NCBI GenBank assembly: GCA_026390075.1
Contig: JAPLGP010000059.1
Location: forward strand, 1 to 52,661
Origin: Campylobacterales bacterium
Lineage (GTDB): Bacteria > Campylobacterota > Campylobacteria > Campylobacterales > Sulfurimonadaceae
DNA length: 52,661 bases
Direction: 5' to 3'
The notes beneath the pieces are model-generated. The model did no database searches. It saw only the letters and a program-made list of their open reading frames with translations, and was not told the DNA's origin. This document shows, piece after piece, positions 1-52,661 of this stretch (position 1 is its first letter; each line of letters begins with the position of its first letter). The position numbers and the translations under genes are program-made.

Positions 1-80
1 CAGGAATCATCAATTCAGACATTTATAAGTTTGGAGCTAAATCTTCAAATAAAATAGTAGAAAAACAAGAGGTGGTTTAA
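1..80 (+). CDS. 3' end of an unidentified gene (partial)
   Basis: An open frame runs in from the left edge and stops at TAA 78-80. The 25 visible codons end in the residues EKQEVV. No motif is recognisable, so no function is proposed. The reading frame is supported only by its openness and by the stop being followed by a non-coding stretch with a separate promoter. Confidence 0.4.
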   Translation, partial: GIINSDIYKFGAKSSNKIVEKQEVV

Positions 81-131
81 GTTTCAGAATGTAACTTTTT
101 TTTAATTTACCTGCCCAATTTTAGAGTTCGT

Positions 132-159
132 TTGACATTTAGAAGTAAAAAAGTATAAT
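132..159 (+). promoter_or_regulatory. Sigma-70 promoter upstream of a candidate small RNA
   Basis: TTGACA at 132-137 and TATAAT at 154-159 are both perfect consensus hexamers with a 16-base spacer. No protein start follows in the next 100 bases, so the transcript is probably a non-coding RNA beginning near 166. Confidence 0.7.
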
Positions 160-165
160 CGTAAG

Positions 166-262
166 ATAAAATGTTTGTTCCAGCCTCAAGATTGTGAGTT
201 ATTTCACAGTCTCGGGACGATAGGAACGAAGAAATACCGTTTCCCAATCGCAACCCACCTTT
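166..262 (+). ncRNA. Candidate structured small RNA
   Basis: The stretch after the promoter folds as a rod. Bases 174-181 pair with 223-230 (one G-U), 184-186 with 214-216, and 189-197 with 204-212 around a six-base loop. A T run at 260-264 could mark the 3' end, although no strong hairpin lies directly before it. It sits between the end of a plus-strand gene and the end of the convergent ATPase gene. I do not recognise it as 6S, SRP, tmRNA or RNase P RNA. Length would be about 95 nucleotides. Structure and promoter are seen; being an RNA gene is inference. Confidence 0.5.
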
Positions 263-1540
263 TTATTGAATATAAAAATCAAAAACAAACTTCTCAAAAC
301 TCACCGTTTCTACATCTTCACTCTTTTCATTTGTATCGTAAGTGATGAGTAGGTTTTTGTATTTGCCCTCTTTGTTAAAGTGCTGAAAACTATTCACTTC
401 TCTTTGTTTTGTTTTTTCGTCTTTTATGTCGTAAGAGACCTGAAAAAAGCCATATTGTTGCACAAAAAAATCTATCTCGAGCGTATCTCTTAGGTAAGTG
501 ATATTTTCATTTTTTTGGGACAAAATCGTATAAATCAAATTTTCTAATCGTATCCCACTGTTTGCACTTCTTGATACACCTAGATTTAAAAATCCGTTGT
601 CATTTAGATAAAGTTTTTTGGCAGATTTAATCTGCTCGGTTACTTTTGTGTTGTAGTTTGAGATGGTCGAGATTAAAAAGTTATCTTCAAAATACCCTAT
701 ATACTCTTTGATACTTTTTGCATCTATATTTATTTTTTTCGCCAATGTCGCATAATTTAAAAGGGTTGTTGCGTTGGATGCGACATAATAAAAAAGGTCT
801 TTTATCGCACCAGAGTTTTTTATCTTGTATCTTGGAACGATATCTTTTAGGATAATATCTTCTGCAATATTTTTTAAAATCTCTTTTTTTATCAGTGCAT
901 CCTCCGTTGCGATAACACTATAATAACCTCCCCATTGAAGGTAGGCATCTTTTGCTCGTGCTATCTCTATTTTATGAGCTGTTTGTTCTATTTTTGTACT
1001 GTATGGGATATTTTTGTAGCGTAAAAACTCTAAAAAACTAAAGCTGTAAATCTGAAGTTTTAGCACTCTGCCCGTGAGTGTTGTTGCATAGTTTGAGCTT
1101 AGAAGCGATGAGTTTGAACCTGTGATGATAAATTTTATAGAAGTGTTTTCATACTTAGATTTTACAAATACCTCCCAGTTCTCAAAAATCTGTATCTCAT
1201 CGATAAAAAAGTAGATTTTTTCCTCTTTGTTGGGGTCGGCGAGTTTGAGATACGCATCATATATTTTATTGAGATACGAGGCATCGTTTTTATAGGGAAT
1301 AAATTCAGGCTTTTCCAGATTGATAAAAAAGATATTTTTAGCTTCTACTGATTTAAGAAGCTCTTTTATCATGAGCTTGGCGATGGTACTTTTACCGACT
1401 CGTCTAGCTCCGATAAGTGCTACGATATGCTTGGTATCAAGAAAAGAGAGAGCTTTTGGCAAAATATCTCTGGGAATAAAGTCGTCATAAACAGCACTAT
1501 TTGTCCAGTGAGGATTGTCTTCTAAAAGAATTGATTCCAT
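263..1540 (-). CDS. AAA ATPase with DUF4143-type C-terminal domain
   Basis: This 425-residue protein belongs to the widespread family of AAA_14/DUF4143 ATPases, whose biological role is not settled. The Walker A motif GARRVGKST is at residues 44-52 and the Walker B motif YFFIDEIQ at 110-117. The C-terminal half contains YLRDTLEIDFFV, which resembles the PD-(D/E)XK-like core at the end of this family. Homologues are often found in genome islands and are sometimes suspected to be defence or toxin-like, but that is not shown here. The start ATG at 1540 gives the usual family length. It stands alone, with no coupled neighbour. Confidence 0.8.
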   Translation of the reverse strand: MESILLEDNPHWTNSAVYDDFIPRDILPKALSFLDTKHIVALIGARRVGKSTIAKLMIKELLKSVEAKNIFFINLEKPEFIPYKNDASYLNKIYDAYLKLADPNKEEKIYFFIDEIQIFENWEVFVKSKYENTSIKFIITGSNSSLLSSNYATTLTGRVLKLQIYSFSFLEFLRYKNIPYSTKIEQTAHKIEIARAKDAYLQWGGYYSVIATEDALIKKEILKNIAEDIILKDIVPRYKIKNSGAIKDLFYYVASNATTLLNYATLAKKINIDAKSIKEYIGYFEDNFLISTISNYNTKVTEQIKSAKKLYLNDNGFLNLGVSRSANSGIRLENLIYTILSQKNENITYLRDTLEIDFFVQQYGFFQVSYDIKDEKTKQREVNSFQHFNKEGKYKNLLITYDTNEKSEDVETVSFEKFVFDFYIQ

Positions 1541-1643
1541 ATTTATATCCTTTAAATAGATTGCATTCCTGATAGTATATCTTTTTTCACTTGGATTTTA
1601 TAATGGGACTGTAAAAATTCTCTTATTTTATCTTTTAGAAAAT

Positions 1644-1805
1644 TTACTCTTTCAAATTCCTAAACTCTGTCAAATCAGCTGGAGTATGATTTTTCTCCAT
1701 ATATCCTTCAAGTTGTCCGTCTCTCTTAAATTTTTGATAAAAGGTGGAACGAGAAACAATTATGGCATGTGGAAAGATTATCTTTAGTTGTTTCCGTTTT
1801 AGAAC
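1644..1805 (-). pseudogene. Remnant of a possible helix-turn-helix protein
   Basis: A 54-codon open frame without a start codon ends at TAA 1644-1646 and contains SRSTFYQKFKRDGQ, which looks like a DNA-binding helix-turn-helix. The frame is closed upstream by TAG at 1806-1808, while a different frame upstream begins with ATG, so the gene may be frameshifted. A perfect copy of the 12-base word lies inside it at 1763-1774. The rest of the 1541-1904 interval shows no other gene. Confidence 0.3.
1763..1774 (-). repeat. TTCCACATGCCA word, perfect copy
   Basis: Reads TGGCATGTGGAA on the plus strand. It is the leftmost copy of the dispersed 12-base word discussed in the findings and lies in the remnant between the ATPase and the MASE1 gene. 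Confidence 0.9.
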
Positions 1806-1904
1806 CTACTATTAAAATCATGCATATAGCAACTCTTTGCATTTTGGAAATAGTTCAAAAAGAGAGTTTTATAAATGAATAATAAAGTCTTGCTTCACAC
1901 ATAA

Positions 1905-3308
1905 TTAAGACACAACTTTGTTGCGTCCACTCTCTTTTGCCTCATAAAGCTTGGCATCAACACGGTTAATTGCATCATCAGTTGATTCGTTTTCGACACA
2001 CAAAATAACTCCAAAACTGCAAGTGATTTGTTTGTTTATGCTAAAACTGTGTTCTTCAATGGATTTGCGTAATTTTTCAGCGGCTAAAATAGCTTCAGAG
2101 AGTGTGCTTTCAGGAAGAATAATAGTAAACTCCTCTCCACCCCACCTTGCAATAAAGTCACTTGAACGAAGATGTGAACTTATCAATGAAGAGATCTCTT
2201 GTAAGATTATATCCCCACTGTGATGCCCAAATGAGTCGTTGATCTGTTTGAAATGGTCTATATCAAATATAATGAGAGAGATAGGATGTTTATATCTATC
2301 GCTTTTATTTAGTTCCTTTTTAAAAGTTTCGCTAAAAAATCTTCTATTTCCAATTCCTGTTAATGAATCTATGAGTGTTAACTGCTCTTTTTCTTCAAGT
2401 ATTCTTTCTGTTTGGTAGCGTTGTGCCGTCAACATCAAGATAGAAAATGTTACTGTAAAGATAAATATTTGAAGCATTATCAAAGAAAGTTTATGGTCCC
2501 CACTAAATGAAAATTGACTATATCCAGATGAAGTTCCTAAAATAGCTAAGATTGTAACAACTGCTAAAAAAATAAGATTGATACCATGTTTTAAACGGAC
2601 ACTTGCCCATATAAGTGGAAATAAAATCAGATACTCAATTGGATATTTCTCATCAAAAAAGTATCCTGAACCAAAAATTAGAACTGATGATAAAATCAAT
2701 ATGATAAAAATAAGTGCAATCTCTCCGATGTGATTTTTTTCCGATAAAGTGATATTTTGTTGCAAAGTATAAGCGATAAAAACAGGTGCAATCATAATAA
2801 ACCCTATAAGGTCTCCAAAAAACCACATCATCCATCCTAGTATTTGATGCTCAGATGTTAAGAAACCATGAAGATAGAGTACAGTCGTTCCCATGCTCGA
2901 TGTTATGAGTGCGCCAATAATGCTGTAGAAAATAAAAGAGATAATAGTATTGGTATCATAAAAGATATCATTTTTAATTGTAGTGTTGTTGGCAAGCCAA
3001 TAGGTAACAACTGGACCTATTGTATTGCCAATGGCTATTTCAAAGGCTACAATTGGCGAACTGAGAGTCATATTTAAAAAGAAGGCACCAAGAAAAATAC
3101 CGAGGATAACTAGATTACCTCTAAAAAACAAAAATGAAAGAGCAACTCCCGTAGGTGGCCATATTGCAAAAATACTAGATGATTCATCTAAAGAGAGTGG
3201 TGCGACAGCTTTAGCTGAGAAAAAATAAACAAGCGATGTCATTATTGTGTAAAAAAGTATATTCATAATCATTTTACTGTTTATTGAATCTTTATGTATT
3301 AAAGTCAA
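1905..3308 (-). CDS. MASE1-GGDEF diguanylate cyclase, membrane-bound
   Basis: This protein makes cyclic di-GMP from two GTP at the inner membrane. Residues 15-300 form an eight-to-ten helix MASE1 sensor domain with the typical IWPPTGVALSFLF segment near 49-61. The GGDEF domain follows at about 305-465, starting from TLIDSLTGIGNRR. The active-site motif is GGEEF at 390-394, and an allosteric inhibition site RSSD is present at 381-384, so both catalysis and product feedback are expected. No EAL domain is attached. The signal sensed by MASE1 is unknown. The gene is monocistronic and ends close to a helix-turn-helix remnant. Confidence 0.92.
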   Translation of the reverse strand: MTLIHKDSINSKMIMNILFYTIMTSLVYFFSAKAVAPLSLDESSSIFAIWPPTGVALSFLFFRGNLVILGIFLGAFFLNMTLSSPIVAFEIAIGNTIGPVVTYWLANNTTIKNDIFYDTNTIISFIFYSIIGALITSSMGTTVLYLHGFLTSEHQILGWMMWFFGDLIGFIMIAPVFIAYTLQQNITLSEKNHIGEIALIFIILILSSVLIFGSGYFFDEKYPIEYLILFPLIWASVRLKHGINLIFLAVVTILAILGTSSGYSQFSFSGDHKLSLIMLQIFIFTVTFSILMLTAQRYQTERILEEKEQLTLIDSLTGIGNRRFFSETFKKELNKSDRYKHPISLIIFDIDHFKQINDSFGHHSGDIILQEISSLISSHLRSSDFIARWGGEEFTIILPESTLSEAILAAEKLRKSIEEHSFSINKQITCSFGVILCVENESTDDAINRVDAKLYEAKESGRNKVVS

Positions 3309-3352
3309 AAAAGACCATCCTTACCTTCAAATTATGAACTATTACAAAAATT

Positions 3353-3992
3353 TTACATTAACTTAACTGCATATATTGTTAAGTGAAAGTATAAGAAGAA
3401 CTCCCCTCGCATTTTCTCTTCCCCGTTTATCAAAACAGAGATAAAGTGTTGCTCACTGTAATGCTTTCTTGTGGTCATATCTTTGAAACTTTGTTTTTTG
3501 GTAAAGATTTTGTGGGTTGTAAGGCGTCCTTGGGTTATCATAAACACTTTTTATTATGTCTGTTGTTTGCTTTGAGGTACTCTATGGCGTACTCTATGCG
3601 GATGTTTTCGATGGGTTCTGCGTTTAGCTCAAAAGAAAAGTGCAACGCATCGCCTATTTTTATTGCCTTGTCACAGACGAAATTTTCGATGTTTATATGG
3701 TGTAAATTTTGCAGATTAAAAAGTTCCAGTATCGCACTATGGCCTTTTTTGAGTAGGGTTCGTGAGGCGTGTTTGCAGACCCAATCAAGCTCTTTTGAGA
3801 TGCCTTGATTGTTTTTGACGAACTGAATGAGTGTTTGCGGATGGTCTTTTGAAATGTTCATTGTCACTTTTTGCCCAAATTTCTATCTGTTCTAAAGTTT
3901 TGTTCATCAAAATCGGTGTAGTGAACTCTGACTTTTTTCGCTAAATTTGCGATGTATGGGTGGGTGTAAATATTTTTTAGTGCTTCTGCCAT
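3353..3992 (-). pseudogene. Decayed DNA alkylation repair protein gene (AlkD-like family)
   Basis: Three pieces of one protein lie in successive frames. The first, 3992-3864, begins MAEALKNIYTHPYIANLAKK. The second, 3867-3538, carries LDWVCKHASRTLLKKGH and ends YAIEYLKANN. The third, 3547-3353, has TRKHYSEQHFISVLINGEEK. Together they follow the order of the DNA alkylation repair family, which removes alkylated bases with HEAT-like repeats, but most of the middle is deleted and at least two frame changes separate the pieces. It is therefore a pseudogene. Family assignment comes from recalled motifs, not from a search. Confidence 0.65.
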
Positions 3993-4138
3993 GCGAGTGT
4001 TTCCTTGCTTTTAAGCCCTTGATATGAGAAGTGAAACTTACGAGCTTTTTCTTTTATAAACTCTTGCTTGGCATGTGGAAGTTTGGCAAAGAGTGTATTT
4101 TTTATGGAGTTGTTAAATATATTTGTATAAGAATTCAT
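3977..4138 (-). pseudogene. Short ORF, possible N-terminal gene fragment
   Basis: A 53-residue frame starts at ATG 4138 and contains LFAKLPHAKQEFIKEKARKF. It overlaps the start of the decayed alkylation repair gene in another frame and ends within it. It resembles the N-terminal part of a longer protein, possibly a radical SAM photoproduct lyase-like protein, but this is a guess. A perfect copy of the 12-base word lies at 4069-4080 and encodes part of LPHAK. Confidence 0.3.
4069..4080 (-). repeat. TTCCACATGCCA word, perfect copy
   Basis: Reads TGGCATGTGGAA on the plus strand, inside the short fragment ORF. It is the last copy before a stretch of about 5.4 kb without the word (4081-9511). Confidence 0.9.
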
Positions 4139-4201
4139 AGGGAAATTTTAGTAAAAATATTTTATAACCATATGTAAAAGTACTTCAAATGTATGTCGTA
4201 T

Positions 4202-4229
4202 TTGACATTTATCAATTCTGTTGTAAAAT
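4202..4229 (+). promoter_or_regulatory. Promoter of the TonB receptor operon
   Basis: TTGACA at 4202-4207 and TAAAAT at 4224-4229 are separated by 16 bases. The element lies upstream of the receptor gene on the same strand and probably drives all three coupled genes to 8514. Confidence 0.5.
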
Positions 4230-4348
4230 AATCAAGTAGAATGTTGTTAGTATTTTGCATTATATTAAATAAATTTATGAAACTATTTCTGTTAGTTGTA
4301 TATTTTGGTTATCATAACAATAAAAAATTAAGCTACAAATGGGTAAAA

Positions 4349-6218
4349 ATGAATTTCTTCTTCCTCATAACTTTATTTTGTGCATCTCTTCTTGTTGGGG
4401 CGGATGATGATGTTGGCAGTATGTTGCAAAACCTACGAAAAAAAAGTGAATTGCATAATGAAACCAAAGAGGAGAATGCTGGATTTGTAACGATTTACTC
4501 TAGAGAAGATTTAGACCGTATGCAAGCTTATACATTAAAAGATATATTAAAATCTACTCCTTTTATGACTTTTCAAGAGGGTGGAACTGGTACCCCTGGT
4601 ATTGCCAATTGGGGCTGCTCTTGATTATATGCCAACGACAAGGTTATATATAGATAACCATGAAGTAAGTTCCACCTACTTTGGCAGTGCTTTTTATATA
4701 TATGGCGATATGAAACTTGGCTTTATGGATCACATTGAAATCTATCAAGGTGGAAATGGCTTAGACTTTGGTATCGAATCATCTTTAAGAACCATACGAG
4801 TTTATACTAAAACTCCTCATCGAGAAAATAACACACAAGCAAAAATTTTAGCAGATAACAGAGGGTCACTTTCTGAATCTCTTTATAGCGGTAAAGAAAT
4901 AGATGATGTTGAATATGGTGTTTATGTGAGTGGTAATAACAATAATAGAGAAGATTTTAGTTACAAAGGCAACTCTCTTTCAAAAAGTGCAAAAAAAACG
5001 CATGTTTTAATGACTTTAAAAACGAAAGGTTTTAGTCTTCTTACAAGTCGTTATGATTCCCTGCAAGATGGTTTTGCTGGGCTTGGAACACAAAAAGCAC
5101 CCAAAGGTACGAATGAGATAGATAAATACCATCAATTTATATATGCTTCTTATGATATTTCTGATAATTTAATTGCGTATGCAAGTATTGATGACTCAAT
5201 ATCGAAAATGGAATTTAATGAGCTAAAGGGCTATAACGGAGGATTAAGTAGTTCACTTGATGTTAGATGGAAAGAAAATGTTTTCAAAGCTGGATTAAAA
5301 GGAAACAAAGCAATTGCGTCAAATAATCTTAAATATGGGTTCGAATATGCTGAAAAAGTATTAAAACCAGAAGTTTCTGAATATGGAAATCTGAACACTT
5401 TAGATGTAAGAGGACCAACACGCATCAATATAAATTCTTTTTACATAGAAGATAGTTTGAGAATTACAGAAGCAAGTACACTTACCGCGACTTCAAAGTT
5501 TGATTATTTTAGCAATAATTATAAGAATGAAGCAAAAATTGAACCAGTGTTTAGATTGGCATATACCTATAATTTTGATGAAGATTATAAAATGAAAATC
5601 TCTTATAACCATACATACATGGCACCATCACTCTATTACACAACAACTTACTCAGGGAAAACACAAATCAATCCAGAACTTCTTCCATCACGATATGATG
5701 GATTTTCAACAGAATTTACTAAAACAAGTGACAAGTCGCAAGTAAAACTAGGTGCAATTCATTTAGAGGTAAAAGATGGAATATATTTTAATCCTATTCA
5801 AGTGCGATATGATAATAGTAACAAAAATATGATATCAACAAATTTGTATGCGGAATATAAATATAGTTTTGATTTGTTTAATTCGCTTCATCTGAATGTT
5901 TACAGAAGTGTTAATTCGGAAAATATAGAGTACAGTTCTGCAAAAGGTGCTACTCTAAGAGTTTTAAATACATATAATAAGTTTAATTTTTTTAATGAAC
6001 TTACTTATCATTCTGGTTATACAAGTGTAGAAAATATTAAAATTGACGCTGGATATGATTATAGTTTAGGTGCTTCTTATAAAGTTAATAAAAAACTCTC
6101 CTTTGATATTAAGGGAGAAAATATATTTGACAAAGCTATTCAAACCCCTGTTGTTGGTATAGGAAGCGTAGGGAGCATGGATAGAGTATTTATATTTGGG
6201 ATGGAATATCTATTTTGA
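4349..6218 (+). pseudogene. TonB-dependent outer-membrane receptor, frameshifted
   Basis: The first frame encodes a signal peptide beginning MNFFFLITLFCASLLVGA and the start of a plug domain (SREDLDRMQAYTLKDILKSTP), then stops at TGA 4622-4624. The second frame resumes with GAALDYMPTTRLYIDNHEVS and runs through the beta-barrel to a terminal phenylalanine at 6218, as in outer-membrane proteins. Treating T4610 as an extra base restores one frame of about 620 residues, so a one-base insertion or two-base deletion near 4607-4614 explains the break. No long homopolymer is present. The substrate is unknown. The start at 4349 was chosen because it puts the signal peptide first; an upstream ATG at 4241 is possible. 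Confidence 0.8.
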
Positions 6219-6637
6219 AATATTTAGTTCTATTGTTTTTTTTCTCATCGTTATTAGTTAGTTCTGAAACGGATAAAATAGAGTCCAAAATTATTATGAG
6301 TATGATTGATGCAGTGAGTAATCATAGGGTTTTTTCTGTTTACACGAACAGTCAAAAGTTGAAAGAGATATTACCTGCGCAAAAGATAGTTTTTGTAGAT
6401 GATTGTAGTGGTGCAGATCTTGCCATTTTAGAAAAATCTAAAATAGAAAAAAACTGTGCTAACATATCCATTATAACTCTAGAATATGATTTATTGAAAA
6501 AATATCCAAATAGTATAGGATCGTTTTTTTGGCAAAAAGGCAGACCAAATATCGTTTTTATAAAATCTAGATTGAAAAATCAAAATATAGTAATTGATAG
6601 TACATTCGATGAATTTATAGAAGAAAATATATGGTAA
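6215..6637 (+). CDS. Small exported protein, YfiR-like (DUF4154) by context
   Basis: The 140-residue protein starts with TTG at 6215, overlapping the receptor stop, and begins with a signal peptide MKYLVLLFFFSSLLVSS. The rest is a compact periplasmic domain with two cysteines near residues 69 and 81. The pattern of short beta-strands ending in GSFFWQKGRPNIVFIKSRL is reminiscent of YfiR, the periplasmic repressor of a diguanylate cyclase in Pseudomonas. It also overlaps the next gene, which encodes a membrane GGDEF-EAL protein. Family membership is inferred from size, export signal and neighbourhood rather than a decisive motif. Confidence 0.55.
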   Translation: MKYLVLLFFFSSLLVSSETDKIESKIIMSMIDAVSNHRVFSVYTNSQKLKEILPAQKIVFVDDCSGADLAILEKSKIEKNCANISIITLEYDLLKKYPNSIGSFFWQKGRPNIVFIKSRLKNQNIVIDSTFDEFIEENIW

Positions 6638-8514
6638 AGAATTTTCACTATTGGTTATATGTCACGGGTATAATTAGCATTGTATCTATGATACTTTATT
6701 TGTATGTTTCGTTTTCTAAAAAAGAGAATGAAATGAAAGAAAATATTATTTTTAATAAGCTTGAAACAATCTTAATACAGCATGAAAAAATAGAAAATTG
6801 GCTGGAAGAAGAGTGTCAAGAGAATCAAAATATACAAGAATGTATTTTGCTGAATCCAGAAAAATCGAAAATGTTAAATACCATGTTGCATATGACTATC
6901 AATCAAGATATAAGTTATTCATTTTTAGTTTTTAAAGACGAGAATAATCGTTATCGATTTTTAGCGGATGGAGCATCGGAACCTGCAAGAGTCATGCAAA
7001 AAATTGATACAGATAATAAAAAAGTTTGGGATGAAGCTTACTCTTCAGTAGAAGGTACTCTTATATCTTCAAATAAACAAACGGATGGCTTGTGGCTGAC
7101 ATACTTATCTCCATTTGTAGAAAATAACCAAAGTTACATGATGTTAGTGACAGATTTTTCAATATCTTTAGATAATAAAATTAAAAATACTATTTCACCT
7201 ATTAAAGAGATACTGTTATATATTCTTGGTATTACAATTGTTATATTTGTTATTGGTATATTTCAAACTATAATGTATTTTATTGCACGAAAAGAAAGTT
7301 TTACGGATCAACTGACTGGACTCAATAACAGAAATTATTTAAGGAAAGTTATTGACAGTAGGTTTCCTTATGACAAATACGATATTGCGATAGTTGATAT
7401 AGATTTTTTTAAAAAAATTAATGATCAATATGGACATGATATAGGAGATATAGTTTTAAAAGATATTTCAAATATATTTAAAAAAATTATAGGTAAAGAT
7501 GACTTTGTTTTTAGATACGGAGGTGAAGAGTTTTTATTTTTATTTCAAAAAAATAACGCAGAGAAACTTCTTAAAGAGCTAATGCATAGAGTCCGTACAC
7601 ATGTAATAAATGTTAATAATCAAACTATTAAATTTACTATTTCAGTCGGTGTAAACAAAAATTTACATAGATGCAAACATTTTACTAATATGGTTAAAAC
7701 AGCAGATGTAGCACTCTACAATGCTAAAAGAAGTGGACGAAATAAAATTGTTTACTACTCTGAAGAGATTAATGATAAGAATCAAAGTAATTTTCAAGCA
7801 GTGCAATCAGCGATAGATGAGAATAGAGTTTTTTGTGAGTATCAAGCGATTATTGACACATCTTCTAATAGTGTATTTAAGTATGAAGCTCTTGTAAGAA
7901 TTAAAGATACAAATGGAACGACCTTGTATCCAAACTCTTTTCTTGAGATAATCAAAGATACAAATATATATACAGATTTAACAAAAAAAGTAATTGATAT
8001 ATCCATTAGTAAATTTTTAGATTTAGATGTTCATAGATTTAGTATAAATTTAGGACTTCAAGATTTTAATAATCCAGAAATTGTTAATTATGTATTGAAA
8101 GTCATTGAAAAATATCCTAAATTGATTGATTTAATGAGTATAGAAGTATTAGAATATGATAAAGTTGATGATGAAATATCTTGCATTGCTATGGTTAAAT
8201 TATTGCAAGATAAGGGTCTCAAAATTGCCTTAGATGATTTTGGAAGTGGATATGCGAATTTTTCTACGATACTCTCGTATAACTTTGACTTTATAAAAAT
8301 TGATGGAAGCATCATTAGAAAAGTAATAGAAGACGATAAAGCTGTAAAAATGGTTCAATCAATCCTTGCTTTTGCACAAGCACATAATATTATAGTTATA
8401 TGCGAATTCGTTTATTCACAAGAAGTGTACGAAGTTTTAAAATCAATTGGTGTTGAATATATGCAAGGGTTTTATCTATCAAAACCAAGCCAAGATTTAG
8501 AGAGAAAATTGTAA
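6631..8514 (+). CDS. Membrane sensor with GGDEF and EAL domains
   Basis: The 627-residue protein can in principle both make and break cyclic di-GMP. A first membrane helix is at about 8-28, a periplasmic sensor region at 30-190, and a second helix at 193-218. The GGDEF domain has GGEEF at 297-301, but the inhibition site is GKDD rather than RxxD, so product feedback is probably lost. The EAL domain begins with EALVR at 419-423 and keeps DDFG, the lysine of IKID and the late glutamate and glutamine, so it may be active. ATG 6631 overlaps the stop of the upstream periplasmic gene, which suggests coupled translation and a shared signal path from the outer membrane. Confidence 0.88.
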   Translation: MVKNFHYWLYVTGIISIVSMILYLYVSFSKKENEMKENIIFNKLETILIQHEKIENWLEEECQENQNIQECILLNPEKSKMLNTMLHMTINQDISYSFLVFKDENNRYRFLADGASEPARVMQKIDTDNKKVWDEAYSSVEGTLISSNKQTDGLWLTYLSPFVENNQSYMMLVTDFSISLDNKIKNTISPIKEILLYILGITIVIFVIGIFQTIMYFIARKESFTDQLTGLNNRNYLRKVIDSRFPYDKYDIAIVDIDFFKKINDQYGHDIGDIVLKDISNIFKKIIGKDDFVFRYGGEEFLFLFQKNNAEKLLKELMHRVRTHVINVNNQTIKFTISVGVNKNLHRCKHFTNMVKTADVALYNAKRSGRNKIVYYSEEINDKNQSNFQAVQSAIDENRVFCEYQAIIDTSSNSVFKYEALVRIKDTNGTTLYPNSFLEIIKDTNIYTDLTKKVIDISISKFLDLDVHRFSINLGLQDFNNPEIVNYVLKVIEKYPKLIDLMSIEVLEYDKVDDEISCIAMVKLLQDKGLKIALDDFGSGYANFSTILSYNFDFIKIDGSIIRKVIEDDKAVKMVQSILAFAQAHNIIVICEFVYSQEVYEVLKSIGVEYMQGFYLSKPSQDLERKL

Positions 8515-8540
8515 TTTTTAATCTTTAAAATCTTTTGTGA

Positions 8541-8546
8541 TACAAT
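8541..8546 (+). promoter_or_regulatory. Extended -10 element before the Tsx-like gene
   Basis: TACAAT at 8541-8546 is preceded by TGA, giving an extended -10. It stands 37 bases before the ATG at 8584, which has a GGAGTAA ribosome site. Confidence 0.45.
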
Positions 8547-8583
8547 CCAAAATATTTTACAATACACACTTATCGGAGTAAAT

Positions 8584-9279
8584 ATGAAAAAAGTTTTATT
8601 ATTTCTATTTTTTAGCAGCATCTCTTTAGTTGCATTTGAAACAACAAATGTACAACTTTTATATGGTGGAAATTTTAAGGGAGATGCTTTTATTTATGAC
8701 ACCCAAGATGGAAAAAAGACAACAGTGACTTTTGAGCATTTTAGGACTTTCTCGTATGGAGATTTCTATATGTTTGTAGATATGATGGATGGAAAAAAGT
8801 TTGATGGCACGGAGCAAGATGTATATACAGAAGTATCACCTCGTTTGTCATTGTCAAAAATTTCTGGAAGTAACTTCTCCTCAGGGATTTTAAAAGATGT
8901 TTTTATTGCGACACAAATCAACAAAGGTAAGGGGTATGTCGCTTATCTGGGTGGTCTTGGAGCAGATTTTGAAATTCCAGGATTTAATGTGTTTTCTCTT
9001 AATCTTTATTACAAATCAGAAAATATCGAAAATGATTCGTTTCAATTTACACCTGTTTATATATCAAAAGAGTTTTATGGCGTGCATTTTGAAGGATTTG
9101 TGGATGTAACTTCCAGAGACATTAACACACAAAATCAGCTACTTTATAATTTGGATGCACTTTTGGGGATGAAAGAAAAAGTATATTTAGGTACAGAATG
9201 GATTTATTATGATTACAATCATAATGGGACTAGAGCAAAAACTTCAGTTGCTCAGGTAATGATAAAATATCAATTTTAG
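8584..9279 (+). CDS. Tsx/OmpK-like outer-membrane channel (DUF5020-type)
   Basis: The 231-residue protein starts with a signal peptide (MKKVLLFLFFSSISLVAF) and continues as alternating beta-strands ending in a terminal phenylalanine (KYQF). The segments NVQLLYGGNFKG and FEHFRTFSYGDFYMFVD are typical of the nucleoside-specific Tsx channel family. Such proteins form a 12-stranded pore in the outer membrane for nucleosides or related small molecules. It has its own promoter and ribosome site and is not overlapped by neighbours. The actual substrate cannot be read from the sequence. Confidence 0.75.
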   Translation: MKKVLLFLFFSSISLVAFETTNVQLLYGGNFKGDAFIYDTQDGKKTTVTFEHFRTFSYGDFYMFVDMMDGKKFDGTEQDVYTEVSPRLSLSKISGSNFSSGILKDVFIATQINKGKGYVAYLGGLGADFEIPGFNVFSLNLYYKSENIENDSFQFTPVYISKEFYGVHFEGFVDVTSRDINTQNQLLYNLDALLGMKEKVYLGTEWIYYDYNHNGTRAKTSVAQVMIKYQF

Positions 9280-9365
9280 GCGATTTGTATTAAAAATATT
9301 GCATATAGTCATCTTTTTTCACTTCCTTAAATATTTATATTACTATTTGAGAAAAAGAGAAAAAG

Positions 9366-9710
9366 ATGACTTTAGGCAAATGTCCTTATTGCAGTGATGG
9401 ATTTATCGAAGCAAGAGATAAAGAAGTGCGTGGAAAAAAAGTAAAACTCTATGCTTGTTCTAATGCTTCGTGGAGAAGTGAAGATGGAGAAATGTTTGAA
9501 TTAACTAAAGATTCCACATGCCACTTTAAATTCTGGCAAAACTCTCTTGCAAAATATGGAAAGTGGCTCTCTTATAAAGAAGTAAGAGAACTGCTTGAGA
9601 AAGAAACCTTAGAAGTCGAGTTACTGAGTAAAAAATATGGTACAAAAATACACTACAATAAGTATATAACACTCAGTGAAGAGTATGGAGTGAGTGTTAT
9701 TTGGGATTAA
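9366..9710 (+). CDS. Small zinc-ribbon protein, topoisomerase C-terminal-like
   Basis: The 114-residue protein opens with a four-cysteine zinc ribbon (C6, C9, C31, C52) in the layout used by zinc fingers at the C-terminus of type IA topoisomerases. The following segment FKFWQNSLAKYGKWLSYKEVRELLEK resembles the small domain that comes after such ribbons. It is free-standing here, with no topoisomerase gene nearby. A nucleic-acid binding role is plausible but unproven. The ATG at 9366 follows an AGAGAAAAAG stretch. A perfect copy of the 12-base word encodes DSTCHF at 9512-9523, including one zinc cysteine. Confidence 0.7.
   Translation: MTLGKCPYCSDGFIEARDKEVRGKKVKLYACSNASWRSEDGEMFELTKDSTCHFKFWQNSLAKYGKWLSYKEVRELLEKETLEVELLSKKYGTKIHYNKYITLSEEYGVSVIWD
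9512..9523 (+). repeat. TTCCACATGCCA word, perfect copy
   Basis: Lies inside the zinc-ribbon gene, in a frame that uses TGC for C52. Confidence 0.9.
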
Positions 9711-9788
9711 TGTGGATAAATTTTGCTTAAATAGTGATAAAACAAACAAAAGTATCTTCACTTAATAAAATTTTTACATTTATTTGTG

Positions 9789-9794
9789 TACAAT
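9789..9794 (+). promoter_or_regulatory. Likely promoter of the rpmJ-rplQ ribosomal operon
   Basis: TACAAT at 9789-9794 is preceded by TGTG and a T-rich tract, the usual form of vegetative promoters in this group. It precedes rpmJ by about 130 bases. A second weak candidate is the TATATA stretch near 9850. The leader between them and rpmJ shows no clear riboswitch. Confidence 0.45.
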
Positions 9795-9924
9795 CCACAT
9801 CCGCTTTGCTGTTTTAACATAAAAGTTGAGTGTTTTTATCTGTATATTTATATATAGTTAAAAGTATTGGTATGTTTAAGACTGCCTAAATGCAGCAAGC
9901 GAAAAGTTAAAATAGGAGCTTTCA

Positions 9925-10038
9925 ATGAAAGTGCGTGCTTCAGTTAAGAAGATGTGTGACGATTGTATAGTTGTCAAAAGAAAAGGCATTGTAAGAGTAA
10001 TCTGCAAAGTTAAAAAACATAAACAGAGACAAGGATAA
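9925..10038 (+). CDS. rpmJ: 50S ribosomal protein L36 (bL36)
   Basis: The 37-residue protein has the zinc-binding L36 pattern: C11, C14, C27 and H32 in [14 protein letters not shown] and [13 protein letters not shown]. It is a component of the large ribosomal subunit. The ATG at 9925 follows an AGGAG ribosome site at 9914-9918. It is the first gene of the operon and ends two bases before rpsM. It keeps the zinc-binding (C+) form of L36. Confidence 0.97.
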
Positions 10039-10040
10039 CC

Positions 10041-10403
10041 ATGGCTCGTATATCAGGTGTTGATTTACCAAAGAAAAAGAGAATAGAATATGGTCTAACA
10101 TATGTCTATGGGATTGGTCTTCATGCTTCTCGTCTAATTTTAGACGCTACAGGTATTGACTATAACAAAAGAGTTTATGAACTAAACGAAGATGAAGTAG
10201 CATCTATTACAAACGAAATCCGTGCTAACCATATGGTAGAGGGTGATCTTCGTAAAAAAGTTGCTATGGATATTAAGGCACTTATGGATTTAGGTTCATA
10301 CCGTGGTCTTCGTCACCGTCGTGGTCTTCCATGTCGTGGACAAAAAACTAAGACAAATGCGCGTACTCGTAAAGGTAAACGCAAAACTGTCGGCGCAGCA
10401 TAA
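10041..10403 (+). CDS. rpsM: 30S ribosomal protein S13 (uS13)
   Basis: The 120-residue protein begins [20 protein letters not shown] and ends in the basic tail with [14 protein letters not shown], as usual for S13. It sits in the head of the small subunit and contacts tRNA and the large subunit. The ribosome site AAGGATAA overlaps the rpmJ stop. The order rpmJ-rpsM-rpsK-rpsD-rpoA-rplQ is the conserved alpha operon. It lacks the 12-base word, as do the other genes of this operon. Confidence 0.98.
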
Positions 10404-10413
10404 GGATTAGCAG

Positions 10414-10806
10414 ATGGCAAAGAGAAAAGCTGTAAGAAAAAAAGTAATAAAAAAGAATATTGCTCGTGGTGTTGTACATATTTCTGCATCATTTAACAAT
10501 ACACTTGTAACTATTACAGATGAAATGGGTAACTTGATTGCTTGGAGTTCTGCTGGTAGCCTTGGTTTTAAAGGTTCAAAAAAATCTACTCCATTCGCTG
10601 CTCAAGCGGCTGTTGAAGATGCAGTAGCAAAAGCTAAAGTACATGGTATAAAAGAACTTGGTATTAGAGTTCAAGGTCCTGGTTCAGGTCGTGAGACTGC
10701 AACTAAGGCAGTAGGTGGAATTGAGGGTATTCGTGTTACATTTATGAAAGATGTTACTCCATTACCACACAACGGTTGTCGCGCACCTAAGCGTCGTAGA
10801 GTTTAA
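10414..10806 (+). CDS. rpsK: 30S ribosomal protein S11 (uS11)
   Basis: The 130-residue protein contains [18 protein letters not shown] and [14 protein letters not shown], hallmarks of S11, and ends [14 protein letters not shown]11 lies on the platform of the small subunit, near the Shine-Dalgarno helix. It starts ten bases after rpsM and is followed by rpsD eleven bases later, consistent with a single transcript. Confidence 0.98.
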
Positions 10807-10817
10807 GGAGATTACTG

Positions 10818-11444
10818 ATGGCAAGATATAGAGGTCCAGTAGAAAAAATCGAAAGAAGATTTGGAGTAAGCCTTAACCTTAAAGGTGAGCGTCGTTTAGC
10901 AGGTAAATCTGCATTAGATAAGCGTCCTTATGCTCCTGGTCAACATGGTCAGCGTCGTAAGAAAGTATCTGAGTACGGTTTACAGTTAAATGAAAAACAA
11001 AAAGCTAAATTCATGTATGGTGTTTCTGAAAAACAATTCCGTGCATTATTCGTTGAAGCGAAGCGTCGTGATGGAAATACAGGTACAAACCTTGTTACAT
11101 TAATTGAACAAAGACTTGATAATGTTGTTTACAGAATGGGATTTGCTTCAACTCGTCGTTTTGCTCGTCAACTTGTAACACATGGTCACTTTTTAGTAAA
11201 TGGCAAAAAAGTTAATATCCCTTCTTACCGTGTTACGCCTGGTCAGAAGATAGAAGTTCGTGAAGCTAGCAAGAAAAATGTTCAAATTGTTCGTGCAATT
11301 GAATTAACTAACCAAACAGGTTTAGCTCCATGGGTTGATATTGACGCTGAAAAAGTATTTGGTATCTTTACTCGTTTACCAGAGCGTGAAGAAGTTATTA
11401 TTCCAGTTGAAGAACGTTTAATCGTTGAACTTTACTCGAAATAA
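10818..11444 (+). CDS. rpsD: 30S ribosomal protein S4 (uS4)
   Basis: The 208-residue protein starts [20 protein letters not shown] and carries the S4 RNA-binding fold around [21 protein letters not shown]4 starts assembly of the small subunit by binding 16S rRNA. In other bacteria it also represses this operon by binding its own mRNA; whether that occurs here is unknown. The ribosome site AAGGAG stands seven bases before the ATG. Confidence 0.98.
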
Positions 11445-11467
11445 TCATTATATAAGGGCGTTTGAGA

Positions 11468-12466
11468 ATGAAGAAAATTAAAACTACTCCACTTGCTCCT
11501 CAAGAGTTTGAGGTAGAACAACTTAGTGATAATGAAGCTAACATAATTGCATTTCCATTTGAAACTGGATTTGCAATCTCTTTGGCTCATCCACTTCGCC
11601 GCTTTTTATTGAGTAGCTCAGTTGGTTATGCACCAATAGCTATTAAAATTGAAGGTGCTAAACATGAGTTTGACTCTGTTCGTGGTATGCTTGAAGATAT
11701 TTCAGACTTTATATTAAATCTTAAAGAGATTCGCTTTAAATTGACTGGTGGCATCACAGAAACTGAGATAAGTTATAGTTTTGCTGGTCCTTGTGTAATT
11801 AAAGGTTCTGATCTTTCTAATGATGAAGTAGAAGTTATGACACCAGAAGCTCCATTAGCAACATTAAATGAAGATTCAACTCTTAATTTTAAGATTAAGA
11901 TAGCTCAAGGTATTGGTTATGTACCAAGCGAAGAAACTTATGATGTATTAGAAGATGGGTATATAGCACTTGATGCATATTTCACTCCTGTTCGTAGTGC
12001 AACTTACAAAATTGAAAATGTACTAGTTGAAGACAACCCTAACTTTGAGAGAGTTATTATAAACATAAGAACTGATGGACAAATAACTCCATTAGATGCT
12101 TTTAGAAACTCTTTAGAAGTTATGTATGCGCAACTCGCAGTTTTTAATAGTGAAATTAGTATAAAAGCCCCAAAAACAATAGAGCGTGCGGAAGAGAATC
12201 CTGATCTTAAAAAGTTAACAGCAAATATTGACAGTTTAGGATTAAGTGCTCGTAGTTTTAACTGCCTTGATCGCTCAGAAATTAAATTGATTGGTGAAAT
12301 AGTATTGATGAGTATTAATGACTTAAAAAATGTTAAGAACCTAGGTAAAAAGTCATATGATGAGATTGTCGAGAAAGTGCAAGAATTTGGTTTTGCAGTT
12401 GGCGCTGATCTTTCAGATGATGTCGTTATAGCATTAAAAAAGAAAATAGAAGCTAAAGAAGCTTAA
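11468..12466 (+). CDS. rpoA: RNA polymerase alpha subunit
   Basis: The protein has the N-terminal assembly domain (residues about 1-235, with [17 protein letters not shown]) and the C-terminal DNA-contact domain (about 250-315, with [13 protein letters not shown]). It joins two alpha subunits to beta and beta-prime. I take ATG 11468 as the start, giving 332 residues; an in-frame TTG at 11462 would add two residues, but the AAGGGCG site at 11454-11460 is well spaced for the ATG. It lies between rpsD and rplQ in the usual order. Confidence 0.97.
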
Positions 12467-12481
12467 TAAGAGGAATTACAG

Positions 12482-12832
12482 ATGAGACATCGTCATGGAT
12501 ACCGTAAACTAGGTCGTACAAGCTCACATCGTGCAGCTTTACTTAAAAACCTAAGTATTTCGTTAATTGAACATGGTAAAATAGAAACTACTATTGAAAA
12601 AGCAAAAGAACTTCGTTCTTATGTTGAAAAACTTATCACTATTGCTGGTAAGAATGATTCTAATGCTCACAAAGCAGTTTTTGCAGCGCTTCAAAGTAAA
12701 GAAGCAACAAAAACTTTAGTGAATGAAATAGCACCAAAGTATGTTGATCGTCCAGGTGGCTATACAAGAATAAACAGAACTAGAATTCGTCGTGGTGATG
12801 CTACTACTATGGCATTTATTGAATTAGTATAA
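12482..12832 (+). CDS. rplQ: 50S ribosomal protein L17 (bL17)
   Basis: The 116-residue protein begins [20 protein letters not shown] and contains [22 protein letters not shown], both typical of L17. It lies near the exit tunnel of the large subunit. It is the last gene of the ribosomal operon; a hairpin at 12846-12865 follows its stop. An AGAGGAAT ribosome site precedes the ATG. Confidence 0.97.
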
Positions 12833-12845
12833 TTTAATAAACCTT

Positions 12846-12865
12846 TTTTGGGCTTCTGCCCAAAA
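12846..12865 (+). terminator. Hairpin after rplQ
   Basis: TTTTGGGC at 12846-12853 pairs with GCCCAAAA at 12858-12865 around a four-base loop. The downstream U tract is weak (TCTTC), but the hairpin directly follows the end of the ribosomal operon. Confidence 0.6.
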
Positions 12866-12887
12866 TCTTCAAAAACTCCAGATCTAT

Positions 12888-12899
12888 TTCCACATGCCA
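12888..12899 (+). repeat. TTCCACATGCCA word, perfect copy
   Basis: Intergenic copy shortly after the rplQ hairpin. It is not part of that hairpin. Confidence 0.9.
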
Positions 12900-12983
12900 G
12901 ATTACAAAAATACAATTTTAAAACTTGATATACAAGAGATTATTGCACACAAATATTGAAATAAATAAGCTAATTATTATTTT

Positions 12984-13010
12984 TAGGACATGTTAAGCGT
13001 TTTTGTCCTA
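12984..13010 (+). terminator. Inverted repeat before the NifU-like gene
   Basis: TAGGACA at 12984-12990 pairs with TGTCCTA at 13004-13010 around a 13-base loop, and TTTTAT follows. It could end transcription from upstream or act in the leader of the next gene. The arms are short, so this is a weak call. Confidence 0.4.
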
Positions 13011-13053
13011 TTTTATGTTTACTAAATGATTAGTAATAATAAAGGAAATTTTT

Positions 13054-13329
13054 ATGATTCCATTTTCTGATGAAGAGTTAATGACACCTGTGCGAAATGC
13101 AATAGACAAAGTGCGTCCATCTTTGGCTCTTGATGGTGGTGATATAGCTTTTATAACTGTTAAAAATTCCAATGTGTATGTGCAACTCAAAGGTGCATGT
13201 ATAGGATGCTCAAGCAGTGGTAACACGCTAAAATATGGGGTAGAAAGACAACTTCGCATGGATATACATCCAGAACTTAGTGTAATAAATGTACCTATTG
13301 GTATGGAAAACGATATTGATAATTTGTAA
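13054..13329 (+). CDS. NifU-like C-terminal domain iron-sulfur scaffold
   Basis: The 91-residue protein consists of a single Nfu domain with the CIGC pair at residues 49-52, which binds a 4Fe-4S cluster shared between two subunits. The segment VRPSLALDGGDIAF is typical. Such proteins pass clusters to client enzymes. The gene has an AAAGGAAA ribosome site and is followed after 16 bases by a TPR-like gene. The single-domain form is common in this group. No A-type domain is fused. Confidence 0.9.
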   Translation: MIPFSDEELMTPVRNAIDKVRPSLALDGGDIAFITVKNSNVYVQLKGACIGCSSSGNTLKYGVERQLRMDIHPELSVINVPIGMENDIDNL

Positions 13330-13345
13330 ATAAGTGATATAAAAT

Positions 13346-13942
13346 ATGAGTAACATCAGTAAATATAAAAAATTAACACAAGCCAAAGAAAGCTTTTCAA
13401 AAGCAGACTTTAAAAATGCACTTGAGCAATTTGCTTCTGTATTGCAAACCTTTCCTAATTCTAAAGAAGCTTATAACGGTGTTATACTTTCCGAGATGGC
13501 TATGAGTGGTGAAGGTGGAGCAGAAGCTCTTTTTGATTATTATGAAATGCTAAAAGAAGAAGACAAAGAACAAGCGGATGAAATTATGGGTGATATACTT
13601 CAAAATATTGATGGAACACTAGAAAAATTAAGCGAAGTATTTGCAATGCCACTTCGTGATAGATTAGAATATGAAGATGGGATTCTTTACGAAGATTTTA
13701 AAAACATCATTGATAGTGGTGAAGGGTTTAGAGAAACTTTTGAAAATATTATGTTTTCAACACGCGTAATTATTACTAAAAAAGAGGATTTTGTAGATTT
13801 TTTGGATAATCTTATTGAAAATGGATTTTCTGAAATGGCACTCTCTTATTTAGAAAATGCTTTAAGTGCTTATTCTAGCGATGAGCCACTTAGAAAACTT
13901 CTTAAAAAATTAGTAAAAAAAGGTAAGAGTAGTGAAAATTGA
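13346..13942 (+). CDS. TPR-like protein upstream of murE
   Basis: The 198-residue protein is largely helical. The N-terminal part (KAKESF-like segment, residues 12-60) resembles one or two tetratricopeptide repeats with FKNALEQFASVLQTFPNSKEAYN. No signal peptide or catalytic motif is visible, so a cytoplasmic scaffold role is the most one can say. It overlaps the GTG start of murE by 11 bases, which suggests coupled translation with that gene. Confidence 0.7.
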   Translation: MSNISKYKKLTQAKESFSKADFKNALEQFASVLQTFPNSKEAYNGVILSEMAMSGEGGAEALFDYYEMLKEEDKEQADEIMGDILQNIDGTLEKLSEVFAMPLRDRLEYEDGILYEDFKNIIDSGEGFRETFENIMFSTRVIITKKEDFVDFLDNLIENGFSEMALSYLENALSAYSSDEPLRKLLKKLVKKGKSSEN

Positions 13943-15224
13943 ACTGCCTAATCAAGATTTTTTGTATGTAACTGAAAATTCTAATGAGTGCGACAAAGAT
14001 ACAGCTTTTGTACTAACGACTCAAAATGAAAAGTATCTTCAAAATGCTAAAGATAATGGCGCACATTCAATTATAAAAATAGAAGATATTGCAGAACTTT
14101 TTGGAGTAAATAAGATTAAGATTGTTGGTATTACAGGTACAAATGGAAAAACAACAACTGCAAGTGCTATATACTCATTTTTACTTGATTTAGGTTACAA
14201 AGTAGCTATGCAGGGAACGCGTGGTTTTTTTATGAACGATGCAGTTGTTGAAGGTAAATCTTTAACAACTCCAAGTGTTTTAAATACTTATAAGCACATT
14301 TATCAAGCGGTAGAAGTAGAATGTGATTTTTTTATCATGGAAGTAAGTTCCCATGCCATAGTTCAAAAAAGAGTTGAAGGACTTCCTTTTGAGTTAAAAA
14401 TACTTACAAATATAACAAGAGATCATCTTGATTTTCATAAAACTATAGAAGAATACATAGCAGTAAAAAATAGCTTTTTTCAAGATGATGGTAAAAAACT
14501 TATAAACAAAGATGAACCTCGCGCATCCTTTAAAATAAAAAATACTTTTACTTATGGGATTGAAAATCCAGCTACATATAGGCTTATGGCTTATTCGCTC
14601 AATGAAGCAACAAGCGGAATCATTCAGCACTTTCAAGAGATAGTTCCTTTTACTGCATCTTTGCATGGTTTTTTTAATCTTTATAATTTAATGGCAGCTA
14701 TTGGAGCAGTACATATTTTAAGTGGTAAAACATTAGAAGAAGTTGCGGCTGTTGTAGATAATTTTGCAGGTGTGAGTGGAAGAATGGAGCAAGTGAGTGA
14801 ATTCCCAAATGTTATTGTTGATTTCGCGCATACTCCAGATGGCATGCAACAAGTTTTAAATGCACTTAAAGAGAAAGAACTTTTAGTTGTTTTTGGAGCA
14901 GGTGGAGATAGAGATAAAGAAAAAAGACCTCTCATGGGTAGAGTAGCTGCAAGTTTGGCAAAAAAAATATATGTTACAAGTGATAATCCAAGACATGAAG
15001 ACCCAGAGCTTATAATAGAAGATATCTTAAGAGGCATCGAAGATAAAAGTAATACAGTCGTTGAGCTCAACAGAAGAAAAGCAATTGCTATGGCACTGAG
15101 TGATCAAAAAGAGTCTCAGGTAGTTGTCATTTTAGGCAAAGGTGATGAAGCATATCAGATTATATATGATGAAAAATTTTCATTTGATGATAGAGAAGTT
15201 GTTAGAGAACTCTTAAATATATAA
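13932..15224 (+). CDS. murE: UDP-N-acetylmuramoyl-tripeptide ligase MurE
   Basis: MurE adds meso-diaminopimelate to UDP-MurNAc-dipeptide in peptidoglycan synthesis in the cytoplasm. The ATP loop GITGTNGKTTT is at residues 66-76 and the DNPR motif that selects meso-diaminopimelate is at 351-354. At 430 residues it is shorter than the E. coli enzyme because the first substrate-binding domain is reduced, as in other members of this group. It starts with GTG at 13932 inside the end of the TPR-like gene. Confidence 0.95.
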   Translation: MKIELPNQDFLYVTENSNECDKDTAFVLTTQNEKYLQNAKDNGAHSIIKIEDIAELFGVNKIKIVGITGTNGKTTTASAIYSFLLDLGYKVAMQGTRGFFMNDAVVEGKSLTTPSVLNTYKHIYQAVEVECDFFIMEVSSHAIVQKRVEGLPFELKILTNITRDHLDFHKTIEEYIAVKNSFFQDDGKKLINKDEPRASFKIKNTFTYGIENPATYRLMAYSLNEATSGIIQHFQEIVPFTASLHGFFNLYNLMAAIGAVHILSGKTLEEVAAVVDNFAGVSGRMEQVSEFPNVIVDFAHTPDGMQQVLNALKEKELLVVFGAGGDRDKEKRPLMGRVAASLAKKIYVTSDNPRHEDPELIIEDILRGIEDKSNTVVELNRRKAIAMALSDQKESQVVVILGKGDEAYQIIYDEKFSFDDREVVRELLNI

Positions 15225-15264
15225 ACTTATTGATATATATGAGTTTGTATATTTTATTTTTTGC

Positions 15265-15270
15265 TATAAT
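15265..15270 (+). promoter_or_regulatory. Extended -10 promoter of the ferredoxin-panD-ybaB cluster
   Basis: TATAAT at 15265-15270 is preceded by TGC and a T-rich tract. The ATG follows 30 bases later with an AAGGA ribosome site at 15286-15290. Confidence 0.65.
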
Positions 15271-15299
15271 TGCGACAAAAATTTTAAGGATTATTATTT

Positions 15300-15674
15300 A
15301 TGGGAATCCCTCAACCAGCATTTTATATATTTAAATGTGAACAATCGGCTCCGCCAGGTATGCCAAAACCTTCGTGCGTTACACCACAAACACAGGATTT
15401 ATTTCAATATTTAGCTCAAAAGCTAATGCAAGAAGGGATTATGGGAACTGTACAACCAATTCGTACAGCATGCTTAAACCGCTGTAATGCAGGACCTGTT
15501 ATGTTAGTTGAACCTGGGCATACTATGTATGTACGATTAACAAAAGAAAAAATTGACAGAATTATAACTGAGCATATTATTGGTGGTGTAGTAGTTGAAG
15601 AGTTTGTAATTGATTCTGAGCTTTGGGATGCTCCAATATCTCCAGCTGATATGCAAAAGCAGATGGGTAGATAA
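15300..15674 (+). CDS. Thioredoxin-like 2Fe-2S ferredoxin
   Basis: The 124-residue protein has four cysteines (C13, C26, C58, C62) spaced as in thioredoxin-fold 2Fe-2S ferredoxins, with the second pair in [14 protein letters not shown]. These small proteins carry electrons; the partner is unknown. It starts the cluster with panD, ybaB, a PDZ protein and ispA, where genes follow each other with little or no gap. Confidence 0.87.
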
Positions 15675-15675
15675 G

Positions 15676-16041
15676 ATGTTAATAGAAATGCTTTATAGCA
15701 AGATTCATCGTGCTACTGTAACAGATGCTAATTTAAATTATGTTGGTTCTATTACTATAGATGAGGAGCTTTTAGAAGCTGCAAAGATGAGAATTGGACA
15801 AAAAGTTGAGATACTGAATGTTAACAATGGTGAGCGATTTTCAACCTATGTTATCTTAGGTGAGAGAGGCAAAAGAGACATTTGTTTAAATGGTGCAGCT
15901 GCAAGAAAAGTTCATAAAGGTGATAAAGTTATTATTGTTGCCTATGCAACTTATGATGAAAAAGAGCTTGAAAATTATAAGCCAAAAGTTGTTATTTTAG
16001 ATGATGATAACAATATAGACTATATAGCAGAAAGCATCTAA
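15676..16041 (+). CDS. panD: Aspartate 1-decarboxylase proenzyme
   Basis: PanD converts aspartate to beta-alanine for pantothenate and coenzyme A. The proenzyme cuts itself between G24 and S25 to create the pyruvoyl cofactor; both residues are present in NYVGSITID. The start ATG 15676 gives 121 residues and lies right after the ferredoxin stop. A longer in-frame reading from 15610 inside the ferredoxin gene is not supported, because cleavage-site numbering fits the shorter form exactly. Confidence 0.95.
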
Positions 16042-16044
16042 CTG

Positions 16045-16344
16045 ATGTTTGGCAATCTTGGCAACCTGAGTGAAATGAGCAAAATGCTTGAAGGTATGCA
16101 AGAAAATGCAACAAAACTTCAAGCTGAGTTAGAATCGAAAACCTTTAGTGTTAAAAGTGGTGGTGGAGTAGTCGAAGTTTCCATAAATGGAAAAGGTGAA
16201 GTGTTAGATTTAACTATCGATGATTCACTCTTAAGCGATAAAGAATCACTCCAAATATTGCTTATAGGTGCTGTAAATGATGCTTACAAAATGGTGCAAC
16301 AAAATCAACAAAACAGCGCCATAAATCTCTTTGGAGTAAAGTAA
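16045..16344 (+). CDS. ybaB: YbaB/EbfC family DNA-binding protein
   Basis: The 99-residue protein has the family layout: a helical N-terminus (LSEMSKMLEGMQENATKLQ), a central sheet with VSINGKGEVLDLTIDD and a C-terminal helix. Members are dimeric nucleoid-associated proteins. It starts three bases after panD and its stop touches the ATG of the PDZ gene. In many bacteria ybaB lies next to dnaX and recR; that context is absent here. Confidence 0.9.
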   Translation: MFGNLGNLSEMSKMLEGMQENATKLQAELESKTFSVKSGGGVVEVSINGKGEVLDLTIDDSLLSDKESLQILLIGAVNDAYKMVQQNQQNSAINLFGVK

Positions 16345-17367
16345 ATGCTTCGTCTTTTTATAATTTTGAACCTTCTTTTTTTTAATTCACTTGCCTGTGA
16401 TGGCGGATATGACTCTTGTAAGCAAAAAGTAATAGATTCAAATACTACACATGGTCAAACTCTTGAAATTCCCGTTGAAAATAACAAAAGATTGATTTAT
16501 TCAGCAAAAAAACCAGAATGTAAAATACTTAAGGGCGACCCATTTTTAGGATTATATTTAGTAGAAGATTACTCAGATTTTGAGTATCCTTTTACGATAA
16601 ATATGCTCGAGCCATCAGGCATAGCCGCTATCAATGAGAACTCTGCAAAAGAGGGAAAAATAGTTAAAAGACAAGTAGGTCTTAGTCAGTTAGCAGTTTT
16701 TGATACGCATGTCTCCTCTCCTCGCATCCTTACAAATAGTTGTTGTTCTCTTGAGGGAATTGTAACTTCAAAAGGTATCATCGAAAAAGAGTATATAGAA
16801 AGATTTTTGAGAGTTGAAGACACAAGTTATGCCGATATAGGTATCAATCTAAAAGACCAAAAAGGTGCTGTTGTAGTTGCAGAACTTACTCCTTCTATAA
16901 AAAATAATCCATTTAAAAAAGAGGATGTACTCTTGTCGATTGACGGTACAAAAGTAGAAAATAGTGCAACTACGATGAGAGAGATACTTTTTGACACAAT
17001 TGGCTCTAAGCATAGTTTGATAATTAAGAGAGATTCAAAACTCATGACGATAGAAGTTGAGAGTCAAAAAAAAGAGATAAGTGAAGTTAAAGTTGCAGTT
17101 AAAACAGCAGATGCGGTAAAAGCTACAAAAAAAGTTGAAGAAAATATACAAACGAATGGACTTCAATTTGATAAAAATTTAAAAATTATTAAAATTGATG
17201 AGCAAGCTAAAAAATATGGATTAAAACTTGGAGATAAACTTCTTCAAGTAGATGGTATAAAAATTACAAATCAACAAGAGCTAACAAAAAATATTTCTAG
17301 TTTTAAAAATAATGCAAATTTACTCTTTGAGAGAAATGACTTTCAGTTTTTTGTGAATGTAAATTAG
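16345..17367 (+). CDS. Exported protein with two PDZ-like domains
   Basis: The 340-residue protein begins with a signal peptide (MLRLFIILNLLFFNSLACDGG). The middle region carries several cysteines (C18, C25, and a CC pair in NSCCSLEG). PDZ-like segments lie at about 155-235 (GINLKDQKGAVVVAELTPS, VLLSIDGTKV) and 265-335 (YGLKLGDKLLQVDGIKI). No protease domain is attached, so it may be an adaptor in the periplasm. It follows ybaB without a gap and precedes ispA by 12 bases. The family appears to be specific to this group of bacteria; its role is unknown. Confidence 0.75.
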   Translation: MLRLFIILNLLFFNSLACDGGYDSCKQKVIDSNTTHGQTLEIPVENNKRLIYSAKKPECKILKGDPFLGLYLVEDYSDFEYPFTINMLEPSGIAAINENSAKEGKIVKRQVGLSQLAVFDTHVSSPRILTNSCCSLEGIVTSKGIIEKEYIERFLRVEDTSYADIGINLKDQKGAVVVAELTPSIKNNPFKKEDVLLSIDGTKVENSATTMREILFDTIGSKHSLIIKRDSKLMTIEVESQKKEISEVKVAVKTADAVKATKKVEENIQTNGLQFDKNLKIIKIDEQAKKYGLKLGDKLLQVDGIKITNQQELTKNISSFKNNANLLFERNDFQFFVNVN

Positions 17368-17379
17368 ATAAAATTCCAC

Positions 17380-18225
17380 ATGCAAAAGTTTGAGAATTTT
17401 TTATTAGAAAATTTACCAATGTCAAAGAGTATCCATCCGACTTATGAGAAAGCTCTGCATCAGATGCTTATCGCTGGTGGAAAAAGATTTCGTCCTGCAC
17501 TTTTGCTTGGTGTTGTAAACTCTTACAATGCTCTTTTAGAAGAGGGTGCGATGCACGCTGCTTTGGCGATTGAACTTCTTCATACCTATTCTCTTATTCA
17601 TGATGACTTACCTGCTATGGATGATTCGCCACTTAGAAGAGGAAAACCCACTTTGCACATGTCGTTTGATGAAGTAACTGCTATTCTCGTAGGTGATGCG
17701 CTCAACACATACTCTTTTGAAGTTTTAAGCAATGCTCCTTTTTCTGATTACACGAGAATTCAGCTTATCAGAGAATTAGCAACAAATGGTGGACTTAATG
17801 GCATGGTTTTAGGTCAAGCTATGGATTGTTATTTTGAAAATAAGCCACTCTCAATCGAAGATGTTCGCGTTCTTCACACAAATAAAACAGCAAAACTTAT
17901 AGCGGCTTCACTTAAAATGGGAGCGATTATAGTTGGTCGTGAGGAGTTGGGAGAAAAATTGTATGATTTTGGAATCAAGCTTGGTCTTTTGTTTCAAATT
18001 CAAGATGATATTTTAGATGTGACACAAAGTTCTGAGGAAGCAGGAAAACTTACAAATAATGATGAAGATAAAAATAGCTTTGTTACTCTTTTGGGACTTC
18101 CACAGACAATAGATGAGGCAAATATTTTGGCAAATGAGTTGCATAATGAATTAGAAACTTTTGATGATAACTTAAAAAAAGAGCTTTCAGAACTTCTAAC
18201 TAAATATATAAACAGACACAAATAA
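17380..18225 (+). CDS. ispA: Polyprenyl diphosphate synthase (IspA type)
   Basis: The enzyme condenses isopentenyl diphosphate with allylic diphosphates to farnesyl or geranylgeranyl diphosphate. The first aspartate-rich motif DDLPAMDD is at residues 75-82 and the second, DDILD, at 209-213. Length (281) fits IspA rather than the longer octaprenyl synthases. A one-mismatch copy of the 12-base word covers the start codon (17374-17385). Product chain length cannot be decided by eye. Confidence 0.9.
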   Translation: MQKFENFLLENLPMSKSIHPTYEKALHQMLIAGGKRFRPALLLGVVNSYNALLEEGAMHAALAIELLHTYSLIHDDLPAMDDSPLRRGKPTLHMSFDEVTAILVGDALNTYSFEVLSNAPFSDYTRIQLIRELATNGGLNGMVLGQAMDCYFENKPLSIEDVRVLHTNKTAKLIAASLKMGAIIVGREELGEKLYDFGIKLGLLFQIQDDILDVTQSSEEAGKLTNNDEDKNSFVTLLGLPQTIDEANILANELHNELETFDDNLKKELSELLTKYINRHK

Positions 18226-18228
18226 TTC

Positions 18229-18293
18229 TGACACGAAAGTGTCAAGCTTCAGTGCCTCAGTGGCTAGCGAAGCAAATGGACGAGTTCATTTGC
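18229..18293 (+). other. Three hairpins in the ispA-tkt gap
   Basis: TGACAC/GTGTCA pair at 18229-18244 around a GAAA loop; GCTTC/GAAGC pair at 18246-18273 with an inner GCC/GGC stem; GCAAATG/CATTTGC pair at 18272-18293. A fourth, terminator-like hairpin follows. Together they fill the whole gap between ispA and tkt. The role is unknown. Confidence 0.5.
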
Positions 18294-18305
18294 GGAACAA
18301 ATAAG

Positions 18306-18324
18306 TGAAGGATTCCTTCATTTT
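18306..18324 (+). terminator. Rho-independent terminator after ispA
   Basis: TGAAGG at 18306-18311 pairs with CCTTCA at 18315-18320 around a three-base loop and is followed by TTTT. It lies 24 bases before the tkt start. Confidence 0.55.
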
Positions 18325-18347
18325 ATGAAATAAAATTAAGGAAAATT

Positions 18348-20267
18348 ATGAGTAATGTAATGCGTCAAAAAATGGCAAACACAATTAGGTTCTTAGCAGC
18401 AGATATGGTTCAAGCGGCAAATTCTGGACACCCAGGTGCACCAATGGGTTTGGCAGATATAGCAGTCGTTTTAAGTGAACACTTAAACCATAATCCAAAA
18501 AATCCCTCTTGGCTCAACCGTGACAGATTGGTATTTTCAGGCGGACATGCGACAGGACTTATTTACTCTCTCTACTATCTTTGGGGATATGGACTTGAAA
18601 TCAGTGATTTGAAAAACTTCCGTCAACTAGACTCTAAAACTCCAGGTCATCCAGAGTTTGGTCACACGGCAGGTATCGAGATTACGACTGGACCTTTAGG
18701 TCAAGGTATCGCAAATGCTGTTGGTTTTGCAATGGCTTCAAAATTTGTGGGTGCTCAAGTAAATTCTGAAATGGCAGCGCTTATAGACCATAAAGTGTAC
18801 TGTTTATGTGGCGATGGCGACTTGGAAGAGGGCATAAGCTATGAAGCGTGTTCCATCGCAGGACACAATAAGTTAGACAATTTAATCCTTATTTATGATT
18901 CAAACCGCATTACTATTGAAGGTTCAACAGATTTAAGTATAAGTGAAAATATCCGTGGAAGATTTGAGTCTCAGGGGTGGGATGTATTAGAGTGTGACGG
19001 TCATGATTTTAATGAAATTGACGCATCCATCACAACAGCAAAAGCGAACTCTAAACCAACCCTTATCATTGCAAATACGACTATTGCAAAAGGTGCTGGC
19101 AAATTAGAAGGTTCTCATCATGCACATGGTGCGCCTCTTGGAATGGATACTATTGCAGATGCGAAGACGGCATGTGGATTTGATGCTACAAAAACATTTC
19201 ATGTAGATGAAGATGTGTTAGTGCGTTTTAGATGTGCAATAGAAGAGGGCGATTTTTTAGAGAGAGAGTGGATTCACAGACAAAAAACGCTTCCATTGAT
19301 GGAGCAAAATGAGGCGCTTGATGCACTTCAAAATCCCGATTTTTCTCGTATTGCGTATCCAGTTTTTGATAAAGCAGATGCGACAAGAAACACAAACGGT
19401 AAAATCATGAACGCAATCGCAAAAGCTCTTCCAAGCTTTTTAGGCGGAAGTGCGGATTTGAGTCCATCGAACAAAACTGAGCTTGTCGATATGGGCGTCT
19501 ATCCAAAAGGGAGAAATATTTACTTCGGTATCCGTGAACATGCGATGGCTTCCATCGTAAATGCGATGGCTCTTTATGGTCCGCTTATGCCTTTTAGTGC
19601 GACATTTTTTGTTTTCTCAGATTATCTCAAACCAGCGGCTAGAATTGCAGCTTTGACTGGAATTCAACAGTTTTTCATTTGGACGCATGATAGCATCGGT
19701 GTGGGTGAAGATGGACCAACGCACCAACCAATTGAGCATTTAAGCCAATTCCGTGCATTGCCAAACTTTTATGTATGGAGACCAGCCGATGGTGCAGAAA
19801 ACATTGAAGCTTGGAAAACAGCACTGCAAATGCGTAAATCTCCATCTGCTTTTGTATGTTCAAGACAAAATCTTGCACTGCTTCCACATGCCGTAGTTGG
19901 CGAGGCTAAAAAAGGTGGATATTTACTTTCTCGTGATGAAAATGCAACGATAACGCTCATGGCTTCAGGAAGTGAAGTAGAACTCGCTCTTAAAGTAAAA
20001 GATGCACTGGGCGCAAAAGGAATAAAAGCAAATGTTGTTTCAGTTCCATGTTTTGACCTCTTCATAGAGCAAGAAAAATCGTACATCGATTCTATCATCA
20101 AAAGTGACACGAAAAAAGTAGCAATTGAAGCTGCAAGAGGTTTAGAATGGTACAGATTTGCTGATGAAGTTATCGGTATGGATACTTTTGGCGCATCAGC
20201 ACCAGCAGAAAAACTTTTTGAAAAATTTGGTTTTTCAGTAGAGAGTATTTTAGAAAAGATTCTTTAA
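18348..20267 (+). CDS. tkt: Transketolase
   Basis: Transketolase moves two-carbon units between sugar phosphates with thiamine diphosphate, in the pentose phosphate route and, in autotrophs, in carbon rearrangements. The 639-residue protein has ANSGHPGAPMGLAD near residue 25, the cofactor motif GDGDLEEG near 160, and FGIREHAMASIVNA in the pyrimidine domain. The ATG has an AAGGAAAA ribosome site. Two imperfect copies of the 12-base word lie inside (19168 and 19882), and a perfect inverted pair follows its stop. Confidence 0.96.
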   Translation: MSNVMRQKMANTIRFLAADMVQAANSGHPGAPMGLADIAVVLSEHLNHNPKNPSWLNRDRLVFSGGHATGLIYSLYYLWGYGLEISDLKNFRQLDSKTPGHPEFGHTAGIEITTGPLGQGIANAVGFAMASKFVGAQVNSEMAALIDHKVYCLCGDGDLEEGISYEACSIAGHNKLDNLILIYDSNRITIEGSTDLSISENIRGRFESQGWDVLECDGHDFNEIDASITTAKANSKPTLIIANTTIAKGAGKLEGSHHAHGAPLGMDTIADAKTACGFDATKTFHVDEDVLVRFRCAIEEGDFLEREWIHRQKTLPLMEQNEALDALQNPDFSRIAYPVFDKADATRNTNGKIMNAIAKALPSFLGGSADLSPSNKTELVDMGVYPKGRNIYFGIREHAMASIVNAMALYGPLMPFSATFFVFSDYLKPAARIAALTGIQQFFIWTHDSIGVGEDGPTHQPIEHLSQFRALPNFYVWRPADGAENIEAWKTALQMRKSPSAFVCSRQNLALLPHAVVGEAKKGGYLLSRDENATITLMASGSEVELALKVKDALGAKGIKANVVSVPCFDLFIEQEKSYIDSIIKSDTKKVAIEAARGLEWYRFADEVIGMDTFGASAPAEKLFEKFGFSVESILEKIL

Positions 20268-20275
20268 TATTTTTT

Positions 20276-20303
20276 ATTTCCACATGCCATGGCATGTGGA
20301 AAT
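20276..20303. terminator. Perfect palindrome made of two TTCCACATGCCA words
   Basis: One word at 20278-20289 is joined directly to its complement at 20290-20301, and one A-T and one further T-A pair extend it, giving 28 bases of perfect symmetry. It lies nine bases after the tkt stop and 15 bases before the end of the convergent TonB receptor gene, so it is well placed to end transcription from both sides. It has no classical U tract on either side apart from the T run at 20270-20275. Terminator function is inferred from position and from the analogous paired uptake sequences of Neisseria. Confidence 0.7.
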
Positions 20304-20317
20304 GAGATGTGAAGAGG

Positions 20318-22300
20318 TTAGAATTTGAAGTCAAGATTTGTATAAATATATCTTCCAGGTTCGTTAAGTAACATTCTTGTAGCTCCTGCACTTATAAGGG
20401 TTAAATCTGCATAAGTGTTTGATTGTGCATATGCCTGATCAAACATATTATTTACACCTAAAGTAAAGTCAAAGTTTTTACTCACTGCATGTTTTACTTT
20501 CATGTTTAAAATCCCCCATGCACCAAGTTCTCGTTCTCCGTTAATGAAATCGTATGCACTCCATTTGTCAGAGAATTGTGTTTCAATAGAAGCAAATGAA
20601 TTTCCAGCATACTCATATGAAGCACCCAAATTTCCTCTGAGTGGTGCGATATCTGCTAAATTTTTATCAGTTTGTCCCACTAGAGCTTTGTCTTTTTGAC
20701 CTTTTTTATATGAGAGACCAGCATTAAAAGTAAGAGCATCCGTTGCATAAAGAGAAGCACTGAGCTCTGAACCGTATATTGTTGCATCAATGTTTGTAAA
20801 ATTGTTCATTAGAAGATCTTTATTGTAGTAAATATAATCTTTTAATTTAGAGTAAAAAGCTTTGATTTTAAACTTCATTAAATTGTTGTGAAGCTCATAC
20901 CCTAAATCTACTTCTTGGTTTGTTGTCTTATTTAAGTTAGGAGTACCTGTTAAAGCAGTTCCTGCACTATTGAGTATATATAATTCTCTAGCATCTGGAA
21001 CACGAGATGCCTGACCAATGCCAAAAAATAGTTTATTCACTTTGTCTAGGTTGTATGCAGTTAAAATGTTTGCATTGAGAGCGTTGTAATCATTTGATTG
21101 TTTTGTTGTATCATCAGGTGTGATATTTGTAGAATCATATCTTGTTCCAAGCGTTAAATCTATGTTGCCATAGGCTTTATCAACTTTTGCAAACAGAGCT
21201 TTGTTGTTTGTTTTAGTATGTGTCAGCATAGTAGAAGATGGACCGACCATCCCAGTTGCTACAGTTGTGTTGAACTTTTCACCCTCCCAAGTTCTTTTAT
21301 TTCCATCAAGACCAACTAAGAGTTTGTATGAGTTTATATCAAAATCATTTTTAAGTTTTACACCCTGCATCGTTGTTTTAAGCTGGGCAGTCATGTACAT
21401 CATAGCACCAGAATTTCTGTACTTTGTGTCCATGGGATGGTCAACATCTGAGTAGTAATACTGTAAATTTGCATTTTTATAGATGTCAGTTATATTTTTT
21501 ACATCATAAGCTACGCTGTAAATATTTGAGTAATCATAAGCAGCGTCCATACTTGAGTTTGGATATAAAACATTGTCACTTCTGTTTTTTGTAACACCCA
21601 GTTGAAGTTCTTGGTTGTCCGTAACAGTTACAAATGCTTTAGCCATCAAGCTTTTCTTTTTATATCCTGCGGCATCTTCATATTTTGTTTGATATTGATT
21701 CGCTGTTGGTGCATTCTTTTTAACCTGCTGAGATAGGGTATCTCCATTTCCATCTACATATTGACCGCTCGATTCGCTCGAACCGCTCACTAAAACTCTT
21801 ACAAGATCATTTCCACCACTTAGAGTTGCACCAACTTTTGTATAATCAAAGCTTCCATAACCAAAGTTTACTTCACCATGTAAATCTTTTGTAGGTTTTT
21901 TAGTTTTAATTTTTACTCCGCCACTCATTGTTCCGAAATTCTCTACATCATAAGGACCTTCGATTACTTCTATTTCATCAATTTGGCTAGCTAAGATGTG
22001 AGAAACTGGCGGATCCATTCTGTTTGGACATGCACCGCAAACTTTTGTTCCATCAACAGTTATCGAGATATTATCTCTTTTTTGTCCGCGGATTAAGATA
22101 TCGTTAGCAATACCGCTACGACGGCTCATGTCGATACTAGGAACACTAGAACTAAGTGCCTGAGCCAAGTCTGCTGAAGTTTTTGCATTTTGGCTCACTT
22201 CTGTGATTACGGTGGATTCTACACCGATAGGAGCGAGAACAACATCCGCTGCATATATGGATGCTACGGCTATCAATGAGAGAGGAATTATTTTTTTCAT
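20318..22300 (-). CDS. TonB-dependent receptor, OprC/NosA-like (copper?)
   Basis: The 660-residue outer-membrane receptor starts with a signal peptide (MKKIIPLSLIAVASIYA), followed by a plug domain and a 22-strand barrel ending NLDFKF. The plug contains CGAC at 88-91 and NRMDPP at 93-98; the NosA/OprC copper receptors have a similar GRMDPP segment after paired small residues, so copper or a copper complex is a reasonable guess. Haem or siderophore uptake is not excluded. No exbB, exbD or tonB gene is nearby. The gene converges on tkt, with the paired 12-base words between them. Confidence 0.8.
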   Translation of the reverse strand: MKKIIPLSLIAVASIYAADVVLAPIGVESTVITEVSQNAKTSADLAQALSSSVPSIDMSRRSGIANDILIRGQKRDNISITVDGTKVCGACPNRMDPPVSHILASQIDEIEVIEGPYDVENFGTMSGGVKIKTKKPTKDLHGEVNFGYGSFDYTKVGATLSGGNDLVRVLVSGSSESSGQYVDGNGDTLSQQVKKNAPTANQYQTKYEDAAGYKKKSLMAKAFVTVTDNQELQLGVTKNRSDNVLYPNSSMDAAYDYSNIYSVAYDVKNITDIYKNANLQYYYSDVDHPMDTKYRNSGAMMYMTAQLKTTMQGVKLKNDFDINSYKLLVGLDGNKRTWEGEKFNTTVATGMVGPSSTMLTHTKTNNKALFAKVDKAYGNIDLTLGTRYDSTNITPDDTTKQSNDYNALNANILTAYNLDKVNKLFFGIGQASRVPDARELYILNSAGTALTGTPNLNKTTNQEVDLGYELHNNLMKFKIKAFYSKLKDYIYYNKDLLMNNFTNIDATIYGSELSASLYATDALTFNAGLSYKKGQKDKALVGQTDKNLADIAPLRGNLGASYEYAGNSFASIETQFSDKWSAYDFINGERELGAWGILNMKVKHAVSKNFDFTLGVNNMFDQAYAQSNTYADLTLISAGATRMLLNEPGRYIYTNLDFKF

Positions 22301-22393
22301 TTCTTTCCTTATTTGTGATTATTTTAGAGCATTATAGGAAATGAGTGTTACAAAAGTGTTAATAGAGACAAAAAAATCTGCTAAAATTCTGCA

Positions 22394-22531
22394 ATGAGTA
22401 AAATGCAAATAATAAAAAGATTGGTTTTGGTTGTATTAGGTTTTGGTTTATCCGCGTATTTGATGTACAGCGGAGTGGCTATTTTGAGTCAGGAAGATGG
22501 GAATGTTACGGTGGTAAAAGAGATTAAATAA
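22394..22531 (+). CDS. Small membrane protein, 45 residues
   Basis: A short frame from ATG 22394 encodes a basic N-terminus, one membrane helix (LVLVVLGFGLSAYLMYSGVAI) and an acidic-to-basic tail. It is divergent from the TonB receptor and its last eight bases overlap the end of the agmatine deiminase gene on the other strand. No strong ribosome site is visible, and an in-frame ATG at 22403 is an alternative. Function unknown. Confidence 0.45.
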   Translation: MSKMQIIKRLVLVVLGFGLSAYLMYSGVAILSQEDGNVTVVKEIK

Positions 22532-23522
22532 TCTCCACACCCTTCGCAAAATTCATAGTAACGCAGTGAAGTGAGCCGTGTTGGCGGACTAAAACAGAAC
22601 AATTCACGCCAACAATTTCTCTGCCCTCAAAAGTTTTTCTAAAAATATCTAAGGCTTCTTCGTCTTGAGAAACTCCATAAGTCGGGACAATCACTGCACC
22701 GTTTACGATAAGAAAGTTCGCATAAGTCGCTGGAAGTCGTTCATCATCATAAATCATTGCATCGGTCATTGGCAGGGCTACAAGTTTGAAACCGTGTGAT
22801 ATTTTTAGCTCTTGAAGCTCCTCTTCCATGAGTTTTAACTCTTTGTAATGCTCATCATTCGTATCTTCGCACTTCACATACATGATAGTTTTTTCATCAC
22901 AAAATCTTGCGAGTGTATCGATGTGTGAATCGGTGTCATCCCCCGCCAAATAGCCGTGATTTAAGTATAAAATTTCAGTTGCACCCAGATAAGTGGAGAG
23001 TTTTTGCGTGATTTGAATAGAGTCAAGCGTATGATTTCTATTTTTATTTAAAACGCATTCAGAAGTTGTGAGAACTACTCCCGCACCGTTGCTCTCAACG
23101 CCTCCTCCTTCTAAAATAAAGTCATAACTTTCCATCTTTTTTGAGTAGTGATTTGCGATGGCTTTGCTCATTTCATTGTCTAAATGTGCATCAAATTTTC
23201 CGCCCCAGCCAGTAAAAACAAAGTCAAGAAGTTTTACTTCGCCATCCTCTTCAACACATAAAACAGAGCTGTCTCGCGCCCAAGTATCGTTTGTTTGGTA
23301 CGCAACAAAGTATAAATTTTCGTTGCTTTCAAAACGGCTTTTTACACTTGCCACATCATCACAAACCACTAAACACTTCTGATATTTGATAATTGCCTCT
23401 ATAATATTTACGAAATTTTCCTGTGCCTCATCCAAATATTCCACCCAATCACTCTTGGCATGTGGAAAGATAATTTGTGTAAAACTTTGCTCCTCAAACT
23501 CTGCTATAAATCGTCTTTTCAT
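22524..23522 (-). CDS. Agmatine deiminase / peptidyl-arginine deiminase family
   Basis: The family hydrolyses agmatine to N-carbamoylputrescine and ammonia in polyamine synthesis. The 332-residue protein has the family motifs WARDSS, EGGGVESNG, HIDTLARF and, near the end, GSLHCVTMN with the catalytic cysteine at residue 320. I set the start at ATG 23522, which overlaps the stop of the toxin gene in an ATGA and lines up with MKRRFIAEFEEQ; a start 15 bases further upstream would lie inside the toxin gene. The N-terminal FPHAKSDW is encoded by a perfect copy of the 12-base word. Confidence 0.88.
   Translation of the reverse strand: MKRRFIAEFEEQSFTQIIFPHAKSDWVEYLDEAQENFVNIIEAIIKYQKCLVVCDDVASVKSRFESNENLYFVAYQTNDTWARDSSVLCVEEDGEVKLLDFVFTGWGGKFDAHLDNEMSKAIANHYSKKMESYDFILEGGGVESNGAGVVLTTSECVLNKNRNHTLDSIQITQKLSTYLGATEILYLNHGYLAGDDTDSHIDTLARFCDEKTIMYVKCEDTNDEHYKELKLMEEELQELKISHGFKLVALPMTDAMIYDDERLPATYANFLIVNGAVIVPTYGVSQDEEALDIFRKTFEGREIVGVNCSVLVRQHGSLHCVTMNFAKGVEII
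23456..23467 (-). repeat. TTCCACATGCCA word, perfect copy
   Basis: Inside the agmatine deiminase gene, in the sense direction of that gene, where it encodes FPHA. Confidence 0.9.
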
Positions 23523-23779
23523 TCGTAATGCTCCCACATTCTGTAAATTTTTATCATTTTTTCATCTTCAAATATTTCATAAACTAATCTGTGTTGTTTG
23601 TTAATTCTACGACTCACTAAACCACTCATATCGCCCTTGAGGTACTCATATTCTGGTGGATATTGAAGCGGATTATTTTGAATAATTTCAAGAAGTTTCA
23701 TAATTTTGGGTTTCAGTTCACTCGAAGAGAGCTTTTTAGCATCTTTTTGAGCTTGAGACATAAAGAGTAATTGATACAT
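23519..23779 (-). CDS. YoeB/RelE-type mRNA interferase toxin
   Basis: The 86-residue protein ends RRINKQHRLVYEIFEDEKMIKIYRMWEHYE-like, with the basic patch and terminal WxHY of YoeB toxins, which cut mRNA on the ribosome. The start ATG 23779 overlaps the antitoxin stop as TAATG; an upstream GTG at 23785 is less likely. The stop overlaps the agmatine deiminase ATG. Toxin is the second gene, after its antitoxin, in the normal order. Confidence 0.88.
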   Translation of the reverse strand: MYQLLFMSQAQKDAKKLSSSELKPKIMKLLEIIQNNPLQYPPEYEYLKGDMSGLVSRRINKQHRLVYEIFEDEKMIKIYRMWEHYE

Positions 23780-23997
23780 TACCACTCTAGTTTATCGAGT
23801 GTCACACCGTTTTGCAGAGGTTCAGCTCTAGCTTCTTGTATGCTTTTTACAACGCCATCTATGCTTCTTAAATACTCATCATCACTTATGAATTTTGATT
23901 GGTCTAAAATTTTGACTTCATTTTTTGAGAAATGGCTCAGTAGCCAAACAAACTTATCATAAGTACTATCTTCTACCTGTAAAGTGACTGTTTGCAT
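23779..23997 (-). CDS. Antitoxin of the YoeB-type pair
   Basis: The 72-residue acidic protein begins MQTVTLQVEDSTYDKFVWLL and ends DKLEW. It lacks an obvious Phd/YefM fold; its N-terminal strand and helix suggest a ribbon-helix-helix or related DNA-binding form. I chose ATG 23997 because an AAGGA site lies at the right distance and longer readings start inside the upstream gene. Its role is taken from position directly before, and overlapping, the toxin gene. Confidence 0.75.
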   Translation of the reverse strand: MQTVTLQVEDSTYDKFVWLLSHFSKNEVKILDQSKFISDDEYLRSIDGVVKSIQEARAEPLQNGVTLDKLEW

Positions 23998-24019
23998 TAC
24001 AAATCCTTTTTTTATTTTT

Positions 24020-24976
24020 TTATTCTTGTTCATAAGGAATATTTTTACCTTTGCAATATTGAATAATCTCTTCCTCTTTTTCGTAAACTGAATCACACTT
24101 CCCACCTAATTCATTGAGAGAATTATTTAAATGTCTATCTTCTGCGTTTAGTATTTTCTCAATCTGTTCGATAAAATCTTTGTATTTTGTATTGATGTGA
24201 CAAAGTTTATCTATAGTTTGATAATCCAAATCTCTATAAGAAGATGAAAAAAGAACTTCGCTTTCAAATGGATTAGCATGTAATTTTATTACACCTATTC
24301 CAAATGCTTTATTAAGTCGTTCGATTTCTTCTTTGAGGCGATCATCTATTTCGAAGGCTACTAAGTACCCTCTATTAGCCCAACTTGAATTGGATACTGC
24401 TTGAAAATAACATTTTTTTAGTTCAGTATCAGAGTTTATTTCTTTTTTGAGTTCATATGAAATAATTTCGCAAGAGTCTTTTTTTTCAAGAGTTTTTAGA
24501 AGCTTGACACTTATATCGCTTTTTAGCTTTACAAATTTTACTCCAATAATATCAGGATGAGCCCATTTTTGAGTATCATCTTTACTATTTTTGGATTCTT
24601 CATGGAGAATTGTTTTTGCAAAAATGCTTTTACTTTTGAGATAGCTTACAAACAATGGATGTAAATCTCGTTCTGAAAAATTTATATTATTATTTATGTT
24701 AACTTCCATTTTCTCTTCTGTAGCAACTTCGATGATGTTGTTAAGAGTTTCATTTTTTGTTAAATAGTAATAATATGAGCGACCTTTTTTAGTTCTTCCA
24801 ACTCGTGTGTCATTTTTTCTGATAAAATCACCAAGAAGTGCTGATACAGTTGCATCAGGCGTTAATCCATCAAAAGCATATATATTATTTTCCAAAATAT
24901 ATTTTGTAATGTCTTGTGAAATGGATGGTTTACCTATTTCTTCAAGCGTTTTTAAGAGTGCGTCTTTAACCGTCAT
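24020..24976 (-). CDS. HrgA-like protein (HARE-HTH plus nuclease-like domain)
   Basis: The 318-residue protein starts with a winged-helix HARE-HTH domain (residues about 1-75; MTVKDALLKTLEEIGKPSIS, VGRTKKGRSYYYYL). The second half has an endonuclease-like pattern (HPDIIGVKF, ISYELKKEI) similar to COG2958/HrgA of Helicobacter pylori, where hrgA can replace a restriction gene. A DNA-binding or restriction-related role is plausible. The gene lies 22 bases before the antitoxin, so the two could be cotranscribed. No methylase gene is beside it. Confidence 0.7.
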   Translation of the reverse strand: MTVKDALLKTLEEIGKPSISQDITKYILENNIYAFDGLTPDATVSALLGDFIRKNDTRVGRTKKGRSYYYYLTKNETLNNIIEVATEEKMEVNINNNINFSERDLHPLFVSYLKSKSIFAKTILHEESKNSKDDTQKWAHPDIIGVKFVKLKSDISVKLLKTLEKKDSCEIISYELKKEINSDTELKKCYFQAVSNSSWANRGYLVAFEIDDRLKEEIERLNKAFGIGVIKLHANPFESEVLFSSSYRDLDYQTIDKLCHINTKYKDFIEQIEKILNAEDRHLNNSLNELGGKCDSVYEKEEEIIQYCKGKNIPYEQE

Positions 24977-25016
24977 TGAATGTTTCCCACTATTTTATTT
25001 ATAGAATTGTCGATTG

Positions 25017-25043
25017 AAATCATAAGTGTAGTAGTTATGATTT
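25017..25043. promoter_or_regulatory. Inverted repeat between hrgA and alr, candidate operator
   Basis: AAATCATAA at 25017-25025 is repeated in reverse complement at 25035-25043 with a nine-base spacer, and a second small repeat ATGAT/ATCAT follows at 25056-25070. The pair sits between two divergent genes, as expected of a repressor site. Confidence 0.4.
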
Positions 25044-25102
25044 GTAGTTTTCTAAATGATAATGTATCATAAAAGTCAGATAAATCAATATTAATCTTTT
25101 GG

Positions 25103-25108
25103 TATAAT
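25103..25108 (+). promoter_or_regulatory. -10 box six bases before the alr start
   Basis: TATAAT at 25103-25108 ends six bases before the ATG at 25115. Transcription would begin at or next to the A of the ATG, so the mRNA is probably leaderless. No ribosome site is seen. Confidence 0.6.
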
Positions 25109-25114
25109 TCGCAC

Positions 25115-26131
25115 ATGGCTAAAATAACTTTAAATAAAAATAATTTTTTTAATAATCTCGACATTATCGCTAAAGCTACCAAAAGTGTAGATAAAATTGC
25201 GGTGGTTCTTAAAGATAATGCGTATGGACATGGTTTGGTGCTTATGGCAACTATGGCAAAAGAGTATGGCGTGAAAAGGGCGGTTGTGCAGACTGAGGAT
25301 GAAGCGAAAGAAATCGAAGATTTTTTTGATTATATTTTGGCTCTCAATGCAATTCCACATGCCAAGAGCGATACAATTCGTTATACGATAAACGATTTAA
25401 ATTCAATAGTAAAATTTCCACATGCCACAAAAGTGGAACTCAAAGTGGATACGGGAATGCACCGCAATGGTGTTGCGATGGATGAACTTGAAAAAGCGTT
25501 TGTTAAGATAAAAGAGCAGGGGCTTATTTTGGAGGGAGTTTTTACGCATCATAGAAGTGCGGATGAACTCAGCAGTGAGTGGTTTTGGCAAAAAGAGAAC
25601 TTCAAAAAAGTCAAAGAAAAAGCGAAAATCTTGGCATGTGGATTTGGTTTTGGTGAACTACGATTTCATTCTTCAAACTCTGCTTCACTCTTTCGGCATG
25701 TGGAATTTGATGAAGATATGGCAAGAGTCGGGATTGCGGTGTATGGATGTATGGATCTTCCTCTTAGCATAAGTGTAGATGGCTTTAAGCCTGTTTTATC
25801 TCTTTATGCCAATAAAATATCTTCACGAGAACTCCAAAAAGGGGAGAAAGTAGGCTACGGCGGAACATACACGGCGGAGGAAAATTGTGTTGTGAGCAAC
25901 TACAACTTTGGGTATGGCGATGGATTTTTGAGAGGAAGCTCGAACAACTACATAACTCCACATGCCAAGAAATTAGTTGGTCGTATCTCGATGGACAATA
26001 GCTCCTTTTTGTCGGATGAAGAGGAAATTTTGATTTTTGATGATGCCCGTGAAATGGCAAAATCTGCAAAAACGATTAGTTACGAAGTTTTGACTTCTCT
26101 CAAACCTACAATCAAAAGAGAAATAGTTTAA
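25115..26131 (+). CDS. alr: Alanine racemase
   Basis: Alr makes D-alanine for peptidoglycan with pyridoxal phosphate. The cofactor lysine is K33 in VVLKDNAYGHG, and the second-subunit tyrosine lies in KVGYGGTY. At 338 residues it is slightly short for the family. Five copies of the 12-base word occur in this single gene, two perfect. The translated word gives PHAK, PHAT and similar peptides at variable positions. The gene converges with and overlaps by four bases the end of the lipoprotein gene. Confidence 0.95.
   Translation: MAKITLNKNNFFNNLDIIAKATKSVDKIAVVLKDNAYGHGLVLMATMAKEYGVKRAVVQTEDEAKEIEDFFDYILALNAIPHAKSDTIRYTINDLNSIVKFPHATKVELKVDTGMHRNGVAMDELEKAFVKIKEQGLILEGVFTHHRSADELSSEWFWQKENFKKVKEKAKILACGFGFGELRFHSSNSASLFRHVEFDEDMARVGIAVYGCMDLPLSISVDGFKPVLSLYANKISSRELQKGEKVGYGGTYTAEENCVVSNYNFGYGDGFLRGSSNNYITPHAKKLVGRISMDNSSFLSDEEEILIFDDAREMAKSAKTISYEVLTSLKPTIKREIV
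25353..25364 (+). repeat. TTCCACATGCCA word, perfect copy (alr, first of five)
   Basis: Encodes IPHAK in alr. Other copies in the gene: 25416 (perfect), 25632, 25694 and 25956 (one mismatch each). Confidence 0.9.
25416..25427 (+). repeat. TTCCACATGCCA word, perfect copy (alr, second of five)
   Basis: Encodes FPHAT in alr, 63 bases after the previous copy. Confidence 0.9.
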
Positions 26132-26748
26132 GGAATTACTCTTCTAGTTTGCAGATATTTACTCTTCCAATAAGGGTCATTCAGCTGCGAAATTTTTACA
26201 CCTTCTGTTGTAGAGGCATGTAAAAACTTCTCTTTGTCTATCATAATCCCAGAATGTCTTGTTTTAGAATCTACTTTAAAGAAGACTAAATCGCCCTCTT
26301 TGCAAGAATTTCTTGGTACTTCATAGCCTATTTGCGCTTGTTCTACTGAAGTTCTAGGTATCTTAATCCCAAAAGCATCTTGATACACCTGTTGAACAAG
26401 AGACGAGCAATCTGTTCCTTGAAGCGTTTGCCCTCCATATTTGTAAGGAGTTTCACACCATTTGTCGTACTCTTTATGTAGAGCTTTTGAAACCCATGTA
26501 TTCTCTTTTTTGGGTTCATAAACAGCTTCTGGTGCAGTTGTTACAGTTTTACTAGAACACCCAGCAAAAATAAAAAGAGCGAGAAAGAAAAAGAGTAGAG
26601 TTTTTGTAAAACTCAGATTGCTTCGTCGTTCCTCCTCGCAATGACAGTCATTGTTTCGTTGTTGCTCCTCGCAATGACGGTCATTGCGAGCAAAGCGAAG
26701 CAATCTAAAAAAAAAGTTTTGCAAGAAGTCTAGTATATTTTTTAGCAT
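26128..26748 (-). CDS. NlpC/P60 lipoprotein with a repeat-encoded N-terminus
   Basis: The C-terminal domain is an NlpC/P60 cell-wall peptidase with catalytic C114 (GTDCSSLV), H165 (RHSGIMI) and H177 (FLHAST). A lipobox FAGC is at 61-64 after a hydrophobic stretch. Unusually, residues 15-45 are encoded by a dispersed DNA repeat (RLLRFARNDRHCEE and similar), giving a 46-residue head before the signal peptide, and no other ATG lies nearer the lipobox. The ATG at 26748 is one base after the upstream stop. Either the head is tolerated or export is damaged. Confidence 0.8.
   Translation of the reverse strand: MLKNILDFLQNFFFRLLRFARNDRHCEEQQRNNDCHCEEERRSNLSFTKTLLFFFLALFIFAGCSSKTVTTAPEAVYEPKKENTWVSKALHKEYDKWCETPYKYGGQTLQGTDCSSLVQQVYQDAFGIKIPRTSVEQAQIGYEVPRNSCKEGDLVFFKVDSKTRHSGIMIDKEKFLHASTTEGVKISQLNDPYWKSKYLQTRRVIP
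26615..26706. repeat. Dispersed GATTGCTTCG...CGAAGCAATC repeat, copy A
   Basis: Starts AGATTGCTTCG and ends CGAAGCAATCT, with internal tracts CTCGCAATGAC repeated. It lies entirely inside the lipoprotein gene and stays in frame. This type of palindromic repeat is seen in many bacterial genomes, where it can be translated as ARNDCHCEERS-like peptides. Confidence 0.8.
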
Positions 26749-26749
26749 T

Positions 26750-27142
26750 TTAAGAGTTTATCTTTATAACTGCATTTGAAAAAATTACGCCATCTACTCC
26801 TAGCAAAGCCATAGTTTCTATCTCACTTTCATCTGTTATGCGAACTAAAATTTTTGCGTCAAAAAGGTATTCGTTTGCAATAGTTTGTGCATGATTCGCC
26901 AATTCACGCGGTACTAAAATATAAGAAGCATGAAGAGACGAAGCATAGATAATTTCTGTAATGTTCATCGCACCAAGAGCAAATGCAATATGGTTGAGAG
27001 ATAAATGTTCGATAATGTCTAAGTTGTCTTCACTAAAATCTATGTATAGAGTGGAAGAAGAAGGCGAATTTTTTATGGCATCAATATCCGATATATGGTA
27101 AAAAGAGCTGCTTTTTATAAATCTATGTCCAAAAATATACAT
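26750..27142 (-). CDS. Hypothetical protein, possible TIM-barrel fragment
   Basis: The 130-residue protein begins MYIFGHRFIKSSSFYHISDI. The last third (ILVRITDESEIETMALLGVDGVIFSNAV) resembles the final strands of glycerophosphodiesterase-like barrels, but no metal-binding residues typical of the enzyme are seen. The ATG at 27142 overlaps the stop of the upstream gene as TAATG, so translation is coupled. Function unknown. Confidence 0.6.
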   Translation of the reverse strand: MYIFGHRFIKSSSFYHISDIDAIKNSPSSSTLYIDFSEDNLDIIEHLSLNHIAFALGAMNITEIIYASSLHASYILVPRELANHAQTIANEYLFDAKILVRITDESEIETMALLGVDGVIFSNAVIKINS

Positions 27143-27348
27143 TACACTTTTCCTATACATTCATTTGAACAGTAATATTTGTTACCACTTAGAATGGCTT
27201 CATCAACTTGTGTATAAGTTCCACATGCCGAGCATTCCACCATTTCATTGACATCTGACCTGTCACTTTTTTTGAGCGGTTTCTTCTTAAAGAAGACGAA
27301 ATAAATTATCACAATAACAGCAATAATCAGTAAAATTTTAAGTACCAT
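27142..27348 (-). CDS. PP0621-type small membrane protein with zinc ribbon
   Basis: The 68-residue protein has one N-terminal membrane helix (residues 2-20) followed by a basic linker and a cysteine motif, CSACGTYT ... YYCSNEC, that could bind zinc or iron. PP0621-type proteins have this layout; function unknown. The start ATG 27348 has a GGAG ribosome site seven bases away. A one-mismatch copy of the 12-base word at 27219-27230 covers one of the cysteine codons. It follows rsmG after two bases. Confidence 0.7.
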   Translation of the reverse strand: MVLKILLIIAVIVIIYFVFFKKKPLKKSDRSDVNEMVECSACGTYTQVDEAILSGNKYYCSNECIGKV

Positions 27349-27350
27349 AA

Positions 27351-27929
27351 TCAATCTCCTTGTATGAGTAAATAGTGTCTATTTTTGGCTTTTATGACTT
27401 TATGTTTGAGTGTTTCATTCACTTCATCATAAACTTTCTCACCCTTATAAAAAAGAAGTTGAGAGTTTGCATCACGGAAACCTTCACTTAGTTTTAGTAG
27501 CATCGCGGTGTCTGTAACAGCTCTTGAAGTGATGAGCTCAAAAATTTCTTTGGGCATATCTTCGACTCTTTTTTTGACAACAGTTACATTTTTAAGCTCT
27601 AAGTCGCCTTTTATAAACTGTAAAAAACTAGCTCTTTTGGCAAGTGGCTCAACGAGTGTCACTTGTGTTTGGGGCAGTGCAAAAGCCAAAATCATACCAG
27701 GAAATCCAGCACCAGTGCCTATATCTAAAAGATTTTTTATTTTTGGTAAAAAGCTGATAGGAAAAACAGCATCATGTATAAAATTATCTATAGTTTTTTC
27801 ATCTTTTGCGCCCGTTAAATTATGGATTTTATTCCATTTAAAAAGGTGTTCTTTGTATTTTTGAATATTGTAAAAAAAATCCTCTGGTAATTCTATTTTA
27901 TCGTGAATAAGTGTCTCTTTTAAGTTCAA
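27351..27929 (-). CDS. rsmG: 16S rRNA (guanine-527-N7) methyltransferase
   Basis: RsmG (GidB) methylates G527 of 16S rRNA; loss gives low-level streptomycin resistance in other bacteria. The S-adenosylmethionine loop [12 protein letters not shown] is at residues 67-78, and ITSRAV near 133 is a family motif. Length (192) is normal for the group. It overlaps the upstream PAS-GGDEF-EAL gene by four bases (ATGA), suggesting one transcript from 30001 to 26128. Confidence 0.94.
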
Positions 27930-30001
27930 TTCATATCCTGTAGTATTTTTGTAATTTCTTCTGCTGGCATTGGTCTATAATAGAAATACCCTTGTATGCT
28001 CGAACATCCATTTTCAACTAAAAAGTCTCTTTGTTCTTGTGTTTCAACACCCTCCGCGATGAGTTTTAAGTTTAAACTTTTCGCAAGTGCGATAATAGCT
28101 TTTGTGATTGCAACATCATCTTCATCTTCTGGTATATCTCTTACAAAAGATTGGTCAATCTTGAGTTTATCAAGTGGAAATTTTTTCAAATAGGCTAAAG
28201 AAGAGTATCCTGTACCAAAGTCATCGATGGCAAGTTCGATGCCAATATCGCTAATTTGTTTTAATTTTTTTATGGAAGCATCGGGGTTATTCATAACCTG
28301 ACTCTCTGTAACTTCTAGTTCCAGCCACTCAGGTTGAAATCCTAGGAAGTGCATACTCTCTTGAAGTGTTTGTATGAAATCATCTTCAGCGAGTTGTTTC
28401 ATAGCAAGGTTAAGTGATAAAATACCAGGATTTAAGCCATCTTTATACCAAAGAGCAAATTGATTCATTGCTTGTTTCATAACGATGCGGTCAATTTCTA
28501 TGATAAGACCACTCTCTTCAGCTATGGGAATAAATTTACCAGGTGGAACTAAGCCGATTTCAGGAAATTGCCATCGCACAAGAGCTTCCATCCCTGTAAT
28601 TTTTCCATTGAGTGCATTGACTTGAGGTTGAAAATAAACTATAAACTGCTCTTCTTTAATCGCAATTCGTAAATCTCTTTCCATACGAACTCTCTCAAAA
28701 GCCCGTGCCGTCATATCTGCTGAGTAGTATTGAAAATTATCTCTTCCCTCATCTTTTGCCTTGTACATCGCTGTATCTGCATACTTTATTAAATCCTCTT
28801 CATTTTGTGAATCCGTAGGATAGAGACTAATTCCTATGCTTGAGGAGATAAAGAGGGTGTGACCATCAATAATTAAAGGCTCTTTTATTGTTTCAGTAAT
28901 TTTTTGTGCTACGGTTGAAGCGGATTGAAGATTTTTTATATCTTTAAGAATGATGGTAAATTCATCTCCCCCAAGTCTTGCCAAAGTATCTTCAGCTCTT
29001 AGTGCACCTTGAAGTCTGTTTGCAGCTTCTATAAGTACTTTATCCCCTATATGATGTCCTAAGGTATCATTGATTTTTTTAAATTGGTCGAGGTCTATAA
29101 AAAAAAGAGCAAATTGTTCTTTATTTCTTGAGGAGGAGATTACTGTTTGCGTTAATCTATCTCTAAAGAGTGTTCTATTTGGAAGATTTGTGAGTGTGTC
29201 ATGATTTGCTTGATGCGAGAGTATCCGAGCTTGTTTTTCGAGAAGCATTTGCGCTTCTTTTTTGTCGGTAATATCTTGAGAATAGCCTACAATTCCAGAA
29301 AAATCACCATTTCCGTCTTTTACGCTACTTAGAGATATGTCGCATAAAACGGTTGTTCTGTCTTTTTTTATAAGATATGCCTCCATATCATAGTCATTTT
29401 CTTCTTTTAATATTTTGCCAAGAGAATCAAATGAGTAACAGTTTTTATCGTAATAAATTTTTGCTATATTTTGACCTAATATTTCTTCTTCGGTGTAGCC
29501 AAGTAGCTTTTCACTCCCTTTGTTATAGCTAATGATTCTCCCGTGTAAATCTGTTGAGATTACAGACTCATGAATATGTTCTAAAATTTTTGATTGTTGT
29601 TGGTGCTGTAGTTCAAGCTTGATTTGTTCTGATATATCTGTACTAAAGATGATATAAGCGTCTTTACTGTGATACTTTTTTGTGTAAAGATAGGATTGCG
29701 CATAGTAATTAGTTCCATCTTTTCTTTTATGAATAGTTCTATGGAGCATACCTTTGTTGTTATTATTGTTACTGTTATTTAGAAAATTAATTTTATCTAT
29801 TGTAAGTTCAGGATTAATATCAAAAATATTGAGTTGGAACATCTCTTTTTTTGTGTAACCCAAAGCGTTACATGCACCTTTGTTGACATAAAGATAAGTA
29901 AGTGTATTAAAATCTACGATGTATATTTCATTGAGTGCAAATTCTATAATGTCTGAAAGTTCTTTGGAATAATTTTCAGCAGATATCTCAGTACTAAGCA
30001 T
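27926..30001 (-). CDS. PAS-PAS-GGDEF-EAL cyclic di-GMP protein
   Basis: The 691-residue protein has two PAS domains (about 15-125 and 140-250), a GGDEF domain with intact GGDEF at 344-348 and RAED inhibition site at 335-338, and an EAL domain starting EALVR at 472-476. The EAL residues DDFGTGYSS, the lysine in KID and AEGVETQEQ are present, so both activities look possible. No membrane helix is seen, so it is probably a cytoplasmic redox or ligand sensor. It is the third c-di-GMP protein in the window. Confidence 0.93.
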
Positions 30002-30020
30002 CGTAAATCTCCTTAATTTT

Positions 30021-30584
30021 TTAAAAAAAATGTCCCATTTCTTCTTTTTTTGTATTTATATACTCTTCATTATATTTATTCGACTTCATTATAATAGGTA
30101 TTCGCTCAACTATCTCAATGTTACTAATCGAATTTACCTTGTCAGGGTTATTTGTAAGTAATTTTATCTTACTTATATTGAAATGATGTAAAATAAAAGT
30201 AACCATCTCATAAGTTCTCTCATCTGTTCTAAAGCCCAGTTGATGGTTTGCTTCTATGGTGTTATACCCTTTATCTTGGAGAGCGTACGCATTGATTTTA
30301 TTTAAAAGACCAATGTTACGTCCCTCTTGTCTGAGGTAAATTACCATGCCGTTTGTAGCAGCTGCCAGGCTCAAAGCATACTCTAGTTGGTCTCTACAGT
30401 CGCATTTTAAGCTTCCAATCGCATCGCCTGTTAAACACTCTGAGTGAACGCGAACTATTGGAATCTCGTCAAGATTGTCTGTGTAAACTACTAAGTGTTC
30501 TTTTGCACCCTCTTTGAAGGCTTTGACTTTAAAATCACCAAATCTTGTTGGTAGATTTGCTATTTGAGAAATCTCTATATTCAT
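30021..30584 (-). CDS. ribA: GTP cyclohydrolase II
   Basis: RibA opens GTP as the first step of riboflavin synthesis. The zinc cysteines are C50, C61 and C63 (SECLTGDAIGSLKCDC), and the active site RQEGRNIGLLNKI follows near 105. At 187 residues it is the single-domain form, without a fused DHBP synthase. The riboflavin gene ribH lies 15 kb away, so the pathway genes are scattered. No FMN riboswitch is seen upstream. Confidence 0.94.
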   Translation of the reverse strand: MNIEISQIANLPTRFGDFKVKAFKEGAKEHLVVYTDNLDEIPIVRVHSECLTGDAIGSLKCDCRDQLEYALSLAAATNGMVIYLRQEGRNIGLLNKINAYALQDKGYNTIEANHQLGFRTDERTYEMVTFILHHFNISKIKLLTNNPDKVNSISNIEIVERIPIIMKSNKYNEEYINTKKEEMGHFF

Positions 30585-30650
30585 TAATTTAATCTTTAAA
30601 ACGGTAAAATATTTTCAATAAAAAATATTATAGCAAAAAAAAGGTTCAAA

Positions 30651-31625
30651 ATGTTTCAAAGATTTCGTAGAACTCGTTTAAATAAACATCTTCGTGCACT
30701 TGTTCGTGAAACGAGTGTGAGTGTAAATGACTTTATCTATCCTCTTTTTATTCGCAGTGGTGAGGGAATTAAAACAGAGATAGCCTCAATGCTAGGTGTT
30801 TTTCAGATGAGTATTGATGAGGTTTTAAAAGAGTGTGAGGAGTTGAAATCTCTTGGAATATATTCAATTCTTCTTTTTGGGATTCCTGATGTAAAAGACT
30901 CCATAGGTTCAGATTCTTTGTGTGAACATGGGATTATCGCTTCAAGTATTCGTGCTATAAAAGAAGTTCATCCCGATATGTTTGTGGTAACAGATTTATG
31001 TTTTTGCGAATATACAGACCATGGACATTGTGGAATTATTGATATGAAAACGCAGAGTGTAAATAATGATGCAACACTTGAGATTTCAGGACAACAAGCG
31101 GTTATTCATGCACAAGCTGGAGCAGATATGATTGCACCCTCAGGAATGATGGATGGAATTATAGAAACTTTAAGAAGCGCACTTGATGCGGCAGGATTTG
31201 AAAACTTACCGATTATGAGTTACTCAACTAAATTTGCTTCAGGCTACTATGGACCATTTCGTGATGTAGCAGAGTCAGCACCTAGTTTTGGTGACCGTGC
31301 TTCCTACCAGATGGATCCCGCAAATCGTCGTGAAGCTATTAGTGAGAGCATTTCAGATGAGATGCAAGGTGCGGATATTTTGATGGTAAAACCAGCTCTT
31401 GCGTATCTTGACATAGTACGAGAGATAAAAGACAACACTTCCCTTCCGATGGCAGTTTATAATGTAAGTGGAGAGTATGCGATGCTCAAACTTGCACAAA
31501 AACATAATTTGATTGATTATGAGAGAGTGATGATGGAAAATATGATTGCTTTTAAAAGAGCAGGAGCGGATATAATCATCTCATATCACGCAAAAGAAGT
31601 AGCAAAACTGCTAAATCGTAAGTAA
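30651..31625 (+). CDS. hemB: Delta-aminolevulinic acid dehydratase (porphobilinogen synthase)
   Basis: HemB joins two aminolevulinate molecules to porphobilinogen in haem synthesis. The cysteines C117, C119 and C127 ([14 protein letters not shown]) fit the zinc-using form. The Schiff-base lysines are in [13 protein letters not shown] and [10 protein letters not shown]. The 324-residue length is normal. The ATG has an AAAGG ribosome site. The genes hemB and hemJ in this window serve the same pathway but are not adjacent. Confidence 0.96.
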
Positions 31626-31688
31626 TTTTTGTTGCTTTAAAGAAAATTATGATTAAAATATATGACACTTTATTTTTAGGAAAAGAAT

Positions 31689-32609
31689 TTGAGACATTTT
31701 TTAACACTTAGAGATTTTACAAAAGAAGAGATTTTAGAGATTATAGATATTTCTCTTGAGATAAAAAAAGATTTAAAAGCGGGTGTTTACAAAAAACAGC
31801 TAGAAAATCAGACTTTGGCAATGATATTTGAAAAAAGCTCAACAAGAACAAGAGTAAGTTTTGAAGTTGGGATGTATCAGCTTGGTGGACATGCACTGTT
31901 TCTCTCCAATCGTGATATTCATTTAGGTCGTGGCGAACCTGTGAAAGATACTTCTCGTGTCATCTCCGGCATGTGTGATATGGTAATGATACGAACTTTC
32001 AAGCACTCTATGATAGAAGAGTTTGCAAAATACTCAAAAGTTCCTGTCATTAACGGTTTAACTGATTCGTATCATCCTGTGCAACTTTTGGCTGATTATA
32101 TGACGATGGTTGAGTATGGCGTAAATGAAAATGCAATTGTTGCGTACATAGGCGATGGAAATAACATGACCCATTCATGGATGATGTTAGCTGCAAAATT
32201 AGGATTTGAACTTAGGATTGCAACTCCAAAAGGGTATGAAGTCGATGGCAAAATTCTCGAAGAAGCTCTTAAAATAGCGAAAGAAAGTGGTGCAGTTATC
32301 AAAGTTTCAAACGACCCAAAAGAAGCAGTTCATGGGGCTACTATTGTAACAACGGACACTTGGGCTTCTATGGGACAAGAGTCAGAAAAAGAGGAGAGGG
32401 TAAAAGCTTTTCAAGGCTACATGGTCGATGATTTGATGATGTGTTTAGCAAAAAAAGATGCCAAATTTTTACACTGCCTTCCAGCCTACCGAGGGCAAGA
32501 AGTTTCAGCTGAGGTTTTAGAGAGCCACTGTGAAATAGTTTTTAATGAAGCAGAAAACAGACTTCATGCTCAAAAAGGGTTAATGGTTTGGCTGAACAAT
32601 CATAAATGA
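31689..32609 (+). CDS. argF: Ornithine carbamoyltransferase
   Basis: ArgF makes citrulline from ornithine and carbamoyl phosphate in arginine synthesis. The carbamoyl phosphate motif SSTRTR is at residues 50-55 and the ornithine motif [11 protein letters not shown] near the C-terminus. The 306-residue frame starts with TTG at 31689, 7 bases after AGGA; no ATG nearby fits the family start RHFLTLRDF. The stop overlaps the uppP ATG in ATGA. Confidence 0.95.
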
Positions 32610-33373
32610 CGCTTTTTGACGCACTCATCCTTGGAACACTTGAAGGTCTAACAGAATTTTTACCTATTTCTAGCACGGGACACCTTATTTTAGCTTCGCA
32701 TATTTTAGGGCTAGAACAAACAGTTGCTCATAAAACTTTTGAAGTTGTTATTCAGCTTGGAAGTATTTTGGCAGTTCTGTTTTTGTTTGCACAAAGGCTT
32801 CTTACTAACAAAACGCTCTGGATTAAAATCACAGTTGCATTTTTACCCACAGCTATTTTTGGCTTTTTGTTTTATAAAACTATCAAGTCGCTTTTTGGGA
32901 TAGAAACTGTTTCTATCATGCTTGTTGTAGGCGGTTTTGTATTTCTGATATTAGAATATTTCAGAAGAAATCGTGATGAGAGCAAAGATAAAAGTGTAGA
33001 TGATTTGAGCATCAAAGAGTCTTTCATGATAGGGTTGTTTCAAAGTCTCTCTATGGTTCCAGGAACAAGTCGCTCAGGGGCTACAATGATAGGCGGACTT
33101 TTTGCAGGGTTATCTCGTAAAAGTGCGGCGGAATTCTCTTTTTTACTTGCAATTCCTACGATGTTTGCAGCAACGGCGTATGATTTATACAAAAATAGAG
33201 CAACGATGATAGTGGATGATTACACACTCTTGGCATGTGGATTTGTGACTGCTTTTGTGGTTGCATTTTTTACAGTCCAAGCCATGATGAAGTTTCTTAC
33301 AACGCATACATTTGTGGTTTTTGGGGTTTATAGAATTTTAGTCGGGCTTGTTTTTTGGTTTTTTGTAGTTTAA
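32606..33373 (+). CDS. uppP: Undecaprenyl-diphosphatase (BacA/UppP)
   Basis: UppP removes a phosphate from undecaprenyl diphosphate to recycle the lipid carrier of cell-wall synthesis, and its overproduction gives bacitracin resistance in other bacteria. The catalytic segments are [15 protein letters not shown] at residues 13-27 and [10 protein letters not shown] near 155. About eight membrane helices are seen in 255 residues. It is translationally coupled to argF and ends before an inverted pair of the 12-base word. Confidence 0.95.
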
Positions 33374-33413
33374 CTACTTTGGTTTCCAAGAAGTCTAATA
33401 CAAAATCCTGAGA

Positions 33414-33444
33414 TTCCCACATGCCAAAGTTCGGCATGTGGAAT
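33414..33444. terminator. Inverted pair of TTCCACATGCCA-like words
   Basis: TCCCACATGCCA at 33415-33426 and CGGCATGTGGAA at 33432-33443, each one base from the perfect word, face each other across five bases, giving a stem of nine perfect pairs CCACATGCC/GGCATGTGG. They lie between the convergent ends of uppP and trpS, 41 and nine bases from the two stops. Bidirectional termination is inferred. Confidence 0.7.
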
Positions 33445-33452
33445 ATAACAAT

Positions 33453-34418
33453 TTAGTAATTTATCCCCGTCACTCTTCTTATTTTTTCAATCATTGGCAT
33501 TGCCGCTTCTTTAGCTTTGCTGCTTCCCATTTTTAAAATCTCTCTTACTTCGTTTTGATTTGCTTTAAAATACTCTCTTTTTTCTCGAAAATCTCCAAAA
33601 TATTCCCACATGATATCTGCGAGATAGAGTTTAAAGTGTCCATGCCCTTCGCCACCTTTTTTGTATCTCTCTTGAAGTTCTACAAGTTCATTTTCATTTA
33701 AAAAAAGTTTTGCCATATTGTAAACATTGCAGTTAAGAAACTCTTTTGCTTCTTCAAGGGGTGTATTGTCTGTCACAATTTTTTTGATTGTTTTAAGTTG
33801 CGCTTTTTCTTCACCGAAAATATTGACGGTATTTCCATAACTTTTTGACATCTTTTGCCCATCCGTTCCTGGGACTGTGGCTACATGCTCTTCTACTTTG
33901 AATTCTGGAATTTTGAGGATATCGCCATACTGATTGTTGAACTTTATAGCTATATCTCTTGCTATTTCCACATGCTGGATTTGGTCTTTCCCAACGGGTA
34001 CTATGTCTGGTGAAAAAAGTAAAATATCTGCCGCCATAAGTACTGGATAAGAGAAGAGAGAATGGTTTGTTGCAAAACCTCTCGCTGTTTTATCTTTGTA
34101 ACTGTGCGCGCGTTCAAGGAGTCCCATAGGAGTAAAAGAGGAGAGAATCCAGTAAAGCTCTAAGACTTCTTTCACATCGGATTGAACCCAAAATGTTGAT
34201 TTGTTTGGGTCTATTCCTAGAGATAAAAAGTCGGTTGCTGTTTGCATAGTCAATTGTGATAACTTTTGTCCATCATTTACACTTGTTTGTGCATGATAGT
34301 TTGCTATAAAAGCAAAAGTTTCATTGTTTTTCTGAGCTTCTACCATCTGTTTTATTGAGCCAAAGTAGTTTCCTATATGTAAATCGCCTGAGGGTTGAAT
34401 TCCTGTTAAAAGTCTCAT
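33453..34418 (-). CDS. trpS: Tryptophanyl-tRNA synthetase
   Basis: TrpS charges tRNA-Trp. The class I motifs HIGN (residues 14-17) and KMSKS (near 195) are clear. ATG 34418 starts MRLLTGIQPSGDLHIGNY, the family N-terminus, and has an AGGAA ribosome site; a further 57 bases of open frame upstream are not supported. Length is 321 residues. An imperfect copy of the 12-base word lies at 33966. Confidence 0.96.
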   Translation of the reverse strand: MRLLTGIQPSGDLHIGNYFGSIKQMVEAQKNNETFAFIANYHAQTSVNDGQKLSQLTMQTATDFLSLGIDPNKSTFWVQSDVKEVLELYWILSSFTPMGLLERAHSYKDKTARGFATNHSLFSYPVLMAADILLFSPDIVPVGKDQIQHVEIARDIAIKFNNQYGDILKIPEFKVEEHVATVPGTDGQKMSKSYGNTVNIFGEEKAQLKTIKKIVTDNTPLEEAKEFLNCNVYNMAKLFLNENELVELQERYKKGGEGHGHFKLYLADIMWEYFGDFREKREYFKANQNEVREILKMGSSKAKEAAMPMIEKIRRVTGINY

Positions 34419-34547
34419 AAAATTTTCCTGATTTTTTTGTGGCATTATACCAAAGCCATTTAACATAAATGACATTTTCAGCTTACTTTTGTTATTATAA
34501 AGTCATAAAACATTTGGCATGTGCAATGCCAGTAAAAAGGATTCGTT

Positions 34548-34877
34548 ATGAATGTAAAAATTCACGCAAAAGGTGTAACTCTTCATGAACATGCAAAGGC
34601 TCACATAGAAGCTGCAGTTGAGGGGTTTAGAAAGTATCAGTTGGAGATAACAACTGTGAATGTAAATGTTGCTTCTGAGAAGAAAGGTGTTGCGATTGAG
34701 TTTGATATTCATATTGCTCATGCGCAGCCAGTTGTTATTAGCCAAGGTGACAGTGATTTAGACACTGCGATAGATTTAGCGATAGAGCGAGCTTCAAAAG
34801 CACTTCGTCGTTTACATGATAAAGTAGTGGATAAACATGCTGTTTCTGTAAAAGATTTAGAAACAGTAGAGGTATAA
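34548..34877 (+). CDS. hpf: Ribosome hibernation-promoting factor, short form
   Basis: The 109-residue protein has the beta-alpha fold of HPF/RaiA (MNVKIHAKGVTLHEHAKAHIE, SDLDTAIDLAIERASKALRRLHDKV). It binds the small ribosomal subunit and stops translation in resting cells. It lacks the extra dimerising domain of the long form. An AAAAGGA site precedes the ATG. A near copy of the 12-base word, TGGCATGTGCAA, lies at 34515-34526 in the leader. Confidence 0.9.
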   Translation: MNVKIHAKGVTLHEHAKAHIEAAVEGFRKYQLEITTVNVNVASEKKGVAIEFDIHIAHAQPVVISQGDSDLDTAIDLAIERASKALRRLHDKVVDKHAVSVKDLETVEV

Positions 34878-34881
34878 AAAT

Positions 34882-35493
34882 ATGAAAAAAATAATTCTTT
34901 CTTCTTTGTTGGTTCTCTCAACCCTTGCGTCGGCAGATGGTGATTATAGTGTGCGTCTTTCAGGTGGAATTGCTTCTGCTAGTAATTTTGATAAGCTTTT
35001 TACATTTCAAGGTTTTAACACAAGTCCTTATGACACAAAAACTTATGGCGTTACGGGCGGATATAGAATCTATAAAGATATAGCAGGTTTACCTTTTGAC
35101 TTGTACGCAAATGGCGGTTTGAATTATTACGATGAAAGGGGCTACCAAGATAATTTTTTTGGTGCTGATGTGTATGCAAAAGTTATCTATAAATTGAACG
35201 CTTTTTCAAATGAGTTCCGAATTGGTTTGGCGGAGGGTATGTCCTATGTTGGTTCAATTCCACATGTAGAGATGCAAGAAGCAATTGATAGAAAGGATGC
35301 TCATTCAAATTTACTCAATTATATGGAACTTACATTTGACTTTGATATAGGAAAATTAGCTAGAGTAAAAAGTATGGAAAATCTCTATTTAGGTTACTTA
35401 ATAAAACATCGTTCAGGTATGTATGGCGTTTACAACAATGTAAGAGATGGTGGTTCAAACTACAACTGTGCATATATTGAGAAGAAATTCTAA
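34882..35493 (+). CDS. Outer-membrane beta-barrel protein
   Basis: The 203-residue protein has a signal peptide (MKKIILSSLLVLSTLASA) and alternating strands ending in a terminal phenylalanine (YIEKKF). The segment IKHRSGMYGVYNNVRDGGSNY is reminiscent of PagL-like lipid A deacylases, but the active-site His-Ser pair is not certain. It is closely spaced after hpf and before hemJ, so the three may share a transcript. Function unknown. Confidence 0.6.
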   Translation: MKKIILSSLLVLSTLASADGDYSVRLSGGIASASNFDKLFTFQGFNTSPYDTKTYGVTGGYRIYKDIAGLPFDLYANGGLNYYDERGYQDNFFGADVYAKVIYKLNAFSNEFRIGLAEGMSYVGSIPHVEMQEAIDRKDAHSNLLNYMELTFDFDIGKLARVKSMENLYLGYLIKHRSGMYGVYNNVRDGGSNYNCAYIEKKF

Positions 35494-35496
35494 ATA

Positions 35497-35946
35497 ATGC
35501 TGTATAACTGGATAATTTGGTTTCATCTTTTATCTCTTATTTCTTGGTTTGCAGTTCTTTTTTACTTACCAAGACTTTTTGTATATCATGCAGAGAACAA
35601 AGACAATGCAGGGTTTGTAGAAGTAATCAAAGTTATGGAATTTAAAATTTATCAGTACATCGGTGTTCCTGCTATGTGGGCAACTGTGATAAGCGGAGTG
35701 GTTTTAATTTTCTTATCCTCATCGCACTATGGCGGAGTAAATTTACTCTCTACTGGTGGATGGCTTCATACTAAAATTCTTTTTGTGGTTTTTTTGATGG
35801 TTTATTTTTTCTCTTTAGGAGTTTTTAGAAAAAAACTTTTAGAAGATAAGTGTGTGAAAGGCGGGAAGTTTTTTCGTTTTTATAATGAAGTTCCAACATT
35901 GCTTTTGATGGTAATTGTTGCGATGGTAATTGTAAGACCGTTTTAA
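35497..35946 (+). CDS. hemJ: Protoporphyrinogen oxidase HemJ
   Basis: HemJ oxidises protoporphyrinogen IX in haem synthesis at the inner membrane. The 149-residue protein has four membrane helices and the family segment LISWFAVLFYLPRLFVYH with its conserved histidine near residue 28. It begins three bases after the beta-barrel gene. Other enzymes of this step (HemG, HemY) are not seen. Confidence 0.88.
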   Translation: MLYNWIIWFHLLSLISWFAVLFYLPRLFVYHAENKDNAGFVEVIKVMEFKIYQYIGVPAMWATVISGVVLIFLSSSHYGGVNLLSTGGWLHTKILFVVFLMVYFFSLGVFRKKLLEDKCVKGGKFFRFYNEVPTLLLMVIVAMVIVRPF

Positions 35947-35974
35947 AAATGTTATGTATGAAAACAGTTCGTTC

Positions 35975-36075
35975 GTCATTGCGAGCGAAGCGAAGCAATC
36001 TTGGGTTTTAGAGATACTTTTTATATAAAAACTGTTCTTACACAAATTAGATTGCTTCGCTTCGCTCGCAATGAC
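35975..36075. repeat. Dispersed repeat, copy B: perfect 27-base inverted repeat
   Basis: The arm 35975-36001 (starts GTCATTGCGAGCG, ends GCAATCT) is perfectly complementary to 36049-36075, with 47 bases between. The arms share the sequence of copies A and C. It lies between hemJ and the convergent der gene. A small hairpin AGTCT/AGACT at 36105-36120 follows. No transposase is nearby. Structure suggests a miniature mobile element or palindromic repeat unit. Confidence 0.85.
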
Positions 36076-36146
36076 GGTAATGTGCTAAAGAAGAATGACG
36101 AATCAGTCTTAAGTTAGACTAAAGGTCTATTGTGAAAGAAAAGTGG

Positions 36147-37640
36147 TTACTTTTCGCTTCTTTTTTTCGCCTTAAACAGTACGGGTGTTCCAGTAAAATT
36201 AAATGATTCTCTTAGTTTATTTGTTAAATATCTTCTGTAAGTAAAGTGAAGACCTTTTGGTTTATTCATAACTATTGCTATTTTTGGTGGTCTTGATTCA
36301 TACTGAGTAGCGTAGTAGATTCGGATAACCTGTCCATGCATACTTGGAAGTTGGTGGCGTCTCATAGCTTTTTCCATAGCTTCGTTGAGTTTTGAAGTTG
36401 TGATTCTTTGAGAGTAGTTGTCGTTAATCTCTAGAATCATGTCGTGAAGCTTCTCAACTCTTTGGTGCGTGCTTGCAGAGAGCGTTATGATTGGTGCATA
36501 TGCTAAAAACTTAAATCTGTCTCTTACTTCTCTAATGATTTTATCGTAATCATCTCTTGCCGCGATATCCCATTTGTTGAGAACGATGATACATGCAAGT
36601 CTATTTTTATCAACTAGACCAGCGATTTTTTCATCCAAATCTAAAAATGGTTGACTCGCATCTAAAACTACAAGTGCCATATTTGCACTATCGAGCATCT
36701 CAGTTGTTCGCATAAGAGCAAACTTTTCAATACCTGTAATTTTTCCTCTTCTTCTAATCCCCGCAGTATCGACAAAGGTCAGTTGTTTGCCTTTGTACTC
36801 AATGCTTTCATCAATCGGGTCGATTGTTGTACCTGCAACATCACTTACAACGGAACGGTCTTCTTTTAAAAGAGCATTTAAGAGTGAGCTTTTTCCAACA
36901 TTTACACGACCGATAATTGCAATTTTGATGTGATTGACATCATTTTCATCAAACTCTTTTATGCGGTCATTTTGTGCAAAAATAGAGTCTTCTTCGATAT
37001 CTTCTATCTCTTCTTCGTCTGTGTAGTAAAAGCCATCGTCCTCTTCGTCTATCTCTTCATCTTCGCCAAAGAAATCGTACTCTTCATCTTCATCCATCGC
37101 TTTTTCATTTAACTCTTTGCTACTCTCATTTTCTTCTTCTTGAATGATGTCGCTATCAGGAATAAGTGCATAAAGCCAATCAAAAAGTGCGCTCACACCT
37201 CTGTTATGAGAGACAGAGATACCAAAAATGGCATCTGTTCCAAACTCATAAAAATCCCAAAGTTTCTCTTTCATTTTGTCATTATCTATTTTGTTTACAA
37301 CAAGAGCAACATCTTTGCCAAGTGTTTGAAGTTCATAAAAAAGTTTTTTATCTTCATCTTCTGGTAAACCTTTTCCATCGACCATAAATAAAATAATGTC
37401 CGCTCTGTATGCAGCTTGAAGTGATTTTTCTTTGATTTTATCAAAAAGTTCGCACCCTTTATCCAGACCGCCAGTGTCTAAAAGCTCCACTTCTTTATTG
37501 ATGATAATGGCATTTCTTCTTTTTACATCTCTTGTTGTTCCAGCTTGTTCAGATGTAATTGCATCTCTTTTTTTGAGAAGTCTGTTGAACAGAGAACTTT
37601 TGCCGACATTTGGGCGACCGATAATAGCGATTTTTTTCAT
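36147..37640 (-). CDS. der: GTPase Der (EngA), with long acidic linker
   Basis: Der has two GTPase domains and a KH-like C-terminal domain and is needed for assembly of the large ribosomal subunit. The loops are GRPNVGKS at 8-15 and GRVNVGKS at 244-251. Between them, residues about 168-235 form a linker made largely of glutamate and aspartate (such as EDEEIDEEDDGF), much longer than in E. coli. Long acidic linkers are known in related bacteria. Length 497. Confidence 0.95.
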   Translation of the reverse strand: MKKIAIIGRPNVGKSSLFNRLLKKRDAITSEQAGTTRDVKRRNAIIINKEVELLDTGGLDKGCELFDKIKEKSLQAAYRADIILFMVDGKGLPEDEDKKLFYELQTLGKDVALVVNKIDNDKMKEKLWDFYEFGTDAIFGISVSHNRGVSALFDWLYALIPDSDIIQEEENESSKELNEKAMDEDEEYDFFGEDEEIDEEDDGFYYTDEEEIEDIEEDSIFAQNDRIKEFDENDVNHIKIAIIGRVNVGKSSLLNALLKEDRSVVSDVAGTTIDPIDESIEYKGKQLTFVDTAGIRRRGKITGIEKFALMRTTEMLDSANMALVVLDASQPFLDLDEKIAGLVDKNRLACIIVLNKWDIAARDDYDKIIREVRDRFKFLAYAPIITLSASTHQRVEKLHDMILEINDNYSQRITTSKLNEAMEKAMRRHQLPSMHGQVIRIYYATQYESRPPKIAIVMNKPKGLHFTYRRYLTNKLRESFNFTGTPVLFKAKKRSEK

Positions 37641-37735
37641 GTGAAACCTTGTAGTGTAGTTATATAGTTTTAAGAAGTGTGTTTAATAAAATATATTTGA
37701 AGTGAAATTATATCCAAATAATCATGCTAGAAGAG

Positions 37736-37755
37736 AGCCCTCAAGAAAGAGGGCT
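37736..37755 (-). terminator. Terminator after the LPP20-like gene
   Basis: AGCCCTC at 37736-37742 pairs with GAGGGCT at 37749-37755. Reading on the minus strand it follows the lipoprotein stop directly and continues into CTCTTCT. Confidence 0.6.
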
Positions 37756-37761
37756 AAGAAG

Positions 37762-38352
37762 TTAGTTTGTCGGGAACTCTTTTTCGAGATTTTCTAAAGC
37801 TTGTTGTGATTGAAATTGTTGCCAGAGCGCATCATCTTTTTTGAAGCTTGAACGAACAGCATCCTTGACATCTCTATTTACCGCAGCTTCTGGAACAGCA
37901 ACTAGCATATATAAAGCACCTGATGGAGCATTCCACATGTCAACTACTTTAGAATTTTCTAAATTGATTTTTGCAACTTGTTTAGAGACAGAAGTTGAAA
38001 CTGCGTCCACTGTTTCTTGACTCCCATTTCCAGTTGCTCTTGTGAAAACTTCTACTTTATCTTTGACTAAAGTATTGATTTGCTGTGCAAGGTCAGAACG
38101 ACCATTTGCTAGGGCGACACGGCGCATGTGACCCATTCCAGCTGCACTGTTTGGAGCAATTCCAACACCTGAATACGCAGATTTTACATTCGGGATACAA
38201 GTCCATTGAGGTGCTGCAACACCTTCTTGCTTACATTGAAAATTTGAGTCTTGTTTATACTCAACCGTTGTTGTTGATGGCTCTTTAGAACAGCCAGTGT
38301 AAAGTATCATAGATAAAGCAGTAAACGCAATCGAGGACAAGGTTTTAATCAT
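37762..38352 (-). CDS. LPP20-type lipoprotein
   Basis: The 196-residue protein has a lipoprotein signal peptide with the lipid cysteine at C21 (LYTGC). The mature part (YSGVGIAPNSAAGM ... ALANGRSDLAQQINTLVKDKV) matches the LPP20 family, known as a surface antigen in Helicobacter; its role is unknown. I start at ATG 38352, which has an AAGGA ribosome site, instead of the ATG 45 bases upstream. A near copy of the 12-base word is at 37931. Confidence 0.85.
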   Translation of the reverse strand: MIKTLSSIAFTALSMILYTGCSKEPSTTTVEYKQDSNFQCKQEGVAAPQWTCIPNVKSAYSGVGIAPNSAAGMGHMRRVALANGRSDLAQQINTLVKDKVEVFTRATGNGSQETVDAVSTSVSKQVAKINLENSKVVDMWNAPSGALYMLVAVPEAAVNRDVKDAVRSSFKKDDALWQQFQSQQALENLEKEFPTN

Positions 38353-38404
38353 TTTAAATCCTTTGAAAAATTTTGAGAATGGTAGCATAATTTTCAATAA
38401 TGGA

Positions 38405-38410
38405 TATAAT
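38405..38410 (+). promoter_or_regulatory. -10 box seven bases before a phosphoribosyltransferase start
   Basis: TATAAT at 38405-38410 ends seven bases before ATG 38418, so the mRNA should start at or next to the ATG. An ATG at 38400 in the same frame would lie upstream of the promoter and is rejected. Confidence 0.6.
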
Positions 38411-38417
38411 TCACTTT

Positions 38418-38861
38418 ATGAAATATTATGCATATGAAAATTTTAAAAATGATACAAATCATTTAATCAATCAAGTAAAAGGTTTCCAACCAGAGGCAAT
38501 CGTAGCAATTGCTAGAGGTGGATTAACAGTTGCACATGCCATGGCTGAGGGCTTAGATATTAGAAATGTTCAAACGATTCGAACAGAACTTTATGACAAA
38601 ACAACAAAACGCTCAGAGATTACAATATTTGGCGCGTGTACATTTGAAGCAGTTCAAAGGGTTCTAGTCATTGATGATATCGCCGATAGCGGAGATACTC
38701 TGAGCGTTGTTATGAACTTCTTGGCATGTGGGTTTGGTGAGATTGAGTTTAAATCAGCTACGCTTTTTTATAAAAAAACATCGGTTTATGAGCCTCACTT
38801 TTGGATTAATGAGGCGGATGATTGGATAGACTTTTTTTGGGAGAGAGATTTTAAGAACTAA
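38418..38861 (+). CDS. Phosphoribosyltransferase (COG2236-like)
   Basis: The 147-residue protein has the PRPP-binding loop VLVIDDIADSGDT at residues 82-94 and AIVAIARGGL near 30, typical of purine phosphoribosyltransferases such as hypoxanthine or xanthine salvage enzymes. The last 49 codons (38707-38861) recur 2.75 kb downstream as a separate fragment on the other side of the restriction island. The word-like TTGGCATGTGGG at 38721 lies at the start of the duplicated part. Exact substrate unknown. Confidence 0.87.
   Translation: MKYYAYENFKNDTNHLINQVKGFQPEAIVAIARGGLTVAHAMAEGLDIRNVQTIRTELYDKTTKRSEITIFGACTFEAVQRVLVIDDIADSGDTLSVVMNFLACGFGEIEFKSATLFYKKTSVYEPHFWINEADDWIDFFWERDFKN
38710..38858 (+). 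repeat. Left copy of about 149-base direct repeat flanking the R-M island
   Basis: Matches 41462-41610 at an offset of 2752 with about a dozen differences, and is identical over some 65 bases in the middle. It is the true 3' end of the phosphoribosyltransferase gene. Confidence 0.9.
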
Positions 38862-38866
38862 ATTTC

Positions 38867-39979
38867 TTATTTTCCCGATTTCATTCTATTATGCAATTTA
38901 CATAACATTTGACAATTATTTGCTTCAGTTTTTCCGCCCTCATGCCAAGGTGTTATATGGTCTGCTTCCATTTCGTTTAGCTCATAATGAGTTTTTTCAC
39001 TTTTATCTTTTTCGCATACGGGGCAAATCCCTTTTTGTCTTTCATAAGTTTCTCTTTTTTGTTTGTCAGTAAAAGCACGAATATTTAGGTACTTTTCATT
39101 TTTCGTTAGAACATATTGGTAAACTCCAGACTTTTTGGTTACATCTTCATCTTGCATTAATTTGGCTATTTCTTCTTCTAATTTTTTAGAATCAAACTCT
39201 TGATTTTTAAATTCATTGTATAGTAAACCAAAATCGACACCTTTCATCTCTTTGCGATATTTTGGGAAAAGTGCCTTAACCCAATTTATAACACTTTGAA
39301 AATAGAGCCACAATTCATTTGCATTTGGTTTATGTTGATTATCTGCCATATATTGTTCGATTTTCCCATCATTTATCCACGATATAGCAGTTTCTAAATA
39401 ATCTTGACGGATTGGAGAGCCAGTCATATAATCACTTCCTATGCCATAAGCAGGGCAACCTGATTTGCTAAAATATTTTTTTGCATCTGTGAGCCAAGTT
39501 CCCGTATAAATAGCATTTCTTAGCTCTTGATCGGTTAGTTTTTCCCCTGCTATATTTATCGTTTTAAACCAATCTAATTTTTCTTTATCATTTCCTTCGC
39601 AAAAATAAACCATCAGCTTATAATCAAGTATCTGCTCTTGCTCATCTTTGGTTAGAGTGTGAAAATACTGTGGATTTGACTGATAAATTAAAGAAAAAAA
39701 TCCCTTTACATATTCGCAAATACTTATAGTTCGTTGTTGTCCGTCTAAAACCTCATAAGTGTCATCTTCATTTTTGACCCAATACATTACATTTAAAGGA
39801 AAATTTTTAAAAACTGTTTCTATGACAGAATCTCTTTGCTTATCTTTATAGACAAATTCCCTTTGATATTTTGGTCGGATATTGAGGTTTCCACCAAACC
39901 CTATAACACCTTCTTCATCACTGTTTATATATCCACTTACAACTTCTTTGATTGATATTTCTTTGAGTTCTATTTTCAT
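38867..39979 (-). CDS. DUF262 and HNH nuclease, probable restriction enzyme
   Basis: The N-terminal half is a DUF262 domain with DGQQRT at residues 79-84, as in GmrSD-type nucleases, where this motif belongs to a nucleotide-driven part. The C-terminal end is an HNH nuclease with C319-C322 and C356-C360 zinc pairs and the catalytic ADHI segment at 339-342. It ends six bases from the phosphoribosyltransferase stop on the other strand and lies 14 bases after the methylase gene, so it is probably the restriction partner. Recognition site unknown. Confidence 0.82.
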   Translation of the reverse strand: MKIELKEISIKEVVSGYINSDEEGVIGFGGNLNIRPKYQREFVYKDKQRDSVIETVFKNFPLNVMYWVKNEDDTYEVLDGQQRTISICEYVKGFFSLIYQSNPQYFHTLTKDEQEQILDYKLMVYFCEGNDKEKLDWFKTINIAGEKLTDQELRNAIYTGTWLTDAKKYFSKSGCPAYGIGSDYMTGSPIRQDYLETAISWINDGKIEQYMADNQHKPNANELWLYFQSVINWVKALFPKYRKEMKGVDFGLLYNEFKNQEFDSKKLEEEIAKLMQDEDVTKKSGVYQYVLTKNEKYLNIRAFTDKQKRETYERQKGICPVCEKDKSEKTHYELNEMEADHITPWHEGGKTEANNCQMLCKLHNRMKSGK

Positions 39980-39993
39980 AAATAAATTTTCCT

Positions 39994-41079
39994 TTATAGT
40001 TTTTTGTTTTTGATTAAAAATCTCGTATAAAGCACTTTTAAATAACCATTGATATTGTCTGCAGTGTAATAAACTCCGTCTGGTTTTTTATCCAAAAGTA
40101 TTGTTGAGCTAGTATTTACTTTGCTTCCATTAGTGACCGAGCCATCTTTGTTAATTTGCTTCGGATTTATATATTTTTTTGTTGGAGTTGCTTCAAATTC
40201 ATCTCTACCAGATGTCATTCCTACAATATCAAATTGGTCTGGATTGTATTTAGCCAAAAATGTGATTGGCACTCCCATTATTCCATTATAATCCATTGGT
40301 ATATCTTTGGTTATACACACTTCTATTGCATCATAATTATCATATCTTGGGTATTCGGTTTCGTTATATTTTTTGTAAAGTATTAAATCTTCATGTCTTT
40401 TTTTAAATTCCAGATTTGTAAGCCATGTTACACCTGAAACTCTAATCATTCCATCTTTATGGTCACTTGCGGTTGCATAATCTTCGTAGTGTTTGTTAAT
40501 AAAGTGTGCAGCACCACCGTGAAATCCGTATCCTAACCATAATTTATTATCTTTTATGAGCTTGAATATCTCTTTGTATTTTGTTGCATTTTGATGACCA
40601 ATAATTATAAATTTTTTACCATATTCATCTAATTGAGCTACATAATCTCTAAATAATGAAAAAGGTGGATTAGTCACCACAATATCAGCTTCTTCTAGAA
40701 TTTTAATACATTCATTGCTTCTAAAATCCCCGTTTTGTTCTAATGGTGTTTTGAATTTGTCCAAAGCATCTATCTTTCCATCGCCGTTTAAATCCTCTTT
40801 GAGTTCAAGCTTGTAGGATGGCTTTTCTTTTTCAAAATGGGTGGTGATAAGTTTTTTCAATCCAAGATGTTCAAAATTTAATGCAAAATATCTAAAAAAG
40901 TTACTCTCTTGCGGGTCATCACAATTGCAAAATACGACCTTGCCTTTGAAATGGTCTTGATAATGTTTTAGCTCCCTTTCTATGTCTGGCAATTGTGTGT
41001 AAAATTCATCATTTTTCTCTTTGTTTGCTTTTCGTAAATTACTATTTGAAGCTTTTTTAGGTTGATTATCTTTTGGCAT
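39994..41079 (-). CDS. Adenine-specific DNA methyltransferase, EcoRI family
   Basis: The 361-residue protein matches the EcoRI methylase family: DEFYTQLPDIERELKHY near the start, CNCDDPQESNFFRYF, and the NPPF motif at 137-140, which is the catalytic motif of N6-adenine methylases. An EF-hand-like segment (DLNGDGKIDALDKF) lies at 97-110. The family does not fix the site: GAATTC occurs several times in this window. The gene is divergent from a small helix-turn-helix gene, as in controller-type systems. Confidence 0.88.
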   Translation of the reverse strand: MPKDNQPKKASNSNLRKANKEKNDEFYTQLPDIERELKHYQDHFKGKVVFCNCDDPQESNFFRYFALNFEHLGLKKLITTHFEKEKPSYKLELKEDLNGDGKIDALDKFKTPLEQNGDFRSNECIKILEEADIVVTNPPFSLFRDYVAQLDEYGKKFIIIGHQNATKYKEIFKLIKDNKLWLGYGFHGGAAHFINKHYEDYATASDHKDGMIRVSGVTWLTNLEFKKRHEDLILYKKYNETEYPRYDNYDAIEVCITKDIPMDYNGIMGVPITFLAKYNPDQFDIVGMTSGRDEFEATPTKKYINPKQINKDGSVTNGSKVNTSSTILLDKKPDGVYYTADNINGYLKVLYTRFLIKNKKL

Positions 41080-41114
41080 ATTTCCACACTTTTAATGATT
41101 TTTGTTTAACATTT

Positions 41115-41181
41115 CAACATTCTATATTATTAATGTTGAATATAACAACTAAATTATTATTAAGTGTAGAATATAACAACT
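41115..41181. promoter_or_regulatory. Repeats between methylase and HTH gene, candidate operators
   Basis: CAACATT/AATGTTG form an inverted repeat (41115-41138). GTTGAATATAACAACT at 41135-41150 recurs as GTAGAATATAACAACT at 41166-41181. The two start 31 bases apart, three helix turns, so two bound dimers would lie on one DNA face. This arrangement fits control of the restriction-modification genes by the neighbouring HTH protein. Confidence 0.55.
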
Positions 41182-41234
41182 GTTGTTTTGTAAAGTGCCT
41201 ATATGTAGCCTACGATAAAAAAAGTGGGAACGAA

Positions 41235-41438
41235 ATGACTCAAAGAGATATAGCGGGGTATTTGAATATTGATAGAACAACACTATATAATTGGAAAAAG
41301 AGTAAACCAAACCTTTACAAAACTTTGATGTTAGGGCTTATGGTTGATGAAATAATCGAAAAAAATGAAAAAAGTTTGAATGAGCTCAAAGAACTCAAAG
41401 AGAGTTTTTTACAACTTAAAACAACTCAAAAACAGTAA
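41235..41438 (+). CDS. Small HTH protein, possible controller of the R-M genes
   Basis: The 67-residue protein opens with MTQRDIAGYLNIDRTTLYNWKK, a clear helix-turn-helix, and ends in a charged coiled coil (NEKSLNELKELKESFLQLK). It resembles small transcriptional controllers of restriction-modification systems. I start at ATG 41235; the open frame upstream is not protein-like. The methylase is transcribed in the other direction from the same region with paired repeats. Confidence 0.65.
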   Translation: MTQRDIAGYLNIDRTTLYNWKKSKPNLYKTLMLGLMVDEIIEKNEKSLNELKELKESFLQLKTTQKQ

Positions 41439-41463
41439 AGAAGAAAAGCGGGGCAAGATTATT

Positions 41464-41616
41464 ATGAATTTCTTGGCATGTGGATTTACTAAGATTGAGT
41501 TTAAATCAGCTACGCTTTTTTATAAAAAAACATCGGTTTATGAGCCTCACTTTTGGATAAATGAGGCAGAGGACTGGATAGATTTTTTTTGGGAAAGTGA
41601 TTTTAAAGAAGTATAA
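41464..41616 (+). pseudogene. Duplicated 3' end of the phosphoribosyltransferase gene
   Basis: The frame from ATG 41464 encodes a 50-residue tail (MNFLACGFTKIEFKSATLF ... WESDF) that differs at about five positions from the end of the gene at 38418. It lacks the catalytic loop, so it cannot work as an enzyme. It is the right-hand copy of the direct repeat around the restriction island. A one-mismatch word is at 41474. Confidence 0.85.
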
Positions 41617-41619
41617 CTT

Positions 41620-41991
41620 TTAGTGCCCAGCATGTTTTTTTGTAAAATCTGTTTCATAAATATAGGTTGCTATCGCCCTTAAAGTCTCTTTATCAAAGCC
41701 TAGTTTTGGCATAAGTCCATGTTTTTTGACAGAATCAAGCATTAAAGAACTCTCTTCTTTTGGGTCTTCTACCCAAATTGACATGTACTCTATAAAATCT
41801 TCTTTTATTGGAAATGCCATCATGTACTGTTGTTTAAAATCAACAACAGACGGAGCAGAGACTGTTTTTGTTTCAAAATGACATGTGATACAGTTTCCGC
41901 TAAACAACAAAGAACTATTTTCATTTGCCTGTACATTGAAGGCTAACACAAAAAAAGTAACTATTGCTGTTGCTTTTTTACTTAACACCAT
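41620..41991 (-). CDS. Small c-type cytochrome
   Basis: The 123-residue protein has a signal peptide and one haem site CITCH at residues 34-38, with methionines in the C-terminal half (GLMPKLGF) that could be the second ligand. It is a periplasmic electron carrier of unknown partner. The neighbour at 41994 ends three bases away on the same strand, so they could share a transcript. Confidence 0.88.
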   Translation of the reverse strand: MVLSKKATAIVTFFVLAFNVQANENSSLLFSGNCITCHFETKTVSAPSVVDFKQQYMMAFPIKEDFIEYMSIWVEDPKEESSLMLDSVKKHGLMPKLGFDKETLRAIATYIYETDFTKKHAGH

Positions 41992-41993
41992 AA

Positions 41994-42746
41994 CTATTTT
42001 TTAGCCTTTTTTATCATCTCATACGCTTGATTTATTTCTTGCGTTTTTGCAGTTGCTTCTTTCATGTAATCATCACTTTTTCCCTGCGATTTTATGATGT
42101 CGGGATGGTACTGTTTTATGAGGCTTCTGTACGCTTTTTTGATGCTGTCCAAATCATCATTTTCATTCACACCTAAAAGTTTATACGCCTCAGAAATGTT
42201 TGCCTTTGGATGCAAATTTTTTATCATTTGTTCAAATTGGTCGAAAATTTCATGGTACGCTTTTGGGTCAAATTCAAAAGCTTCTGCAATTACTTGTAAA
42301 ACTTCTTCTTCATTTTTACTCATTTCACCATCAATAAATGCAAGTTGAATTAAAAATCCCATAAATTGATGTTGCTTTGCTGTATCTTTTTTTATGGTTT
42401 GCGCTAAAATTTGCGCTACTTCTTGAAGGTTATCAAAGCGTTCTTTTTGTTCGTTGAAAATCTCTTTTAAGATATCTTTTGTCTTTTGTGGTTCTGGAAA
42501 AACTGCAGAAATATCATCAAACATTATGCCGATAAGTTCTGCTTCAAGAGCATCCACTTTTCCATCTGCTTTTGCAACTTTCGCAACAAGGGCTACAAAA
42601 AGCCCAAGTTCACTCTTTTGTAGTGCTTCTTTTGAGACTGAAAAGTTTTTAAATGCCTCTTTTGAGTAGTCTGTATATTTTGAGTAGCTTTTAAAAATAT
42701 AGTAAAAAACTGCTCCTAGAATTGCGAATAATAGTATATTTCCCAT
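41994..42746 (-). CDS. DjlA-like protein (TerB-like domain plus J domain)
   Basis: The 250-residue protein has one N-terminal membrane helix (MGNILLFAILGAVFYYIF), a TerB-like helical domain at about 40-160, and a C-terminal J domain with HPD in KQYHPDII. It resembles DjlA, a membrane-bound co-chaperone of DnaK. I start at ATG 42746, with AAGGA upstream, instead of a longer reading that lies in the promoter region of the divergent gene. Confidence 0.85.
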   Translation of the reverse strand: MGNILLFAILGAVFYYIFKSYSKYTDYSKEAFKNFSVSKEALQKSELGLFVALVAKVAKADGKVDALEAELIGIMFDDISAVFPEPQKTKDILKEIFNEQKERFDNLQEVAQILAQTIKKDTAKQHQFMGFLIQLAFIDGEMSKNEEEVLQVIAEAFEFDPKAYHEIFDQFEQMIKNLHPKANISEAYKLLGVNENDDLDSIKKAYRSLIKQYHPDIIKSQGKSDDYMKEATAKTQEINQAYEMIKKAKK

Positions 42747-42795
42747 GTCGTTCCTTGTTAATTTTTCGAGATTATACAACACTAAAATGAATGGG

Positions 42796-42801
42796 TATAA
42801 T
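42796..42801 (+). promoter_or_regulatory. -10 box seven bases before the transporter start
   Basis: TATAAT at 42796-42801 ends seven bases before ATG 42809. The mRNA would start at or next to the ATG. The in-frame ATG at 42791 lies upstream of the box and is rejected as a start. Confidence 0.6.
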
Positions 42802-42808
42802 TGCACTT

Positions 42809-43696
42809 ATGAAACAGACAACTAAGCTTAATCTCGGCGTAAAATATATGCTCATCTCCTCTTTTTTATTTGCACTTATGGCTGCTTTTGCAAAACTTTC
42901 AAGTGAACATATGAGTTCACTTGAAGTTGTATTTTTTAGAAATATTTTTGGTGTCGTCATTATTGGTGTTGCTATTTGGAAATCTCCTCTAAAAAATATA
43001 GGTGGCAAACCATTTTTGCTTTTTTTTAGAGGATTTATGGGTTTTGTTTCGCTTCTTGCCTATTTTTATAATGTAGCGCATATTAGCCTTGGCGATGCTG
43101 CAACTTATTCAAAAACAGCACCTATCTTTACAGCCATTTTTGCTTGGGCTTTTTTAAAAGAGAAACTGACATTAAGCTCTTGGTTGGCAGTATTTGTCGG
43201 CTTTGGTGGGATACTTTTAATCACTCAGCCTAGCGGATTAGGATTTAGTAAATATGATATTTTAGGCATCTTTAGCGGAATCGGTGCGGCACTCGCTTAC
43301 ACTTCTGTAAGAGAGCTAAAAAATTATTATGACACGAGAGCGATTGTTATGTCGTTTATGCTTATTGGAACGGTTGCACCACTCTTTTTGCTGTTTGCTT
43401 CAGAATATTTCCACATGCCAGAACTTGATTTTATGTTGGGTGAATTTGTCATGCCAAAGGGAATTATCTGGTTTTATGTGAGTGGAATGGGGATTTTGGC
43501 GACTCTTTCTCAATACTACATGACAAAAGCGTACGGCGAAACTAAAGCAGGAATCGTCGGAGCGGTAAGTTACACAAATATAGTTTTTGCGATTATGGTT
43601 GGTCTCTTTTTAGGTGACGCCCTTCCGAGTTTTATCACGGCATGTGGAATTTGTTTGATAGTTTTTGCGGGGATAATCGTAGCAAGGCAGAAGTGA
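42809..43696 (+). CDS. EamA-family transporter of the DMT superfamily
   Basis: The 295-residue protein begins MKQTTKLNLGVKYMLISSFLF and has about ten membrane helices in two EamA halves. These carriers export or import small metabolites; the substrate cannot be read from sequence. A perfect word copy encodes YFHMPEL at 43409, and a near copy at 43638. Transcription is probably leaderless. Confidence 0.88.
   Translation: MKQTTKLNLGVKYMLISSFLFALMAAFAKLSSEHMSSLEVVFFRNIFGVVIIGVAIWKSPLKNIGGKPFLLFFRGFMGFVSLLAYFYNVAHISLGDAATYSKTAPIFTAIFAWAFLKEKLTLSSWLAVFVGFGGILLITQPSGLGFSKYDILGIFSGIGAALAYTSVRELKNYYDTRAIVMSFMLIGTVAPLFLLFASEYFHMPELDFMLGEFVMPKGIIWFYVSGMGILATLSQYYMTKAYGETKAGIVGAVSYTNIVFAIMVGLFLGDALPSFITACGICLIVFAGIIVARQK
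43409..43420 (+). repeat. TTCCACATGCCA word, perfect copy
   Basis: Inside the EamA transporter gene, encoding FHMP. Confidence 0.9.
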
Positions 43697-43723
43697 AATA
43701 ACCTTCGTTTAAAACCAATATGC

Positions 43724-43729
43724 TATAAT
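43724..43729 (+). promoter_or_regulatory. Extended -10 promoter of kdsA
   Basis: TATAAT at 43724-43729 preceded by TGC. The ATG at 43756 follows 27 bases later, with AAGG at 43748-43751. Confidence 0.6.
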
Positions 43730-43755
43730 CATTTTCTATTTTTTAGCAAGGCAAA

Positions 43756-44550
43756 ATGATGATACTACTTGCAGGTCCCTGCGTTATCGAGAGTGAAGAG
43801 AATATTTTTAAAATTGCTAAATCTTTGGAAATGTATCAGAATGACAGTTCTATAGATTTTTATTTTAAATCGAGTTTTGACAAAGCAAACAGAACATCAT
43901 TGGATAGTTTTCGCGGTTTAGGTCTTGAAGAGGGATTGAGAATTTTAGAAAAAGTAAGAAATGATTTTGGCTATAAAATTGTAACAGATGTGCATGAATC
44001 GCATCAAGTTCCAAGCGTGGCCGAAGTTGTAGATATGCTCCAAATTCCTGCATTTTTATGCCGTCAAACAGATTTGCTTGTGGCATGTGCAAAAACTACA
44101 AAAGAGGTCAATATCAAAAAAGGACAGTTTATAAATCCACCCGATATGAAATACTCTGTAGCAAAAGTGCTTCAAACCCGTGGATGTGATGAAGTGAGTT
44201 ATGAAAACTCCAAAAAGCATGGAGTTTTTTTGTGTGAGCGAGGTTCTTCCTTTGGCTATGGAAATATAGTCGTTGACATGCGTTCTTTAGTTATCATGCG
44301 AGAGTTCGCACCGACGATTTTTGATGCAACACACTCCGTTCAAATGCCGGGAGCTTTGGGTGGAAAAACAGGCGGAGACAGCTCTATGGTTCCGTATTTG
44401 GCAAGTGCAGCTGCGGCAGTTGGGGTGGATGGTTTCTTTTTTGAAACGCATTTTGACCCAAGCGTTGCTCTAAGCGATGGACCAAATATGATAAAACTTG
44501 AAGCACTTGAAGCTCTGGTTGCTAAGATTAAAAAAATTCAGGAGATTTGA
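43756..44550 (+). CDS. kdsA: 3-deoxy-8-phosphooctulonate synthase
   Basis: KdsA condenses arabinose 5-phosphate with phosphoenolpyruvate for the Kdo part of lipopolysaccharide. The family motifs are AGPCVIESE near the start, [12 protein letters not shown] near 37, and [11 protein letters not shown] near 193. Length (264) is usual. The metal-binding class cannot be settled by eye. The antitoxin gene follows two bases after its stop. Confidence 0.95.
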
Positions 44551-44551
44551 G

Positions 44552-44800
44552 ATGATTACTTTAACTATTGAAGATAAAAATGTAGAAAATATCTTTTTAA
44601 ATGAGTTTCATAGCAATAAAGAGAAGTTTTTTGAGTTTATTAAATTAAGCTTTGATAGTACTAAGACAAAAAGTGAATCTTATGATGAAGATTGGTCTTA
44701 TTTGGAAGATGAGATTCAAGAGGGGATAGATTCAGGAATGTGCGAACAATCCCATGATGAAATATTCGATGAACTCATAAAAAAATATGCTCATAATTAA
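44552..44800 (+). CDS. Antitoxin of a ParE-type pair
   Basis: The 82-residue acidic protein begins MITLTIEDKNVENIFLNEF. ATG 44552 has a GGAG ribosome site upstream inside the kdsA end; the longer frame from 44498 is rejected. It overlaps the toxin gene by 14 bases. Antitoxin function is deduced from its position and acidic composition. Confidence 0.75.
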   Translation: MITLTIEDKNVENIFLNEFHSNKEKFFEFIKLSFDSTKTKSESYDEDWSYLEDEIQEGIDSGMCEQSHDEIFDELIKKYAHN

Positions 44801-45074
44801 ATATACTAAAAGAGCAAAAACGGATTTAGATAAAATTTTTTATAGCATATTTCAAGATAAGCAATTAGCAGCAATTGAATATGTTAATAAAATGAGAGAG
44901 TTTATAAGGTTATTGCAAACAAATCCTTCTCTTGGATTTGATTGTAAAAAGAAAAATATTTATAAAAATTGTAGAATATTAGTATTTGATAGTTATAGTA
45001 TTTATTATACTGTTTATGAGAACTTTATTCGAATTAGTAAAATTTTAAATTCAAAACAAAACACAAAACTTTAA
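44787..45074 (+). CDS. ParE/RelE-family toxin
   Basis: The 95-residue protein has the family pattern IIKYTKRAKTDLDKIFYSI, NCRILVFDSYSIYYTV and a C-terminal strand IRISKILNSKQ. It could poison gyrase (ParE) or cut mRNA (RelE); the sequence does not decide. The pair is inserted between kdsA and ribH, which run on with no other gene, so the genes behind it may be read through from the toxin-antitoxin promoter. Confidence 0.82.
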   Translation: MLIIKYTKRAKTDLDKIFYSIFQDKQLAAIEYVNKMREFIRLLQTNPSLGFDCKKKNIYKNCRILVFDSYSIYYTVYENFIRISKILNSKQNTKL

Positions 45075-45087
45075 AAAAGGAAAATAA

Positions 45088-45558
45088 ATGAAGTTAATAG
45101 AAGGCAAATTAAAAGTTATCAATGGCAAAAAAATCGCTATTGTGAGTACGAGATGGAATCATTTTATAGTGGATAGACTTGTTGAGGGTGCAAAAGATGC
45201 ATTTTCTCGTCATGGTGGAAACGCGGAGGATATTGTTCATGTTTTAGCACCAGGAGCGTTTGAACTTCCGATGGTTATTGACCAGCTTCTTGCAAGTGGC
45301 AAGTATGATGGCATTTGTGCTTTGGGTGCAGTAATCCGCGGTTCGACTCCGCACTTTGATTATGTTTCGGCTGAGGCAACAAAAGGTATCTCTATGATGA
45401 GTCTCAAGTACCAAAAACCTGTCTCTTTTGGACTCTTAACAACAGACACGATTGAACAAGCTATCGAGAGAGCTGGAACAAAAGCTGGAAATAAAGGTTT
45501 TGAAGCGATGACAGTTGTGATAGAAATGTTAGACCTTTACGAAGCGATAGGAGCATAA
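45088..45558 (+). CDS. ribH: 6,7-dimethyl-8-ribityllumazine synthase
   Basis: RibH makes the penultimate intermediate of riboflavin. The motifs [17 protein letters not shown] and [21 protein letters not shown] are diagnostic. Length 156. The AAAAAGGAA ribosome site stands before the ATG. Its stop is one base from the nusB TTG start region, and both genes belong together in many bacteria. Confidence 0.96.
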
Positions 45559-45559
45559 T

Positions 45560-45967
45560 TTGGCGACGAGACAACAAGCGAGAATGGCCGTTGTAAGCCT
45601 TTTGTATGCCTTTGATTTGGGGAATGGAAATATTGCAGAACATACAAATGAGATTTTAGAAGAGAAAAAAATCCGCAATAAACAAAAAGATTTTGCTCTT
45701 ACACTCTATGAAGGTGTAATGCAACATCTTGAACCTGTGGATAAAGCCATCATTGAACACTTAAAAGAGTGGGATTTTGAGAGACTTGGAGCTATCGAGA
45801 GAGCGACTCTGAGACTTGCTTGTTATGAGATACTTTTTGGTGAACTTGATTCGGCTGTGGTTATTAATGAAGCGGTTGAGATAACAAAAGCGTTTGGAAC
45901 AGAGCAATCTCCAAAATTCATAAATGGTGTTCTTGACGCAATTTCAAAAGATAAACAAGCGCAATAA
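45560..45967 (+). CDS. nusB: Transcription antitermination factor NusB
   Basis: NusB joins NusE (S10) and boxA RNA to prevent premature ending of rRNA transcription. The 135-residue helical protein contains ATRQQARMAVVSLLYAFD and EAVEITKAFGTEQSPKFINGVLD, both typical. The start is TTG at 45560, with AGGAG at 45550-45554. The stop overlaps the cytochrome ATG as TAATG. Confidence 0.93.
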   Translation: MATRQQARMAVVSLLYAFDLGNGNIAEHTNEILEEKKIRNKQKDFALTLYEGVMQHLEPVDKAIIEHLKEWDFERLGAIERATLRLACYEILFGELDSAVVINEAVEITKAFGTEQSPKFINGVLDAISKDKQAQ

Positions 45968-48003
45968 TGATAAAAACACCGTTATTTTTTATATTTTTAT
46001 TTTTCTCGACACTGCTTTTTTCTTCCAACACTTGTGTCGATTGTCATAAAGAGACACAAAAAATTCGTGACGAATCTTCAGGGATGATGAAAGCTATTTT
46101 AGAACTTTCACAAAAAGCAGGGCATGTGGGAAATGATTGTATCGTTTGCCATGGGGGTAACCCTGAAGCTACAAAAAAAGAAAAAGCACATTCTGGAACT
46201 CCTCAGTATTTTAAAAGTAACAAAGGTCCAAAAGAATTTTATTCATTTCCCTCAAATCACGAAGTAAATAAAAATACCTGTGGAATATGTCATGAAAATC
46301 AAGTTTCTTCGCAAAAAAATTCACTGATGATGAGTAACCAAGAAACAATTGGGGAGACATTAAAAACTTTTGGAGTTAAAAGTGACACTCCCTATGGCAT
46401 AGGAATGCATAAAACAGAGAATCCTCATGCAAGAGTTGGAACGGATGCGTATCAAGAGTATATGCAAAAACTTCAGATGCAAGAGCCACAAGTCTTTACT
46501 AAAGAGATAAACAAACTTCCATCTCCTGCCACTGTAAAAGAAGTTCAAAAAGAGCCATCGTTGGCAGCTTTTGCATATTTGAATCAAGAAAATAGTTCTA
46601 AAAATATGGGATGTGCATCTTGTCATTTACCAAAAACAAAAGATGGACACTTGGTTCACTCTATTCAATCTTCAAGAGATACTTCAGTAAAAGTGGATGG
46701 CAAAGAGTACTCAGGAGTTTCAGTTGAGACATGTGCAACTTGTCATAATCGTGAAAAAAGTATAGCTACTTCCTATCAAGGACTTTTAGAAAAAGAGAGT
46801 CCATCTTCACAAAAATATATCCACATGCAAGAAGATATCCATTTTAAAAAAGGGATGTTGTGTCAAGATTGTCACACTTCAAATGATTTACATGGAGATG
46901 GTTTTTTAAGTGGTGCGACAACAACTGCTGTTGAGGTTGAGTGTCAAGACTGTCATGGAACAACTAACTCTTATCCATGGGAGTTGCCACTTGGATATAG
47001 CGATGAGTTCAATACAACTGTTGTAAAGGGTAAAGCAAGAGGCATCGCAACAACGGTGGCAGAGTATCTCAAACAAGGAAGTGTTGAAGAAGCGAAGGAA
47101 GGATATCTTCTAAGTGCAAGAGGAAATCCACTTCCACATGCCATAAAAGAGGGCAATAAAATTTCTTTGCACCTAGCGAATGGTAAAAATATAGAACTTT
47201 CCCCTTTGAAAGAATTAAAAAAAGAGAAAAAGTTGTCTCAAAAAGCACTTCTTGCAATGGATGAGATAAACGCGCACACAAAAAAGATGGAGTGTTACAC
47301 ATGCCATGCATCTTGGGTGAGACAAGATTATGATACACATCTCAAAATGGACTATTCTGATAAAAGTTTAGCTACGCCAAAAGTGATGCAAAGTAAAGCT
47401 TTCATGCGCTGGGAAGAGCCGACACTTATGCAAAATGCAGAGGGAAGAATTAGCCCTAGTGTGCCAAAATATTTGAGTGAGATAACAGTAATAGGCAAAG
47501 ATTTTAGTGTAGATATTCAAACTCCACATGCCAAAGAAATGTTGGCAATTCAACCTCACACAATGCAAAAAGAAGCAAGAAGTTGTGAGAGTTGCCACAC
47601 AACTCTCAAAGCAATGGATATGAAAATAAGCGGATTGCGAGTAAGTCAAGCCCCAGAAAAACCTTTAGATGTAAACACAACACAAACAGATGCGTTTAAA
47701 TTTTTAGCACCACTCTCACAAGTGCAACGCGATAAACTTGACCGTAGTGGCATGTGTATTTCTTGTCATCAAGATATTCCAAAAGGAAACTTGGCTATTT
47801 CTGCGATGAGCCATATGGCTAAAATGGCAGATATAAATATAGACAATGACATGCATAAAACAATCGTAAACAAAGCTTTAAAGATTGGAGTTTGGGCTCA
47901 AGTTCTAGGTGGAATTTTGATTGCAATTCTTCTGTTATTAGGAATATATATTACTTTTTTTAAAAAACAGCCGAGAAATCCAAGAAATGAAGGGTGGAAA
48001 TAG
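45967..48003 (+). CDS. Decahaem c-type cytochrome with C-terminal membrane anchor
   Basis: The 678-residue protein has a signal peptide and ten CxxCH sites: CVDCH, CIVCH, CGICH, CASCH, CATCH, CQDCH twice, CYTCH, CESCH and CISCH. A membrane helix near 645-665 (VLGGILIAILLLLGIYITFF) anchors it. This places it in periplasmic electron transfer, perhaps as a terminal or intermediate reductase; octahaem enzymes of the hydroxylamine or tetrathionate type are related in outline, but the identity is not settled. It overlaps nusB, an unusual partner. Confidence 0.85.
   Translation: MIKTPLFFIFLFFSTLLFSSNTCVDCHKETQKIRDESSGMMKAILELSQKAGHVGNDCIVCHGGNPEATKKEKAHSGTPQYFKSNKGPKEFYSFPSNHEVNKNTCGICHENQVSSQKNSLMMSNQETIGETLKTFGVKSDTPYGIGMHKTENPHARVGTDAYQEYMQKLQMQEPQVFTKEINKLPSPATVKEVQKEPSLAAFAYLNQENSSKNMGCASCHLPKTKDGHLVHSIQSSRDTSVKVDGKEYSGVSVETCATCHNREKSIATSYQGLLEKESPSSQKYIHMQEDIHFKKGMLCQDCHTSNDLHGDGFLSGATTTAVEVECQDCHGTTNSYPWELPLGYSDEFNTTVVKGKARGIATTVAEYLKQGSVEEAKEGYLLSARGNPLPHAIKEGNKISLHLANGKNIELSPLKELKKEKKLSQKALLAMDEINAHTKKMECYTCHASWVRQDYDTHLKMDYSDKSLATPKVMQSKAFMRWEEPTLMQNAEGRISPSVPKYLSEITVIGKDFSVDIQTPHAKEMLAIQPHTMQKEARSCESCHTTLKAMDMKISGLRVSQAPEKPLDVNTTQTDAFKFLAPLSQVQRDKLDRSGMCISCHQDIPKGNLAISAMSHMAKMADINIDNDMHKTIVNKALKIGVWAQVLGGILIAILLLLGIYITFFKKQPRNPRNEGWK
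47132..47143 (+). repeat. TTCCACATGCCA word, perfect copy
   Basis: Inside the decahaem cytochrome gene, encoding LPHA. Near copies at 47295 (covering a haem CxxCH codon group) and 47522. Confidence 0.9.
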
Positions 48004-48009
48004 TTAGAG

Positions 48010-49059
48010 ATGCAAAGATTAACTAAAGAAGAAGCACTACATCTTATAAAAAATGCTGACTTAAAAGAGTTAGGTCGCATGGCGAGTGCAAGGAAAAAAG
48101 AGCTTCATCCTGAGGGCATAACAACTTTTGTGGTGGACAGAAATATTAACTATACAAATATCTGTTGGGTGGACTGTAAGTTTTGTGCGTTTTATAGACA
48201 TGAAAAAGATACCGATGCCTATGTGCTTACTTATGATGAAATAGATTCTAAAATAGATGAACTTTTAGAAATTGGCGGAACACAGATACTTTTTCAAGGC
48301 GGAGTGCATCCAAAACTCAAAATTGAGTGGTATGAGGATTTGGTTGCACATATCCATACTAAATATCCGCAAATTACTATTCATGGATTTTCTTCTATTG
48401 AGATTGATTTCATTGCAAAAGTTTCGCACATCAGCGTTGAAGAGGTTTTAGTGCGTCTCAAAGCCAAAGGTCTTGCTTCTATCCCTGGTGCTGGTGCAGA
48501 AATTTTGAGTGACAAAGTTCGAGACATCATCGCACCTAAAAAAATTGATTCTGAAGTTTGGGTGGACATACATAGAAAAGCGCACAAACTAGACATAAAA
48601 TCAACCGCTACTATGATGTATGGCACGATTGAGAGTGATGAAGATATAGTGGAACATTTTGATATGATTAGAAAACTCCAAGATGAAACGCTTGGATTTC
48701 GTGCTTTTATTATGTGGAGTTTTCAAGGGCAAAATACAGAGCTTTTGAGACTTATCCCAGAGATGGAAAAACCCTCTTCAAATCGTTATCTAAGACTTTT
48801 AGCAGTTGCAAGACTTTACCTTGATAATGTGCCAAACATTCAAAGTTCATGGGTCACGCAAGGGGCATACATCGGACAGATGGCGCTAAGATTTGGAGCG
48901 AATGATTTGGGCTCAACTATGATGGAAGAAAATGTAGTGAGTAGTGCTGGAGCTGCTTATTCTATGGCAAAAGAAGAGATGGTGCAACTCATACAAGACA
49001 TCGGCGAAACACCAGCAGTAAGGAATACGGCGTATAAGATTTTGGAGATATTTGAATGA
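48010..49059 (+). CDS. mqnC: Dehypoxanthine futalosine cyclase MqnC
   Basis: MqnC is a radical SAM enzyme of the futalosine route to menaquinone. The iron-sulfur motif is C52, C56, C59 in TNICWVDCKFCAFYR, and IHGFSSIEID and SIPGAGAEILS follow. Length 349. The route is the usual one in this group. The stop overlaps the M16 gene start by four bases (ATGA). Confidence 0.93.
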   Translation: MQRLTKEEALHLIKNADLKELGRMASARKKELHPEGITTFVVDRNINYTNICWVDCKFCAFYRHEKDTDAYVLTYDEIDSKIDELLEIGGTQILFQGGVHPKLKIEWYEDLVAHIHTKYPQITIHGFSSIEIDFIAKVSHISVEEVLVRLKAKGLASIPGAGAEILSDKVRDIIAPKKIDSEVWVDIHRKAHKLDIKSTATMMYGTIESDEDIVEHFDMIRKLQDETLGFRAFIMWSFQGQNTELLRLIPEMEKPSSNRYLRLLAVARLYLDNVPNIQSSWVTQGAYIGQMALRFGANDLGSTMMEENVVSSAGAAYSMAKEEMVQLIQDIGETPAVRNTAYKILEIFE

Positions 49060-50350
49060 AATATATAGTGACACTTTTAATTTTAGGACAGATACTAATG
49101 GCAACAACTATAGAATATATTGAGACAAACACATCAAAAGTACCAGTGGTTTATGAGAGCGATACAAGACTTCCTCTTGTAACTATGCAGTTTACTTTTA
49201 CAAATAGTGGAAGTGTGACGGATATAAAAAAAGCTGGACTTGCAAAGTTTAGTTCAAAAGTTATGAGTGAAGGTACAAAAACGCTAGGAAGTGCTGCTTT
49301 TGCAGAAGCGTTAGAAGCTAAAGCCATCCATATATCTGCTTCAAGTGGAAGTGAAACTTTTGTTGTAGAGATGAGCTGTTTAAAAGAGGAATTTGATGAA
49401 GCATTAGGCTATATTGATGCACTTTTAAAAGACCCAAATTTTAGTGAGGAAACAATAAATAAAGTAAAAACTATGACTTTAGGATCTCTGAGTTCTAAAG
49501 AAAATGACTTTGATTATGTAGCATCCAATGAGCTAAAAGCTATTTTATTTGAGGGGAGTGTTTTAGGACAACCATCCTCTGGAACAATAGAGAGTGTAAA
49601 AACAATAGAACTCAGAGATGTGGAAGAGTTTGTAAAATCGAACCTTGTGAAGGAAAAACTCATCGTTGTTATTGGTGGAGATATTGATATTGTAAGTGCA
49701 AAAACGAAGATAGCAAAAGTAATAGAAACAAAGTAATAGAAACCATGCCAAAAGGCACTTCAAGTGAAGTAAAAAATTATAAAGTAACCAATGAGCCTAA
49801 AGAAAAAGTCTTAAAAAAAGAGACAGAACAGGCGTATATTTATTTTGGCTCACCTTATAATATTGAAGAAAATTCACCTGAAATTTATAAAGCAAAAGTG
49901 GCTACATTTATCTTGGGTACTGGTGGTTTTGGTTCTCGTTTGATGGAAGAGATACGCGTTAAAAGAGGACTTGCCTACTCTGCGTATGGAAGAATGGATG
50001 TAAGTAAATCGAGCAGTTATTTTAATGGCTACCTTCAAACAAAACTCGATGCACTTGATGTTGCTAAAAAAACTGTCAATGAAGTTATCGCTGAGTTTGT
50101 AAAGAATGGTGTTACAGAGGATGAGCTAAAACAGACGAAAAAGTTTTTGCTTGGAAGCGAACCGCTAAGAGTTGAAACGATGAGTCAAAGACTGAACCGT
50201 ACTTTTATGGAATTTTACAAAGAACAAGAACCAGGGCATTCTCTTAAAGAGCTGGAGATGATTCGAACACTCAAATTAGAAGATTTGAATGCATTTATAA
50301 AATCACATACAGAGATTAATAACTTAAGTTATGCGATAGTTACTAAATAA
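49056..50350 (+). pseudogene. M16-family peptidase homologue, broken by a 14-base duplication
   Basis: The frame starts at ATG 49056 with a signal peptide and reads to TAA near 49734-49736, where KVIETK ends. The second half resumes at ATG 49745 (MPKGTSSEVKNYKV) and runs to 50350. The block AAAGTAATAGAAAC occurs twice in tandem here; removing one copy joins the halves as KVIETMPKGTSS, the family sequence. The N-terminal GLAKFSSKVMSEG lacks the HxxEH zinc site, so even the intact protein would be a non-catalytic M16 partner. Confidence 0.85.
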
Positions 50351-50395
50351 TTATTGCAATTTGTCATACTTTTAGGAGTAGGTAAGATTTTCTAA

Positions 50396-50401
50396 TATAC
50401 T
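50396..50401 (+). promoter_or_regulatory. -10 box of the candidate type I toxin transcript
   Basis: TATACT at 50396-50401 with a T-rich upstream tract. A start near 50408 gives a leader with the hairpin CCCACCGA/TCGATGGG at 50411-50430. Confidence 0.4.
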
Positions 50402-50454
50402 TGTATTGTTCCCACCGATTACTCGATGGGACAAATTGCCGAAAGGAGGTTAAG

Positions 50455-50532
50455 ATGAAATATCTTAACATAATCCTGAGAAGCTTGAGTATTATTTATA
50501 TAATAATCAAAATAACTCAGGAGCTAAGTTAG
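50455..50532 (+). CDS. 25-residue hydrophobic peptide, candidate type I toxin
   Basis: The frame ATG 50455 to TAG 50530-50532 encodes a basic N-terminus and a membrane-seeking core (IILRSLSIIYIIIK). It has a perfect AAAGGAGG ribosome site six bases upstream, yet the start lies in a stable hairpin. This mirrors Helicobacter AapA-type toxin mRNAs, which are inactive until processed. A leader peptide is the alternative. No homologue can be checked here. Confidence 0.6.
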   Translation: MKYLNIILRSLSIIYIIIKITQELS

Positions 50533-50551
50533 AGGGTAACCGCCCTCTAAC
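50528..50551 (+). terminator. Hairpin at the end of the small peptide gene
   Basis: GTTAGAGGG at 50528-50536 and CCCTCTAAC at 50543-50551 form a perfect nine-pair stem with a six-base loop, followed by TCTTC. It overlaps the stop codon of the peptide. Confidence 0.65.
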
Positions 50552-50563
50552 TCTTCATCGGCA

Positions 50564-50569
50564 ATTATA
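50564..50569 (-). promoter_or_regulatory. Extended -10 for an antisense RNA
   Basis: On the minus strand TGTTATAAT reads at 50572-50564, a full extended -10 with T-rich sequence upstream. Transcription would start near 50557 and run leftward across the peptide gene, as the antitoxin RNA of a type I system does. Confidence 0.55.
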
Positions 50570-50586
50570 ACACAAAAAGGAAAATT

Positions 50587-50697
50587 ATGGAAAATGCAGC
50601 AGATGTAGTTTTAACTTTAATAATAGTAGTTATGGTTTTTATGATTGGTAATTTACACAAAAGAGTTAAAAAATTAGAAGACACTTTAGATAAATAA
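50587..50697 (+). CDS. Small membrane protein, 36 residues
   Basis: The frame from ATG 50587 to TAA 50695-50697 encodes an N-terminal membrane helix (ADVVLTLIIVVMVFMIGN) and a basic, helical tail (LHKRVKKLEDTLDK). An AAGGA ribosome site lies seven bases upstream. It ends two bases before recG. Function unknown; it is not part of the peptide locus because it has its own ribosome site and stands after the terminator. Confidence 0.6.
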   Translation: MENAADVVLTLIIVVMVFMIGNLHKRVKKLEDTLDK

Positions 50698-50699
50698 TT

Positions 50700-52496
50700 A
50701 TGAATTTAACTAAAGAGCAAGAACTCAAGTTTAAAAAGTTAGGCATCCAGTCATGGAGCGAACTTGCTCTACTCATTCCACAGAGTTATGAAGATTTTAG
50801 GCTTCATGATAAACTTCAAATCCACATGCCACAACTCATCGATGCAACTGTTGAATCCGTGTATCGTTCGCCAAATTCCATTCAAATAACTTTTTTTGCT
50901 CACAACTTTGGATACTCCATCACGGGCGTTATTTTTCGTCCAAAACCTTATATGTTGCATCAGTTTAAGGTTGGAGAGAAAAATTACTACTATGGTTTAA
51001 TTGAATGTAAAATGGGGCAATGCACTCTGAATATGCCTAAAAAAATAACTACAATCGGTGCAATAATTCCAAAATATAAAACAGCTCTGAGGAGCGATGT
51101 CATGTATCGTTTTGTTCAAAGCAATTTAACAAAAGAGAATTTAAAAAGTGAAGGCTTAAGTGAAAAAGTGATAGATGAGGTTTTAAAACTTCATTTTCCC
51201 ACAGAAGAAATTTTGCAACTTCAAGAGTTGTCCATTGAAGCTGTGAATGCATTAAAGCATGTAGAACTTTTTGTTTATATGAAACTTTTAGCAGGAAAAA
51301 GAAGATATTTCGATGGCATGGCATGTGGAAATAATAGTTACAAAGATTGGGCTTCCACACTTCCTTTTACACTGACAAATGAACAAACAAATGCTATTGA
51401 AGATATAAAAACCGACCTATCAAAAAGCGTTGCAGCAAAAAGAATGATAGTCGGCGATGTAGGGTGTGGAAAAACAATGGTTATTTTGGCTTCGGCAGTT
51501 ATGATGTTGCCTCACCGCTCTATCCTTATGGCACCGACTACAATTTTGGCAAATCAGCTTTTTGAAGAGGCTCAAAAGTTTATTCCAAATGCTAAGATTA
51601 TTTTAGTGACAAATAAAACTAAAAAAATAAATTTGGATGCCTTTGATTTTATCATAGGCACACATGCCCTTTTATGTAGAGAACTTCCACATGCCGCACT
51701 TGTTATGGTGGATGAGCAACATCGCTTTGGAACCCTTCAAAGAAATATGCTAGAGAAACTGGTGAGCAGTGGCGAAAAAAAGCCCCATTTTTTGCAGTTT
51801 TCAGCCACTCCGATACCAAGAACTCAGGCTATGATAGAAACAGCACACATCGATGTGAGTTTGATTACAACCACACCCTTTGAAAAAGATATAACAAGCA
51901 AAGTGATTCACAAAAGCGACTTTAAAGATTTACTTAAACATATAAAAAATGAAGTTGCTAAAAATAATCAAGTGCTTCTTGTCTATCCGCTTGTTGAGCA
52001 AAGTGAAGTAATAGAGTACCAAAGTATCGAAGAAGCGCGTGGATATTGGGAAAAGAGTTTTGAAAATGTTTATGTGACGCATGGAGGCGATAAAGAAAAA
52101 GAGGAAGTACTTTTAGAATTTCGTGAGAAAGGAAATGTTTTGATTGCGACAACGGTTGTAGAAGTCGGTATCTCGTTGCCACGACTTAGCACGGTTGTGA
52201 TAGTTGGTGCTGAGAGATTAGGGCTTTCAACGCTTCATCAGCTACGAGGAAGAGTAAGTAGAACAGGGCTAAAAGGGTTCTGTTTTTTATACACAAATCA
52301 AAATAATTCAAAAAGACTTGATGAATTTGTACACACTACAAGTGGTTTTGACATAGCAAATATGGATTTAAAATACAGAAAAAGCGGTGATTTACTCAAA
52401 GGGACAAATCAAAGTGGAAGTCAGTTTAAGTGGGTGGACTTGGCGGAAGATGCAGAGACAGTTAAAAAGGTAAAAGAGGAATTAAAGATTATGTAA
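50700..52496 (+). CDS. recG: ATP-dependent DNA helicase RecG
   Basis: RecG reverses stalled replication forks and processes branched DNA. The 598-residue protein has an N-terminal OB-like wedge region, Walker A VGDVGCGKT near residue 258, the DEQH box in MVDEQHRFGTLQR and the later helicase motifs ATTVVEVG and QLRGRVSRTG. It is about 100 residues shorter than in E. coli, as usual in this group. It holds three word copies: 50820 and 51685 (one mismatch each) and 51319 (perfect). Confidence 0.95.
   Translation: MNLTKEQELKFKKLGIQSWSELALLIPQSYEDFRLHDKLQIHMPQLIDATVESVYRSPNSIQITFFAHNFGYSITGVIFRPKPYMLHQFKVGEKNYYYGLIECKMGQCTLNMPKKITTIGAIIPKYKTALRSDVMYRFVQSNLTKENLKSEGLSEKVIDEVLKLHFPTEEILQLQELSIEAVNALKHVELFVYMKLLAGKRRYFDGMACGNNSYKDWASTLPFTLTNEQTNAIEDIKTDLSKSVAAKRMIVGDVGCGKTMVILASAVMMLPHRSILMAPTTILANQLFEEAQKFIPNAKIILVTNKTKKINLDAFDFIIGTHALLCRELPHAALVMVDEQHRFGTLQRNMLEKLVSSGEKKPHFLQFSATPIPRTQAMIETAHIDVSLITTTPFEKDITSKVIHKSDFKDLLKHIKNEVAKNNQVLLVYPLVEQSEVIEYQSIEEARGYWEKSFENVYVTHGGDKEKEEVLLEFREKGNVLIATTVVEVGISLPRLSTVVIVGAERLGLSTLHQLRGRVSRTGLKGFCFLYTNQNNSKRLDEFVHTTSGFDIANMDLKYRKSGDLLKGTNQSGSQFKWVDLAEDAETVKKVKEELKIM
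51319..51330 (-). repeat. TTCCACATGCCA word, perfect copy
   Basis: Reads TGGCATGTGGAA on the plus strand inside recG, encoding MACGN. Confidence 0.9.
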
Positions 52497-52509
52497 TAAG
52501 CAAGTATCT

Positions 52510-52587
52510 AGATTGCTTCGTCGCAATGACTTTCATTGCAAGTGAAGCGAAAGATAGCGTGTCATTGCGAGAAAAGCGAAGCAATCT
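52510..52587. repeat. Dispersed GATTGCTTCG...CGAAGCAATC repeat, copy C
   Basis: Begins AGATTGCTTCG and ends CGAAGCAATCT like copies A and B, with a shuffled middle containing GCAATGAC and CATTGC. It lies 13 bases after the recG stop, between recG and a gene on the other strand. Confidence 0.8.
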
Positions 52588-52604
52588 TGACTATGAAATT
52601 ACGA

Positions 52605-52661
52605 TTAATATAAACCGAATCTTCCATCGTTTCTTTTGTAAAGAACACGCGTTTTACCTTC
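52605..52661 (-). CDS. 3' end of an unidentified gene (partial)
   Basis: A minus-strand frame enters from the right edge and ends at 52605-52607 after EGKTRVLYKRNDGRFGLY. The composition is protein-like, but 18 residues do not allow a family call. It converges on recG with a dispersed repeat between them. Confidence 0.4.
   Translation of the reverse strand, partial: EGKTRVLYKRNDGRFGLY

What the first reader, a model, noticed from the sequence alone, without database searches (positions are those of the whole stretch)
38710..41616. Restriction-modification island flanked by a 149-base direct duplication
The 3' end of the phosphoribosyltransferase gene (38710-38858) recurs at 41462-41610, with the methylase, nuclease and HTH genes between. 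Restriction-modification insertions with long target duplications are known in Helicobacter. Here the copies differ at about a dozen bases, so one may have come in with the island from a related strain. Each copy begins near a word-like TTGGCATGTGG, which hints at natural transformation as the route.
Basis: partly seen in the sequence, partly recalled or inferred. Interest (0 to 1): 0.75.

Follow-up and report, generated by a model that had tools for sequence, protein, structure and literature searches.

The report
Uptake-word bacterium with imported restriction island
A restriction-modification gene set has landed at the end of a housekeeping gene and seems to have brought a relative's copy of that gene's end with it, and the odd word in both copies is repeated about 1,300 times in this Sulfurimonas-group genome, much like the DNA-uptake signals known from two other bacterial families.

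Summary
The duplication is real: 38707-38854 and 41459-41606 match at 135 of 148 bases and flank a DUF262/HNH nuclease, an EcoRI-type methylase and a small HTH gene. None of 29 relatives' loci has the island; in the relative closest in this gene (G056) the single gene end abuts the cytochrome gene, where the distal copy sits here. The distal copy looks native and decaying: at 8 of 8 synonymous differences it has G056's codon, and it alone carries unusual residues. The proximal copy looks like an immigrant ortholog.

The larger finding is the word. GGCATGTGGA occurs 1302 times in the 2.4-Mb genome (reversed control: 1), in both orientations, denser between genes and in inverted pairs. 11 of 14 alignable window copies are identical in G056 (background 8.9%). 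It has 31 or more copies in 19 of 135 genus genomes and at most 11 in 370 sampled order members outside the genus. This is the profile of a DNA uptake sequence, which a 2025 paper credits only to Neisseriaceae and Pasteurellaceae. Another word, TACATGTAGA, is abundant in other genomes of the genus. Uptake was not tested. The island most likely entered by natural transformation, with homology on one side and an illegitimate join on the other.

The parts
38400..38861 (+). Phosphoribosyltransferase gene (PRT), intact; its 3' end is the presumed immigrant tail
   Evidence: Pribosyltran PF00156 8e-17; order LPP20 - PRT - (cytochrome c) - TerB/DnaJ - EamA in relatives
38707..38861 (+). Proximal tail copy P (repeat 38707-38854): presumed immigrant ortholog, still under constraint
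   Evidence: differs from G056 at all 8 synonymous P/D differences but has G056's residue at 3 of the 4 others
38723..38732 (+). Uptake-like word in P, GGCATGTGGG (9 of 10)
38867..39979 (-). Restriction endonuclease, GmrSD_N/DUF262 plus C-terminal HNH
   Evidence: PADLOC REase_II 2.8e-145; PF03235 1.4e-20 and PF01844 1.1e-7
39994..41079 (-). DNA adenine methyltransferase, EcoRI type
   Evidence: PF13651 4.2e-128; PADLOC MTase_II 3.4e-114
41235..41438 (+). Small HTH protein gene, divergent from the methylase; likely controller (inferred)
   Evidence: HTH matches below Pfam cut-offs; homologue found in 7 of 80 nuclease loci
41459..41616 (+). Distal tail copy D (repeat 41459-41606): presumed native 3' end, cut from its gene body and decaying
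   Evidence: position next to cytochrome c as in G056; codon pattern; no body-like DNA upstream
41475..41484 (+). Uptake-like word in D, GGCATGTGGA
   Evidence: identical in relative G056
41620..41991 (-). Cytochrome c-like gene, native right neighbour
   Evidence: PF14495 6e-4, below cut-off; synteny
1764..1773 (+). Uptake-like word
4070..4079 (+). Uptake-like word
9513..9522 (-). Uptake-like word
12889..12898 (-). Uptake-like word
19169..19178 (+). Uptake-like word
19883..19892 (-). Uptake-like word
20279..20300 (.). Two uptake-like words as an inverted pair (20279-20288 -, 20291-20300 +)
23457..23466 (+). Uptake-like word, identical in G056
25354..25363 (-). Uptake-like word, identical in G056
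25417..25426 (-). Uptake-like word, identical in G056
25633..25642 (+). Uptake-like word, not kept in G056
25695..25704 (+). Uptake-like word, not kept in G056
25957..25966 (-). Uptake-like word, identical in G056
27220..27229 (-). Uptake-like word, identical in G056
33232..33241 (+). Uptake-like word
33417..33442 (.). Inverted pair: 9-base core at 33417 (-) and full word at 33433-33442 (+)
43410..43419 (-). Uptake-like word, identical in G056
43639..43648 (+). Uptake-like word, identical in G056
47133..47142 (-). Uptake-like word, not kept in G056
47523..47532 (-). Uptake-like word
50821..50830 (-). Uptake-like word, identical in G056
51320..51329 (+). Uptake-like word, identical in G056
51686..51695 (-). 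Uptake-like word, identical in G056

Best explanation
Two linked things. (1) The window's genome, with a clade of its genus (Sulfurimonas, named by matching contig lengths), carries a DNA-uptake-sequence-like word, consensus [CT]TTGGCATGTGGAA. It most likely marks kin DNA for uptake by a type IV pilus-type transformation machine (function inferred). (2) A mobile type II restriction-modification set (DUF262-HNH nuclease, EcoRI-type methylase, HTH) came in on DNA of a related species that had it directly behind its own phosphoribosyltransferase gene. The incoming DNA paired with the resident gene by homology on the left and was joined illegitimately on the right, 14 bases upstream of the word. 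The resident gene now ends in the immigrant tail (P); its own tail (D) is stranded behind the island and is decaying. Shown: repeat, sharp junction, single-tail arrangement in relatives, the split codon pattern of P and D, and the word's abundance, conservation and restricted distribution. Inferred: ancestry of P, uptake function, transformation as the route, and the order of events.
For: Word: 663+639 copies in the genome against 1 for the reversed control. It is the commonest 10-mer of the window and of a 355-kb sample; single changes in CATGTG (word positions 3-8) have 0-2 copies each against 194, and flanks carry little signal beyond about -2 to +13. Orientation is mixed along most contigs; density is 1.53/kb outside against 0.43/kb inside ORFs of 100 aa or more. 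13 inverted neighbour pairs within 30 nt against 1.4 expected. 11 of 14 alignable copies are identical in G056 against 8.9% of all aligned 10-mers (binomial 8e-10). 19 of 135 genus genomes have 31 or more copies, the other 116 at most 13; 370 sampled order genomes outside the genus have at most 11. 12 of the 15 such genomes placed in an rpoB tree fall in one group (support 0.82). ComEC, DprA, pilins and pilus-type ATPases are present, though such genes are common. Island: no island in 29 relatives' loci. At 8 of 8 synonymous P/D differences D equals G056, at 7 of 8 G137; at 3 of 4 nonsynonymous ones P equals G056 (Fisher 0.006). Over 48 genomes D leads at synonymous sites in 27, P in 9, 12 tied; P leads in residues in 37, D in 4.
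Against: No uptake or transformation was tested, and no receptor gene was singled out: pilins occur in 133 of 135 genus genomes, word or not, and the ComEC and DprA searches also ring in many of the 14 control genomes, E. coli included. Word-carrying G172 (99% complete) and G129 gave no ComEC match. Three word-carrying genomes (G131, G149, G036) fall outside the main group (the first two had partial rpoB). G138 and G172, nearer than G056 in rpoB, do not favour either tail (synonymous 2/3 and 2/2), and overall identity to other relatives is about equal for P and D. The island has no word inside, but about 1.4 are expected in 2.6 kb, so that says nothing. The donor was not found. A mis-join between two strains in the assembly cannot be excluded without reads. 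P could instead have been replaced after a simple duplication.
Confidence: 0.68

Rival explanations
1. Insertion with long target duplication, Helicobacter style: the island inserted and copied 149 bp of the gene end; afterwards the proximal end was overwritten by a relative's allele through ordinary homologous recombination.
For: One clean 148-bp direct repeat flanking a restriction-modification set. A 67-nt identical run inside the repeat (P 0.0025 uniform, 0.017 with site weights) hints at later exchange. G047 and G017 show a second, decayed tail piece at the same place behind a different short insert.
Against: Needs a second event to explain the split codon pattern of P and D.
Confidence: 0.25
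2. Plain duplication at insertion, then both copies drifted apart in place.
For: Same start and length of both copies; G138 and G172 do not favour either copy.
Against: 8 of 12 changed codons are synonymous against 1.8-2.6 expected for a drifting copy (0 of 20000 simulations at kappa 1, P 0.0006 at 2, 0.0015 at 4), and against G056 the synonymous changes sit on P while the unusual residues sit on D.
Confidence: 0.06
3. The word is not an uptake signal but another genome-wide word: a Chi- or KOPS-type oriented site, a HIP1-like word, a methylation target, or a regulator site (Chi, KOPS and HIP1 recalled).
For: Over-representation alone does not prove uptake. The second word TACATGTAGA has a near-palindromic core, as HIP1 or a regulator site would.
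Against: Mixed orientation along contigs argues against oriented sites. The word is non-palindromic, restricted in distribution, placed inside genes on both strands, and kept in place between species, as uptake sequences are.
Confidence: 0.22
4. The word is part of a dispersed repeat (REP or MITE) family.
For: Inverted pairs exist.
Against: Flanks carry little information beyond about 15 bases; many copies are single and intragenic.
Confidence: 0.02
5. Assembly chimera of two strains at the right-hand junction.
For: Draft genome in 61 contigs; P and D look of different ancestry.
Against: No N in the window; words and synteny with G056 on both sides of the island.
Confidence: 0.07

Closest known systems
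DNA uptake sequence (DUS, Neisseriaceae) and uptake signal sequence (USS, Pasteurellaceae)
   Same: Hundreds to over a thousand copies of a short word, both orientations, sharp 10-13 base consensus with an almost invariant core, inverted pairs, a dialect-like variant in related species, pilus, ComEC and DprA genes present
   Different: Different word (GGCATGTGGA), different phylum (Campylobacterota), uptake function and receptor unknown
Insertion with long target duplication of restriction-modification genes in Helicobacter pylori (Nobusato et al. 2000; seen only as a reference in PMC3031569; content recalled)
   Same: Type II restriction-modification set flanked by a direct repeat of over 100 bp of target gene
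   Different: The two repeat copies here look of different ancestry; one appears to be an immigrant ortholog
3'-end replacement of host genes by integrating elements (for example e14/phage 21 in icd; recalled)
   Same: The element supplies a new 3' end for the gene it enters and displaces the native end behind it
   Different: No integrase among the genes of the 2.6-kb island; the homology is an ordinary ortholog from a relative
Type II restriction-modification with DUF262/HNH nuclease and EcoRI-family methylase (PADLOC REase_II PDLC03418 / MTase_II PDLC03297)
   Same: The nuclease matches its profile full length (1-370 to 1-372 of 372), the methylase over 8-300 of 361 aa; a methylase homologue lies in 76 of 80 nuclease loci
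   Different: The extra divergent HTH gene was found in only 7 of 80 of those loci

Membership tests
DNA uptake sequence / uptake signal sequence | Hundreds to thousands of copies of a 9-12 nt word per genome | tested here: met
   1302 copies of GGCATGTGGA, reversed control 1
DNA uptake sequence / uptake signal sequence | Both orientations, scattered through the chromosome, inside and between genes | tested here: met
   663/639; mixed along most sampled contigs; 134 in ORFs of 100 aa or more, 60 outside, of 194
DNA uptake sequence / uptake signal sequence | Frequent inverted pairs (terminator-like) | tested here: met
   13 inverted neighbour pairs among 217 sites against 1.4 expected; terminator activity not tested
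DNA uptake sequence / uptake signal sequence | Dialects in related species that keep an inner core | tested here: inconclusive
   TACATGTAGA in 12 of 135 genomes at 117 or more copies, sharing CATGT-GA; its palindromic core leaves another role open
DNA uptake sequence / uptake signal sequence | Naturally competent host with pilus/ComEC/DprA machinery | tested here: inconclusive
   Genes present here, but they are common; competence not shown; G172 and G129 gave no ComEC match
DNA uptake sequence / uptake signal sequence | Word raises DNA uptake or transformation; specific receptor | not testable with these tools
   needs bench work
Type II restriction-modification system | Endonuclease next to cognate methyltransferase | tested here: met
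   methylase homologue in 76 of 80 nuclease loci; that they share a site is assumed
Type II restriction-modification system | Cleaves the unmethylated recognition site | not testable with these tools
   activity and site unknown
Insertion with long target duplication | Empty site holds a single copy | tested here: met
   single tail in relatives of other species; no same-species strain available
Insertion with long target duplication | Both copies derive from the same target | tested here: not met
   P and D split at 8 synonymous codons against G056 and 7 against G137; G138, G172 and G116 are neutral, and a later replacement could hide a common origin
Integrase-driven genomic island | Integrase or recombinase gene in the island | tested here: not met
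   the only ORFs over 100 aa between the copies are nuclease, methylase and HTH

The most novel reading that the evidence does not exclude
A third, independently evolved DNA-uptake-sequence system in a third bacterial lineage, the Campylobacterota genus Sulfurimonas. It would have at least two dialects (GGCATGTGGA and TACATGTAGA) that follow clades, read by a type IV pilus receptor, and gene exchange through it would deliver restriction-modification islands.
Probability: 0.6. Interest if true: 0.92.

Novelty: new variant of a known kind. Interest (0 to 1): 0.8.

Why it matters
Self-specific DNA uptake by short words is credited to two families only (PMC12616744, passages). A third, unrelated case in a genus of environmental bacteria would show how such systems arise and switch words, across the 135 genus genomes searched here, word-free relatives included as controls. 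It could also give a way to transform these bacteria, and it would explain how a restriction island can swap the end of a housekeeping gene without an integrase.

Tried and rejected
Fragment as a separate conserved gene: rejected, of 99 genomes 92 have PRT matches, one each except G000 and distant G090 with two, and the distal tail (50 aa) has no Pfam match. Tail duplication as a habit of this restriction family: not found at the 5 other islands compared (approximate island limits; L062 with short flanks); L053 has several repeats of 37-70 nt on both sides, not examined further. PRT 3' end as a general cargo hot spot: in 14 genomes looked at more closely the ORFs seen behind PRT, where any, look like ordinary chromosomal genes by eye (no family search). 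G047 and G017 have a decayed second tail piece behind a shared insert of about 70 nt; of 57 loci, four (three genomes) gave any repeat, the fourth (L011, G032) a weak match of 29 nt in the gene body. Donor of P: not found; the best relative matches P at 124 of 144 bases (G131); the genus-wide DNA search used D, not P. Solved structures: none useful. Paper searches: the word (203 papers hold it; the 20 listed look unrelated by title, 183 not seen); uptake sequence with Sulfurimonas (0); with Epsilonproteobacteria (1, about pathogens; passages); with Campylobacter (20 of 31 listed); mixed terms (7; 20 of 109 listed). No report of such a word in this phylum was seen. Subscription papers are mostly not in that library.

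Because two genomes near in rpoB turned out neutral, I lowered the best explanation from 0.70 to 0.68 and raised plain duplication from 0.04 to 0.06.
Full report
The observation. The repeat finder returns 38707-38854 and 41459-41606 as one pair of 148 nt, 91% identical (135 of 148). The first copy is the 3' end of an intact phosphoribosyltransferase gene, 38400-38861 (PF00156). The 40 bases upstream of the second copy do not resemble the gene body (8 of 40), so the copy starts at a sharp junction. Between the copies are a nuclease (GmrSD_N/DUF262 plus HNH; PADLOC REase_II 2.8e-145), a methylase (EcoRI_methylase 4.2e-128; PADLOC MTase_II 3.4e-114) and a small HTH ORF. There is no other ORF over 100 aa, hence no integrase or transposase of usual size.

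The host. The window is contig C55 of an unnamed draft genome, 2,403,259 bases in 61 contigs. I call the genus Sulfurimonas because contigs of G158, G165 and G041, genomes of the same genus, have the lengths of Sulfurimonas records found; this is an inference.

The empty site. In relatives of the genus the usual order is LPP20 lipoprotein, phosphoribosyltransferase, cytochrome c (in many, not all), TerB/DnaJ, EamA, with other genes in between in some. None of 29 loci contained a match to the nuclease, methylase or HTH in the held flanks of up to 1.5 kb. In G056, the genome closest in this gene (78% protein identity), the gene ends a few bases from the cytochrome gene. In the window the distal copy has that position. 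In a search of 99 genomes, 92 have matches; only G000 (this genome) and distant G090 gave two. In a DNA search of 135 genus genomes with the distal copy, other second matches are short. These relatives are other species (G056 is 76% identical over 23,337 aligned bases); no same-species strain was available.

Which copy is native. Over 48 codons there are 12 changed codons, 8 synonymous and 4 not. At all 8 synonymous ones the distal copy has G056's codon and the proximal does not. At three of the four others the proximal copy has G056's residue and the distal has one rarer among 51 relatives' rows (K 6, E 6, S 2 of 51, against 16, 37 and 40 for the proximal residue); at the fourth (codon 113) neither matches G056. 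Fisher's test on lineage by type, polarised on G056, gives 0.006. Eight synonymous changes are many for a freely drifting copy (1.8-2.6 expected; 0 of 20000 simulations at kappa 1, P 0.0006 at 2, 0.0015 at 4). Over all 48 genomes with a fetched PRT locus, the distal copy leads at synonymous sites in 27, the proximal in 9, and 12 tie; the proximal copy leads in residues in 37 and the distal in 4. Single genomes vary: G137 supports the pattern (7 to 0), G131 and G129 lean to it (5 to 2, 4 to 2), G116, G127 and G172 are tied, and G138 is 2 to 3; G138 and G172 are nearer than G056 in rpoB, and overall identity to most relatives is about equal for both copies. I read the distal copy as the resident tail, decaying since it lost its gene, and the proximal copy as an ortholog's tail that evolved under constraint elsewhere. 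A 67-nt identical run in the middle (P 0.0025 uniform, 0.017 with site weights) may mark later exchange.

The restriction set. Nuclease homologues at up to 88% identity occur in Campylobacterota, Bacteroidota, Patescibacteria, Proteobacteria, Clostridia and Nanoarchaeota (the 80 best of 383 kept). A methylase homologue lies in 76 of those 80 loci and an HTH homologue in 7. Matches also occur in 138 plasmid records (43 covering 80% or more of the query, best 64%) and 36 phage records (4 covering 80% or more, best 65%). It is a roaming type II set. The nearest nuclease is in a Sulfuricurvum genome (88%; methylase 80%, HTH 60%). Of five other islands compared, none has a repeat like this one; L053 has several shorter repeats (up to 70 nt) on both sides.

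The word. The 10-mer GGCATGTGGA is the commonest 10-mer of the window, 12 on one strand and 13 on the other. The whole genome has 663 and 639 copies against 1 of the reversed word, about 540 per Mb. In a sample of 355,519 bases (window plus 20 stretches, some of it N) there are 194. The logo is [CT]TTGGCATGTGGAA with a hardly varying CATGTG (0-2 copies per single change) and little signal beyond about -2 to +13. Orientation is mixed along most sampled contigs with several copies (L176, 5 of 5 on one strand, is an exception), coding copies are split 69/65 by strand, and density is 0.43 per kb in ORFs of 100 aa or more against 1.53 outside (small genes count as outside). Inverted neighbours within 30 nt number 13 among 217 sites of the 9-base core, against 1.4 expected, with at most 7 in 2000 random placements. 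Of 25 window copies 14 can be aligned to G056 and 11 are identical, against 8.9% of all aligned 10-mers (P 8e-10); the alignment is by blastn, which favours conserved stretches for both.

Where the word occurs. Of 135 genus genomes 19 have 31 or more copies (G000 1302, G117 1298, G116 887, G056 859, G137 840, G111 758, G127 721, down to G035 31); the other 116 have at most 13. In 398 genomes drawn from the order, the 370 outside the genus have at most 11. In an rpoB tree of 70 sequences that I chose, 12 of the 15 genomes with 31 or more copies form one group (support 0.82; it also holds G043 with 13); G131, G149 and G036 fall elsewhere, the first two with partial genes; G137, G129, G166 and G132 are not in the tree. 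In the phosphoribosyltransferase gene the word spells L-A-C-G. Of 58 rows examined, those of six word-rich relatives (G056, G131, G129, G137, G116, G127) have it there; word-poorer G138, G172, G171, G036 and G035 and the word-free rows do not. G117, G111, G045, G149, G166, G132 and G041 were not in that set.

A second word. In 100-kb samples of G055 and G032, which almost lack the first word, the top 9-mers come from TACATGTAGA. In the genus 12 of 135 genomes have 117 or more copies (G006 515, G055 506, G032 498); G000 has 2; the reversed control is 20 or less. The 14 genomes with 140 or more copies of the first word have at most 11 of the second; G171 has both (36 and 88). It shares CATGT-GA with the first word, as a dialect would. 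Its palindromic core leaves other roles open. Samples of G012, G138 and G041 showed no comparably strong word; G161 showed some repeated words (up to 22 copies per 100 kb) that were not followed up.

Mechanism. ComEC matches are found in 123 of 135 genus genomes including this one, but not in word-carrying G172 and G129. Pilin signals are in 133 of 135 (8 here), and DprA and five pilus or secretion ATPases over the cut-off are here. These genes are common (the controls include E. coli), so they allow but do not show competence. Taken with the word, natural transformation by a pilus machine with kin preference is the natural reading. The island then came in as donor DNA [gene end with word - nuclease - methylase - HTH], pairing by homology in the gene and joining illegitimately on the right inside the resident gene near codon 103. 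A duplication at insertion followed by allelic replacement of the proximal tail is the main rival. Two other genomes (G047, G017) carry a decayed second tail piece in the same place behind a shared short insert, so the gene end has been entered more than once.

What is known. [quoted passage not shown] Eight dialects are described in Neisseriaceae, about 1900 copies of the 10-mer in N. meningitidis and N. gonorrhoeae (PMC3630211, passages). PMC5031613 was seen in passages. Searches for the word or for uptake sequences in this genus or phylum showed no report (long lists seen only in part). So the word is best filed as a candidate uptake sequence of a new lineage: several genomic features were tested and met, the functional ones could not be tested.

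Verdict. The finding as given is correct and better than it looked: the island is an insertion that most likely brought a foreign gene end, and the word is a genome-wide, conserved signal of restricted distribution.

Noticed in passing
G055, G032, G006 and others (samples L220-L224, L235-L239): A second over-represented word, TACATGTAGA, 117-515 copies in 12 of 135 genus genomes, at most 11 copies in the 14 genomes richest in GGCATGTGGA.
   Followed up: partly
L012 (G047) and L021 (G017), between PRT and cytochrome c: A decayed second piece of the PRT 3' end behind a shared insert of about 70 nt, at the position of the window's distal tail.
   Followed up: partly
L053 (G111) 4517-6980; L060 (G112): Possibly mosaic restriction sets: HTH 93-95% identical to the window's, nuclease 78% (G111), methylase only 58-66%.
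   Followed up: no
L055 (G158) 6644-6796: A lone C-terminal nuclease fragment (63-69% identical) apart from the complete set of the same genome.
   Followed up: no
window, 6 copies of CTCGCAATGAC; also G041 samples: A dispersed repeat family (CGCAATGAC / TCATTGCGA type) in this genome and in G041.
   Followed up: no
L292 and L315 (G134): Two different rpoB genes fall in different places of the tree, so G134 may be a mixed bin.
   Followed up: no
L078 (G155): The PRT reading frame looks broken in its tail, with the next PRT piece directly downstream in another frame.
   Followed up: no
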